Below are positions 1 through 64,000 of a DNA stretch of 64,000 nucleotides, in pieces. Positions within the stretch are counted from its first letter, which is position 1. Each line of letters starts with the position of its first letter. The DNA comes from Imbricaverruca yamaguchii. Taxonomy: Eukaryota; Arthropoda; Thecostraca; Neoverrucidae. Location of the stretch: the NCBI GenBank assembly GCA_034440575.1, contig JAOTOL010000994.1, positions 1-64,000 of the forward strand, given 5' to 3'. Both the position numbers and the translations under genes were made by a program. The notes beneath the pieces are model-generated. The model worked only from the letters and a program-made list of their open reading frames with translations. It did no database searches and had not been told where the DNA came from.

Positions 1-26
1 AAACAATATCTTGTCGGTATGCTTTG

Positions 27-846
27 TTAAAATGGTCTCTTTTTCTCCAACATGATTTGGGCACGTACGGTCGTACAAGGTGTGGGGCTCCCGCCCTTCA
101 CCGCAGTTAACACAGAACAGGTTCGGAGAACTACACGCCTCAGCGGAGTGTTGATGTGAGGCACACTTACTGCACGCTGGGCGGTTGCGGCAGTACTGCG
201 TGGTGTGCCCGAATTTTTGCACTTATAACAACGCATTGGGACTTGGGAGAAATCCTCGGACCTTGACATGCACATAGCCTGCACGTAGTTCTGAGGTATA
301 CCTGTCCTGTTAAACGTCAAGATGACGCTTGTCTAAATCAGGTCTGGACCCTTCTTTACTTCCATTTTTCTTGCTATCACTCCGAATTTTGAAAGCTCTT
401 TAACAATTTCATCCTCAGATACGTCTCTCAGATCGAAGCAGTTGATGATCCCCCGCGATGTGTTCTTTGTCCTATGTGGCTGTACAGTAATTTCAATGGT
501 TTCGTTTTCCTTTTTGCCGTTCTTCCGCACACAGTATACAAACTCCAGACGAAGTAAGTGCTATGCCAGCCTGTTCTGAATCCGCGAATTATACTTCCAG
601 AGCACCGTCCTTAAGTTTTTGACACCTCAGAATTTCGCCAAATCTATCACAACCACAACCGTCCTTCCTGTGGAAAGGGGACAGTGAAGCGAGGCTTCTA
701 TTTTTACCTCCGAACACAAGAACACGAGGGCCGGGAGTATATCCCATGTAATCTCCGCGTGGGTGAAAGCTGGTCTGGCCCCTGCGAGAGGGACCAGTAG
801 TGTTTTCGTTTGATATGTGTGCCATACGGTTAGTGTTCGTTCCCAC
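27..846 (-). pseudogene. LINE ORF1 (gag-like) remnant with CCHC zinc knuckles
   Basis: On the minus strand this reads as the nucleic-acid-binding ORF1 of a non-LTR retrotransposon. A core around 530-337 contains GIINCFDLRDVSEDEIVKEL. After it comes a stretch ending in CYKC, and one frame away FGHTTQYC completes a CX2CX4HX4C zinc knuckle; a further cysteine pattern (CVNC, then C) follows toward base 27. The frame is broken at least three times: a shift near 560-600, an in-frame TAG near 334-336 (where similar proteins tend to have Lys), and a shift near 215 inside the first knuckle. An upstream piece (846-589) with PRVLVFGGK continues the same protein. ORF1 proteins coat LINE RNA. The element runs off the left edge, so its RT is not visible. 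It could belong to a jockey/I-type LINE; the exact clade is unknown. Confidence 0.7.
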
Positions 847-2357
847 TCCTCAGGCGCCCCACCACATAGGGGCCCAACAGGGGTGCCTGGGCCCTGTTGA
901 TGGAGGTCGCCAGGTTAAGCCTATAACCTGCTTATATGTGCATCTTTTTCATTTATTTTCAGAGATACCTAACATAAGGATACTTATGTTAATAAGAATG
1001 ATAAGAATGTCACACTATCAGCAAATTATCTTAAACAGTAGACCACATCACATGTAATTTCTTGACTTCAAATTGTGCCAGGTTCAAGATTGTATTATAT
1101 AGCATGAACATAAGCATGAAATTTACACACAAACCACTATTAGAAACATGCATGGGACTCAATGAACACACATCAAAAGGCACAATGCCAATACTTCTTT
1201 AGGCAGGATATCTCCTCATTGTTATGGTGGTATATGCCACCTTTTTGCACAAACAAGTTATCACTGGCACACCTTCAGGCCAAAAGGTGACATTTTCTGC
1301 AATACAGGCACATAAGATATTCACCACATCAGTACATATTTGTCAAGTAGTCATAATGAAGAAAACAACCATACAACACAGTGCATCACCAAACACAGTG
1401 CATCACTAGTGGTTAGCTGGGACAAAAATGTTAAGCCAATTTTCTCCAGCTGGCTTGGCAGGCCACCTCAAAATATTTATTTTGGATTGATGCGGGTTTT
1501 TCCAGATATAGTTTGTTAACTATGGATCAGAGCAGACCAATTCACCCTATAGCAGGCATCCTTGAATTGCATAGATGTCCAAGGTATCTAATCAACCATA
1601 TTCAAGAACACACAGACCTGTAATTTCCTCAGCTCATCTCTATTGGATGGACTTCAAAGGGTTTATGTCTGACAGTATCCCCTGTTCTAAACACAGGAGC
1701 AGTGGTCAATAATCAGGCAAACATGCATAAGGAACAAGCATATCATAAACTCTGGACTCCTGCAAACAGTTTGCTTAACTAGATTCCAGGCTTCCAGCCT
1801 TCCTTGCTTGCCAGCTATTCCATGAATAAAATAAAATTGTTCAGTTGGAGTCAGCAAGAGTGTCCATATCTAGACAGAACGAACAGCAGATATTCCTCCA
1901 CCATTCAAGTAATTTGGAATGCCCACATCATGAAAGCCCCAGCTACACCTGATTAGTGTGCATTTCAGTCTGTCCATGGTGAGATTGCAAGATGATGACT
2001 CAGAATGCTGATGTCTTTCTGACCAGTGTTCAAATAATGGTTTCTGGTTAGTGTGAGATGTCAAAACGAGCACAGTATGACTTCAAAATCCACAAAGACA
2101 AGACATCATTTCACATAGCTGATAAGTTCTTCAAGCATAATTATGACCCAACAGCATACTCATATGTGCACCTTTTTCCATTGTTGAATGTACCTAATTT
2201 AGGAGTAAATATTTTAGCAATAGCAATACAAAACACCTATCTGTATCAAGTGATGTCATATAACAAATCACATCACAGGAAATCCTCTTACCTAGGAATG
2301 TGCTAAGATGTTTAAATATAATTTGGCACCTGAATATCACTTTGACCAATTATCTTC
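847..2357. other. No gene seen; diverged repeat pair
   Basis: I see no credible coding sequence. The stretch 940-1060 resembles 2155-2285 (shared TGTGCA.CTTTTTC..TT core and a CACATCACA.G end), so at least part is an old dispersed or duplicated repeat. The rest is moderately AT-rich without recognisable structure. Confidence 0.45.
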
Positions 2358-2438
2358 TCATGCATATTGATTGATTATTTGGGCTTAAGGGCACATCAAC
2401 TGCTACTGGTTATGTAGTGCCAATTATCATGCATATTG
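2358..2438 (-). mobile_element. Micro-retroposon copy 1 (3'-hairpin module) with 12-bp TSD
   Basis: A 57-bp insert (2370-2426) is flanked by perfect 12-bp direct repeats TCATGCATATTG at 2358-2369 and 2427-2438. On the minus strand it ends GTGCCCTTAAGCCCAAATAATCAAT, the same core and simple-repeat tail as the other copies. The target duplication shows it is a real insertion. Confidence 0.8.
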
Positions 2439-3312
2439 GAAAATTGAGATGTTTAGACTTATTAGTTGGTACATCAATGGCTCATACCCTACCATCTTTC
2501 CTGAGAAGTTGCACATTTGATTTTTTCCACAAAACTGCAAGATCCCTCAGTGCCTAAAAATGGCAAATAGGTGACAGGCCAGCACCTGAACAGACACTTT
2601 TAGCATATGATTATGTTCATGTATCAGTGACGAATTACTGGTAAATAGGGCGGAATAAACCACATCAGCATTGACATATTTCCCAAAGAAGCAATGGCAT
2701 CATGCTTCTTGCTGTGTTCATGAAGTCTTCATTCATTTCCAACAGTATGTTGTTTGTAGTCTGCTTACACACACCACAATGGATCATGATACACAAGCAT
2801 ATTGTAGCATAATTCCAGATAAAAGGATTATCTATGGTCTGGTTGGTCAAGTGAGAGAATGGTCCGGATCTCCACCTGAGTACAGGTAATGTTTGTGATA
2901 CTAAAGCAGGCATCAGTATGATGTTGGGTATTCGAAATAACCTGACACCACAGTAATCGTCCGGACACTTACTTTGGTATAAATTTGTAGGTACTTCCTC
3001 AGTCGATTCAGCCTCCGCTTCAGCAGGTCGATCGTGTCATCCACGTAAAATTCAAATTGCATCGCTCGTCCAATTATGCGGGTTTTAAAAATGCGCCATT
3101 CTCATCAGCGGACAGCAGTTTGAATGTGATGACCATGTGCTTTATTTATGCTAGTAGATTCATCAAACTGCCAAATAGTATGAAGACTTGTGGAAATTCT
3201 GCCTAGTGATTGGTTACTCATCTGCGAATACCAGCACGAGTCCTGTCGAAAAATAGGAGAACAAAAGCCGGTGATTGGTCAATTCTGCTTCCGGCCCGGT
3301 TGTTATCTGAAG
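2439..3312. other. No gene seen
   Basis: Short open frames near 2665-2913 on both strands have no family-like motif. Nothing else is recognised up to the minisatellite. Confidence 0.5.
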
Positions 3313-3511
3313 GGGATGTATCGTAATCTCAAATGTATCATAACCGCTAATGCATAATAACCCCAAATTTGAATAGTCCTAATGTATCGTAACCTCAAAT
3401 GTATCATAACCTCAAGTGTATCATAACCTCTAATGTGTCGTAACCTCTAATGTGTCGTAACATCAAATGTATCATAACCTCAAATGTATCATGACCTCAA
3501 GTGTATAAGTG
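3313..3511 (+). repeat. 17-bp minisatellite, left arm
   Basis: About eleven degenerate units of AATGTATCATAACCTCA, with variants ATCG/GTCG and CTCTA/CTCAA. The same monomer in the same orientation reappears at 10200-10350, just beyond the other end of the CR1-like LINE, so the LINE sits inside or between two such arrays. Confidence 0.85.
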
Positions 3512-3694
3512 TGTACCTAATGTATTTACAATCGGTATTTGTATTTGCGAGATTTAACAAACCGATTCCATAAAATGGATTAATATTTGGTTTGTGTCAG
3601 AATACAGTCAGATACATTTCACACACATGAACAAAAAATGAAAGCGGCAAGACAACAGTATACAGGTGAAAACCGAACACGTGAAGTCAATTTA

Positions 3695-4348
3695 TCAGAC
3701 GTTGTTCAGCATCGCGACGAACTCGCCCCGTGTCCGAGAAGCGGAAGTGGCCGGCGGCAGTAGGTTCCAGGCCGAGGCTGCCCGGAAGGAGAAGGTTCTA
3801 CGTGACATGCTGAGGCGGAAAGGCGGTGGCTCCAGTGCCCCAGCCACCGTCGCACGAGTGGAGCGCCGGGAGACATCCGACCGCCGGCGGAACAGAGAAC
3901 GGATCGCCTCGGGGGCTCGCGGATCATTCAGGGCTCTGAACACGGCGATGTTGTCGCGGTGGGTGATGAGGTGACGGACACTGCGCCAGCCCAGCGTTGC
4001 CACTGTCGGCGAGATATGATCACGACGACGAGCCCCTACGACGATCCTAGCCCCGAAATTGATCGCCTTCTGCACTCGTCCAAGGTGACATTGGGCAGCC
4101 CCGCCCCATACAGTGAGGCAGTATAGGATGTATGGAAAGACGTGAGACTGAATTAGGAGTTTGCGTGCTTCGGGCGTGAGATGGTGACGGATATTGTGGA
4201 GACAGAACAAGGTGGAGTTGCACTTTTTGACAACGTGGGATATGTGCTCCTCCCAGGATAGGGTGCGGTCAATGATGACTCCCAGCATCTTCACGAATGG
4301 CGAGGGGGTTAGGACGTGACTGCTAATGTTCAGTTGGTAGGATGTGGC
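3695..4348 (-). pseudogene. LINE ORF2, C-terminal domain after RT
   Basis: This is the post-RT region of the CR1-like LINE. It contains MLGVIIDRTLSWEEHI, then YCLTVWGG, LGRVQKAINFGARIVVG and DHISPTVATLGW, the conserved series that follows the thumb in CR1/L2-type LINEs and precedes the C-terminus. There is no RNase H. It is one frame away from the RT part; the shift maps to the run of eight T (4349-4356, A8 on the coding strand), where seven would keep the frame open. The stop is near 3695 and about 180 bp of 3' UTR follows. The break may be a real mutation or a homopolymer miscall. Confidence 0.85.
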
Positions 4349-5558
4349 TTTTTTTTAGGGATTGGTACGTGCCGACAAGCAGTAGGGTAGTTTTAGTGGG
4401 GTTCATCTTCAAGGAGTTGGATGTGAAGTAAGACTGAATAGCAAGGATGGTGCTCTCCTGCCGGGATTTAAGAACGGGTAATTCATCAGGGTGTGCAGAG
4501 TCTAGCAGCTGGGTGTCGTCGGCATATGATACCAGGCGTCCGTATGGAAGGTATGCTCGCAGGTCATTCATGAAGATGCTGAACAGCAAGGGACCAACCA
4601 GGGATCCCTGAGGAACACCATGGGATAGCGGAAGGGATAGAGCGCCGCCCCTCACCACCTGTCGCCGGTCAGTAAGGTAGCTGCCAAACCACCTCGGGTC
4701 GACGCCGTACCACTGCAGCTTCCGCAGGAGGATATCATGGTCGACGCTGTCGAATGCTTTGCTTAGGTCGATTGAGATGACCGAAGCGATGTGACCAGTG
4801 TCGACACGACGTGTGATCCACTCGACAGCGTCGACCAGGGCGTCCTCCGTCGAATGGCATGGCCTGTATGCATACTGGGAGGAGGAAAGAATGTGATTAG
4901 TGACTAGATAAGAGGACAGCTGGATACATACTACTTTTTCACATAACTTGGATAAGACTGGCAAAATAGAGATAGGACGAAAGTTACTGGCGACATCGCG
5001 AGGCCCAGATTTGTGAAGTGGAACAACCGAAGCAGTTTTCCACGAGGTAGGGAACACGCAGGAGGCGACAGAAGTGTTAATGATGTGAAGTAGGTGAGGC
5101 CCGAGAACCGGAAAACAGTTGCGGAGAGCGTGCAGTGGTACGCCATCGACGCCAACCGCTTTCGACGAAGACATCTCACATATGGCTCTGAATAGTTCGG
5201 GCAGGGTCACCGGGTGTAGCCGGAGGCCGGTGGTAGTCACACAAGGTGGTCGCGGAGGGATGAGTGGAACGCCGCGGTTGCCAGCAACGAGATCAGCGGC
5301 AATGCGTGGGCCAACGGAAGCAAAGTGACGATTAAATTCGTCCGCCACCGTCGCTGCCAGGCCCCTCACGGCCCCCTCCCCTCCCCCGGCCGGTCGGGGC
5401 GCAAAGTCCCGGATGTGGCGCCAGAAATTGGCACGGTCTGTCAGCATTTGCTCACACACAAAGTCACGCCTGGCTTTTGCAAACGCACATTTCACACGGT
5501 TTCGCAGCCTCCGATAAGCGACCAAGTAATAATCCGTGCGATAGCTCCGCCAAGACGG
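4349..5558 (-). CDS. LINE ORF2, reverse transcriptase domain
   Basis: Reverse transcriptase of the CR1-like LINE. In the open frame ending at 5648 (441 residues, the first 30 or so lying in element A) the hallmarks appear in order: KAVGVDG (about residue 163), SWKTASVVPLHKSG (202), NFRPIS, HSTEDAL, motif A IDLSKAFDSVDH (294-304), motif B GVPQGS (344) and motif C SYADD (374-378) with both catalytic aspartates. All key residues look intact. The upstream reading into element A (CIQSTLP) is an artefact; the true preceding residues CPWVV lie at 8248-8262. The domain copies LINE RNA into DNA at the nicked target. The frame is lost 3' at the T8 run. Confidence 0.9.
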
Positions 5559-5560
5559 TA

Positions 5561-5755
5561 GGGTGGATTGAATGCAACTTTTTGTTCGCAAATCAACTTC
5601 CGCGGGCTCAAAACACGTGCGCGTGCATCGGTAGAGACAAGACAACACGATTGCAAAAATATATAATATGTTCTAGATACTGCGCACGAATCGTTTTCAA
5701 AAATATTTCTTCGCCGCCAGGCGTCGAAGTCTCCATTGATTGAAGCATGGCACGT
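5561..5755 (+). repeat. Element A left terminal inverted repeat
   Basis: Begins GGGTGGATTGAATGCAAC. It aligns with the reverse complement of about 8050-8245 with gaps; the best blocks are AACTTCCGCGGG, GTGCGCGTG, the GCGCACGAA block near 5682 and GAAGTCTCCATT near 5726. Confidence 0.8.
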
Positions 5756-5846
5756 AAAAAGATAGCACCACGCGCGTCGGACTCCGCAGCTGGCGTGGAC
5801 CCCTCTAACGTGTCGCAACTAACCCCTCTAACGTGACAAAAAGGGC

Positions 5847-7586
5847 GTGCAGCAGAGTTCAGAGGCGAAGCAGCTCAGTGACATGGACGCAGACTTGGAA
5901 GAGAGCAGTGAGGACTCTGAAATGGATGGTGTGGAGGAGGCTGGTACTAGCTATTCTGATTCGCTAAGCTCTGATGACGACGTCTGTGGTAGTGGAGGAC
6001 AAAACCGCCGACAGCTTCCCAACTTCTCGCGAATGTGTGATCGGTATGGTACCTCTGACCGCTCCGCTGCCGGCTTGCTGAACGCAGCTCTAGTAGATTA
6101 TGGGATAATCACACACAACAGCAAGGCTGAGCTGGTTGACCGCAATAAAATCCGGCGACAGAGAGACAAATGGGGTAAGAAGGAAGTGGATGAGAGCTCA
6201 AAGGAAAACCGACGTGATCGCCTGGTGGGATTTTATCATGATGGTGGAAGATATAACGCTGAATAGAGTGGGTAACAAGAACAAGATGGTCAAAGAACTG
6301 CATGAAGTAGTCGTTGCTGAACCAGGCCACCGGTACGTCGACCATGTGTCTCCACAGAGCGCCGGTGCTGCGGACATAGCCAAAGAGATGTTGGCTGTCA
6401 TTCAGGAAAATGATGCCCATCCAGTGGTGATAGGGTCGGACGGCACATCGGTGAATACAGGCCGCAATAGCGGTGTTAACAGGAGGATTGAATTGGGTGT
6501 TGGTCGTCCTCTCCAGGAAGCTATTTGCGGCATACACACCAACGAACTGACGCTCAGACACGTGTTCAAGGACGCTGATGGCGAGACAAGTGGCCCGTCC
6601 TACTTCAAAGGGCCGATTGGTTAGTTAGTTATTTGGGCTTTAGGGCGCATCGACCAGGCCGATGGGTAAGGCCATTCAGGGTGATTTGACTGCACTGCCC
6701 CTTGCTCAGTTTAAGCCTGTGAGGGGTCAAGTGCCTCCCATTCCAGCCGATGTTCTGAAGGAGATGAACAAAGACCAGCAGTACCTGGGCAACATGTGCA
6801 TGGCAGTCAAAGCAGGACCAGGACAAGTCCTCCAGCGTGTGCTGTCTGCATACCCTGGTCCAATCCATCAGGCCCGCTGGGTGACTGGCGAACAGGATCC
6901 TCCGCCTGTACGTGTCGACGGAGTCGCCAACGCCGAAGCTAGTGAGGGTGGTGTTCATGATACTGAACCAGTACGTCCCTGGGTGGTTTATGTACAGAGT
7001 TCGCCCACACATCAGTGATGGAGCTAAAAACTTGTTCGAACTGATCCGTCTGTCGAGGAAGTTGCCTGAAGATGACCGCAACATTGTGCAAAAGGTTCTG
7101 AAACGCAACGAGTTCTGGGCACACAGTGAGAACATCCTCGCCGCCATGCTGACCGACAGCCGACAGGAGACGAGGGTGGCGGCCGTGGAGCGGATCAGGA
7201 TGTGCCGAGCCAAGAGACGCGAGGACGATGACCCGGATGACATCAGACAGTTCGTCGTTCCGGACATCAACTTCGATGCCGATGACTACCAAGAAATGAT
7301 CGACTGGACAAATGCAACAGAGCCACCACTGACCATGGACATGTCAAACGAGGAAATCACAGCGGCTGTGCAATGTGAACACCCCATGGACTTCAGCGCA
7401 TTTCCATGTCACTCACAAGGCGTGGAACGTTGGGTAAAGGAGGTGACAGATGCGGCACAGAAGAAGGCCGGGTACTCGGCACGCCATGCTCTGATTCTGG
7501 TCAAAGCACGGTCCAGAGCCGATCTTCCGGTGATGGATACAAAGAAGGACTTTTACAGCTGGCTTCAGGGAGACGGTCGTTCCTGA
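5847..7586 (+). pseudogene. Element A transposase-like protein, broken
   Basis: Reading across three breaks gives one protein of about 550 residues. Its acidic N-terminus (MDADLEESSEDSEMD) is followed by LPNFSRMCDRYGTSDRSAA, YVDHVSP, IGSDGTSVNTGRNSGV (Asp near 6440), LHEVV, IHTNELTLRHVF, SGPSYFKGPIG, ARWVT (near 6870), LRLYVSTESP, FMILNQYVPGWF, NEFWAHSENILAAMLTD and a conserved DYQEMIDW tail. From memory, proteins with GDGTNVNTG, HTNELPLRHL, ARWLTTANRILRLYV and HPENLLLAMITD recur in many invertebrate genomes, usually unnamed. They look DDE-like (GSDGT as first Asp), but I cannot place the triad. Breaks: a 1-nt shift near 6240, the 36-bp micro-retroposon at 6621-6656, and a shift near 6887. 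Sitting between TIRs, it is the likely transposase of element A, now inactive. Confidence 0.75.
6611..6666 (-). mobile_element. Micro-retroposon copy 2, inside element A's gene
   Basis: A 36-bp insert (6621-6656) lies between GGCCGATTGG (6611-6620) and GGCCGATGGG (6657-6666). On the minus strand it reads TGGTCGATGCGCCC, then TAAAGCCCAAAT and the tail AACTAACTAA, a 5'-truncated version of the module. It splits GPIG from KAIQGD in the transposase reading; removing it and one duplication makes that junction continuous. Confidence 0.85.
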
Positions 7587-8049
7587 GTTCAGCTTCGCCA
7601 TTCTGAGGTGACCTGTCGCCATGATTTGGTACCATAATCTATTGCCATGCGTTGAAAGTTGAAAGTGTTTCCTAGACAAAACGCACAGCCGATATTCAGG
7701 ACGTCTGTTGATGATTGAAATGATGGTTTAGTTGATATGGTGTGTTTAAATGGTTGCAAGTACAGAGTTAGGCAGACTCGTATTTATGTTCCTGCATAGA
7801 TGGTGGTGATCACAAGTTTCCGAAAACTGCAATGCAATAACTGCAATAAACCTCGGTTGAACGTATCTCTTGTTATGCAAAACTGAAAACGTGGCCAAAA
7901 ATGTAAATATTGTGCACCTCTAATCACGTAATTGTTGCTGACGGTTCATTACATAATTAAAGCTTCGGTGTTATAGACATGCAGTCACTAGTAAGCTTGG
8001 CAACGGTAGCCGAGAATTAGTGGGGGAATAGCGTGAACAAGACTTATGG

Positions 8050-8245
8050 TGTTATGTTCTTATAACAAGGCAAAGACTAATGGAGACTTCAACGCTTGGC
8101 GGGGCTAAGAACCGTTTCAAAAACGTTTCGTGCGCGGTATCTATAATATTTTTGAAAAATGTTTAGCCGCGATTTTCTATCTATGAGCATTCACGCGCAC
8201 GCGTTTTGACCCCGCGGAAGTTGGTTTATAATTTTCGATCCACCC
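8050..8245 (-). repeat. Element A right terminal inverted repeat
   Basis: Reverse complement starts GGGTGGATCGAAAATTATAA and matches the left end over about 190 bp at roughly 70% by eye. Confidence 0.8.
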
Positions 8246-8247
8246 TA

Positions 8248-9520
8248 CTACCCACGGGCAACATGCCCGGCGGGGGTGGACGGTCTTGAATGGACAATAC
8301 ACGTTCACCGCCACATGCCACAAGTGCATGAACTCCTTTAGTTTCGCGTCCACCCCCGCTGCCCGGTACATACTGCTCCAGTCCGCCTGCAAGAAATGAA
8401 GGCACAAGGCGTCCCAGTTAATCTTCCGCCAGGGGCGATAGGTGAAGGACGCCCGGCGACACCGCAGCCCGCGGTAGGGCACGCGCACAATTATTGTCAG
8501 ATGGTCAGCAATCGGTACGAGCGGCAGCTGAATGGCAGACTCAATATCCGGGACATTGGTGATGATATGGTCCAGCAGTGTTGCCGTCGGCCACAGATGG
8601 GTCGGCTGCCGGACAAGCTGAGAGAGGCCGAGATCCTGCAGCACCTGTCCGTAGCGACGAACACCGGGGCAGTCGGAACGAAGAAGGTTGATGTTCACAT
8701 CGCCCAGGCAAAAGGTTGGCTTGCCGAGACTGATGGCGGCACGCAGCTGGTATTGTAGCTCGTCCAGACCGTCAGATACGGGCTCCGATGGCGGGCGGTA
8801 AACCACCCCCAAAGTGACAGCACGGCGTCCCCCACCACTCACAGACACCCACAGCGTCTCGCAGGACGAACCAGTACTTGATATAGGCAGCGGCTTCATA
8901 TTGAACTTTTCCTTACATAGGATGGCGACGCCACCGCCTCGGGCTGCAGCAGCTGGGCGGCCACGGCCCGACTGGGCCGGACGGTCACGACGCACTAGTT
9001 CATAGCCTGGAAATACTAGGATTCTGTCGGACACGGCGGAAGAGAGCCAAGTTTCGGATAAGCACATAAGGTCTAGTTTGTGTTCTTGCAGAGTGCGAAG
9101 AACACAGTTCATTTTCGGCACTAATGACTGGACGTTAGCATGTCCAATCGCCAGGGTGCGCACCGGCTCAGGGCAGGTGGCAGCACGCAGCGTATGCTGA
9201 GTCTGACCGATGGTGAGGCGAGACGGAATGACGAAAGAAGAAGGGAGCCTGTCGCGGAAACGCTGTTGATCCGTGACCCGGTTCATGCGATGTCGCCGCT
9301 GCTGAACACGACATCCGGCGCGGATTTCTTGGCCGGCAGTCTCCTGTACTACCACCGGTCCCGTGGACGGAGAGTGGAACGAGCAAGATGGGCGACACTC
9401 TACACGACGGGGGGCTTCCCCAGTGCCGGGAGTGGTATGCAGAGCAGCACTCCTTTGAGAGCACGCCAGTGAAATGCTCGTTGCAGGGCTCTCCTCTTCA
9501 CCTGCTGTCCGCCCCGGCAT
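8248..9520 (-). CDS. LINE ORF2 N-terminal part with AP endonuclease domain
   Basis: An apurinic-type endonuclease that nicks target DNA for the CR1-like LINE. After about 120 residues of serine/arginine-rich leader, the domain shows IGHANVQSLVPK, LDLMCLSETWL (catalytic Glu), GGGVAILCKEKF, LGVVYRPPS, CLGDVNINLL (Asp/Asn pair), LLDHIITN and IADHLTI (final Asp-His). The usual SDH is ADH here, a mild oddity that keeps the catalytic Asp and His. The genuine reading ends at CPWVV (about 8250) where element A begins; the further residues down to 8177 belong to the transposon. The frame joins directly to the RT part at 5558. The leader start is uncertain: the first Met is at 9520, and ORF1 may overlap it. 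Confidence 0.88.
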
Positions 9521-9978
9521 CCTCGCCTCCTCAGCCGTCGTCGGCGTCCGACCGGGACAGATTTGGCGGGGCGGACCAAGCCAGCGAACGGCTCGGCAAT
9601 GTTGACGTTAGCGCCGGCCGCGGCCGGACTCGGCTGGCCCGGGTCGGTACTGACTTCCGGACCCGCAGGCATATGGGGCGGCTGTCCTGGGGGGGGAGTT
9701 GACGGGGGTGGAGGGGTGCGAAAAGATTGATGGAGGTGTTCTTGCGCGTTTGCGGCTGGCTGGCTGGTGGCTGTACGGCGGCTGGAGGGCATGACGATAG
9801 TTCTGTACTTTTTGCTGGTTTCTCGGTTTCTGTACTTTTTGCTGGTTACTTCTTGCTGGTTCTGTACACTGATGATGAAATTTCGATGACAGGACCGGGA
9901 ACATGGTTTAATTATGAATCTTGTCACACGCTTACGAAGGTTTTCTCGGAAAATGTGGCTTGCCCCCACACAATACAC
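9400..9978 (-). CDS. Possible LINE ORF1, proline-rich and basic
   Basis: An open frame of 192 residues upstream of and overlapping the endonuclease ORF in another frame. It has a Pro-rich segment (TPPPPSTPPPGQPPHMP), an Ala/Pro linker and a basic run (GRRRRLRRRG). Position and charge would suit a small RNA-binding ORF1 of the CR1-like LINE, but there is no zinc knuckle or RRM. It also contains a short tandem (SKKYRNRETSKKYR) from a repeated DNA segment near 9805-9850. It may be only 5' UTR that happens to be open. Confidence 0.35.
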   Translation of the reverse strand: MYCVGASHIFRENLRKRVTRFIIKPCSRSCHRNFIISVQNQQEVTSKKYRNRETSKKYRTIVMPSSRRTATSQPAANAQEHLHQSFRTPPPPSTPPPGQPPHMPAGPEVSTDPGQPSPAAAGANVNIAEPFAGLVRPAKSVPVGRRRRLRRRGCRGGQQVKRRALQRAFHWRALKGVLLCIPLPALGKPPVV

Positions 9979-10149
9979 GCATCAGCACAGCTGAATTATC
10001 CAAAACTTGATAAGGCGATATACGGATGATTAAAACACTCACAGTTCACGGCGGCGTCACACAATCACGGTAAGAAGTTCGAATTTCTATAAGCACACTT
10101 TGAAACTGCGGTATTAACTTGCTCCGGATAAAACTAAGAAACAGTGTGG

Positions 10150-10192
10150 AGCGGCCGGGGGTCGCTGTCAAGCGCCCGCCACCCGGCCGCTA
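10150..10192. promoter_or_regulatory. GC-rich hairpin at LINE 5' end
   Basis: Perfect 10-bp arms AGCGGCCGGG and CCCGGCCGCT flank a GC-rich loop of about 20 nt. It lies within about 10 bp of the inferred first base of the LINE, so it could be a 5' structural or promoter element of the LINE RNA. The structure is seen; the role is inference. Confidence 0.5.
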
Positions 10193-10199
10193 CATTGTA

Positions 10200-10350
10200 C
10201 ATTTGAGGTAATGTATCATAACCTCAAATGTATCATAACCTCAAGTGTATAATAACCTCTAATGTATCATTACCTCTAATGTATCGTAACCTCAAGTGTA
10301 TCATAACCTCAAATGTATTGTAACCTCAAGTGTATCATAATCTCAAATAT
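10200..10350 (+). repeat. 17-bp minisatellite, right arm
   Basis: About eight units of the same monomer as at 3313-3511 (AATGTATCATAACCTCA), same orientation. The first unit is inverted (ACATTTGAGGT...ACCTCAAATGT), forming a short palindrome at the LINE junction. Confidence 0.85.
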
Positions 10351-10619
10351 CAGCTGACGACGCCGGGCCATGGCAAGCGATTTTCGTCCGTACGGAGGTC
10401 TTACGTTCTTCTGGACTCTGCCTAGTGGCGCCAGTGAAAAGAACCTAATGTTGGTATATTCTCCGCTAGATGTCCGGGTTCATTAGCTTTACAGCGCCTG
10501 GATACTGCCAACTTTGGAAATTTGCAAATCTTGGTGAAATCTAGTGGTTTTTGCTGGGTCCTTTTCGAGGAGAAAGTTATTGGCTCTTTACGATTGCTAC
10601 GACGAATAATCCACGTTTT
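10351..10619. other. No gene seen
   Basis: A 70-residue open frame on the minus strand (10634-10422) has no motif I recognise. Nothing else is visible. Confidence 0.4.
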
Positions 10620-10639
10620 AAATAATGACGTCATTATTT
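10620..10639. promoter_or_regulatory. Perfect 20-bp palindrome with CRE core
   Basis: AAATAATGACGTCATTATTT is a perfect palindrome containing TGACGTCA, the consensus site for CREB/ATF-type bZIP factors. Symmetry and position upstream of a CpG-richer stretch suggest a promoter element, possibly bidirectional; this is inference. Confidence 0.5.
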
Positions 10640-10784
10640 GTACTCCGATTGCATTATTTACAGCTGAAATGCGGCAGGCAAGCTAACAAGCAGGTTTGTC
10701 TCGGATGCACATATTTGGACGTGTTGCGATGTTTGGGTGTTGTTTTAAATAAGGAAGCATGTATATCGACGACGACGTCGATTT

Positions 10785-11025
10785 ACGTTTCCTTAAGCTT
10801 AGAGTCCCCCGCGTGTAAATCAACGCAGATCTGTGTCGATATACGCAGAGACCTCCACCCGTGTAAACCGACGTGTGCGTAGGTTTACGCCAATGAACAG
10901 CTGTGTGTAAATCTACGCCTGCGACGATTTACACCAATGAGCAGCTGTGTGTAAATCTACGCCTGCGTTGATTTACACCAACAAGTCCCTCTGTCTTCCC
11001 TCTGTGTATATCAACGCACGCCAGT
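10785..11025. repeat. Cluster of inverted GTGTAAATC(A/T)ACGC motifs
   Basis: At least eight near-copies of GTGTAAATCWACGC and its reverse complement alternate in 240 bp, making nested stem-loops such as GTGTAAATC...GATTTACAC at about 10910-10940 and 10951-10980. The spacing is near 50 bp. It could be subterminal DNA of an unrecognised element or a cluster of binding sites. A YY1-like ATGGCGGCTG sits just downstream (11054). Confidence 0.55.
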
Positions 11026-11149
11026 TACGTCATAGATCGTACGGATTCGAAAATATGGCGGCTGTTTTCGGTGAAGCCAGACTGCTGGAACAAAGAAGAA
11101 TTGTGGTCAGCTGATGATATTTTAAAGGGTTTTACGGAGGAGGAATTGC

Positions 11150-11290
11150 AGAGATGCTAGAGTGCTCTAGACACAGGGTGGCTCTGATTTGCATGGGGTG
11201 CTCTAGATGCTGGGTGGCTTTGATAAATTTGCATGGAATGCTCTAGACGCCGGGTTATTTTGAGTTGCATAGCTGGTGTGAATAGTGTGT
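11150..11290 (+). repeat. Short tandem repeat, about 2.5 units of 50-55 bp
   Basis: Units begin TGCTCTAGA and continue ..GGGT.G.T.TGA..TTGCAT.G. They are diverged by substitutions and small indels. No coding potential. Confidence 0.6.
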
Positions 11291-11407
11291 TGAAATGACT
11301 GGTGAGGGGAAGATATTGTCATGCTTTTTTTAAGATGCTAAACTGAGTGTAGATGCCTGCTTAACGTAATTTAGAACAGGTCTGGAAAGTAAGGTAGGCA
11401 GGTAGGT

Positions 11408-11777
11408 AGGGTGGGAAACTTGCTTTCCGGGTTTGGAGTCGGAGTGCAAACAGATTTCTTCCGGAGTACATTTTCATGCACATTATTTTTCATGCATGGA
11501 ATCTATTTGCGGGTAACCAACGAGAAAAGCATATGTACCTAGTCAGTGTCTATGTAATATGCATAAGTAATACACATCATTTTTGGTCACATCAAAGCAT
11601 AGAAACAAAGAAGTGAGCAATGGATGGCACCACAAGATAGGGAGTTGTGATCAGCTCAGCTTTGTCTCTCATGACTAACAGGAGCAATGCACCTTATTTC
11701 ACTGTTCGTCTCAGCACAATGCTAGGCAAAATGAAAAACACAAATAATTCTCGCTTCACCCTCAGCTCAGGTGCATA
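11408..11777 (+). repeat. Dispersed repeat R, copy 1 (5' part), split by element B
   Basis: Runs from GGGTGGGAAACTTGC to CTCAGCTCAGGTGCATA, where element B starts; it resumes at 18200 with TACCTACCTACATACG. Other copies are at 18259-19120, 49320-50230 (minus) and 62856-63276 (minus). No open frame. It may be a non-autonomous element. Confidence 0.8.
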
Positions 11778-11787
11778 GGGTAAAACG

Positions 11788-12080
11788 CCAAACTCGGGCC
11801 ACTTTCGTTCTACAGAAACGATGTGCTGTGATTTAAACTAGCCACAGAAAGAAAGGTGTACGGACCACCTGCGTGAATAAGCTCACCTTAGGTTCTACGG
11901 ACTGTTATCTTCTTTTGTAAAAAAGATTTCAACACGAATAGTCAACCAATTTGAAGAATATTAAAGATCCCCGGGGACACTCAGCGACAGAAACCACGCT
12001 TTCCTAACTCGGGCCAATATCCAGGTGCACGCTGTAACTCGGGCCACTTTGCTATATTCTGCAGCCCAACTCGGGCCACG
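11788..12080. repeat. Element B left subterminal motif array
   Basis: AACTCGGGCCA(C/A) occurs four times: 11791, 12008, 12032-12043 and 12068-12079. Such repeats near transposon ends usually bind the transposase. The right end has the matching cluster. Confidence 0.75.
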
Positions 12081-12843
12081 TTATTTATTGGTGAATACAG
12101 TCATTTTTGGTTCTTCAATGACAATTTAAGTAATGGAAATACAAAAAAAAATATAATAGTAGCTGACTTTTCATCTCAAACATACAATTAATTAAAATTA
12201 ATGCCTTATCTTATGAAAGCATATTTTGCTAAAAATCAAACCAATGGAAGTTTTGAATATATGAATGCTTTTTGCATTGCATAGGTTGCAGCTTTCATCA
12301 TTGAGTAAATTTACACTGTGTCCATCTATTCACTATTCATCATTCGCTCCCTTCTGCAGGATTGATGCCCCTTCAGAACACTCAAGTGCACCCTCCCCCT
12401 ACAACACGAGTTGTTCAACCATTCGCCGCCCTCCAGAGAAAATGGGCCCCTTCAGAACGAGTACCCTGGATCAAAATTTCTGGATCCACCCCTACTTGGG
12501 GGGGGCGCAGACCGATATGCTCCACTGAATCCCTCCATGGCTCTTATGAACAGTAGTGTCGGGAAAGACAAGAAAGAAACACACAGGAGGCCATCTGACA
12601 AATATAAGAAGCCATATGCTGCGACAGAAAACCACCTTAATATGTACCCCCCACCCCACCCTCCCCCTCCTCCCACACACACACTCGGCAGACAACGTGA
12701 ATCAGAGCCCCGACAAAGTGCACCCGTCCCCACCTTCATCTGGGTCTACTCCCATCTTAATCCGGCAGACTAAGTCGGATCGGGGACCCGTCCCATCACC
12801 TGCCACAGAAGGGAAGGCTTTTGCGAAGCCTAACACGTACACA
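12081..12843. other. Element B non-coding interior, left
   Basis: Contains 12427-12500 (AGAACG...AAAATTTCTGG then ATCCACCCC), a direct repeat of 17430-17505 near the other end of B at about 75% by eye. Overlapping open frames here on both strands are low-complexity and not family-like. Confidence 0.5.
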
Positions 12844-14143
12844 TTACTTGCAGCAACTATCACAAACAAAGAAGACATATTTGGCCCCATCCTCCAACCC
12901 GGGAAAGAGGGCCAGATGGTCCTCTGGGACACATTCAATATGTGTCGTGCGCGCGCAAAAGTCACACTTTATCCAGACATGAGCATCGCCCGCGACATCT
13001 TCTGCCTCCCATGATGCACTGCAGTGGAAGCAGGTCCAGTCGTCCGTCTTCTTGGATGTCGATGGCAATGCTGCAATGTTGCTGTCCTTCCTGCCCTTCC
13101 TCTTCTTCATTGTCATTGCTTCCTCCAATTCCTCCTGATACTGCCGCCACCGGGGACTTGACACGCATGCCGGAAGGAGCTCTTTCCGGAGTCGTTTGGA
13201 AGGTGTAAGTTGGGGGACTGGAAGGAAGCGTACGTCCTGAAATGCCGCGGCGACGGTGGCTTCCTGTGCCGGCCTTTTTGATGGGGGTGCCGTGGCCGGC
13301 CCACCAACGAGGCTCGGGATGATGAACTCATCGACGATGAAAATGAGATCATCACTTGTTTCTGCGGAAGCGGCGACGATCCCTGGTGCCTCGGTGGCGG
13401 AGGTCCCCGACGAGGCGGCGCCGGCGGCGGTCTCTGACGAGACGGCGCCGGCGGCGGTGCCTGACGAGGCAGCGCCGGCGGCGGTCCCTGACGAGACGGC
13501 GCCGGCGTCGGTGCCTGACGAGGCAGCACCGGCGGCGGTCCCTGGCGAGACGGCGCCGGCGTCGGTGCCTGACGAGGCAGCGCCGGCGGCGGTCCCTGAC
13601 GAGACAGCGCCGGCGGCGGTCCCTGACGAGACGGCGGTGGCGGTCCTCGACGAGGAAGCGGCAGCAGTGGCGATGCCCAGTGGGGCGACGTCAGAGGTCC
13701 CCGACGAGGCGGCGGGGGCATCTGGTGACGCGAACCGGGAAAACGAAGGGCCACTCGTCCTATCGTCTCCCGTCGTTCCTGCGGAAGAAAAGCAGCGAGA
13801 ATATTTAAAGTTTCGTCACCGAAACACCGGTTAGCTAGTTGAACAGAATGACTACCATGCTGCTGGCAACTTGCTAATTATCGAAACCTGGATGCAAAGT
13901 TGTATGTTTTAACATCTATGATATAATATGGACATATAATGTGCATATTATGAGCATAGAAATAAAAACAGTGTTATGAAATATGGATCTGAGGAGGACT
14001 ATTATTTTCAGCTGACGTCTAATTAGGGCGAATGTAGGGCAGACACATCCCCCTTCTAGTGAAGCTAGCGCGCCGTTGAAATATGCTGGCATGGAAGCTT
14101 CCATATCTGCCCATTTCGTTTATACACCCGTGATAAATATATA

Positions 14144-14215
<72 letters not shown>

Positions 14216-16647
14216 CCAGATGGGCTTAGCTTCCCATAGTCGGGTGCCCTCTTGTCGAGTGGACAGAGTCCGCATGCCCGGAAGCCCGCCGTGATGACAT
14301 CCGGTCGAATCCGTCCAAGAGCTACTTCCAACAAGGGGGCGATCTCGGCCCTGGTGACCGGCGTATTAAAATGCGCCGGCTGTAGCTGACGCTCCGCACA
14401 CACCTGAAACGAAGGCATCGTTGGCAATGTTTGCAATTTATACAGCCGGGAGAAAACAGAAAGTACATATTTTTTTAATACAAAAGGCAGAGACCCGACG
14501 TATTGAATCCATACATTTTGATGATGCCCTTTGTAATGTTCCTTCAGTGTAACAGTTTCCATCTGCCATTTTTGTCCTTCCTGACCTGAGTCCAATGGCT
14601 CTTCAGGCTCTTGAAGGCCGACACGTCCAGGGGCTGCAGGACGTGTGTGCTGTACGGCGGTAGAGCATACAGCACGATCCCCTCGGCTTCACAGAGACGA
14701 GATGTATCCATGGAAAAATGGGCTCGGAGCCCATCTACAAACAGGATGACGGGCACCTCGATCCCATTTTTCCTGATGTGCGGTACCAGGCAGTTTGCCA
14801 GGTACTCATAAAACACCCTTGCTGTCATCCAACCTGGAACGCAAACGGTTTGCATATGAAAACGCAGGGATTAAATGGTAAAAACGCAGATGAACAGATA
14901 TTGCGAACTATCACGTTAGATCAAATCCGATCAGATCACGGTTCTTGAGATCAGAATCCGATCAGATCATCAGGTTCATCATCATCAAGTTAATTGTCAA
15001 ACGCAATACTTCTTTTTAAAGTGTTTTTTCTTCACCGATATCACACTGCTCGCCAATTTTGACGTGTAATAGTGTTCACTCATCGCACTTATTTTGCACT
15101 ATCCGTTGCAATGTTCACGCAATACGCAATCCGTTGCGTATTCACGGCATTCCATGTGTCTGAAACGAATATACTCGTACAAGCATATCAATATACTTAT
15201 CCACAGGCTACAAACATTTAGCCCTTACCGGAAGGACTGCACGCTAGCGCCCAGTCTTCAGGTGCAGCTCTTGACAGCTCGCCGGCGATCCGCACTCCCG
15301 GGAGCACCAGACATGGTGGCATCCTCTCCCCCGACGCGTTGTAGCACGCCAGCAGAGTGGCGGCGTCTCTCTCTTTACCAGGTATGACCCGGTACACGTT
15401 TTTGGCCCCCTTATGAGCCAAGACTTTCCCGGAAGCTGCAAGACATTATTTATTTTGATACAATTATAATTGCATTTATATTATTGATGTCGATGTAGAC
15501 CATTTTGATACACGCAATTTAGTGATCACGTTTATTCAGACTACAATGCAATTATGTTTTCCAACGATTAGCGATTCCACAAGACACGCTTGCCTTTTTA
15601 GAATGGGTATTGGTATTTGGAGGATGCGACAATGGTGCACGTGTGAAAGTTCCGTTTTACGTACCTGGACATAACGGGATAGAGGTTTCGTCCGCGTTCA
15701 TAATTCGCCTCGGGTCATCCACCGCACGGTGTAGGTTGTTCGTGGAGATGAAGCGCTCGAGCTCTTCGAACCACGCCTCGATTCTCTCCCTTGTCACTGC
15801 GGCTCTCTCCTTCGTGATGCCCTCCGGAGTTCTGAGGCTTATCGTTGGATGGCGGCGAAGAAACCCGTTGAGCCATTTTCCACCGGGTCTGTCAAAAATG
15901 CAAGCATTGCGTTCAAATATCCGTAGGTTCCGCTCCAGAGGTGCAGCCAAGGGGAGGATCCTCCTTAACACCCCCCACCACAAAAATACACGAGATCAAA
16001 TGATACATTTTGAGATCTTCACTTCGCAAGCCTCTAAGCTCTCCGCGCGTTTCGCGAACAGCTCTCATATCAACAGCAGCTCATCCACCGGAAGCTTTCA
16101 TGAAGCTTAGCATCAATGCTATGACGATGCATGTTCAGAATCAACTTCAAAAGTGGTATTGACCCCTCCCTCCCCCACACACACACTTTTTCAGACGTTT
16201 CTACATCTCTGGTTTTGGACATCCTTCCATAAGCTTGCTTTAAAAAAATGAAGGGGCAAATATCGGTATGTTGATACTTAACGCAGTGTATGGCTAGATT
16301 TGTACTGAAAGATAGTGTATGCTCACCTGTTATCAACGAGGTTACTTTCCATGCCTTGCTTCTCAATGAACTTTGCTACGGAGTCCAGCAGTAGTTTTTT
16401 ACTTACAGGAAATCCTCTTTCCGCACACTGCAGCAGCCAACTCTTAATTGTTAGCTCTACATTCATGGAAAGGTATTGTCGTCTGCCGATTGCTACGTAA
16501 TCCGACACTTCACCGATTCTCAGACGTTTACCGATTGTTTCCCTCGGCACGCCGTACTTCTTTGCAACAGTTCGGACACTCGACCCGCCCCGGCATTCCG
16601 CCAGGGCTGCCGCCAGGGTCTCCTTCGTGTATCGGCAATGATTACCA
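12844..16647 (-). CDS. Element B transposase: psq HTH, CENP-B HTH, DDE, PHD-like finger (six exons)
   Basis: Consistent splice sites give exons 16647-16327, 15888-15665, 15435-15229, 14833-14586, 14403-14217 and 13787-12844, phases matching at each join. Exon 1 encodes a psq-type helix-turn-helix (YTKETLAAALAECRGGSSVRTVAKKYGVP) and leads into the CENP-B/Tc5-type HTH, whose end (RPGGKWLNGFLRRHP) is in exon 2. Catalytic acidic residues are in NADET (exon 2), FVDGLRAH and LQPLDV (exon 4), the pogo/Tigger DDD pattern. Exon 5 has GFRACGLCPLD. Exon 6 has about nine SSGTAAGA(V/A) repeats, a basic stretch and a finger (WTCFHC, WIKCDFC, THIEC, FVCDSC) fitting a PHD zinc finger. The protein should bind the element's ends and cut and join DNA at TA. 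The first Met is probably in an unseen upstream exon. I find no frameshift. Confidence 0.82.
13411..13640 (-). repeat. 27-bp coding minisatellite in exon 6 of element B
   Basis: Units of GCGCCGGCGGCGGTCCCTGA plus CGAGACG (27 bp, nine codons), eight to nine copies. Because 27 is a multiple of three, all frames stay open, which explains the long Pro/Arg and Ala/Pro open frames overlapping here. The transposase frame reads SSGTAAGAV/A. Confidence 0.8.
14145..14212. repeat. (TA)n microsatellite
   Basis: About 34 TA units directly after the donor of exon 5 in element B's transposase gene, so within an intron. Confidence 0.95.
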
Positions 16648-17684
16648 CTGTAGGAATGGGAGGATGATGAAGGACATAGATTAAGCAGAACATGGTAGGA
16701 CGGTTGTGGATTTATGAAAGTTATTGTGGGTTGGAGGAGGGAGAGGGCACAATGCATGAAGGCAATGTGCGTACCCAAATGGATTAATCGGATGGAGTGG
16801 GGACACATTGTGGGATCTCATGTTGAAAGTTCAAATTATTCAGGGATGCAAGGCCAACATTAAGGGGCATTTGTCCCTTCAAAAGTCTATAAAGCAACAC
16901 CCCTGAATGCAAGTACAGTACAGAAGCTACACAAGGGAAGATCACCTTCAGCTCGGTGCGTATTAATGCTGATTTGCGTTTTTTATGGTCGCCACATAAT
17001 ACAACTTGATAATTGACTACGGGCGGCTCCACCAATTTTGTCAGGAAAGGTGTCATACCTCAGAAGTGGCTTCCTGGATTTCGAAGAGGAATCCACTATA
17101 ACGAAAAGGATCTATCATAATCAAAAGGTGGAAATAACATCCGTCTGTCAGGAATGCAGTGTCTGGGGGCGCGGAGCGGGCATGAAGGCTTCGATTTTTA
17201 TATTGGGACTTTAGCCTAAGCCCAAGGTGCTCGTCCACGCCGTGGAGGGTGCGAGTCTCCCTATTCTCTTGGTGGCGTCCAGTGGCTGATCCAGGGGGAA
17301 ACTATGGGCACTTTCTACCTTTCCCCCAAACCCCTGATACCTATGTGGCACCCATCCAGAACGCTTGAATGGACCCCCTCCCCTACACCCGTCTCCGCTG
17401 AGCGAGTTTTCAGCGGATGGCGTCCCTCCGGAAAAAGATGGTGCCCCTCCAGAACGTGTTCCCCCACAGATCGAAATTTCTGGACCCACCCCCGATAGCG
17501 CCACCCCTGCAGTTGACCATTGGGCCACGGGTTCGTGCATCTGCGTTGACCCGAAGTCAGCGTCTCTCTCTTCCGTTAGATAAGTCGCGATATACGATAA
17601 GATGTATATGTGCACAATCAACACGCAATGTTCAACATCTCACAGGTATAGCGTCGACGAAAACAAAGAAATAGCCACATTAAT
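16648..17684. other. Element B upstream region
   Basis: Non-coding so far as I can see. It should hold the transposase promoter and first exon, neither of which I can identify. Contains the direct-repeat partner 17430-17505 (GTGCCCCTCCAGAACG...GAAATTTCTGG). Confidence 0.4.
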
Positions 17685-18190
17685 CCAATGGCCCGAGTTA
17701 GGGTGGCATTTTTTCTGGGAAGATGTGCGCTGTTCCCAACTCGGGCCACCCGGCCTGAGTTGGGCGATGGACAATTATTCCCCCCCCAACTCGGGCCACC
17801 ACCAAAAATGCGGTATATCTATGAAAAGTGCAAACACACAAGCAAGAATAATCATTAAAAACGTGCAATGAAGTACTTTACCGTTTTGAACGATCCATCT
17901 ATGCCCACCACTACTAAAACACCAGTTAAAACCGTACCGCAAGACAACGCCACTACACAAGGTTAAAGCGCGTCCTAATCCGCGCCAAAACGCAGCAGAG
18001 GGTCCTGTCCAGTGTTCCATCCTCTGATTGGTCGTCTGGTACATACGCTCTGGTTGGTCCAACCTGAAACGACAGAAGATAGATCAAATGACGTCATAAA
18101 CTGATTTAATAAGGCCTATCGGAGTTTTGTCAGAGGCAAGGAGGTTAGAAAGAAGTGGTGGCCCGAGTTAGGCAGTGGCCCGAGTTCGGC
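17685..18190. repeat. Element B right subterminal motif array
   Basis: GGCCCGAGTTAGG or its complement AACTCGGGCCAC occurs near 17691, 17738, 17751 (diverged), 17788, 18161 and 18177, in both orientations, mirroring the left end. Confidence 0.75.
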
Positions 18191-18199
18191 GTTTTACCC

Positions 18200-18258
18200 T
18201 ACCTACCTACATACGCAGCCAATTTCCTGCACGATACGGACCCAACACCACTACCTCA
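18200..18258 (+). repeat. Dispersed repeat R, copy 1 (3' part)
   Basis: TACCTACCTACATACGCAGCC through ACACCACTACCTCA completes copy 1 after element B. The same 59 bp recurs at 18430-18488 in the uninterrupted copy. Confidence 0.8.
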
Positions 18259-19120
18259 GCTTTGTCTCCTCAGTGATCAGCTCAGCTTTGTCACTACCTC
18301 AGTGATCAGCTCAGCCTTGTCTCTCATGACTAACAGGAGCAATGCACATTATTTCACTGTTCGTCTCAGCACAATGCTAGGCAAAATGAAAAACACAAAT
18401 AATTCTCGCTTCACCCTCAGCTCAGGTGCATACCTACCTACATACGCAGCCAATTTCCTGCACGATACGGACCCAACACCACTACCTCACACTCAGTCGG
18501 AATTGACAGGAGTGAGCAAAGGATAAGTCAAGGTCTTGTGTTTGCAGCATGGCACTGTTAAGTGTTCAAAACATGTGTTCAAAGTTGCTAATGGTTATGA
18601 CATCATTTAAAAAATACCTTGCATTGATTGGATGAAAAACAGTTTTCGTAACAGAAAATGCTAACGCAGCAAATTCTGATCGGCGGCCTCTGCTGCACCC
18701 TGGAAGCGTCTCTTAAAACAGTCAGTTTTTCCCACTATAGGGTGGCTCGAAAGCAGATTTCTGGAGATGCACCGGCCGAATTCATAACAACCAGAGGCCA
18801 CTATATTCAGTGTGCATGCGTGAAGTTTGGCATGTTGTTGTCAGCATTTCCGCAGGTTGTGGTTTTGTGTGGTGTGTGTGTGTGTTTGCTTGCTGTCTGT
18901 GTGCTTGATGGTACAAAAAGTGTATAGTTACGTGGTAACTGCAAGTAGAATAACATGTTTGGTGGATATTTTCTTCAATCTTGTGTTACATTTTTAGTGG
19001 TATTTTTGTTCCTTCTGCATGTTTGTGTCGGAGTACATGTGGAGCCCATTCTATCCAGTATGAATCTGGAGTGCAAAAATGTTTTAAGAGATGAAATCTC
19101 TTAAGAAGTGCCTTAATTAC
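18259..19120 (+). repeat. Dispersed repeat R, copy 2, long form
   Basis: 18311-18435 is almost identical to 11651-11775 (one difference seen). It continues through 18488, and 18715-19120 matches 49735-49320 on the other strand, so the full repeat is about 0.9 kb. About 180 bp at 18535-18715 is absent from the 49-kb copy. A triplicated AGTGATCAGCTCAGC.TTGTC lies at 18260-18320. No credible open frame. Confidence 0.7.
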
Positions 19121-19959
19121 TATCCTGTAGGTAGGACTATGTTGATCAGCAGTTTTAGTGCTATGAAGGGCTACTTTCAGGGATGGGATCCAATGTAGGT
19201 GCCTGGCAGGTACCTAGGTATTTGGGTATATATAGCAATCAGTATTTTTGTCTTAAAATGTGTTGGATTTTTTCTCTCTGAATAAATACTATGTTTATGA
19301 ACATGATTCAAAAGATACAACCACTTGTTTTCTCAGGAACTGCTTATTTCTTTGTTTGTCATAGCAACAACACTATAATGTGCCATTTATGCCTCACTAC
19401 TGTTTTTTGTGCCATAATTGATCCATCCTTCACAAATTTACCAAGACCTGTGCCTATGAAGTCATCAATTGTATTGACCTCCATTGACAGAAATAATCAT
19501 TTGTGGAGAAATTTTGTGGTTGCATTGTCTTAAGCACACGAAAAAGTATCACTGAGAATAAAAACTTAACTCTCTGAATATATTTGCCCCTGTTTGTTGC
19601 TAAAGCAGGGCTGTTGCATGGACCATTTTTTTGGTAGCTTTGATTTTGGTGGCATTTGATCAATTCATTCAGTATAACATGAAGATTTTCCTCAGAAATT
19701 TTAGAATGCTGAACCAACCTAGCTGGATATGTTGGACTGTGGTGATTTATGAGATATTGCATTTGAACATTCTTTTTTCATTCAGAATGTTGCCTTTTCT
19801 TGATAATTTCCTTATATTCTTGAATTTGAGCATTGAATGACATCACTTGCAGGCTTCTGGCTTCAGAGCTGAAACTACCACAATTATATGTAGTTGAAGC
19901 ATCGCAAGGTTATAGGTTGACACTGCAAAGTGACTCCCAAATCTGAAGCCAGTGACTTC
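19121..19959. other. No gene seen
   Basis: AT-rich, probably intronic to the USP gene if that gene starts upstream. Short open frames (19291-19533) show no motif. Confidence 0.4.
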
Positions 19960-20790
19960 CAAATTTGCTCAGCAGGCCAGCCTTCTTGCTGTGCAGGCAG
20001 GCCAGCTTGCTGCCTGCTTGCTGTGCAGGTGGACCTGCTTACCAAGCATGCTGGCCCACTTGCCTTGCAGGTGTACCTGCTTACCAAGCAAGCTGGCCCA
20101 CTTAGATGTCAGGTGGACCCACTTGCTGTGCAGGTGGACCCACTTGCCATGCAAGCTGATCTGCTTGCCATGCAAGCTGACCTGCTTGTCATGCAAGCTG
20201 ACCTGCTTGCCATGCAAGCTGACCTGCTTCCCATGCAAGTTGACCTGCTTGTCATGCAAGCTGACCTGCTTGTCATGCAAGCTGACCTGCTTGCCATGCA
20301 AGCTGACCTGCTTGCCATGCAAGCTGACCTGCTTGCCATGCAAGCTGACCTGCTTGCCATGCAAGCTGACCTGCTTGCCATGCAAGCTGACCTGCTTGCC
20401 ATGCAAGCTGACCTGCTTGCCATGCAAGCTGACCTGCTTGCCATGCAAGCTGACCTGCTTGCCATGCAAGCTGACCTGCTTGCCATGCAAGCTGACCTGC
20501 TTGCCATGCAAGCTGACCTGCTTCCCATGCAAGTTGACCTGCTTGCCATGCAAGCTGACCTGCTTGCCATGCAAGCTGACCTGCTTGCCATGCAAGCTGA
20601 CTTGCTTGATGTGCAGGTGGACCTGCTTACCAAGCAGGCTGGTCCACTTTCAGGGCAGGTTGGCTGGCCCACTTGTTGCTCAGGCCAACATGCTTGCTGG
20701 TCGGGCCGGCCAATTTGCCGTGCATGTGAGCCTGTTTGCCAAGCAGGCTGGCCCACTTGCCAGACCGGAGGTCTTGCTGGGCAAGCTAGA
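19960..20790 (+). repeat. 21-bp minisatellite in USP intron
   Basis: The core at about 20140-20610 is a near-perfect array of CTGCTTGCCATGCAAGCTGA plus C (21 bp), over 20 units; flanks are diverged units. The unit contains the inverted pair CTTGC/GCAAG. The period is seven codons, so frames on both strands stay open for hundreds of codons (LLAMQAD, CLPCKLT, HGKQVSL, MASRSAC); these are not proteins. Confidence 0.9.
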
Positions 20791-20908
20791 GGTGACTATT
20801 CAGCTGGATGTCTTTATTTATGTGAAGCGAGTATTATTCTGTTTGATTCTGAAATGGGTGAAGGTAGTTATCACTATTGTAACCTTCAAACTTGCCCTCC
20901 CTTTCCAG

Positions 20909-21293
20909 CTGTATTACTCCGTGAAGCAGTTCCAACTGTACGCGCTGGTCGTGCACCGCGACGGCTCACTGGACGCTGGTCACTACTACTTCGTGACGCG
21001 GTCGTTCGACGCTACCGGCCCGGAGACCGCGCCGTCCGTCTGGTGCCGCTTCGACAACTACGTGACACCACTGTCGGCCGGTCATCTGGACGCCTGGGGT
21101 GGCGGCAACGCCGGCTCGCCAACCGACGTGCCCTACATGCTCTTCTACCGGCAGTGCGACGGTAGACACGCCCGCCACCGTCGCGACACGAGCAACTGCC
21201 GGTGTCGCTGCTGCTCGAGGTGCAGGACGACGACGGGACATGTCCGCTGGGCGGTCGGCCAGCCGGTGACGGCGGCGACCGGCCGCCTCCGCT
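20909..21293 (+). CDS. Ubiquitin-specific protease (C19) C-terminal exon, partial
   Basis: After a polypyrimidine acceptor (CCCTTTCCAG, ending 20908) the frame reads YYSVKQFQLYALVVHRDGSLDAGHYYFVTRSFDATG and then VWCRFDNYVTPLSAGHLDAWGGG and PYMLFYRQC. This is the end of a USP/UCH catalytic domain: LYALVVH and the catalytic GHY histidine, W.RFDNYVT as the Asp/Asn region, and a YMLFY closing strand. USPs remove ubiquitin from proteins. Upstream exons with the Cys box are not in view; the intron before this exon holds the 21-bp minisatellite. After RQCDG the frame stays open to 21293 but turns Arg/Cys-rich, while a +2 frame (LPVSLLLEVQDDDG, 21202 on) has strongly G/C-ending codons. So there is either a donor at 21162 (GACG/GTAGAC) or a frameshift near 21165-21195. 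The particular USP is not identified. Confidence 0.8.
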
Positions 21294-21654
21294 GACGCGG
21301 CGGCGGAGGTCAGAACGTTTCTACGCCGAACTTCGTGTGCTGACGCGTCTATATAGCCACTATATGCTAATCAAAATGACACTTCTGGGTTTTTGCAGTT
21401 TAGGGGCTCTTCAACTGGTATATCACGCCCATCACGCCCATCGTACCCAATCGAGAAATTCCATGTATATATTCCATGTATATGTGTTTTAATCCTCACT
21501 GAAGTCCAAGTATCTGCTATATTTAAATACTAAAATAACAGTAGTCATTGCAACAAGTGCATATGATGTGACCAACAGAATAATGTTCGTGGTTTCCATA
21601 GATAATTCTCCTGTACCTACTGTACTTATAAGTGTTTGCATGTGGTGATAGACT

Positions 21655-22335
21655 CGTCAGTGAATACGTCACTGAGTGAGTGAGTGGCGAGTTAGTGAAT
21701 GAGCAGGTACCTGGGTGGGTGAGTGATTGTGCTGGTGGGTGATTACGGAGCGGATAAGTCGGCGAGTGCAGGCTATGTATGTGCAGTGTGATGCTGTATA
21801 GGGAACTGGTTTTATGAGGGCCATGAAGCCTCCATTGTGGTCAGTGGTGACTTTCAATGGATTTTGCAATTTTTCGTTCTGCCATGTCTACAAATCTAAG
21901 ATTGTGATGCTGAGCGTATTAGATGATGCAACGCTGAGCATCACAAGCCAACAGATTTGTAAAGACAGCAGAACTAAACAATTGCAGAATCCAATGAAAC
22001 TAGGAACAAACAGGCATCCATAAGCACAGTGGTAGCTTCATGGACCTTCCTAAAACCAATTCCCTGCATAGCATGATACTGCATGCTCACTTGCACTCGC
22101 CGACTTATTTACTTCGTAATGACTCACCAGCACGGGGTGGGTGATTACCCACCCCATCATTCGTCCAATGGGCGCTGAATGACCAACCATGGTCGATGCG
22201 CCCTAAAACCACAATCACACACACACACACACACACACATCATTCGTCCAGAAGTTCACTCACTTACCAGGTACGCACTCACCCACTAACTCGCCACTCA
22301 CACGTACACTTACTCGCTGACTTATTCACTCGCTC
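21655..22335. repeat. Foldback element: long imperfect inverted repeat
   Basis: Nearly the whole 680 bp folds on itself about a centre near 21922. The left arm GGCGAGTGCAGGCTATG...GGGAACTGGTTTTATGAGGG pairs with the right arm read backwards GGCGAGTGCAAGTGAGC...GGGAATTGGTTTTAGGAAGG. Near the centre TTGTGATGCTGAGCGT pairs with ACGCTGAGCATCACAA. Outer parts are GAGT/ACTC-rich. Arms are about 75-80% alike by eye. Micro-retroposon copy 3 (22155-22250) is inserted in the right arm. No coding. Confidence 0.8.
22155..22250 (+). mobile_element. Micro-retroposon copy 3, 13-bp TSD, (AC)n tail
   Basis: CATCATTCGTCCA occurs at 22155-22167 and 22238-22250. The 70-bp insert contains ATGGGCGCTGAATGACCAAC, then CATGGTCGATGCGCCC, TAAAACCACAATC and an (AC)n tail. 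GGGCGC/GCGCCC and GACCA/TGGTC make an imperfect hairpin. This is the best full-length copy. Confidence 0.9.
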
Positions 22336-22467
22336 GTTCACGCACACGCGAACACGAGTGCAGTAGATGATGACGGATCATGTATATGCAGGTATATAGT
22401 GTATATGGGAGATATATAGAGAAGTTGTCTAGAGAAGCCATGAACATTATTTATGTAAGGATCGGAT

Positions 22468-22656
22468 CCTATGTACTTGTTGAGTGGACGGGTAGCCTAG
22501 GGGTAAGTTGCTCGTCTCACAATCGAAAGGTTGTGGGTTCGAGTCTCACCTGTCGCTACTCTTCGCCCGCGACCAATCGGCGTGAGAGATTGGCGATGCT
22601 ACATGACTCAACGGTCGATGTGTCGTAAAACCAATGACCAACCTATGTACTTGTTG
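22468..22656 (+). mobile_element. tRNA-derived SINE (Val-like head) with 15-bp TSD
   Basis: Perfect duplications CCTATGTACTTGTTG at 22468-22482 and 22642-22656 flank a 159-bp body. The head has a pol III A box (GGTAGCCTAGGGGTAAG) and B box (GGTTCGAGTC); the CGTCTCACAATCGAAAGG region resembles tRNA-Val. A central block CGCGACCAATCGGCGTGAGA..TTGGCGATGCTACATGA is shared with the SINEs at 31533 and 35227. The tail CAACGGTCGATGTGTCGTAA plus AACC resembles the 3' hairpin module of the I-like LINE. Confidence 0.88.
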
Positions 22657-25570
22657 CCATGTCCATTGCTATGTTCGTACTTAAATACGGCCGATACTTG
22701 GACTTGACAATTAAAACCCTTTTGACAATATTGGTTGGCAACCTGATCCATAAAGCGTGTGCTACAATGCATGTGCTTAAGATGCATTTGTGTATGTACT
22801 CTGTCTCTGGAGAAGGGTCATGCTCGAAATATATCAGGCCAATTTGTGATTCTATTTTACTTAATATTAGCATTTTGTTACTTTGCGTAATCGTCCTTGT
22901 TTCAACAATGTTCAGTACAACCCTCCGCAGCATTATCAACTGTGATATTTTCTCCAAAATGTTTCCTTTTCTGAGCTGGACATCAGGTGTCCCTTTCCCC
23001 AGTGTATGCGCATGTAGTGAAATCATGTGATGGTTTGCTACATACCGCAAGCTTCATGAGCCCAGTTGCCAAGCATGCTGTTGCAATACATTGTTATATT
23101 GTTTTTAAACAGCTTGTGTTTTTAATCGACGTTTGGCGACGGTATTATTATCGACACAGTATAGCGAATTATGTGCAAATATTGTCTCAGCAACCACATT
23201 ATATGGTGGTCCCTTCACGAATTATTTGTGCCTCTCCATTGCTGTCATGCATTGGTACCTGAATCATTTTAAAAATCATCATTGGAAGTATAAATGTGTT
23301 ACCTGAAAGCAACATCCTTGTGATCAAGAATATGCTGCTGCAAATGACTGTTGATATACATCTCCAACTGAACCCATAAATTTCCGCTCCTGTCGGTCTG
23401 TCATAGCTCCGAGACACAAGGAAAAAAGGGGCGTTTGCCGATTTTTACATTCACTGTCGATTGCATGATTATCAATTCTACTGGGTTTTGATGGCCACGA
23501 CTGGGATGCACGGACCATGTCAGCCACACCTGACATGTGAAACGAGGGACGCGTTCCTGGAACCATTCAATTTGGCCCTGCGTCAACGTTCACTGGTAAG
23601 TATCGATATCGGACTTAAGGATCTCAGCTTTCCCACGCCTTCAAGATTCGTCGCGCCCATTTGCTTCCCATCACTTGAAAGATATGTGCTCTCAAATGTA
23701 TGGAAATTAGCCTCTGGAGGAAGAGCACGGATTGAGAGCCTGCTGGAACTTCGGGAGGGGGGGGGCTGTAGTGTCCTATGTTAAGAGCATGATCTATCCA
23801 GCGGGGAGGGGGGAAATCTCTCAAAATAGACTAATCGCTATCCGTTAGGCATGTCCCTGTGCTATACGCATCTCCGTCCATGGCACCGTACTTTACAGTG
23901 AAGGGGATGTCCGGGTGGGGGGCACCGTGGTCGGCAAGTTCCAATGAAAATAATGGTTCGGACGATGAATGCGCTCTATTAACCTTTCCGTTGCTGAACA
24001 CGGAACCCGCTCGATGTGCACTTGAGCACGAATTTGGCATGGAATGGGAGTGACAGGAATGTGTGAAGGTGATTTTGTTTATGCAATACCATAATTTGCA
24101 TACGTTAAGTTCACTAGGGTTCGGTAAGCTTCACAAAACATTTGGCGGTGCGCACCCCCTTAGTCGCCACGCCTATGATGACGCAGATGGGAAAGTTCGA
24201 TTTTGACCCTGTTAACTCCAGGCAAAGCCCATTAAGCCTCATATATTCAATATTAACAGCACGTGTGACATGTGCTGTACCCGCCCCAGAGAGGTGAATG
24301 CAGAGTGCACTGGGGCGAATGTGCCCACTCCCATGAAAATAGGTGGTGCCATTCCGGCCGGGAAAAGCGCTCCTGCAAGAAGGCTCGATGGCATTCTTTC
24401 CACTTTGAACGATTTTTCTTATCAGCCGAATTCCCCTTTCACAGCAAAAAGCATGCTCAGTATGCAACATTAACCCGCGCCGTCTCTCCGTCAGATCCTC
24501 ACACCGTCTCGGGGGGGGGGGGGATAGTGGCCCATCTGAAATCCAAACTAAGCGTCACACGAAAACGAAATATGTGTCATCGGGAAGTGCTCGACGAGTA
24601 GGGTCCTGATTCACCCCCAAAATAATCTCCCCCCCCCCCAAAGGTGACGTCACCAGGGGGCTAGACTTTCACGACTTTTCATGACTTACATTATGTTTTT
24701 AACTCTGGGGAGTTCATTTTTGGGATATATAAAAAACAAAATTTATTTGGAATTAGAAAGGGACAGCAAAATCGACCAGAGCCATACAATTGTTTGGCCC
24801 CCAAAAATGAAAAACTTTTTTTTTGAAATTTCAAAATTTTGAGTTTTCAAGTTTTCTTTGGTTTTCATTTTCCAATGGGTAGAGCAGACCGAGAAACGTT
24901 GTTGGAAGTCAACTTGCCCCAATAAAAATGCTTACTTTAGCCAGAATCTTCTATTTAAACTGCAATTTGCAAATGTGCAAAATTTATATGTAGTCAAAAA
25001 CGAAAAAAATGAAAAATTCCACTCATACGCTTTGTTGCATCCCTAAAGATAAGGAAACGCTGAAAGTTTCATTAAATTATTTGCATCCGTTAAAGCGTGA
25101 CTAGTTTAACTTTTTTTTAGGTGACCTAACTTGACTTGGACTACCTCGTTAACCCTAGATGACCTGATTTCAGAATTTTGAAAGAGCATGCCAAATTGAT
25201 GTTGGATAAGGTACGCTAAATTTGGGCGTGCTGCCGCGCGCCGTTCGTCTGCCATCCGCGAAAAAACCTGAGTGGGTGTTTGAAAACCCCCTGAAACGGG
25301 ACGGGTTAAGCATGCTCGACCCACTCCCGCTCAACGACGCCCCTTCAAGGACATGGCTCCTTCCCGATGACACTTCCTTGCTGTCCCTCGGCTCATTCTC
25401 CACCCATGTGTCAGCGCTCCTTCCCAGACATGCTACATTTCTCATTGCTTGAACCAAGACTCGAGATTTTTCACAAATCCAGGGGTGGATATCCTTATAT
25501 TCAGGAAATACTTCCACATTTTGTAGCCCGTATATTCACGCACATCTCTCGCATATCTCGCTGCAAAAAG
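22657..25570. other. No gene seen
   Basis: Several 60-130-residue open frames occur, but none has a motif or good codon pattern. There are G/C homopolymer runs at about 24511-24524 and 24630-24640 and A/T-rich tracts at 24780-24850. Confidence 0.45.
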
Positions 25571-26295
25571 GCTTAGACGAACTTGTGAAGTGATCCGAAG
25601 AATGGCAAATGAAATTTAATTTTGATAAGTGCAAAATCATGCATGTAGGTAAACAGCATATGAAGGCTCCATACCTGATGGGTGGCCAAGTGCTATCAGT
25701 GACTCAACAGGAGAAGGATTTAGGTGTTATTCTAAACACAAAACTGGGGCATCAGAACAGACCAAGGAAGCCAGGAAGAAGGCACTGAGAATGCTCGGGG
25801 CAATAAATATGAATGTATCATACAGAAGTGAGGAAGTGATCAGGAAGCTTTACTGTGCATACGTCAGGCCACATTTGGAATACTGCATCCAAGCTTGGTC
25901 TCCTAGCTATGAAAAAGATTGTTGGCTTTTAGAGAGAGTACAAAAGAGGGCTATAAAAATCGTTAATGGCATAAGCAACCTGGCATATGAGGAAAGATTG
26001 AAGAAATTGAATATGTTTTCACTTAGATATAGAAGGCTGAGAGGAGATCTCATCGAGGTCTTTAAATTTGTCCATGGTCTGGAGAGCAGCAGTAGCAGCA
26101 CATTGAACATCTTTAAAAACAGCATAGACAATCACTATAAGAATAAAGGGCTTGCTTTTCAGTATTACAGGGAGGGGTGATTGACAGATTTGGTGGGCAA
26201 CTAGTTCAGTGTACAGAGTGCAACCAAGAAGGGCCCTTGTGGCTCATAGTTCCACTCATTTTTTTATGTCTTTATGTCTTTATGTCTTTACACTG
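25571..26295 (+). pseudogene. CR1-like LINE 3' fragment (post-RT domain plus tail)
   Basis: Reads WQMKFNFDKCKIMHVGKQ, then KDLGVILNTKL, (frame shift) ASEQTKEARKKALRMLGAIN, KLYCAYVRPHLEYCIQAW, LLERVQKRAIKIVNGI, YEERLKKLNMFSLRYRRLRGDLIEVFKFVHGLE. This is the conserved region after the RT of CR1/L2-group LINEs, a different family from the 3.5-10.2 kb copy. Compared with the copy at 48361-49100 it lacks about 60 codons after HGLE and joins directly to SSSTLNIFKNS. It ends in a (TTTATGTC)n tail at 26264-26290. The 1-nt shift at 25755-25765 is also present in the 48-kb copy. Confidence 0.88.
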
Positions 26296-27649
26296 AATAA
26301 AGACCATGACAAATTATCATTAGTGCAAAAACTTGGGTCAGGACCCCCCCCCGATTCACCAGCGTGATCCCCAGGCACAATGCTTAAGAACTGTTGGGGA
26401 GGGGGTGCTCGAAAGGCTCATGGGATTTTTGCCAAAATAGAACTGCGCTTGACATACTCATGGCCTGTAGGGTTCCAGAGAAACAATCCCCTGTGCATAT
26501 CGACGTAACCGCTTTTTTACGTTTTCGCAGTTTTGCACTGATACCGACATTGTGTACAATTATGGGTGTTGCATTGCACACTTTAAATGTTTTTGATGTC
26601 TCATACTCAAAGTTGAGCTAATGGCTTAGTTACTTATGACTACATTTATAATTTGTTTTGATATGCATAATTTAAGAGCTATACACTGGATAGAGATAAT
26701 AATAACTATGTTATACACTGGTATTGTATGCCAGATCACATTGTAGGTAATGCTTTTAATTGAAATTGCAATGCGAAATGTTCATATATCACCATTCCTT
26801 ATCGAGAACATACACATGCTACATACAAATGAGATACTGTTAGAAAGGAGACGCGAAGACTTCATAAGCATGCATCAAGGAGCGGGATGTCGATACTTCT
26901 TGGAGAAGGATGTCGATTGAGTATTCAGAAAGTCATATTCCAACCCTATTTCACGAATATTTTATAACTGACACCAACGAACATGATTAATCAGAGGACA
27001 TTGTTTGCGATGTCTCTGTTTTTGTGGCAGCTGTATCCATTCCCCGATCTTGAACTCGCCCCATCACGACTTTGGCTTCTCCCCTCCATAATGTTAAGCA
27101 GCAAGGAAATACTTTCACCCATCGTCACCACCGTTCAGGTCTGCTGTGCTCCTATACCCCATCGAGGCCGGTGTGCTTTAGCCGGCATCTGATCGCTGAA
27201 GTATTTTTATTTAAGCCGGTGTGTGCTTGTTGGTGTGTGGAGTGAGGGGAGGAGGGCGACGATGATGGTGACGGTGACGATAACGATAGATCCGAGACCT
27301 CTGTATGATACTGCAGTCGCATGCTATTACTCAGAGCTATTATGCTGACATGTACTGTGCACTGCTCTTTTAATTATGCGACTTGATCAGTTATGGGACG
27401 ATTTTCCCTGTTGGTGAGGGTGCTGAATACACATAAACATACACATCGTGGAATACAAACTCAGAATTTCTGAGATCTCAAAATATAGTGGGCGAAATCC
27501 GATTTTTTTTATGGGGGAGGGGGGGTTTGGTGCGTTGCCACTTCGACCCCCCCCCAATGTTTTTCAAATATCGATACCCCTACCACAGCACCTTATTTTT
27601 GTATCCATATGTGTTAATTTAGAAGTATTGCCTTAACACGCGTCCTAGA
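26296..27649. other. No gene seen
   Basis: Nothing recognised. G and C runs at 26341-26352, 27512-27526 and 27547-27556; GGGCGAAATCCG at 27490 is the opening motif of the tandem unit that follows. Confidence 0.45.
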
Positions 27650-28350
27650 GGGGGGGGGGCGAAATCCGCCCACCCCTCCTGTTTTTCGTAGATAACTCCA
27701 GATTTTACCGGCCGATATACGTCATTGTTTGTGTACCTACTTAGAAATGAACGGTACGTCGTTTAAAGTAAGAAAAACGAAAATCCACCGAAAATGTTTA
27801 GAGTTAGGGGTCGGTAAACTCAAAACATTTTATCAGAGCCAGACCACAAATATCGGCGCTGATGCGCTTCCATTATATCGGCAAAAAGGAAGTGTTCTTG
27901 GCAACACTAGCGACTTGTTTGATGTATATTGCTATGCTACATTGTTCCAAAGTCATGTCAGGTTACCGAGGTCAAGTCAGGTCAAGTTCATGACAGGTTA
28001 CCACACGCCCTGGAGGGGAGGATAGCGAAATCCGTCCACCCCACCGATTTTTCGTACATAACTCCATATTGTACTGGCCGATATGCGCCATTTTTTCCGT
28101 ACCTGCTTAGAAATGACCGGCACATTGTTTAAGTCAAGAAACATTAAAATCGGCCGAAAAGTTGTTAAGTTATGGGCCATTAAAGTGTTTTAAAAAATTG
28201 CAGCGCCAGACCACAAAAATCTGCGCTTATGCGCTTCCCGTATATTGGCAAAAGGGAAGTGTTCTTGAATAGCGGCTTGTTTGATGCATAATGTTCTGCT
28301 ATATGATTTAAAAGTCATGTTAGGTCGCCGAGGTTATCATGACAGGCTAA
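27650..28350 (+). repeat. Tandem duplication, two units of about 350 bp
   Basis: Unit 1 (27650-28005) and unit 2 (28015-28350) both begin GCGAAATCCG.CCACCCC, continue TTTTTCGTA.ATAACTCCA.ATT and GGCCGATAT.CG.CATT, and end with GGAAGTGTTCTTG...CATGTTAGGT-type sequence. They are about 75-80% alike by eye. The opening motif recurs at 28888. No coding. Confidence 0.75.
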
Positions 28351-29649
28351 TGGAACCAAGCATGGTCAACTGGAATGTTGTCGTACATGGAAATGACTGG
28401 CATGCGATTGACGTCACTTTGCATGTTACTCCCTACACATCCTACTGTTTGTCATTGTGTGCTTAAGTGTTTCTATACTTTCTTCATGTATTTCACTCCT
28501 TTCTTTGCGAAGCCGATTGTGCCGAGCCGCCTAACGGAGCAGTCAGGTGGGCAGCCCGGTTCTGGAAACTGGAGCAGATAATAACCTGATACAGTGTTCC
28601 TATATAGGTGACCTGAGGTCAAATGACGGATCTGACACATGTACTGCATCATTAGTAATGTCCAAAACATCATTAATGCCAATTTTGGAACATTTAAACA
28701 CAATCACAGCGATCCATACCAATGACAAGCCAAGCCGCGCAAAACCAGAAAATGTTTCTGTTTTGACCTCATTTGACCTTGAAGGTATTGACCTGAGGTC
28801 GCGAAATTTGCACACAATAGAGTTAACTATCGTGCCCATCCACCCTGCGAATTTCGTCGCTCTTAATGGGAGCCGAGATCTTATGGGGGCGGAATCCGCC
28901 CCCCCCTCCAGTGCGCGTAATTTTCAGAGGCCCTCCAGGGCGCGTGTTAATAAGCGGTTTCACGCGTGCACTAGCGGGAAGTAATCGTCATGACATCCCA
29001 ATGGCGTAGTCAGACCATATTAATTACATTATTCTTTAAACTTGTAAACTGCAGATTGGACTAATTTAATGTGTGAATAAAGAAATAAGAGGACGTTCAG
29101 TTCATAATACGGCAAGTTTTTCGACTATCAATAACTTGATTATGCACAAACCCTGAAAATATACACCTACATCCGCGCCTGGGACGTCGCTAGTCGGACA
29201 ACTGGAAGTCGGACCACACGAGCCTGATTTCGAAAACAAAGATGTTCAGAGACGGAGTTCATTTGGGTACCCCTCACAATTCAGTGCCCTGTTCACGGGG
29301 CTTGCGGCTGTCTGCGGGCGCCGAGTCTCTCGCGGTCAAAGGGGTGGAGCTTGTCCGTGGCCAATCAGCAGTGAGCAGAACCGGCCCCTGTCAATGTCTA
29401 TTGGCAGCCGGGGACGTCATCTGGGCGCTGATTTGGGTTCAGCAGATTATCACGACAGCAAGAAATGGTACTTTTCCGCGTACGTTCCTGACTAACAAGT
29501 ATACGTGAGTGGTGCAAATTATACGTCATCTGAAAGCTTGTTTCATGGTATTTCGATAATCATGGGAGACTTTCACATGAATATGTTAGTTATTGTGTAA
29601 AATGGTGTTATTTAGACCCATGTCATATCCATCGACACTATTTAACTTA
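28351..29649. other. No gene seen
   Basis: Open frames at 28547-28984 and 29242-29508 lack family motifs. Short TGACCTGAGGTC-type words recur at 28608 and 28790. Confidence 0.45.
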
Positions 29650-29760
29650 AGCGGGCCGAGCGGCTCGGTGTTGGTAGCGCAGTTGGTAGCGCGTCGGTTT
29701 GCCAACTCGGAGGTAGCTGGTTCGAGCCTGGAGGCCGGCAGCTTTTTGTGCGCGTCGTGG
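29650..29760 (+). mobile_element. tRNA-like SINE head
   Basis: GGTGTTGGTAGCGCAGTTGG (A box) and GGTTCGAGCCTG (B box) are spaced as in a tRNA, but the anticodon arm does not pair cleanly. It reads as a tRNA-derived retroposon head, not a functional tRNA gene. The 3' limit is unclear. Confidence 0.55.
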
Positions 29761-30875
29761 CAAGTCCTTCTAATAAGTGACAGTGAATTAAGACACTGTT
29801 CACATGGAACGATCTTTTTCATAAAGAGAAGGGAAATAGGCAGATATTCTGCAAGGCTGGGGTTCTGCCACCTTCAATTTATAGTTTGGCACTTCTTCTA
29901 ATCAGCCAGGCATAGGAAGCACGGAACATGTCACCGCTTATGGCAGTGTCCAGGCCCACAGTCCCTTCCTGACACGGGCGGCGGACCATCGGGGATGGGA
30001 CAGGAGACAGGACCCCCTGAATTTAATCATGTGTGGCACTACGGCAGTGTATTGCAAATATTGAGCTAAAAACTAACGGTTCCCCTTTCCCCTCCCACCA
30101 GTACAGCCGACCAACATTAGTCCCTGCTCCTCGAGGTGTGCATATAATAACAATACATGATTATCAAGGTGACAAAACCAACAATTATGCATGCTGCCGA
30201 ACAGTCAAATGACTGGACCCGAGGTGGAGTCAGAGCGATGCCAGTTCTAAGCTCGGCTCCACGCCTTTTACGATACACGGCGAACACACGCCACCAGGAC
30301 TGCGACAAGCATTGCTTTGACAGGAGCAGACGTTTATTAAAATATTTCGGTGACAATCCTGAACTTTTTGCAGTGCCGGCGCAAAATAAAAAATCACGCT
30401 TTTCGTACCATGAACGCTCGATTTCGATTCGGCAACAACTGTGTGGAACCCGTAAGCGCTAAGACGGATTTTAGATGCCCGCATGAGGATTTCGGTTCGA
30501 TTATCATGCATTGTCAAAGGCTTTACGAGGAACTTGGCAAGATTGGGGAAGCAACCCCGTTCATTCCCCACCGTAGCTTTGCCCATGTTCGCACACCGTT
30601 ATTCGGCACTTTCAGTCGAAATGAATTGGCTGCGTCGCTGACGCCATGTGAATCAAACTTCTGTCATGCATGCAATAATGCAGGGGTAACAGCAATTTCT
30701 ATGCCAGACCAGCTGGGAAGCAACTTTAATAACAACTTAAGTTGTGATTAGAATGGACAATTGCCACGTAATACCATACATCTTTTTAATTAAATGTGTT
30801 CTATTTTTAACTAAAGAAAATATTTTCCTTTTAAAATATCATTTCTTTATTCGCGTCGTGCAACCTGAAATGCCA
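29761..30875. other. No gene seen
   Basis: A 133-residue open frame (30350-30751, plus) has no recognisable domain. Otherwise featureless. Confidence 0.4.
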
Positions 30876-31205
30876 CCCCGGTAGCTCAGTTGGTTAGAGC
30901 GCTGGCTTGTGCTGGTCTCCTCTGTCCTGGCAACACAGGGTTCGGGTCGCTTCGCGCGCTCGCGTTTAGCTCCCGGCTGGGAATGTGAGTTGACAGCCGG
31001 CCCGATAAGGCCGGAGACGAGCTACCGGGCGGCCGTGTCGGTGTATTGACGGCACGTTAAACTTTCGATCAAAATTCTGCCGTTGAAAAGGAATTCGTGG
31101 ATCGGGTGGTTGGGCGAGGGTTCACGCAACAAGCTCTGCTTAGCAATAGAACCCTGGTTCCTAAAGCCACCCCAGCAACAACTGGGAGGAAATTTTAAAT
31201 GAATG
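30876..31205 (+). mobile_element. tRNA-derived SINE, about 330 bp
   Basis: The head CCCCGGTAGCTCAGTTGGTT plus AGAGCGCTGGCTTGTG is a good tRNA 5' half; GGGTTCGGGTC is the B box, but about 20 extra nucleotides lie in the anticodon region. The body includes GGCCGGAGACGAGCTACCGG, GACGGCACGTTAAACTTTC and a 3' AATTTTAAATGAATGAAAAA. No clear target duplication was found. Confidence 0.65.
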
Positions 31206-31532
31206 AAAAATCACGCATTTTGCAGTACAGCACGACATAAATACGGCAACAAAAGTTGTTTATCAATCAGACTTTAATACGAGGAGCATGCATCTGGAGA
31301 AGACGAGACTGCCAAGATTGAGGAAGGCCCTCACTCCCACTGCCGATTGTTTCTCGGTTGTGTACTCTGTGGTGGAAGTGAATGTGCATTTTGGGCGCAT
31401 GGACTGCCTTCGTCATTTTGCGCACATGAATATATATCTTCCGGCGCCCAATAGAGTGCGTATTAAAACGATATATTGAGGCAGCACAACGCAAGACATA
31501 TATTGGGAGAAGCAAACACATGAAGCAGAAAA

Positions 31533-31712
31533 AGAACCTTGGGTTCCTTTACGACGCAATTAACTGCTAGGCCATATAGCGTCGCCAACTTCTCAAACCG
31601 ATTGGTCGCGGGTGGACTCGGTAATTCCGCTGGTTGCCGGACTCGAAACCATAGTCTTGCGGTCAAGAACCCAACACCCTACGGACTAAGCTACCGCGGC
31701 TCCACCAAACGC
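31533..31712 (-). mobile_element. tRNA-derived SINE, different head, shared core
   Basis: On the minus strand: GGAGCCGCGGTAGCTTAGTC (A box), TTCTTGACCGCAAGA (anticodon arm), GGTTTCGAGTCC (B box), then CGCGACCAATCGG..TGAGAAGTTGGCGACGCTATATGG and GCGTCGTAAAGGAACCCAAG. The middle block matches the 22.5-kb and 35.3-kb SINEs although the tRNA heads differ. Confidence 0.75.
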
Positions 31713-32196
31713 GTGACATAAGAGGTTATCGGTAGCAGGTGCAGATAAGCCACGGTACTTAATGAGATTGCATTGCGGCAATGCATTACAATACCTAACA
31801 TTACAGTACATACATATCTGGCACCTTATAAAATCGGACGAACTGGCAAGAATAGATGGAACATCCTCATCGTGACATCTGTGGCTGAGAACAACTCGAC
31901 ATGCATACATACACAGACTACTCACGAGCACCGTAGTGGGACGATGAGTACGTGTAAACCTACAGGCTACGCTCTACCGACTTGACAAACACAGGCACAT
32001 ATCAGTTGTTGAGCTTGACATACACTCTGTGCAACTGCAACACGTACGTCTAGTCTCGTGTAATATTTGTGTAGAAAGTCCTGATATGCTGCTATATGAT
32101 CAACGGCAGATGATGCACCAATACGTCCAAACAATGAGAGATTCAAACACTGATCTGAATGTGAAGTATCGCCCAAGTGCGATCCATACTTCACAG

Positions 32197-32597
32197 TCAC
32201 TGAGCAAACTGCTCGGCTTTCCGCTGCTGCCGCTTTGCGAGCTTGGCGACGTTCACCTTGTTCACTAGCCCGAGATGAATAAATGTCCGGATCCTCGCAA
32301 AGCACTTAATTATATTTTAGCCATGGAATTTAATCTGGATTCCAACACCTGGCGGAAACTTTCAATGACCTTTGGATGTCTGCTGAACTTGTTGGGTTCT
32401 TGGGCATGGTGAACACAAAACGCAGCATCCATCCCTCGGAATGTGTGGAAGAATTCCTCGGTGGAAACCGTCAGGCCCCTAAGGCTTAGGATGCGAGTTC
32501 AGAACGCTTCTCGTGGTTCATCTTCGGGATACGCAAATGGGTGCCCAGCGATCGGTCCGCTGGTTTCTTTCTGGCCATGGACCAGGCCACACATCAT
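32197..32597 (-). pseudogene. Unrecognised coding remnant with in-frame TGA and one frameshift
   Basis: From ATG at 32597 the frame reads MMCGLVHGQKETSGPIAG, HPFAYPEDEPREAF, TGA, TRILSLRGLTVSTEEFFHTF, RGMDAAFCVHHAQEPNKFSR and HPKVIESFRQVLESRLNSMA. After a 1-nt shift near 32317 it continues IIKCFARIRTFIHLGLVNKV and ends NVAKLAKRQQRKAEQFAQ, stop at 32197. The balanced composition and helical pattern look like genuine protein, unlike nearby open frames. I do not recognise the family; the RIRTFIHLG..NK and KLAKRQQRKAEQF segments suggest a helical C-terminus, perhaps of a transposase. A poly-C tract (32599-32608) precedes the start. It may also be one exon of a longer gene. Confidence 0.5.
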
Positions 32598-34429
32598 CCC
32601 CCCCCCCCACCGCCACGCTTAGCACTTAACATTCCTTCAATTCACATCATTATCTGATGTGATTTGAAGGAGTCTGATATTCATTTCTATGGGAAATTAA
32701 TTCTCAGCAAATCGGCAGTTCAAGTTCATCTGCTGATATCTAGAAAAAAGTAATTTCACTAAAAAATACTATTAATATCATTCAACTAAGATTTTTCAAA
32801 CACTAGGAAAGACAATAATGTTGTGGTGATAACTCAACCAGCATTGTTGCATATGTGATATGAAAGATATTCAATGGATGACATTGGTTTGGATGTACTG
32901 TTTATACATTTAACATTATCCTTCATTACGAATTACCCCACTCAAAGCAACACATTTCGCATTACTTCACTTACGAACTGAAAAGCATGCATTTGCGCTG
33001 GAATACAATGGTCATATCATCTGAATGACATTCAGAAACATGCATTTACCATTTTTTCTTCAAATGCCACCTTAACTAAAATGCAAATCTTCTTCTGCAG
33101 GTGCAATTGTAAAAACCTCACACAGCTCCACCCTTGCCTCTTTTCAGAAGGGAACATAAATTAGCTTCCAATTAAAAAAAAATCACATTCATGAACAATT
33201 CGATCTGAAAATTGAGGAAGCTAAAGAAATGCCTAACTTATCCCAACCTCATTTTAGCTTTGCCTAGGTGAAAATGTGCAAAACGTCACTTATAAACACT
33301 CAAAACTGCAATAATGAACCCTTAAATCACATCTCACACAATACAGGTGAGATTGATCACATTTTAACCACATTAATCAACTTTGCATTGGAAAGGCATA
33401 TGAAGAATTCAAATATTAACTAAAAAGTACATATTTCTCTGAAAATGTATTTTAAGGTCCGATATTTTTTTCAATTACACCAGTATTCTTAGTGGCTACT
33501 AATAATTGGACCACAACAGCTACAGTGAAATAATCCTGCACAACCACTTTCATGTTCAGAATGTGGCACAACACTACAAAACAATTATATGTTTTAAAGT
33601 AGCTCTATGTGAGTGGTTAGATGACTTTGACAGAGAGAACCATCTGAATACGGATACCATCTTCATTTTTTGAAATTCAGTAAACAGTATAATTACTGGT
33701 TTGGCCACACAAAAGCAGCAGTAGAGCAATTTGTTCCATGCATTAAGTGTCTGGAAACTCCCTCTTACCCCACTACTACTACTACTGCCCAGCCATGATA
33801 CAATGGGCAATCAATTACCAAATTGTCCACAAGTTGGTGAATGGCACAGTATGGCATGATTACATATACCACACAGAAACAATATGATAACTGACAGGGG
33901 ACCAATGCACATGCTAACATTAATCACCAGATTGCATCAATGACATGCTGACCAAGTTGACATTGTGGTTATAAGGCCTTAATTCGCATAAATTGCCTGA
34001 GGTGTGTGTTCTCAATATCAACCACGCCATGGATAAATTAATTATGGGGATGGTGCCTTTCGGTTCAAAGCCACCGGCACGCTAGCAGAATAAGATAGAA
34101 TATTCGAGCTGCAATGAATGGCTGATATGCTTTACAGCCAACGGGGAAACTAATCGTGAGAAAAGCGCCATAATTGTGCTAAAATGAAAGCACCATATTT
34201 AGTAAAGTTATTGGTATAGTCCAGAACTAGAATATAATTCAGCAGTATTCCGGAATAAAAAAGCGCTTCTGGTATATGACGTCACTTGGCGTAGGTTTTG
34301 TTTAGTTTAAACTAACTATACTAGAACAGCCAACTTTGGAATACCTGTTGTCTCTAGTTATCTTGAGCAGAACGACGTCACACTGTCTGCGGCTGTCTGT
34401 GGCCGCCGCGGGTCCGTATCACAAGTACC
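32598..34429. other. No gene seen; AT-rich
   Basis: AT-rich DNA without family-like frames. GAACTGAAAAG(C/T)ATGCATT at 32974 recurs at 48029 and 54919 with similar surroundings, so part of this is an old dispersed repeat. Confidence 0.45.
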
Positions 34430-34640
34430 CAAAGTCATAAGTACCAAGATTCATAAGTTCCAAAGCTGCCAGATGACTTCTAGAATATCTGCAGATAGGA
34501 CGGATTCACAAGTACCCGGTGTCATAAGTTCCAAAAATAGTTCTGAATTATACCGCTAGATGACATCGTAAATATTATGCACCAGAGCTTACTTGCGTGC
34601 CGACAGATGGCAGGCCGCATTTGCTGTGTGCTTCAAAAAG
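34410..34640 (+). repeat. Dispersed repeat with CATAAGTTCC sub-repeats, copy 1
   Basis: Matches the reverse complement of 51185-51445, including the ending CCGCTAGATGACA.CGTAAA and GAGCTTAC.TGCGTGCCG.CAGA. Internally (T/C)A(T/C)AAGT(A/T)CC recurs every 15-30 bp (six or so times). It could be a MITE-like element with subterminal motifs. Confidence 0.65.
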
Positions 34641-35226
34641 GTTACCAAATTATTGAGCCGGGAAATTCTCAACAAGTTATAGAGATTTTGTGTCTAGAAA
34701 AACCATGTGTCCCCAAACAAAGAAATGCCGCTGGTTCAGTTCCAGCCTGCCGTAAATTCGTCAAAGTGACGACATATTCATATTCATATTCATTTCGCAA
34801 ATTCTCAGATTATCTAAGAAATACAGACTCTTCAGAATTCCTTCAAAATTGGTATACATGCAGTACTGGATGAACTGATCATCATGACTATAAAAGCTTA
34901 AACAGCTGAGATATTCCAGGTAAAACGTCTGGGTCATTCAGGTCGTGAACTCCTCAGAATTCCTTCAAAATGGGCTCAAATGTACTCTTGGATGCATTGA
35001 TGACCATGAGCATAAAACCTGAAGGGACGTTCATGAAAGCAAAATTATGTGTATCAAAACCCCTCCTGGAAAAATTATCCTGGACCAAGGCAGCGATTCA
35101 AAACACAAAGCTTTTCTTTTTTAACTTGCACGTCAAGTTAGATTGATATTCGATCCCTACATGTGGAACATCGTGAAAACGAGCATGCTGGTGGACCTCG
35201 GTACACTGATTATCGTGAGCACAATC

Positions 35227-35420
35227 AAGAAGCCGCATTGCTGGTTGGTTATTGGCTTCACGACACATCGACCGTTGATTCATGTAGCGTTGCCAATCTC
35301 TCACGCCGATTGGTCGCGGGTGAAGAGTAGTGACAGGTGAGACTCGAACCCACAACCTTTCGATTGTGAGACGAGCAACTTACCCCTAGGCCACTCATCC
35401 CCAAGAAGAAGCCGCATTGC
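35227..35420 (-). mobile_element. tRNA-derived SINE (Val-like head), 15-bp TSD
   Basis: AAGAAGCCGCATTGC flanks at 35227-35241 and 35406-35420. The minus-strand body (164 bp) is the same family as the SINE at 22468: GTGGCCTAGGGGTAAGTTGC, CGTCTCACAATCGAAAGG, GGTTCGAGTC, CGCGACCAATCGGCGTGAGA and tail CAACGGTCGATGTGTCGTGA. It is inserted in the decayed satellite. Confidence 0.9.
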
Positions 35421-36189
35421 AAGACACCACTGGGATATTCATGGTCAAAGGTCAAAGGTCATCGAGATTACCTTCGAAATTAGCAGATGGGTAGTACTCG
35501 ATACACTAATTACATGAGCATACAAGCTAAGAGGAGCATTCACGATCAGCTGAGATATGCAATGTCAAAGGTTAGAGTTTTTAAGGTTGGATTCTTCAGA
35601 TTCCGTTTAAAATTGGTGGAATAGTCATAATTGATGCACGGATCATCATGAACACAAAGACTAAGAGGGGCGTTCATAAACAGCTGAGTTCTTCAAGATC
35701 AAAGGTCGAGATCATTGTGGTCGGACCACTGATATATATTGTTAATGGCACACATGTAGTCCAGGACTAACTGACGACCATGGGCATAAATGATAAAGCG
35801 GCGTTGCTAAACAGTTGAGCTATTCAGTGTCAAGGGTCAGGGTCAATGAGGTCGGACTATTAAGATTTTCTTCAAAGTTTGTACACGCGGAGTAATTGAT
35901 GCACTGACCATCATCAGCATAAAAGCTCAGAGGGCGGGGTCATTGGGGTGGGACTTCTTATAATTCCTTCAAAATAGGCACACATTTATTCTAGGATGAA
36001 CTAACCCTCATGAGCATACAAGCGAAGATGGTCGTTCATAAACGGCTGGATTATTTGTGTCCAAACATTTCTGGGTGTGCATATGCAGCGATTAATAGCA
36101 CAAAACGAATATCAATATGCACATCAAGCAACATTGAAATTTGATTTTTACAGGGGGAGCATCGTGAAAACTAGCATATTGGTAGGGTA

Positions 36190-37320
36190 AACGGACAAAT
36201 GTACGTAAAGCAAATGTATGCGTGACAGATGTCCATACTGAAATGTACCGAAGCAAATGTACGTAGGCATAGATGTACGTATGGTGATCGTTCGTCAGCG
36301 CATATGTACGTGTGACAAATGTAGTTAAGCGCAAAAGTACGTATACGCAAATGTACGGAAGTGCAAAAGTGTGTATGCCCAAATGCTCGGAGACGCAAAT
36401 ATACGTATGCATTACATGTTCGTAAATATACGCAAGCGCAAAAGTACATATGGCAAATGTACGTATGCGCAAATGTACGCATGTACAAATGTACGCATGC
36501 GTAGATGTACGCAAGCGCAAATGTACTGATGTGCAACTGTACATATGCGTAAATGTACGTACGCACAGAAGTACGAATGAACAAAGGCACGTCAGAGCAA
36601 AGGTACGTATACGCAAATGTGCGTATGCACAAATGTATGTATGCGCAGATGTACGCAAGCACAAATGTAACTAAGAGCAAATACAGACATGTGCAATTGT
36701 GCGCATGTCTAAATGTACGTAAGCGAAATGTACATAATCTCCAAAAGCACCTATGCGTAAATGAGCGTATGTACAAAGGTACATATGCGCAAATGTACGT
36801 AAGTGCAAATGTATGTAAAAATAAAGGCATATAAGAGCAAATGTACGTAAACGTACAAGTATGTAAACGAACATGTATGTAAAGTAAATGTATGTATAAG
36901 CCAATGCGCGTACAGTTACGCATTCGTATCTTTACGTTTTCATACGTTTGGCTGGGTATGTATGCCTTACGCACATTTGCGCTTACGTATATTCGCTTAT
37001 GGACCTTTACCATGCGCATAATTGCTCTTGTGTACATCTGCCATACATATATTTCTCATGAGTATTTTTGCGCCTTCGTACATCTGCACTTACGTTCATC
37101 TGTCTCATGTAAGTTTGCGCATACGTCCATATGTGCCTGTATGCATTTGCTCTGACATACTTTTGCACTGACGCATATTCGCAAACACGCGTACCTACAT
37201 TTGCGATTACGTACTTCTGCGCATTCGTATATCTGCTCTGATATATAATTGCGCGTACGTACATTTGCGCTTATATACATTTATGCTAACGTACTTTTGC
37301 GCTTACGTACACTTACTACA
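36190..37320. repeat. 16-bp minisatellite array that reverses orientation
   Basis: From 36190 to about 36905 the unit reads GCGCAAATGTACGTAA-like. From about 36925 to 37320 it reads ACGTACATTTGCGCTT, its reverse complement, so the array forms a huge imperfect hairpin. There are about 70 degenerate units. Long open frames through it encode only reiterated YVSANVRKRKCT-type residues and are not genes. Confidence 0.85.
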
Positions 37321-37919
37321 CACGCATACACTACTCAAGGTCGAAGTCGGGATCATTAAGGTCGATCTCTCAAAATTGTTTCAAGATTGCCAGACATATA
37401 GTCCAAGATGCGCTGACGGTCATGAACATGAAGGCTCACAAGGGCCTTCATGAACAGCTGGATTATTGGGCCAAAATATTTCCCGGTGTGTTCATGCAGC
37501 GATTAAAAACAAAACACCAATGGCAAACTGCACGTCAAGCGAAATTAATACTTGATGCTTCCCAGTGGAACATCATGAAAGCCAGCATACTGGTAGAGCT
37601 CGGCATCCTGATGAGCATGATCAAACAAAAGAAGACGTATTACACAAAACCACAGATATACTTAGGGTCAAAAGTAAAATGTCATCGAGGTTGGACGCCT
37701 CCGATTTCTTTCAAAATTGGTTCTCGGGAAGCACCCCTTGCAGAAGGGCAGAAATAGAAAGTTATTGAATTTATTGACCCGTGCCAAAGCATGCAAAATA
37801 AACGTTCATTCCATTCCGGTCGAAGTTTTAGGAACGTAACGTGAAGAGTTACTGCCCAATTGGGGAACGGGTGGCATATTCCCTTTTTAATTGAATATAT
37901 GATGCTATTGTTTTTTTTT

Positions 37920-37996
37920 TGCGATCTGTCTGTCTGTCTGGCTGTCTGTCTATCTGTCTATCTGTATATATGTCTGTCTGTCTGTCTGTCTATCTA

Positions 37997-38062
<66 letters not shown>

Positions 38063-38063
38063 C

Positions 38064-38100
<37 letters not shown>

Positions 38101-38115
38101 TCTCTCTTCTTCTTC
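37920..38115 (+). repeat. (TCTG)n followed by (TC)n tract
   Basis: About 120 bp of TCTG/TATC, then about 40 bp of CT and a CTTCTTCT segment. The open frames of repeated Cys-Leu-Ser-Val are artefacts. Confidence 0.95.
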
Positions 38116-39930
<1,815 letters not shown>

Positions 39931-39951
39931 TATATGTATATACATATACAT

Positions 39952-40109
<158 letters not shown>

Positions 40110-40723
40110 CGTCCTGGTCATCATCTAAGTACCAGCTAAGAGGGGCGTTCATAAATAGCTGGGCTATTTGAGTCGGGATTTCTTCATACATTCTCGGTGC
40201 AGATATGATGGACAGCGATGCAAACGAAGAAAAATATGGAAGTAAGGTTATGTTGCTTTTTGAGCATTGCGCGTGGATCATAGAACATGATACTCTAATC
40301 ATGATGAACACCATATATAATCGTACTACAATACGCAGAGAAGATATGCTGGGTTAAAGTACAAGTGTCACCGTCGTCGGACTACTCAGATTTCGTTAAA
40401 ATTGACATGCAGATACTCCTCCATATCCTGATCAAGGCACATAATGCACATAAAGACTAAGAAGAGTGCTCATAAATAGCCGTTAACAGACGCCAAAGGC
40501 CAGGGTCACGGAAATCGGAGTGCTCATATTTCCTTAAAACACACAGGTAGATCTTGATGTGCTGATCGCATGAGCATGGAACCAAAGAGTTCATAAACAC
40601 ATGAGTCATTCAAAGTCAAATGACAGGGTCAGACTGCCCATATTTCCTTCAAAACTGGCACGCAGGTGGCCTTTGACGCGCTACCCAGCATGACCCTACA
40701 CGCTAAGAGGGACGTTCATAAGC

Positions 40724-40796
40724 AGCCGAGTTAGTTAGTTATTTGGGCTTTAGGGCGCTTCGAACAGAATTGATAATTCGCACCCAAGCTGAGTTA
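40724..40796 (-). mobile_element. Micro-retroposon copy 4, 10-bp TSD
   Basis: AGCCGAGTTA (40724-40733) and AGCTGAGTTA (40787-40796) flank 53 bp. On the minus strand: TGGGTGCGAATTATCAATTC, then TGTTCGAAGCGCCCTAAAGC and CCAAATAACTAAC. Inserted in a satellite unit (GCTGAGTTATTCA). Confidence 0.8.
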
Positions 40797-42526
40797 TTCA
40801 GTCAAAACATCGTCTTGCATTGACGGTATAGATATAACTTACGGCGATAAAACTAATGTGAATCTGTACGTCAACGACTTCTTCAACCGTTGGCGCTCTC
40901 CAAGAGGAGAAAAGGCTTTCCTTTCCCCAGAAAATTCCTCTCCACCTGCCGATCACTATTCCAAGATCTCCTTTATGGTGCCGTCATTGCGGTGTGATGT
41001 GTCCTGATCCCAGAAGTGTTCAGTGCATGCACTTTCTTTCTTCACGTCTGGTGGGATGCCCTGCCACGATCAACATTAATGGACCCGCCTCTGCCAACAA
41101 CAGTTGAGGCCTGGAACCCTGACAGAACCTGGGTCGCATCCGCTGCTCTAAGACTCATCCATGCGGGTATTACGTGTGACTCGCGCTTGTGTTACTAGAC
41201 TACTCGTGTTGCGTGATATCGGGGGGATGTGGTGTGGATGTACTCGGGTAGATAGTGCCTGTGGAACTCGCGATGTAATCTTGATTGGGTGTTTTTTTTC
41301 GGTGTACGTTTTTCCTGTTTCACATAATCTTGTATATATAGGCTTAACCCAGATACGCCCCTGTTGATCTCACTTGGCCTCAACACTTTATGACTTCATC
41401 CCACGATTTTCCCGACGATGCCCGATCGAATTATAGTACCGTGAGGTCACACGAGCGCCTTATTTGCCCTTGGATGCTGCCACGATTATTGTTTATTGCA
41501 ATACGGCTTATTTATGACGCATGTTGAGGGTTTCCTCCTATCCGTTTGCGAGCTATTTTTTGTATGATGATACACGCGCAATAATCGAAGATCAATATAA
41601 CATGGCCAGCGTCGGATCTAAGATTTGGTAAGAGGTTGGCACCCGTAATTTGTGTGCACCGTCTGTAGGTGGAAGTGTCCCTATAATTAAAATATGGTCT
41701 CACGAGGATGGGATGCGCTCCGAAAACTGCGTGTAGTTTCTGACGGCATAGAACCATAGCAGGTATTAGTCTTTGACATTTATGAAGGGAGTTTGGAGCG
41801 CGTATCTCCGAAAACATTACACCGCCTGAGGAAAGTTCATCTTGTTTCCTCTCCGATGATTTATAATTCGTCACATCGGCCACCATTGTGGAGGTATGGC
41901 CCCACATATCAGTTCAGGGATTCTCACATTGGTCCGAGGCCTCTCATGTCGGCTTAGGGGCCCCATCACGATAGCCCTGCCGTTGGATTTTGTGATGAAT
42001 GGTGTGGTAGAATGTCAACCGAGAAGTTCCGCGTATCGGATGTGCATTCAAAACCTTCTAAGAAATGCGAAATAAAGAACATGTCTGCGTCTTTTCATAC
42101 CGCGATGCACTTCATATATTGCATTCGATATGTCTTGGTCAAATAATGCGGCTTATAATCAACACGCAATAGCATTTTACGTGCTTATGTGCTCAGTGTG
42201 TTTGCGAGGATACCGTCCATATCTTCGGACACTTGAGCCACCCCAATCATTTTCATAAAACGACACACCTGGGTAAAGGTCAAGGCTTGTTTTGTTTGTG
42301 TAGATGTCCAGCTTTATTAACCTGACACATGGATATACGATAGCAACCCGAAGCATAACAGGTTGGTGTGAACAGCAGGGTATCGTGAAGTGCAACACAC
42401 TAATATTCGATACATGTCCCCCTTGGTTTTAAAGCTTCGCGGAGTTGCTGCAGCTCACGTTATACGCACAAATACGGCGAAATGCTCTAGTCGCTTCACG
42501 GCTACGGCAACATTCCATCATAACTA

Positions 42527-42529
<3 letters not shown>
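40797..42529. other. No gene seen
   Basis: Open frames of 60-131 residues (for example 41907-41512, minus) show no motif. Nothing else recognised. Confidence 0.4.

Positions 42530-42610
<81 letters not shown>
42530..42610. repeat. (TA)n microsatellite
   Basis: About 40 TA units immediately left of the first copy of the direct duplication. Confidence 0.95.
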
Positions 42611-42613
<3 letters not shown>

Positions 42614-42614
42614 A

Positions 42615-42930
42615 TGTGATCACCGAAGCTGGCATCATATGACTGTGCCAAATGTTCCTGCAGTCGCATGCCGTGTGACGGCAGACGCGGACACCGCATA
42701 GTGCGCACGAGCTGCACACCTTCCGGGCACTGTTCAGCTGTATAAGCTAGGTCACAAAGTCAAGAAAAAGACACAAGACACAGTATTATTCAGCTTGACA
42801 CGATGGGTGGTGGAAATAAATATATAATGGAACAGTCCATGTCAACTAGATCACTCTCTGGATAGCACAACATGGATGCTGATTGTATCGCTGCCGAAAG
42901 CCGGAATAAATTGTCCACAGGTACGCACAT
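42615..42930 (+). repeat. Direct duplication, copy 1
   Basis: GAAGCTGGCATCATATGACT...TTCAGCTGTATAAG.TAGGTC...CATGTCAACTA.ATC matches 43615-43945. The copies are about 1 kb apart in the same orientation, roughly 80% alike with an extra 60 bp in copy 2. Confidence 0.8.
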
Positions 42931-43614
42931 CACGAACAAATCAAATCAAATACATTGCCAAGGTAACCATTTCGTTTCGCAATGGGTGTGATCTGTGGTA
43001 GACGAAAATACTACTGTATTTCACGCCACAGGTAACCCTAGCTCAGCACGTGCGATCATGTTCACCGTGTTTGTTGCGACATGACGGGTCGATCGCTATC
43101 AGCCACATGGTCATGTTCCACAATGCTAGGACCTTACAGCGCATCTCCCTGATGCCACCACCAATGGGACTTGCACTCAATAACGCTTCGAGTACTTGAC
43201 GATGGATTCTGACGCTACGGTTTATACATCTACTGATGCTGCGGGTACAGTGTCCTCGTTCGCTCACTAATGTTGCAACCGTACAACGATGGCTCCCGTC
43301 ACTGGCATTGCGATGGTGTTCCACAACGCTTCCGTCAGGTGGCGTGCGATCACGGAGACATCAGCCGTGCGACGTGTGATCCAATCGATTCAGTCCCAGG
43401 GCTCGCTCTCATCGACGCCGCGTCAGAAGACGCTTCATGGCACTGCCGACCTTTTGACACACCATCAGTGACGATGCATCCGCATCATGTTGGCTAACTG
43501 ACCGTGCGAACGTTAAGCGTACGCCCTGCGACGATTCGCTTGTAGGATGTCAGCGCATTGCTGGTGCAGCCACGTGATTTCCTCTCACTGCCAATATGAC
43601 TGTATGACATGCGT
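42931..43614. other. Spacer between duplicate copies
   Basis: GC-richer than its flanks. Open frames occur on both strands (43324-43043 minus; 43270-43497 plus), none recognised. It could be unique DNA caught between two element copies. Confidence 0.35.
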
Positions 43615-43945
43615 TCAGTGAAGCTGGCATCATATGACTGTGCCAATGATCCTGCAGCCGCAAACCGCGTGACAGCAGCCGCGGACACCGTATAGCGCAT
43701 ACGGGCTGCACACCTGCCGGCCACGGTTCAGCTGTATAAGTTAGGTCGCAATGTCAAGAAGACACAATACGCAGCATTATTCAGTTTGACACGAGGGATT
43801 GTGAAAATAAATATACAATAGGATAGCGGATATGGACATAATATCGAACATATAGACATCAACATTCTTCCATGTCAACTACATCCCCCTTTGGATAGCA
43901 CAGCATGGATGCTGATTGCATCGCTTGCCGAAAGTCGGAAGAAAA
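43615..43945 (+). repeat. Direct duplication, copy 2
   Basis: Partner of 42615-42930. It could be a second insertion of the same element or one end of a composite; an LTR pair is unlikely, since no TG...CA ends, primer-binding site or internal pol were seen. Confidence 0.75.
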
Positions 43946-43999
43946 ACTTTTTTTTGGAAAAGGAGATGAACGTATGAAACACTATAATTATCCTGGCCA

Positions 44000-44445
44000 T
44001 GAGTATGTAGAAGATAGGTGACCTTAGTTGACATCATACAGCATTTCGGATTATGCTAAGACACACAGAGACGAATCACAGGGAAACACTGGTCTCTGAG
44101 GGTGATCTAAGTGGAGAATAGTTTGTGGATTTAAAAAATAGGCGAATAAACAATAAGCCGTAAATCACATACACATGCACACACATGCATACACACATAT
44201 ACATACATATATATAAGCATGCATATGTATATATACAAGCATGTGTGAGTGTGCATGTGTATGCAATTTATGGCTTATTTGTGTGTTTGCCTACTTCTTT
44301 TAATGCACAAACTATTCTGCTTCACTTAGATCATCCTCAAAGAGACCACAGTGTTGCTCTGTGACTCGTCTTTGTGTGTCTTAGCATAACCCCAAATGCC
44401 ATATGATATCAACTAAGGTCACCTGTCTACTTCATACCTATGGGT
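44000..44445. repeat. Foldback element 2: inverted repeat with about 200-bp arms
   Basis: The left arm AGGTGACCTTAGTTGACATC...TTATGCTAAGACACACAGAG...AATAAGCC (44018-44160) pairs with the right arm read backwards, AGGTGACCTTAGTTGATATC...TTATGCTAAGACACACAAAG...AATAAGCC (44420-44270). The centre near 44215 is TA/CA-rich. Arms are about 85% alike by eye. A short partial third copy (AGAGACGAATCACAG) is at 44531. Confidence 0.8.
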
Positions 44446-44785
44446 ATACACATGCATGCATGTATGTATGTATGCATGTATATATGCGGGTATGCACATA
44501 TGTATGCATTTTTTATTTTGCTTGCATACACAGAGACGAATCACAGTGCATCACTGTAGTTGAAAAAGAATGGATTAAGCAAACCCATGGATAGGTGGTG
44601 CCATTCTCATGAGCATCGGCACTTCTCTAGAAGGCTTCAGTGCATCCCCTCTCCAGTCAACTGATTTCAGCCTAAAGATACCAAAAGGCACCCTACCCAC
44701 ACACAAATTTATGGATCAACCTCTGTAGAAAGCCAAGGCATCAGCAACAGCCTGAGACTGGACCAACAGTCATGGGCACAGAAGA

Positions 44786-44850
44786 ATAACCTTGGGTTCT
44801 TTTACGACACATTCAGCTGGTAGGTCATATAGCATCACCGACTTGTCACT
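44786..44850 (-). mobile_element. SINE 3' fragment
   Basis: The minus strand reads GGTGATGCTATATGACCTAC...GTGTCGTAAAAGAACCCAAG, the 3' part of the SINE family at 31533. The head is missing. Confidence 0.6.
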
Positions 44851-45309
44851 GTGCATTACAAGATCCCATCTAAATGCTTTACAACCGACCTTCATAGTCA
44901 TGGGCTAGGTCTGACATTGTCTGGTGATCAATTATCTCATTTTTCCCTTGCATCTGATGTTCGTTTTTATCTTAATATATATTTTTTTTCCTTCTCTCAA
45001 ATTGCCCACATTCATCCCATTGGCATTTTGTATGTGTTGGATGTGGTCATTATGCGTGACCACCAGGTACGTAGTGTTATATGTTGTTGGGGGAAATGAG
45101 TTATATAATGACTTACAATTGCCACAATGTTGGCTTTGTTCCCCCGTAAATAAAACTATCAAAATGGGCCATATGGAGTGTGCCCCAAATCCATTTGGAC
45201 CAGATCATTTCCTTCGTGTATTCTGACCCTCCCCTCACCCCAATAGTACTCCCGATGTGAAATAGTTGGAAGAATTGTGTGTTTTATGATATGAGGACGA
45301 CATTTTATG
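44851..45309. other. No gene seen
   Basis: AT-rich; short open frames only. Confidence 0.4.
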
Positions 45310-45900
45310 CCTGAGCACTAAAGTACATATCACAAATGTACTCATGGTAAATATACGTGAGAGGAAATGTACGTAATATCAAATGTACATACAGTATATG
45401 CACCTAAGCAATGTGTTTAAACGCAGACACGTATGCTCAAATGTACGTACATTTGCTGTTGCATATTTTACGTTTACGTACTGATGCATATGTACGTTTG
45501 TCCATGCATACATTTGCGCTTATATACTTTGGCGCTTACGTACGTCTGTGCTTAGGTAAAATTACGCTTACGTGCATTTGCACATACGTACATTTTCACT
45601 TACATACATTTGCACACATGCAATTTTGTACTTTCGCACTTTTGCGCTCATATACATTTGCGCAAACCAGACTTTTGCGCTTACGTACATTTGCGCATAC
45701 GTACCTTTGTGAATACGTACATTTGTGCTTACGTACATTTCCACATACATACATTTTCCATGAGAGCATTTACGCTCACGTACATTTGTCATGCGTACAT
45801 TTGTGCTTACGTACAATTGCCATACATACATCTGCGCTTATGCACATTTGCATACGCATATTTGCGTATTCATATCCGCCATGCGTACCTAGATACGTGC
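45310..45900. repeat. 16-bp minisatellite array 2, reversing orientation
   Basis: The same unit as at 36190-37320. Orientation flips at a palindromic unit CAAATGTACGTACATTTG (about 45438-45455). The left arm is short and diverged; the right arm has about 28 units of ACGTACATTTGCGCTT. Confidence 0.85.
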
Positions 45901-46382
45901 TAGGCTACTAAACCTATATTAATCATGACCTAGACGACCATAATTTTTGTCCTGAGGTAAATTAATTCTTGATGCAATTATAACACATGGACACAACTAT
46001 ACATACATGTACCTGAAGCACTTATGTCCCAAAATGTAGTTACCATTTGAAAATAAAAACATCAAATTAATTCAAACCACATTAGAAAACAACAAAATAT
46101 ATCTGACAAAATCAGCTACTTTGCACCTATGTATCAAAGCATATTTAGATAGGTCTCGATATACATGTCTTATAATTACTGTACTGTGAAGCCTAAATAG
46201 CAACCTCGGTACCACATTCATAAACATTGCATCATAAAAATAAATTTCAAGAAATCAGAAGTTACCAGTAACTACAGATGTACCACTTTTTCAAGGTATC
46301 ATTCAAACATAATAATTTTAGTCTTTAAAAAAAAAACAGGTCAGGCTAGGTTATGTTGGTGTTTTTAACTTTACAATTGTTC
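45901..46382. other. No gene seen
   Basis: AT-rich DNA without features. Confidence 0.4.
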
Positions 46383-47914
46383 TGGTGGTGGTGGTGGATT
46401 GGAGTTTAGGGGCGCGTCGACATCTAGGGTCATTTTGCGCCCATAACTGGAATGCAATCAATCTACGGTGCTGCTATCATAGCTCACTATCCATCTTCAC
46501 GGATGGGGGTATATCACGTCAAGGCGAGCTTGTCGAATGAACATAAAAATATTTCCAGACGCAACGGCCTCAGAGTCGTTCCCTATAAACATACGTAAAG
46601 AAGAGTCGGTGTTCAACCGTCCTAAAATCTGGCGTCGCAGAGGTTCTAGCAGTGTACAGCCAACTAAAACATGGTACACGGTAAGTGGGTTAGAACAGCG
46701 CGGACATACGGGACGGTCATTACCGGTCAACATATAACTGTGTTGCAAAGGTATCCAATCAATCAATATGCAATCAATATGCAAAGGTACCTGTAGTCGC
46801 CTATTCTCAATCGACAGAGCATTACTTCTTCCCGACGTTTGGTTCGGTGAGAGGATAGCCATTTTCCTAGTGTTGGTTTTAAAACCTTGAGCTTGCTACA
46901 CTTCGAATTCCAGGATCGTTGCCATTCTGAATGTTGGGGTTTAAGGGCGCATCGACTGCAGAGGTCATGCAGCTGCCATTCTGAATGTATACTTGACAAT
47001 ATGGTAGGGTATATATCTCTTGGAGGGAGCCGTAGATGGACCACACGGCCATTGCTAATGGCGTGCTTGGCGGTTATGTCAGCAGCTTCGTTTCCGGCGA
47101 GTCCAACATGGCTGGATGGTTCCGATGTTGAGCAACATTGCATGCGTATCACGCGCCCAATAACTTACGGCGTAGTGCAAGAGGTGGCTCGTCTACCTCT
47201 ACCACTACACTAGCAGCCGTTGAGGTGCGAAAGGCTCCAGTAGCAGATGCGAAGAGCTACACCGTGGATCACATCAAGGCGACGCTTGGATGTGGCACAC
47301 GCTCCGTCATAAATAAAACAACCATAGTCAATTTTAGAACGAACGAGCGATCAATACATAAGAAGCAAGATAAATCTATCTGCTCCATACGAACATCTAG
47401 AGACTGTACGCATTACCTGTAGTCGCTTTGCACATTTATGTGCAAGGTCGTTGATATGGGTGGTGTATGTCAGTGGGCGATCCATCCACACACCCAGAAA
47501 CTTGGCAGCTGGTTTGAATGGTATATGGCGTCCATTGAGCATAATCACGGGGTCAGTACAAGAGCGTTTGCGACAGAAGTGCACAGCGGTGGTTTTCGAC
47601 GTAGACATTACGAAACCGGTTTTGTTGCACCAATCCTGCACCTTCCGAACAGCCATCTGAAGTTGTCTCTCAACCGTATGCACAGAGCGTGAAGAGGACC
47701 ATATGGCGAAATCGTCCACGAAAAGCGCTCTCCCTACGGAAGTTGGCAGCGATGTACCCACGTCATTAATTGAAATAGCAAACAATGCAACGCTCAGTAC
47801 GCTCCCCTGCGGAACTCCGTTAGCTTGTGAAAAGGTGCCAGATAGGGAATTTCCTATTCTAACACATGAGCAATGACCATGTTGATCATATATCAGTAAT
47901 TTGAATTCTAGCAT
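46383..47914 (-). pseudogene. I-like LINE 3' part: RT, RNase H remnant, zinc motif, 3' hairpin
   Basis: From 47914 leftward: the RT palm with NGVPQGSVLSVALFAISIND (motif B) and LFVDDFAIW (motif C, VDD), then KFLGVWMDRPLTYTTHI and SKIDYGCFIYDGA, the usual I/jockey-type connection. At 47150-47050 comes the end of an RNase H domain (HVGLAGNEAADITAKHA). Most of RNase H is missing between them, a deletion plus frameshifts near 47160-47220. The C-terminus has CPRCSNPLTVYHVLVGC, the CCHC-like motif typical of I and jockey LINEs. The 3' end (46450-46383) is TATGGGCGCAAAATGACCCT...GTCGACGCGCCCCTAAACTCC plus an (ACC)n tail: the same hairpin module as the micro-retroposons. The copy is 5'-truncated and dead. 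Copy 6 of the module is inserted at 46921-46988. Confidence 0.85.
46921..46988 (-). mobile_element. Micro-retroposon copy 6, 14-bp TSD, inside the I-like LINE
   Basis: GCCATTCTGAATGT occurs at 46921-46934 and 46975-46988 around a 40-bp insert (46935-46974) reading AGCTGCATGACCTCTGCAGT, then CGATGCGCCCTTAAACCCCA on the minus strand. Insert plus duplication is 54 bp, so the LINE frame is kept and shows HSEWQ twice. Confidence 0.9.
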
Positions 47915-48360
47915 GGAAGGTTTGGCCAGGTTAGATTAGGTCATCCAACATTTTTTCTTCATTTTGAGCATTACTTCTTATGGTATAGTACCCAACTCCA
48001 TACCCCTTTTGGGAAATATTTTGCATCTGAACTGAAAAGTATGCATTTGCAGAGGAAATGTGTGGTTCCTTCATATTACACACACTTATAAACTAGAATG
48101 GTAATAAGAAATTTGAGAAAAAGGAAAAATTTCCTTAAACTGCAAATATGCATTTGTTCCAGTGAGCTCAGTGTTAAATTATTCCAAAAATAGGGGGCAA
48201 TATACCACCTTCTGAACACTCAATCAACATCCTCTCCAGGGAAGTATCAACATCCTGCTACTTTACACAAAAGTACTCCTCTGTGGAAAACTGCTTACAT
48301 GGGTCCAGAAGTTCAGATATCTGGGGCACAACATTGAATGCAACATGAGTGATTGTGTAG
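47915..48360. other. No gene seen; old dispersed repeat
   Basis: Contains GAACTGAAAAGTATGCATTTG (48029), shared with 32974 and 54919. Nothing coding. Confidence 0.4.
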
Positions 48361-49100
48361 ATATAAAGACATAAAGACATAAAAGATTAGCACAACTATG
48401 AGCCACAAGGGCCATTCTTCGTTGCACTCTGTACACTGAACCAGTTGCACACCAAATCTGTCAATCAGCCCTCCCTGTAATACTGAAAAGCAAGCCCTGT
48501 ATTCCTATAATGCTTGTCTGCTGTTTTTAAAGATGTTCAATGTGCTGCTACTGACAATGTTTTCTGGCAGCTGGTTCCAATGTTCTACTACCCTGTTGGT
48601 AAAGAAAGTCTGCCTTAACCTTGTTCTGCTGTGGTTAACTTGAATTTTGAATTTATGACCTCTAATTGCATCATTTCTGTTAAATTCAAACACTTCCCCA
48701 AGATATCCCCTCTCCAGCCCTTGGACAAATTTTAAGACCTCGATGAGATCTCCTCTCAGCTTTTTATATCTAAGTGAAAACATATTCAATTTCTTTAATC
48801 TTTCATCATATACCAGGTTGCTTATACCATTAACCATTTTTGTAGCCCTCTTTTATACTCTCTCTAAAAGCCAACAATATTTTTCATAGCTAGGAGTCCA
48901 AGCTTGGATGCAGTATTCCAAATGTGGCCTGACATATGCACAGTAAAGCTTCCTGAAGAATTTCTCACTCATGTATGATACATTCCTATTTATTGCCCCA
49001 AGCATTCTCAGTGCTTTCTTCCTGGCTTCCTTGATCTGTTCTGATGCCCAAATTTTGTGTTTAGAATAATACCTAAATCCCTCTTTGCAGAGATATGCAG
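48361..49100 (-). pseudogene. CR1-like LINE 3' fragment, copy 2
   Basis: Same family as 25571-26295. The minus strand reads RDLGIILNTKF, shift, WASEQIKEARKKALRMLGAIN, KLYCAYVRPHLEYCIQAW, VNGISNLVYDERLKKLNMFSLRY..LRGDLIEVLKFVQGLERGYL, RNDAIRGHKFKIQVNHSRTRLRQTFFTNRVVEHWNQLPE, NIVSSSTLNIFKNS, then the 3' UTR and a (GACATAAA)n tail at 48361-48384. It retains the segment deleted in the 25.6-kb copy and shares its 1-nt shift at GGGCATCAG. Confidence 0.88.
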
Positions 49101-49319
49101 AGGACCAGACATGCATTGTATTACCAGGTAAACATGCTCTGTGCTGCTAGGATGTGCAGACAAGCTCATGCTACTTAGGCTGTTTAAGATATACTGTCCC
49201 CTCTATGGGTGTGAACTGTGGAACACTGTGGATGTGAAACAAGTTTCCGCTAAGTCTGCATACCCATCACTCCTGCTTGAAAAGGCTAGTCAAGGTTCCC
49301 AGGTACTCTCGCAATCATG
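49101..49319. other. No gene seen
   Basis: Short unassigned sequence between the LINE fragment and repeat R. Confidence 0.4.
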
Positions 49320-50230
49320 AAGTGTGTTGAAAGCAGGGTGGGAATTAAGGCTCTTCTTTAGCAATTTCATCCCTTAAAACATTTTTTGCACTCAATGTTC
49401 ATACTGGATAGAATGGACTCCACATGTACTCTGACACAAACATGCAGAAGAAAGAAAAATGCCACTAAAAAAGAATACAAGATTAAAGAAAACATCCACC
49501 AAACATGTTATTCTACTTACGATTACCAAATAAACTAGCCACTTTTTGTACCATCAAGCACACAGATAACGCCCAAACACACACCACATCAAACCACAAT
49601 CAACAGAAATGCCAACGACATGTCAAACCTTGCACATGCTCACTGAACAGTGCCCTCCAGACTACAAATTTGGTGATGTGTCTCAGAAACCTGCATCCGA
49701 ACCACCTTGTAGTGGGAAAAATTGTTGACTGATCCTTTGCTTTGCATTCAGCAATCACATGCAACTGGCATGTGCTGTACTGGTGCAGTAGTGGTATTGG
49801 GTCTGTATCACATAGGCTGCATATGTAGGTAGGTGTGTGCTCTGAGCTGAGGGTGGAGTGTGAATTATTTGTTTGTTTTTCATTTAGCTAGCCTTGCACT
49901 GGACCAACAGTGAAAGGAAAGCACATTGCTCCTGTGAGTTATAAGAGGTGAAGCTGAGCTGATCATCACAACTCCCTGTCTTGTGGTGCCATCCATCATC
50001 CACGTCTTTGTTTCTGCATGCTGATGTGACCAAAAATGACAATGTGCATTACTTATGCATATTACATAGGTAAGTATACTGACTAGGTACATATTATTTT
50101 CCTTCGGTTACTGGTAAATAGATTCCACTCATAAAAAAAATATTATGTCCATGAAAACATAGTTGAAAATGTACTGAGGAAATCTGTTTGCACTCTGACT
50201 CCAAACCTAGAAAGTAGGTTTCCGAATCTG
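49320..50230 (-). repeat. Dispersed repeat R, copy 3, long form
   Basis: 49320-49735 matches 19120-18715 on the other strand (TGTTCATACTGGATAGAATG, CCATCAAGCACACAG). 49785-50230 matches 18488-18260 and 11775-11408 on the other strand (CCTACAT/AGGTAGGTA, GGTGCCATCCAT, TTTGGAGTC..AGTGCAAAC). This copy shows that the two blocks form one element of about 0.9 kb. Confidence 0.75.
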
Positions 50231-50573
50231 GTTGAGTTTGGATTTTGGAATGCTGCCGTGCCACACTCTGGTGGCAAGTAGACATCTTTTATTTGTGCAT
50301 AGCCTCATGGGCAGCAGCAATGCCATTATAAAAACACTATGTAAGAGTGAGGTAGCTTGGTTGGGTATTATTGCACAAATTCATGCTCAAATTAGGTATG
50401 AATATGAACTTGTATCTATGGATTTATTGGTGGCCAGTAAAGCTGACATCAAACACACATTTAGGTCACAGCTGGAACAAATTGTACTGGAAAGCGCTGA
50501 TCAGGCTTATGTGCATGACCCATGGTTGAAGTGAGCAGGTGTGGCACAGTGGTTGCTGTCTCAGTTTGGTTGT
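50231..50573. other. No gene seen
   Basis: A 100-residue open frame (50232-50534, plus) has no recognised motif. Confidence 0.35.
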
Positions 50574-50685
50574 GTTGCTAGTCTGTATGCATGAAGGCAT
50601 TGTGTGTTGTATGGTAGCCCAGATATGTACTGAGAAAGGTGCAAAATAAAGGTTATTATTATTATTATTATTATTATTGCTAGCC
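50574..50685 (+). mobile_element. Retroposon 3' end with (TTA)n tail
   Basis: GTACTGAGAAAGGTGCAAAA, then TAAAGG and (TTA)9, looks like the terminus of a LINE or SINE that ends in a trinucleotide repeat. The body is too short to classify. Confidence 0.45.
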
Positions 50686-51184
50686 CATACACAAAGAATA
50701 GGTAGAGCTGTGTGATCAGGCCTTAATATCTGGATTGTAAACAGGTCCATCATTTATGAATATCACCATACTTTTGTTATTTATGCACTGAACATAATGT
50801 GGGAGATATTCAAAGGCATCAGCCTCAAATAAGGTGCCCAGTAAATAGAACATGTTCAGATACCTACCTTTTCCCTAACCAATGTAAGCAGGTAGGTGGG
50901 CATCTATATCTTTTTGGCCTTGTGAAATACTAGCCAGGTCTGTGATACATTTACACTCCAGTTTGATGCAGGTCACAACCTACCTACCTACTTAATTGAA
51001 TTTAGGAACTAAGCCCTACCTATTTAAGCTTGTTGATCTTTGCCACAAATACATTGATAAATACCTACTCAACGTACACACTTCCACGCGTCCGATTACC
51101 AACGCTTTTCCTTTTGCAAAAAGTCAACAGGAATTGTGGTGATTTCTTAACTCACAACAAATGGCAATAATTTTGAAGCCGTTT
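50686..51184. other. No gene seen
   Basis: AT-rich, with scattered CCTACCTA words; no feature. Confidence 0.4.
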
Positions 51185-51445
51185 GTTATTGTTTATGTGC
51201 TGCCGTCTGCCGGCACGCATGTAAGCTCGGGTGCCGCTGAGCGTTTACGGTGTCATCTAGCGGTCGAATGCAGAACTATTTTTGGAACTTATGAAACCGG
51301 GTACTTATGACTTTGGGTACTTGCGAATTCACCCTGTCTGGGAGTATTTTGGAAGTTATCTGGCAACTTTTGGAACTTATGAAACCAAATCTGGTATATT
51401 TTGGAACTTATGACTCTTGGTACTTGTGACACTTGGTACTTATGA
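51185..51445 (-). repeat. Dispersed repeat with CATAAGTTCC sub-repeats, copy 2
   Basis: Inverted partner of 34410-34640. Sub-repeats GGAACTTATGA and GGTACTT(A/G)TGA occur about eight times. Confidence 0.65.
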
Positions 51446-52154
51446 AGGCCCCCCAAATACACGATGAACGCTATTTGGCGTGCAGTATGCGCAATGAATG
51501 CCGCGCGTTCTATAACCGCTACCAAGGCCCTTTACATACCGCTACGGTGACACTGCCACCTAGCGGGAACTGAGCGGGCGTAGTTTTGTCATGCCCCATT
51601 GTGGGTGATGATGAATATGGAGAGGCTTATCACATTGGATTTGTAATCACTCAGGTATATGTGATTAAGGAGTAATACCTATGAGTGAGATGTTTAAAAT
51701 CGTGAAAGGATCAGCTAATGTCAGCCTGAATGATACCCTTCTATTTAGGGCATCGCATTGCACACAGGGATCATCAATTGAGGTTGCACTAGGTGAGGTG
51801 TATAGCAGTTAAATGCTAGCACATTTTCAGTGAATGAGCAATCGGTCAGTGGAATTGGGTACCTTGTGTCCAATAGGGAGTCAATAGGGAGTCCACCTTT
51901 GAATGTGTTTAAATGTATGGTGCAGCTGGGAGATGGAAAACTTGGTGGATAAGGTCAGACTGATGGAGGTGAGTCATGCGAGTGTTATGCATGACTTGCA
52001 GGGTATAAGTTGTAACATTGTATGCTATTGGGAGGGTGCTATCCCTCCCAGTGTTGTCTGCCCTCCCAATAATTATAACATTTAGAATCAGATGCCATGT
52101 GGCATGCCATGCCACCTAATCCAATTCTGCATTATTGTGCTTTAAGGTGTGGCA
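51446..52154. other. No gene seen
   Basis: Short open frames only; no motif. Confidence 0.4.
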
Positions 52155-52322
52155 AGATGGCAGGGGTGGCTGAGTGGTTAAGCTGTTGGGCTCTGGGTAC
52201 CAAAGGTCCTGGGTTTGACACTTCCACAGCTCCAGACATTGTCCAATCCTCCAGCCCACCAGCAAAACAGTGGGTGGCATCACTAGCAGTGAATGTGCAT
52301 AAGGTGTGTTGTGAATCACTCA
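52155..52322 (+). mobile_element. tRNA-derived SINE with Ser/Leu-like (class II) head
   Basis: GGGGTGGCTGAGTGGTTAAG (A box) and GGTCCTGGGTTTGACAC (B box, decayed) resemble tRNA-Ser/Leu. A short unrelated body follows, ending at CACTCAATAAAGACATAA, where it abuts the tail of a CR1-like LINE fragment in opposite orientation. Confidence 0.65.
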
Positions 52323-52545
52323 ATAAAGACATAAAGACATAAAAGATTAGTGCAACTATGAGCCACAAGGGCCCTTCTTGGTTGCACTCTGTACACTGAA
52401 CCAGTTGCACACCAAAACTGTTAATCAGCCGTCCCTGTAATACTGAAAAGCAAGCCCTATATTCTTATAATGATTGTCTATGCTGTTTTTAAAGATGTTC
52501 AATGTGCTGCTACTGATGATGTTTTCTGGCAGCTGGTTCCAGTTA
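52323..52545 (-). mobile_element. CR1-like LINE 3' UTR fragment, copy 3
   Basis: Matches 48361-48580 nearly base for base (CTATGAGCCACAAGGGCCCT, GCAAGCCCTATATTC, GATGTTCAATGTGCTGCTAC), tail (GACATAAA)n at 52325-52341, and ends at CAGCTGGTTCCAG by 5' truncation. Confidence 0.85.
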
Positions 52546-52570
52546 TTAAACAAAGGTTATACCTTTGTTA

Positions 52571-52619
52571 TCTTGTTATACCTTTGTTCATTCAATAAAT
52601 GAACAAAGGTATAACAAGA
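52571..52619. repeat. Perfect 22-bp hairpin, 5-nt loop
   Basis: TCTTGTTATACCTTTGTTCA plus TT (52571-52592), loop CAATA, and its exact complement (52598-52619). An extra partial copy of the arm (TTATACCTTTGTTA) lies just upstream at 52557. Use unknown. Confidence 0.8.
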
Positions 52620-52936
52620 CAAGTTTTACACACATTTTCCTCCAGATAGCAAATGAATGGGGTATATTTGGTTATGCTAGGTTAATCTAGGTTTTTAAGT
52701 TTCATAACTTTGAGATAAAAATCCAAAATAATTGTTTTTCCTTTAAAAGCATCTAACATTAAGGTAGGTCAGATTTCATTTAATGTTTAAAATTTCAGGA
52801 ATTAAATTGCGTTGCATTTTTTTCATTAAAAAGTATATTGTCCAAAATGAGGTTAAACTCAGCTAAGTTAGGTAATGTTGCATGAAAAACATTTCCTTTT
52901 ATGCTATGTTGTACATGTCTAAGGTGTCAACCCAGC
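52620..52936. other. No gene seen
   Basis: AT-rich; nothing recognised. Confidence 0.4.
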
Positions 52937-53000
52937 ATGGGCGCTGTATGACCAAAGCAGTTGAAGTGCCCCTAAGCCCAAGTAACCAACCAACCAATTA
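52937..53000 (+). mobile_element. Micro-retroposon copy 7
   Basis: ATGGGCGCTGTATGACCAAA, then GCAGTTGAAGTGCCCCTAAG and CCCAAGTAACCAACCAACCA. A weak duplication CCCAGCAT/CCCAGATAT flanks it. Full-length module. Confidence 0.7.
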
Positions 53001-53209
53001 GCCCAGATATGTCAGATCTGGATGGTAGTGCCACAAAAAGTCTTCAACATTTCATCATGTGTGCTTGAATTAGTCTACCTTCAATTGACCGTTTAACCTG
53101 CCACCAGATGGCAGGACAAAAATTTAAAGATGGCGGCCACAACTGAGATAAACAATTCACGTACGGTGTTTGAGTGATACTGTCTGGAGCTTGCTTCAGG
53201 GTAAAGGAG

Positions 53210-56200
53210 ATGGATCCTACTGCACCTAAAGTATCAATTGTGCAAATATCTGAGTATATCGGCGATAAAAAACGTTGTGCCATTGAGGGGGAAGCCGTAC
53301 TAGATGCAGGGCACATAATTTCTTGTGGTACAATTGGGAAAGAACCTGGCAAGGTTACAGTGCAGGCGCTCTGCGTAAAATACAGCCACCCACGCGAGAA
53401 GCCCCATGAGCTACATGCTGTGGTTGAGTGTGGAAGATTCTGGGTACAGTGCTCCTGCAAAGCTGGTCTCTCAGAAAGCTGCAAGCATTGCATTGCTCTG
53501 CTACTATACCTAAACAGGTGAGGAAAGTGAAGTGTTTAATGATTGCTATTATTGACAGAACTGCACATGGATGTAATATTGAAATAGCAAATTAGCTTTA
53601 GCAAGGCGTAAAACCAGTAGGTTCTGACCCCTGATGACATCAGAATTTCCACCTATGCCTGGCATCATGCAAATGTGGAAGCCTTTTTGAATTATTGATG
53701 TTGGGAATATCTGATTCACCCAGAAAGGGCACTTGTGTCTCATAGTTGCACTGGTCTATTTATGTTTTATGTCTACATTCTCTGAAATATGTTGTTATGC
53801 CAGAGCTTGAAGCTCATGCACTTTAGTATTGCTAGCACAACACCAACCAAAAGAAGCAATGCTATGCAACAGCAACATTTTGATTGACCTGCTAGTGGTC
53901 ACACAACACCGGTATCCACCATGATAATTTTATGCACTTCAAACTCCTTTTAGGGTAAGAGAGAAACACGACAAAGTATTTCAGATACTTGTATTCTTAT
54001 TCAGATAAGGCATTTCAAGAAGACAATTTGTTGATTATGCATACTTCTTGAAGTGACTAAGATGATGTTCAGTTTAGATACAAAATAAATCCATTCCATG
54101 TTTTTTTTTACCATCAAGCAAAGGAGATAAGGCTACGCTTGGATGATTCTATTTTAATTTGCACATTTTTAGAAATGTTTGTGCATTGTTTGAGGATAAT
54201 TAATTTCAATTCTTCTCCCAACTTGAAATGTTACACTAGGATAAGTTTTAAGATGGTAAATTTGTGCTTAAGGTGTTTTATAATTTTGGGGAATTTCTTT
54301 TTCCAATGCAATGTTTCTGGATGTGATCAACGTGATGTGACTACCTATTTTATGTGCAAATGCTCACTTTTCAGTTTGCATGTAAAATAACATGAACAAG
54401 GGGACTTTGAATTAGGTAGCATAGCTGTATGCCCATTGCATTATATTTGCCCCAAAACCCAATAAACAAACAAGAATTAGGCAACCTAACTAAAAAAAAG
54501 TAATTATAGAAAATAATATGGATTAATCTAACCCAACTCCCATGTATGCAAGAACCAGATTGAAAAAAGTGGAATAGAAGCGCCCCTAAGCCCAAATAAC
54601 TAACTGAAAAAAATGGAACATGCTAAGCCTTTTTCACTATGTTCCGAACCAAAAAACAAAGTAACATAACCTATCCAAACCTGCTGTTGGGAAAGAAGCT
54701 GATTAAATCAAACAAATGTGTATATTTTTAACAAAAACTGACCAAGCCTTACCTAACCAACACTACAACACCCACCCTTTAAGTCTGCTTCATGCAGGGA
54801 AATATGTAGAATACTTGTCTTGTTAATACAATGTAGCACAATACTTCCTATAAAATACCATCATACCTTTTCTTTGAAACGATTTCACCTTCAACCCCTT
54901 TTGATATCATCTCCCATATGAACTGAAAAGTATGCATTAGAACCAGAATTGAGGGGTCACATCATCTTAGTCAGTTCAAGAAGTATGCTCTTACAAATTG
55001 TTTTCTTGAAATTCCTTGGGAGCCCCAGAAGACATTTTAGAACACTGACATAAATATGCCTTGACAATGCATATCCAACATCAATGCAAATTGTTTTCTT
55101 GAAATTCCTTATCTGAATTAAAATACAAGTGTCTCAATTAGTTTGTCTGTCCAGGAACTTGTGCAAATTTCAGTGTATTGAAACATCAGTCAACAGGTGC
55201 AAATATTTGGGTGCTGATGCACATCATCAAGGCATGTGTCATGCTTTTCATCTAGACAGACACCCAGGCCTCAGGAGACATTTCGGAACACTGACATAAA
55301 TAGACCTTGACAATGCATACCAATGTCAATGCATATTTGTAAGCTGATGCAGGCAATGCATTAGGAGGCAGATCTACCAATTGTATTATGGCAGGGGGCA
55401 CTTTTTGAAGAGAGGATTCATGTATCCAGAGGTAGCATCTTTTTAACCTTACATAAATTATCTCAGCAGAGGAACACTGATTGGGGGTGGGTACACTCAA
55501 GCATCTGAGGGGCAGCCCTTCTCACTCAAAGAGAGGTTGTATGTGTGGTGTGGCTGTGGCAGACCTTGCCTAATGATCCACCACTATAATGCGTATTTGC
55601 ACCAAAGAGCACCAATGCTCATTAATGGCTGATGCCTGGTGTGCACCAATTTTCTGTTCTGGTCATCCTTCACTTCCAGAAGTTACTTCCTCGTTTCTTT
55701 CTGCCAAATTCACCTGAATGCCTTGCCAATCTGACCTGTTTTGAAAAACAAGTGCACAGCAGTAATTGTTGTTCAACACATTTGTGTGTAAAATAATATA
55801 TAAAGCATATCTAGGGTCTACAATTGTTTGAAATTTCGGTAAACCACAGCCGTTATCTAATGGTCTTCTTCTGGATATAAAGAAGGGATTATCAAAACTT
55901 AGAACCCTTGAATTCCTTCGTATGTTCAGTAACATGTTTGTTTGCCAATGTATGTTCGGGTATGCATGATGCTTCTGATGGTGTTGTGTATATTCATTAT
56001 TGATGTTGTTTCACCTTCTCAGGGTATCCCTGCAAGAGCTGAAAGAGTTGAGCTGCACTGACACCACCCAGTTCTGCAACTGCCGGCGTATGTCCACCGG
56101 TACCAGTAGAAGAGCTCTGTCATGTGGGTACTGTTAAGTATCAGGAACGAAGTGGTCCATCAAACCCTGGGCTGTACACAGATGATCTGCTGTCCGTTGC

Positions 56201-57056
56201 TCCAAAGTCTGCTCTAGCCTTGCATCGCAAGCGCCGCTTAGTAGATAATAGCGATAACAAGAGCCCACCTGAGAAGAGCTGCAAATCACTGGCCAAATTA
56301 GTCACTTCCAGGGCACCTATCCCTTCCTCAAGACAGACGCCAATGATGGAAAAGGAGGAAGCTTTTTTCAATCGGTTTGTGCATGTGACATGTGATGGTG
56401 CTGCCAAGATCTGTTCGGCCACCTTGTCACAGACAGGCAATGTGTGGGAAAATGAGAGAAGGGTGCGGATGACAGCCAGCTGTGCCTATCAGTGGCTTAC
56501 GTACAAGGGTCCAAATTGGGAGGAAAAGGTGACTAGGTTCTTCAAGAACCGTGAAGTCTTCCAGGGCAACTCGGCAACGGCCCACGGCCAGCATTACGAA
56601 CCACGTGCAATCGAGCTATATGCTGAGTGTTCTGGTAGCCAGGTCGAGCGACTGGGCCTTGTAGTGCCACCTAGTGCTCCGTGGCTAGGCTGTTCACCAG
56701 ACGGCGTTGTTGTAGAAAATGGCGATATCAAGAAGCTCCTTGAGGTAAAGTGCCCCTTCGCAGGCAAGGATATGAAGCTGGAGACCGTCGTCGCCACAAA
56801 CCAACTGAAGTACTTGGACTGCTCAATGAAGGAAGATATACGTCTGAAGAAGAAGCACACCTATTATGGGCAGGTACAGCTGAGTTTGGCGATACTGGAC
56901 CTTCCGAGCTGCGATCTCCTCGTGTATGGTGCAAAAGGAGACGAGATCATCATCAGTGTGAAACGAGACGAGGCATTCATCTCGTCAATGCTCAAGAAGC
57001 TTGAACTGGTCTATTTCCAGCATGTGCTACCATACTTGGCAAAGACCTTCGGATAA
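53210..57056 (+). CDS. SWIM zinc-finger / YqaJ-type nuclease (two exons)
   Basis: Exon 1 (53210-53517) starts MDPTAPKVSIVQISEYIGDK and ends in a SWIM finger, CSCKAGLSESCKHC (CxCx7CxH), which usually binds DNA or protein. Donor AAACAG/GTGAGG at 53518. The long exon ends at 57056; in its open frame from 56124 (310 residues) are the YqaJ/lambda-exonuclease-like PD-(D/E)XK residues: GQHYEPRAIELY (Glu159), WLGCSPDGVV (Asp193), LLEVKCPF (Glu207, Lys209) and YYGQVQLSLAI (Gln250). All look intact. The acceptor is ambiguous. TTCTCAG/GGTATC at 56023 gives family-like LQELKELSCTD but then needs a frameshift near 56085; CACCCAG/TTCTGC at 56072 joins in frame. An ATGGCGGCC at 53130 may be an earlier start. 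Probably an accessory nuclease of element C. Confidence 0.8.
53712..53772 (+). mobile_element. CR1-like LINE 3' end fragment in intron
   Basis: AGAAAGGGCACTTGTGTCTC, then ATAGTTGCACTGGTC..TTTATGTTTTATGTCT matches the terminal 50 bp of the CR1-like family at 26228-26290. Extremely 5'-truncated. Confidence 0.7.
54409..54481 (+). mobile_element. Micro-retroposon copy 9 (diverged), 8-bp TSD
   Basis: GAATTAGG at 54409-54416 and 54474-54481 flanks TATGCCCATTGCATTATATT, then TGCCCCAAAACCCAATAAAC and AAACAA. The hairpin stem is decayed, but order and tail type match. Confidence 0.55.
54562..54618 (+). mobile_element. Micro-retroposon copy 8, 13-bp TSD
   Basis: GAAAAAAGTGGAA (54562-54574) and GAAAAAAATGGAA (54606-54618) flank only 31 bp: TAGAAGCGCCCCTAAGCCCA plus AATAACTAACT. 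The shortest copy, keeping just the 3' stem and tail. Confidence 0.85.
54619..56022. other. Intron of the SWIM/YqaJ gene
   Basis: No coding. Contains GAACTGAAAAGTATGCATT (54917) of an old dispersed repeat, and a local duplication TTGTTTTCTTGAAATTCCTT (54998/55089) and GACATAAATA..CCTTGACAATGCATA (55047/55292). Confidence 0.55.
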
Positions 57057-57169
57057 ATAGGCCATCACGGTTGGCCGTCTGTGACTTGGCTCGCGGACCA
57101 TCAGTGGTGCAGGGCGTCCACCATCTTGTGCAGCGTGCCGGCCGTCAGGGTGCCACGCGCCTGCTGTCT

Positions 57170-57985
57170 GCAGTGCCGCTCGCCGGCCGTCAGTGGTGCT
57201 GCGCTCCAATCGTTGCTGGTGCAGCCTCAGCTGTGGTGCCGCTCGCCGGCCGTCAGTGGTGCTGCGCTCCAGTCGTTGCTGGTGCAGCCTCAGCTGTGGT
57301 GCCGCTCGCCGGCAGTCAGTGGTGCTGCGCTCCAGTCGTTGCTGGTGCAGCCTCAGCTGTGGTGCCGCTCGCCGACCGTCAGTGGTGCTGCGCTCCAGTC
57401 GTTGCTGGTGCAGCCTCAGCTGTGGTGCCGCTCGCCGGCCGTCAGTGGTGCTGCGCTCCAGTCGTTGCTGGTGCAGCCTCAGCTGTGGTGCCGCTCGCCG
57501 GCCGTCAGTGGTGCTGCGCTCCAGTCGTTGCTGGTGCAGCCTCAGCTGTGGTGCCGCTCGCCGGCCGTCAGTGGTGCTGCGCTCCAGCCGTTGCTGGTGC
57601 AGCCTCAGCTGTGGTGCCGCTCGCCGGCCGTCAGTGGTGCTGCGCTCCAGTCGTTGCTGGTGCAGCCTCAGCTGTGGTGCCGCTCGCCGGCCGTCAGTGG
57701 TGCTGCGCTCCAGTCGTTGCTGGTGCAGCCTCAGCTGTGGTGCCGCTCGCCGGCCGTCAGTGGTGCTGCGCTCCGGCCGGTGCTGGTGAAACTCCGTCTG
57801 CAGTGCCGCTCGCCGTCCGCCAGTGGTGTTGCGCTCCGGCCGGTGCTGGTGAAACTCCGTCTGCAGTGCCGCTCGCCGGCCGTCAGTGGTGCTGCGCTCC
57901 AGTCGTTCCTGGTGCAGCCTCAGCTGCGGTGCCGCTCACCGGCCGTCAGTGGTGCTGCGCTCCAGTCGTCGGGCAGTAGTTTCAC
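57170..57985 (+). repeat. 63-bp minisatellite between convergent genes of element C
   Basis: About 13 units of GCCGCTCGCCGGCCGTCAGT, GGTGCTGCGCTCCAGTCGTT and GCTGGTGCAGCCTCAGCTGTGGT (63 bp). Most are near-identical; two units near 57775-57880 carry GGCCGGTGCTGGTGAAACTC. The period is 21 codons, so three plus-strand frames stay open for 200-310 codons; they are not supported as proteins. It starts about 110 bp after the YqaJ stop. Confidence 0.9.
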
Positions 57986-58235
57986 CACGTCGAAGTACCT
58001 CGCGCGCGTTTCGGATTGACGGCCGTAACATGACCTCACTGTGGTGTACGTGATACAGAAAACACAAATACGATATATTGGATCAAGTCAGTGTTCGTGA
58101 ATTCCCTACAAACCGCCGAAACCACCCACATGGTGGCAGGCTGGTCAAACTCAATCACACACACACACACACGCAAACAAACACATAGCCTATGTACGAA
58201 GCGCATACTCATACCACTTCCTAACCTCGACCATC

Positions 58236-61029
58236 CTAGGCGTCGATCGCGAACTTGTCTTCCGCAAGAATTGGAGAGCACAGGTTGGTAAGCCCACAGA
58301 TGACATTGAGCAATGATGACACATATGGCACCATCCTCCACGGCAGTTTCGCATTCAAAATACTGAATTGCCTCAAACGTCCGATTGCCCTTTCAACGTG
58401 TACTCGAGCTCGAGCAAGATCTGCAGTGTGCAACGCATCAGACTTAGGCAGCTGTTTCTGCTTGCGGAGGTACGGGGGCCGATGGAGGGCGATGCCGCGT
58501 TGAAAAAGTGCATCATCTATGAGAAAGCCTTTATCGGCCATCACGGCATCTACAAATGGTTCCAGCTTCTCGCACAGTCCGCTATGCTCAAATATAAATT
58601 TGTCGGACACTCGTCCACCATACACACGACTCACAAATGTCACAGTACCCGCGGGCGATACACCAACCATAAACTTCACAGTGTGTGTGCCTTTATAGTG
58701 GGAGTAAGTACCCAGCCTACAAGAGAGACATTTTGTACGCTCGACAGGTGCCTCAGTGCAGTCAACTACCACTCTGGTGTTTTTGTATTTCCCAAAGCAA
58801 CGTGGCATATTTGCCATTACCTCGGCTTTGTCTGGCCACAAGATTGCGGCACTTAGCACTGCACTTAGAGTTGGCAAAGTCTGATAGAAGATATTACTAC
58901 ATGCAGTTCCGGATTTACGACAGAGTATTGCCAAAAAAGCTGAAAAAAAGATTGAGCTTAAGCTTCATACATACAAGAATGATGCCTGTGGACATGTCTA
59001 TATCCTTCCCTACTTGTTTCTTGCAGCAGGTGTCAAGTGCATTAAGCAAAGCAAAACTGTTAATTCCAGTTGATACTCGCAGCTTTTCTTCTGTATCCAG
59101 CATGTTCATGATCGTATGGTTGTGCTGGTTGATGACGTCTGGTGATGATATTCCGTGCTGTTTTAGAACGGAGTGCACGGCGTCCATGCTGGGCAGCTGA
59201 GGTACATTTTCAGTGTCCACCAGAGTTTCATCAGGCACCTCCGCCGACTCTTGGTAGGCAACTGAAGGAGTTACAATTTCGATGTTATGCAAGTATGAGA
59301 AATTATGTACATACACAGATATTGCACATGACAATGGAGGCTGGGGCTTCGTCAATTTATGAACGTGACCAAAACCAGTTGAACCAATTGTTCCCATGCA
59401 GTTCCACGCCAAGTGTGCAGAAGATTGCATGGCCACGCACCTGTACACCTGCTAAAATATTACAAACAGCATAGTATTGAATGCTGTGATATCAATAGCA
59501 AGACTAATGTATGCCAAGAAAAGGCACAGCCAATTATCTGAACTATGCGATGGGAAAATTAACAGCATAATTCTGATCAAGGCACTGACCTGACTCCTGG
59601 AGGATGGTCTCAGGGTCAAAGATGCTGTGGACGTGCTCCCCCCATGCAGGAAGAGGAGCTCTCAGTTCCTCATGCTGTTCCTGTACATTTTCATCTCTGA
59701 GTTGTTTTCTCAACCGGCGGAAATCAAGCTGAGCATTCTGCTTTGCAGAAGTAGCTCTAGAACAGCTCAAAACAGGCAGATTTTGAGAAGGCAAGGTGTT
59801 CCTCTTCAAGTAAGGTTTCTTCGATGGGTACGCTGCAATTAGCAACAGAAGTTAGCATAAGAGCATGGAGAGCCACATCTTTCATCCGATCAGTAAGTGG
59901 TCTGAGACCTGAAAAGGGTAAATGGGCACTGAATGACGAAACCTGGTCGATGCACCCTAAAACTCAAATAACCAACCAACCAATCAATTCGATTAGTGCC
60001 TACCTATATTTCATAGCAATTTTGAAAAATAACAGCAAAGCATGCCATATTAGCTTGCAGAAAAATGGGAATTAAATATTTATAGAGTAATCATTCTATT
60101 TTTCACTGGCACATGTTCATGGATACATCAACCACTGCGATTGCCGACATTGGTGCAGCATTAATGTGGGACAAGTATAACAATTACAACATGAGTATGC
60201 ATGCTACATTACCCAACATTAGGTATACAATAGTGGTGAATCCCTGATTATGCAACACCAATAGCAGAATTACTCTGGAAAGAAGACCAAGAAAGCGAAG
60301 AATCATGAGACCAAAATGTAGCAGTTTTTATCTAAGCTAATGTACTGTCAAGCAAATGAACCTTCAGAGTGAATATTAAGAGGTAAGAAAATAGATTTAG
60401 AATGATATGTTACTTGGAAAGTGTTTGGTTGAGCGATGTCCATAAGATGCCACTGGTAAGATATTGTATGCAAAATATATCAAAAGGGTAATAATAAGAG
60501 ATAGACAAAAAAGAATTCATTTGATGTAGAAGAATATGGTCAGTTGCATAATAGGCTTCACCACGAGTCCAAAACTGGCACAAAACTTTATATAAATACC
60601 AAATAAATTTGAACGCATCCCTTATGTGCACATGATTTAAATACCGACAATTCCTCAAGGTTGCTTAATTTTACCTTTTGCATTACATGCTAATTGTACA
60701 TGTAGATATGCAGTTTATCATTATGTGTATGAAAGCAATATGGTAGAATTACATGCTGGTAACACCAATAGTTTTATGAAGCCTTCATCCATATATACAT
60801 ACCAGAAAGTATATAATCATCCATCTTGAAGTGCTTGCTGCATACCTTCATGTGCCTTGATGCTTTCTTGCCCATTTTTAAAATGTTGTGCCACTTTTTT
60901 GAAAGTAACTTATCTCTCGGGAAGCGATGGAAGCTGACTTCAGGTTCCCTCCTGTGCAATGATTTGCATTGTGGAACACACCAATATGTATTGGACTTGC
61001 TCACCTTATCCACTTGATTCATCATGTTC
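58236..61029 (-). CDS. THAP + HTH + DDE transposase of element C (three exons, one frameshift)
   Basis: Exons 61029-60803, 59832-59590 and 59261-58236 join in phase (donors TTTCTG/GTATGT and GAGTCAG/GTCAGT; acceptors ATTGCAG/CG and CTTCAG/TT). Exon 1 is a THAP zinc finger (WCVPQC, FHRFP, KKWHNIL, VCSKHF: C18, C22, C64, H67 of the frame), which binds DNA ends. Exon 2 is a polar linker. Exon 3 has the helical HTH_Tnp_4-type segment (TGINSFALLNALDTCCKKQV..VCMKLKLNL) and a DDE_4/Harbinger catalytic core: VVVDCTE (Asp), VMADKGF (Asp) and HVERAIGRL (Glu). The catalytic set is complete. The frame slips by one near 58930-58950, at A6/A7 runs; this is either a real lesion or a homopolymer miscall. Stop at 58236. 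Confidence 0.85.
59918..59992 (+). mobile_element. Micro-retroposon copy 10, in transposase intron
   Basis: AATGGGCACTGAATGACGAA, then ACCTGGTCGATGCACCCTAA, AACTCAAATAACCAACCAAC and CAATCAATT. Full-length module in intron 1 of the THAP/DDE gene. Target duplication not obvious. Confidence 0.75.
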
Positions 61030-61205
61030 ACAGCTTTGCAAGAGCCCTCACACTCTCAAATTTCAAGGACCCGAAATAGTATGAGTTACAAGGACCCGAA
61101 ATAGTATGTTTCTGATAGCGCGCCAGATTTGTCACACTTTTATCCCCCCAACTGTAGTTCAACGTTTCTGCCGGCAGGCGGCAACCCTTTCGCCTTGAAC
61201 GGTCA

Positions 61206-62340
61206 ATACAACTGACCTAACTTGCTGGTGATCAACCAACTTGATATTTTTAAATCCAAGTTCTTGCATGGGTTGCTTCATGAAACAGGATAGTACTGCT
61301 AAACAGAGCCTGCTGCATGAACCATGGCCTTACCATCCAATCCATGAATTCTACTTCAACATCAGAATTTGGCAGGAAGTTTAATATGTCATTAATGCAC
61401 TGACACCACCACCTGGTAGCCCAACCTCAGCCTTATCATGCTAGCTGCCACCCCATCATCCCAGTCATGGTTAAATGTGAGCATGTGAAGTGAATCGGAC
61501 CCTGTGTTGTCATGGCAGGGGAGACCAGTGCAGAGCAGCACCCTAACGAACTGAGCAACCAGGACAGCAGTCTGATGCTTACATTTTCTGCAGACAAGAA
61601 TGGAAATCGGGATTTTTAAGCAGATGCAGTGTTGATTGATCTAGTTTGTTAAAAAAAATATATAGGCTAACAAACCTATCCTGCCTACCTACATCAGGCA
61701 CCTATCCATTCTAGTTACCCAGTAAATTCGCTTATAACCTCACTCTGCCAATCTAACAATGGCTCCAATTTGTCATCTGGCAGTCAATTGTCAGCTGCCA
61801 GATGCAGTAGGCTGGGTGCAGTCTCCACCCACAGAAGTAAAAAAGCTTATTGTTGTTTGCCAATGTAAGTCTAATTCTACTTATTTAAGCAGTGTAGATA
61901 GTAAAAGCTATTTTGCTATACCTATTGATATGAGAATTAGATTTGCTGTCAGTTTTTCATTCATGTGGATCATTAAGCCGGATATTCTCCCTCTATTTTG
62001 TTCCTGAGACCACATGACATGGGAGCACATTTACACTGTAAAACCGACTGCTGGCTCCCCTTGATCATGCACAAAGCTCATCTCTGGGTGAGTGATGCTG
62101 GAGTATATGGGGAGCCAACCCAGTGAGAGGACCTCAGTCTGCATACTAAGGCAGGCATGCACAAAAAAATGCATGCAGTTAAAGTTTTTGCGTGTAGAAA
62201 TGTTGTATAAACCAATAAATATTAATATTTAGTATCTATTTATCAATATTTATTTACAATAAATATTCAATTATAATTACCCACTTGAAACATTGAGCAT
62301 TTCTACAAATAGCCTCAAGCCGGTTGCCAAAGCAAGTAAC
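61206..62340. other. No gene seen
   Basis: Flank of element C. Short open frames only (61759-62007). If the THAP exon at 62.4 kb continues, its next exons could be here, but I cannot find one. Confidence 0.4.
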
Positions 62341-62385
62341 ATAACTTTAATTAAAAATGCTTAAAATGAACAGATGACTACATAC

Positions 62386-62655
62386 CTTGACGGAATGTTC
62401 ACGGACGGAATAGAGTTTGCGTAGGAACAGCTTGGCCTTGAAGCCCATGGACCGTTTCAGTAGGCATGATGGGTCAAAGTCACCTTCCACAAAATGGTTC
62501 GAACAGATCCGAGCCGTCTTCAAGTTCATCGGGTCCTGTCTCGCACACAGGTGCGCCCACTCTGCTCTTCTTTTAGCATCTTTCGGAAAATTAAAATACG
62601 AGATGTCAGGATTGTTCCTGAATGATGAAGCACACTTAGCCACAGAGCAGTCCCA
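62386..62655 (-). CDS. THAP zinc-finger exon
   Basis: The minus strand reads CSVAKCASSFRNNPDISYFN, FPKDAKRRAEWAHLCARQD, LKTARICSNHFVEGDFD: a THAP domain (C2CH, with the W and F.FP core). It ends at a strong donor GTCAAG/GTATGTAG (62386/62385), so it is a first or early exon. No in-frame ATG precedes CSVAKC: TAATGGGACTGCTCTGTGGC puts the ATG one base out of frame, so either a base is extra or the start is in another exon. It lies outside element C and is more diverged from C's own THAP than expected of a duplicate, so it may be a host THAP gene or another transposon's first exon. Confidence 0.7.
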
Positions 62656-62803
62656 TTACTATGAGCACTCAGCCTCAGAGCATAGCTAGTCAAAGACCAG
62701 AAAAGCCTATATATAATATACCGTACGCAGCCGCACCACCGCCAGAGATTTGAAACGACGGTTGTGCTCTGGCGCAGTAAATGCGCAAGAAATGTCTGAC
62801 GAA

Positions 62804-62811
62804 TGACGTCA
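62804..62811. promoter_or_regulatory. CRE site upstream of THAP exon
   Basis: TGACGTCA about 150 bp upstream of the minus-strand THAP exon, in a GC-richer stretch (62700-62860) that looks like a promoter. Binding by CREB/ATF factors is inference. Confidence 0.4.
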
Positions 62812-62855
62812 GAAATTAAAGTGGCCCTATGGCCGCTGAAGGGACGGCACCCCCT

Positions 62856-63276
62856 GGGTCCGTATCACGCAGGAAATTGGCTGCGTAGGTAGGTAGGTTT
62901 GCGCTCTGACCTCAGGGTGAAGTGTGAGTTATTTGTGTTTTTAATTTGACTAGCCTTGTACCGAGACCAACAGTGAAAGGAAAGAGCATTGCTCCTGTGA
63001 GTTATGAGAGACAAAGTTCAGCTGATCATCACGACTCCCTGCCTTGCGGTGCCATCCATTGTTCACTTCTTTGTCTCTATGCTTTGATGTGACCAAAAAT
63101 GACGATGTGTATCACTTATGCATATTACGTAGGCACTGACTAGGTACGTATGATTTTCCGTCAGCTCACGGTAAATAGACTCCATGCATTGAAAAAATAA
63201 TATCTATGAAAATGTACTCAGGAAGAAATCAGTTTGCACTCCGACTACAAACCCAGAAAGTAAGTTTCCCACTCTG
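62856..63276 (-). repeat. Dispersed repeat R, copy 4
   Basis: TGGGTCCGTATCACGCAGGA to AGTAAGTTTCCCACTCTG: reverse complement of 11408-11777 plus 18200-18245 with about 80-85% similarity by eye. It covers the whole short form without the 0.5-kb extension. Confidence 0.75.
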
Positions 63277-64000
63277 CCTGACATAAAGACAGATTAGGTG
63301 ATGGAAACAGATGCCAACATTTACCAACTAACAAGAGAGAATGACAGATAAAGAAAAGGATACTGGCAACATAGAGTTTGTTATTAGGGCTTTATGGTGT
63401 ATAGAGTGGCAACATAGAAACATGGGCTTGAACATAGAGATATAGACATAGGGATAAGGTGAATGGGTACACTTTCTTGATTGCTTTGCTTGGGCTGGGG
63501 TGGGAGTAGTGGCACAGGAACACAGTGGGACAGGAATGCAGTGGCACAGTGGGAGTAGTGGCACAGGAACACAGGAACAGTGAACACAGGACACTTGGGT
63601 TGCGATGGGGTACACTGGAACGGAACCTTTTTGATCAAACTATGTTCATTTTTAGTTTGCCATTGTGATAATGCTTGTGACTTTAGTGTGCACTGACAAA
63701 TTGAGCACTTGGATTGGTCATCAGCAAAGTGCAATAACAGGTGGGACTGAAACTTACCCTTACCTCATAACCATTACCAACCTTTTGGTTGGAAGATTAC
63801 CATAGTAATTCTGGATCTGAAATGCATAGACACACCAGTGATATCGTGGCTAGTACACCTCACACAGTACCAATGTCACATAATATACAACATACACAAC
63901 TGATAGAATAACAGTAGAACACCTCACATACTGTATAATGACATAAATTAACAAGACTATTGTTGGAAGCACTGGCTTGTCCTGAATGTCTCATTTTTTT
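63277..64000. other. Minisatellite-like stretch, otherwise no gene
   Basis: 63496-63600 contains repeated AGTAGTGGCACAGGAACACA / GGAATGCAGTGGCACAGTGG words. The minus-strand Cys/His/Val-Pro-rich open frames across it come from this repeat. The remainder to the window end is featureless. Confidence 0.5.

Follow-up and report, generated by a model that had tools for sequence, protein, structure and literature searches.

The window, which is the whole 64,000-nucleotide stretch of contig JAOTOL010000994.1 of Imbricaverruca yamaguchii that was analyzed, contains short free-standing copies of a GGGCGC...GCGCCC hairpin, a LINE that ends in a hairpin of this kind, and two tRNA-headed SINEs with a related 3' hairpin (Table 1). 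The sequence-only reading had listed ten places for the short unit, and the sequence it described was present at all ten: nine of the places hold copies that stand alone, and the tenth, 46383-46450, is the 3' end of the LINE. The list itself was right as far as it went; it lacked the old hairpin at 31380-31427 and the tails of both SINEs. The direct repeats named in the same reading were found at seven of the nine free-standing copies, exact at four of them and with one mismatch at three. No convincing flanking repeat was seen at the 52937 and 59918 copies, either in the printed flanks or in a scored test that allowed one mismatch. In that test, six of the nine window copies reached 8 points and the 40724 copy reached 7; 1.9% of swapped-flank controls scored 8 or more. 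The 48-nt unit of the 22155 copy differs by one base from that of the other young copies printed.

Table 1. Hairpin copies and related elements in the window (TSD, target-site duplication; RT, reverse transcriptase).
Feature	Position	Strand	Remarks
Older hairpin-only copy	2358..2438	-	AATC-like tail; exact TSD TCATGCATATTG
Hairpin copy consisting of the 3' half	6611..6666	-	TSD with one mismatch
Young (AC)n-type hairpin-only insertion	22155..22250	+	Exact 13-bp TSD; TSD 22155-22167, extra A 22168, 48-nt unit 22169-22216, tail to 22237, TSD 22238-22250
tRNA-headed SINE with related 3' hairpin	22486..22643	+	AACC tail; tRNA model E=5e-4
Old LINE-type hairpin	31380..31427	-	Profile match E=2.4e-7; also a row of that profile
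tRNA-headed SINE, second copy	35243..35400	-	93% complementary to the 22486-22643 copy
Older hairpin-only copy	40724..40796	-	(AACT)n tail; 10-bp TSD with one mismatch
(ACC)n-type LINE 3' end	46383..46450	-	Hairpin GGGCGC...GCGCCC and (ACC)n tail
Hairpin-only copy nested in the window LINE	46921..46988	-	Exact TSD GCCATTCTGAATGT
RT fragment of the window LINE (RVT_1)	47351..47935	-	Pfam E=4.5e-15
Older hairpin copy	52937..53000	+	(AACC)n tail; no clear TSD
Old diverged hairpin copy	54409..54481	+	Exact TSD GAATTAGG; weak profile match E=0.03
Insert of about 31 nt (3' half of the hairpin and AACT tail)	54562..54618	+	13-bp TSD with one mismatch
Older hairpin copy	59918..59992	+	(AACC)n tail; no clear TSD

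The window also holds several tandem arrays and other coding remnants. Arrays of a 17-bp unit in like orientation (3329-3540 and 10175-10403) flank minus-strand LINE frames for an endonuclease (8177-9607) and an RT (4323-5672), as if the LINE had inserted into one 17-bp minisatellite. Arrays of a 16-bp, GCAAATGTACGTATGC-like unit occur in opposite orientations (36253-36877, 36967-37314, and 45347-45849) and could possibly form a large fold-back. Tandem arrays of 21 bp (19929-20753), 63 bp (57042-58097), and 27 bp (13342-13720) are open in several reading frames. A YqaJ-like recombinase frame (56052-57056) lies near a DDE_Tnp_4 transposase frame (58236-58964) on the opposite strand.

The genome searched comprised 767 Mb in 1430 contigs. 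The exact 34-nt young hairpin, a word that picks out the youngest type, occurred 570 times (306 + 264), and its reversed control not once; the exact 27-nt 3' part of the hairpin occurred 704 times. When the first places listed for the 34-nt and 27-nt words were compared (85 and 100), 68 were common to both. A rough estimate from the per-site change on the 3' side, among the matches listed, suggests that the hairpin is complete in about 96% of the young copies.

A profile was made from 20 short, LINE, and SINE tails and used to scan the window plus 200 kb; its rows and the 13 stretch-defining places lie within the DNA searched. It gave 44 matches at E<=0.1 versus none on reversed sequence (48 versus 2 at E<=1 and 56 versus 5 at E<=10). 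The 41 matches at E<=0.01 were sorted with the help of printed flanks and BLAST into the 13 stretch-defining copies, 18 other free-standing copies (11 in the 200 kb and seven in the window), seven tRNA-SINE tails (one assigned by eye), two LINE ends, and one undecided case. The 11 free-standing copies correspond to about one per 18 kb, with stretches L031-L045 picked around known copies or beside the window. If the 200 kb were typical, extrapolation would give some 40,000 free-standing copies in the genome, a figure with a wide error.

Fifty-one AC-type copies were read with their flanks: 30 loci, an extra copy in L015, and 20 copies obtained with a core-only query. The query for the 30 loci started with the window copy's own duplication and so favors (C)AATGGG, and the core-only set was drawn from 40 tied places among 1160 candidates, of which the 20 taken lie on smaller contigs. 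Three loci (L002, L003, and L008) have common flanks, and therefore at most 49 of the 51 copies are independent. The sequence-only reading would have been refuted if every match had proved to be the 3' end of a long element, but isolated short copies with flanking repeats do exist. An exact TSD of at least 8 bp was present in 47 of the 51 copies, versus 1.3% with swapped right flanks, and 50 of the 51 were isolated, with L069 alone ending a longer element. The longest exact direct repeat averaged 12.6 bp in the 51 copies versus 4.3 bp with swapped flanks, and the duplications were of variable length, mostly 8-16 bp. Among the 11 older free-standing copies in the 200 kb, seven scored at least 8 with one mismatch allowed, versus 1.9% of the swapped controls.

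The young unit begins at (A)/TGGGCGC, which is the foot of the hairpin, and continues for 48 nt into a microsatellite tail. The TSD ended within 3 nt of TGGGCGC in 18 of the 20 core-only copies: the repeat abutted this motif in nine, overlapped it by 1-2 nt in six, and was followed by extra bases in three (A twice, ATA once). As for the other two, L066 has its repeat about 5 nt from the motif, as judged by eye, and L069 ends the longer element. The earlier description of copies truncated only at one end was thus too loose, since the young copies have one fixed 5' boundary and some older ones (e.g., 6611 and 54562) do end within the hairpin. The microsatellite tails are variable and occur at the 3' end only; outside the repeat they measured 7-24 nt, with a median of 13 (46 copies). 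Two young hairpin insertions lie about 900 bp apart in L015. A hairpin insertion at positions 4053-4096 of L041 has an exact 13-bp repeat and no microsatellite tail.

For 47 insertions, the empty site was reconstructed by deleting the insert together with one repeat and joining the flanks, and the result was compared with the available sequence. Clean, uninterrupted paralogous empty sites were found at three of the 47 sites (L004, L022, and L010). The empty site of L004 matches window positions 48363-48588, 52323-52543, and 26090-26284 as well as L031 and L050 (91-93%, at most one gap); that of L022 matches L050 (95%) and L034 (90%), both ungapped, and that of L010 matches L032 (91%, one gap). 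The joined flanks of L030 resembled several dispersed repeats (75-82%, many gaps) and those of L057 a single one (73%). Other junction matches (L020, L023, and others) represent the same locus or tandem arrays and prove less, and most of the 47 sites had no match across the junction in the available sequence.

Target-primed retroposition, to which the sequence-only reading had likened these insertions, is supported by the variable-length TSDs of the AC-type copies and of all five headless LINE-type copies (see below), and by the paralogous empty sites. It is further supported by the variable tails, found on the 3' side only, and by the hairpin common to the LINE, a LINE-like family, and the tRNA-SINE. 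A tiny DNA transposon (MITE) with GGGCGC/GCGCCC inverted ends would also be very short and palindromic with direct repeats on both sides. However, the length of the repeats is variable, where such an element should make duplications of fixed length, the variable short-repeat tail follows the inverted repeat on a single side, and the LINE, the LINE-like family, and the tRNA-SINE all end in related hairpins. The MITE was rejected on these grounds, and we give it next to no probability. An assembly artefact, or chance matches to a G+C-rich palindrome, has nothing in its favor beyond the shortness of the unit. It was rejected as hardly credible, given the TSDs, the empty sites, and the zero counts obtained with reversed patterns and, at E<=0.1, with the profile on reversed sequence.

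The hairpin has an outer stem (GGGCGC/GCGCCC), an internal loop, and an inner stem (TGAC/GTCG). The young RNA folded into a 6-bp outer stem, an asymmetric loop, and a 6-bp inner stem (-19.8 kcal/mol, z -5.5), and the ACC-type hairpin of the LINE gave -14.7 kcal/mol (z -3.2). The folds of four older copies were unexceptional, with 31-58% of the shuffles at least as good for three of them and 7% for the fourth. In an alignment of 20 tails, 91.9% of the pair cells were standard, 11 cells had changes on both sides, and the covariation score was 0.242; for each of these values, 0 of 500 shuffles were as high. The number of pairs with changes on both sides (four) was reached by 113 of the 500 shuffles and that of further pair types (eight) by 331, in an alignment whose rows are related. 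The outer-stem pairs altered on both sides were G-C/C-G and G-C/A-U. The tRNA-SINE has its own version of the outer stem, and its head scored 27.7 bits with the tRNA model, just under the gathering score of 29. No Rfam match was found in the window at the gathering score, and ARAGORN detected no tRNA there. The hairpin stem contains GGTCGATGC, which we take to be a candidate B-box-like motif.

Two longer elements end in this hairpin. The first is the window LINE, which finishes with GTTATGGGCGCAAAATGACCC...GTCGACGCGCCCC and an (ACC)n tail; the ACC type therefore has the same 3' end as an RT-coding LINE, with RVT_1 upstream in the window. The last 318 nt of this LINE were scored at 40 places of 1640 candidates (window included), all 97-100% identical. 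The ACC-type 17-mer occurred 1418 times, 665 times with AGTTAT before it and 744 times with TTAT before it. Six ACC-type places without TTAT were read, and they proved to be five headless insertions and one LINE end with a changed base. The repeats of the five headless copies were exact at 12 and 13 bp or had one mismatch over 12-15 bp, and these copies start at TGGGCGC or within 3 nt of it. The headless share of ACC-type hairpins is perhaps about 40%, as estimated from these six reads on small contigs.

A known ribozyme at the hairpin foot was rejected, since positions 46370-46920 had no Rfam match even at E<=5. The LINE region had no match in E. coli genomes, nor did the ACC-type hairpin in prokaryote genomes, which is what an animal-like element should give. 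The names among the matches of the LINE and YqaJ protein searches were those of spiders (44-50% identity), a barnacle (38%), and a jellyfish (28%), with one bacterial label. The RT fragment of the window is 96% identical to protein P0001 on a 2-kb contig (JGI), which, judged from this identity, may come from the same or a close species or from the same element. At L076, the tail of a LINE 3' end runs directly into the start of a second hairpin.

The second longer element was met at L069, whose hairpin is identical to that of the short young copies and has no repeat at its foot. The 150 nt read upstream contain an open frame of 42 codons, with its stop codon ending 19 nt short of the foot. The 200 nt of L069 were scored at 40 places of 1363 candidates, 95-100% identical, and thus belong to a dispersed LINE-like family. 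No RT was seen within 150 nt upstream of the hairpin in this family, and the AC-type hairpin had no match in viral contigs. Of 100 exact young hairpins among the matches listed, 89 lacked the upstream TTA and 11 had it; eight of the 11 lie in the 200-nt family matches and three are undecided, and a base change at TTA may hide long copies among the 89. A 23-nt word of the family, located 93-115 nt upstream of the foot, had 23 occurrences, all among the 40 places, versus 570 hairpins. The copy number of the long AC type is a lower bound, because 40 of the 1363 candidates were scored and exact words miss diverged copies.

The word TTATGGGCGCTAAATGACC occurs 446 times in the genome. At 63 of the first 74 places listed for it, the exact young hairpin was not present, and these places are probably the ends of related long elements with other loops. 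Since they may end long elements, the high headless share may be limited to the youngest type, and most of the hairpins that differ from the exact young one may be linked to LINEs. Our strong claim is limited to the youngest type, in which the 18 of 20 core-only copies and about 89 of 100 listed hairpins end at the foot, because the TTATGGGCGCTAAATGACC places mostly carry other hairpins.

These counts bear on random 5' truncation of LINE copies, under which the short copies would simply be the most truncated ones. The LINE-type 3' ends, and the older copies that end within the hairpin, are what such truncation would leave. For the young AC type, however, plain random truncation is contradicted by the common foot: the truncation points are not scattered, nearly all of the core-only copies have their 5' end at one place, give or take 3 nt, and of the few listed hairpins that have the TTA of the longer element, most already reach 200 nt. 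A review describes most LINE copies as truncated at various positions and 100-1000 bp long (PMC3747384). We consider random truncation very improbable.

Hairpin-only insertions, their common boundary, and longer elements with the same hairpin are observed here, and the fixed foot is the new fact among them. As an explanation we prefer, at about an even chance, that hairpin-only retrocopies arise from LINE machinery that recognizes its own 3' hairpin and whose copying ends at the hairpin foot. The LINE enzyme would recognize this hairpin, which is followed by a short-repeat tail. It would nick the target and prime on the tail, and the insert would end between duplications of 8-16 bp; priming on the tail and insertion between duplications are supported by the tails, the duplications, the shared hairpins, and the empty sites. 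In the youngest type, copying would usually cover the tail and the hairpin only and end 1-2 bases beyond GGGCGC, as reverse transcription would stop at the hairpin held by the enzyme. A minority of events would pass the foot and give longer copies. The longer elements would then be the source of the short ones, and a protein that binds the hairpin may be presumed by analogy with zebrafish and eel LINEs (PMC4176376).

As to the cause of the stop at the foot, we favor a stop of reverse transcription for three reasons: the foot is shared by the AC and ACC types, the hairpin of the longer element is unchanged in the short copies, and the extra bases at the foot are often A, as in both longer elements, although such cases are few. 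The AC hairpin is more stable than the ACC hairpin and the headless share of the AC type is higher; a link between the two is only suggestive. Since the hairpin of L069 is identical to that of the short copies, a long RNA and a separate short RNA would leave the same sequence.

Hairpin RNA that was released or made independently is nearly as likely as a stop of reverse transcription. In that case, the template would be a free hairpin RNA. It could derive from longer LINE transcripts, by cutting or protection, or come from a source gene of its own, and the unit would be a headless mini-SINE of about 48 nt that parasitizes a LINE in trans. We hold this tentatively, as somewhat short of an even chance. 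It would explain the nearly uniform 5' end of the young copies and the short copies of several older types, and it agrees with the tRNA-SINE, which suggests that the machinery works in trans here. The exact young hairpins also far outnumber the LINE-like family copies found, the latter being a lower bound. Against it, no promoter-bearing source was found in the flanks read, and the young copies have no base that sets them apart from the hairpin of L069. The boundary of the ACC type is alike, which would require several source genes unless the RNA was cut from LINE transcripts, and the occasional extra A corresponds to the upstream base in both longer elements. A further step, which we think unlikely, would make the hairpin a retrotransposon in its own right: a headless SINE of about 48 nt that consists of just the LINE's recognition hairpin and tail, spreads through its own short RNA, and may number tens of thousands of copies of different ages. 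If it were self-standing, we know of no smaller retrotransposing unit.

If the LINE enzyme often stops at its own recognition hairpin, the genome would preserve traces of the point at which tail binding gives way to processive copying, which can otherwise hardly be observed in LINE insertion. With free hairpin RNA as the template, a retrotransposon could instead be as small as about 50 nt and would need no promoter-bearing head. On either reading, insertions of about 55-80 bp, tails and duplications included, could easily be taken for small indels or microsatellites, and hairpin-only insertions make the start and the end of such copying accessible to study. Hairpin-only insertion was not recognized in the literature searched, where the search terms were limited and subscription journals mostly absent.

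Stringent-type LINEs (ZfL2-1, ZfL2-2, and UnaL2) recognize a 3' stem-loop and, like the elements studied here, combine a LINE 3' stem-loop with a SINE partner that has a similar tail; hairpin-only insertions are not described for them in the part of that source available, and binding of the hairpin by the LINE is here presumed (PMC4176376). The short copies resemble 5'-truncated LINE copies in their LINE 3' end, tail, TSD, and missing 5' part, but the young hairpins end together at the foot instead of being scattered, and consist of about 48 nt and a tail. With tRNA-derived SINEs that have LINE tails (e.g., 22486-22643) they share the kind of 3' hairpin, the tail, the TSDs, and dispersed copies, as well as a 3' end in common with a longer element, which for the AC type is the LINE-like family in which no RT was seen. 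Unlike these SINEs, the unit lacks both the tRNA head and the body and has about one third of their length: 50 of the 51 AC-type copies comprise the hairpin, its 3' flank, and the tail, with no polymerase III-type head (tRNA, 5S, or 7SL). Unlike MITEs, it has an asymmetric tail, TSDs of variable length, and a LINE-type 3' end. Because the polymerase III head is missing, the unit is not a SINE in the usual sense and is best filed under LINE-driven retroposition.
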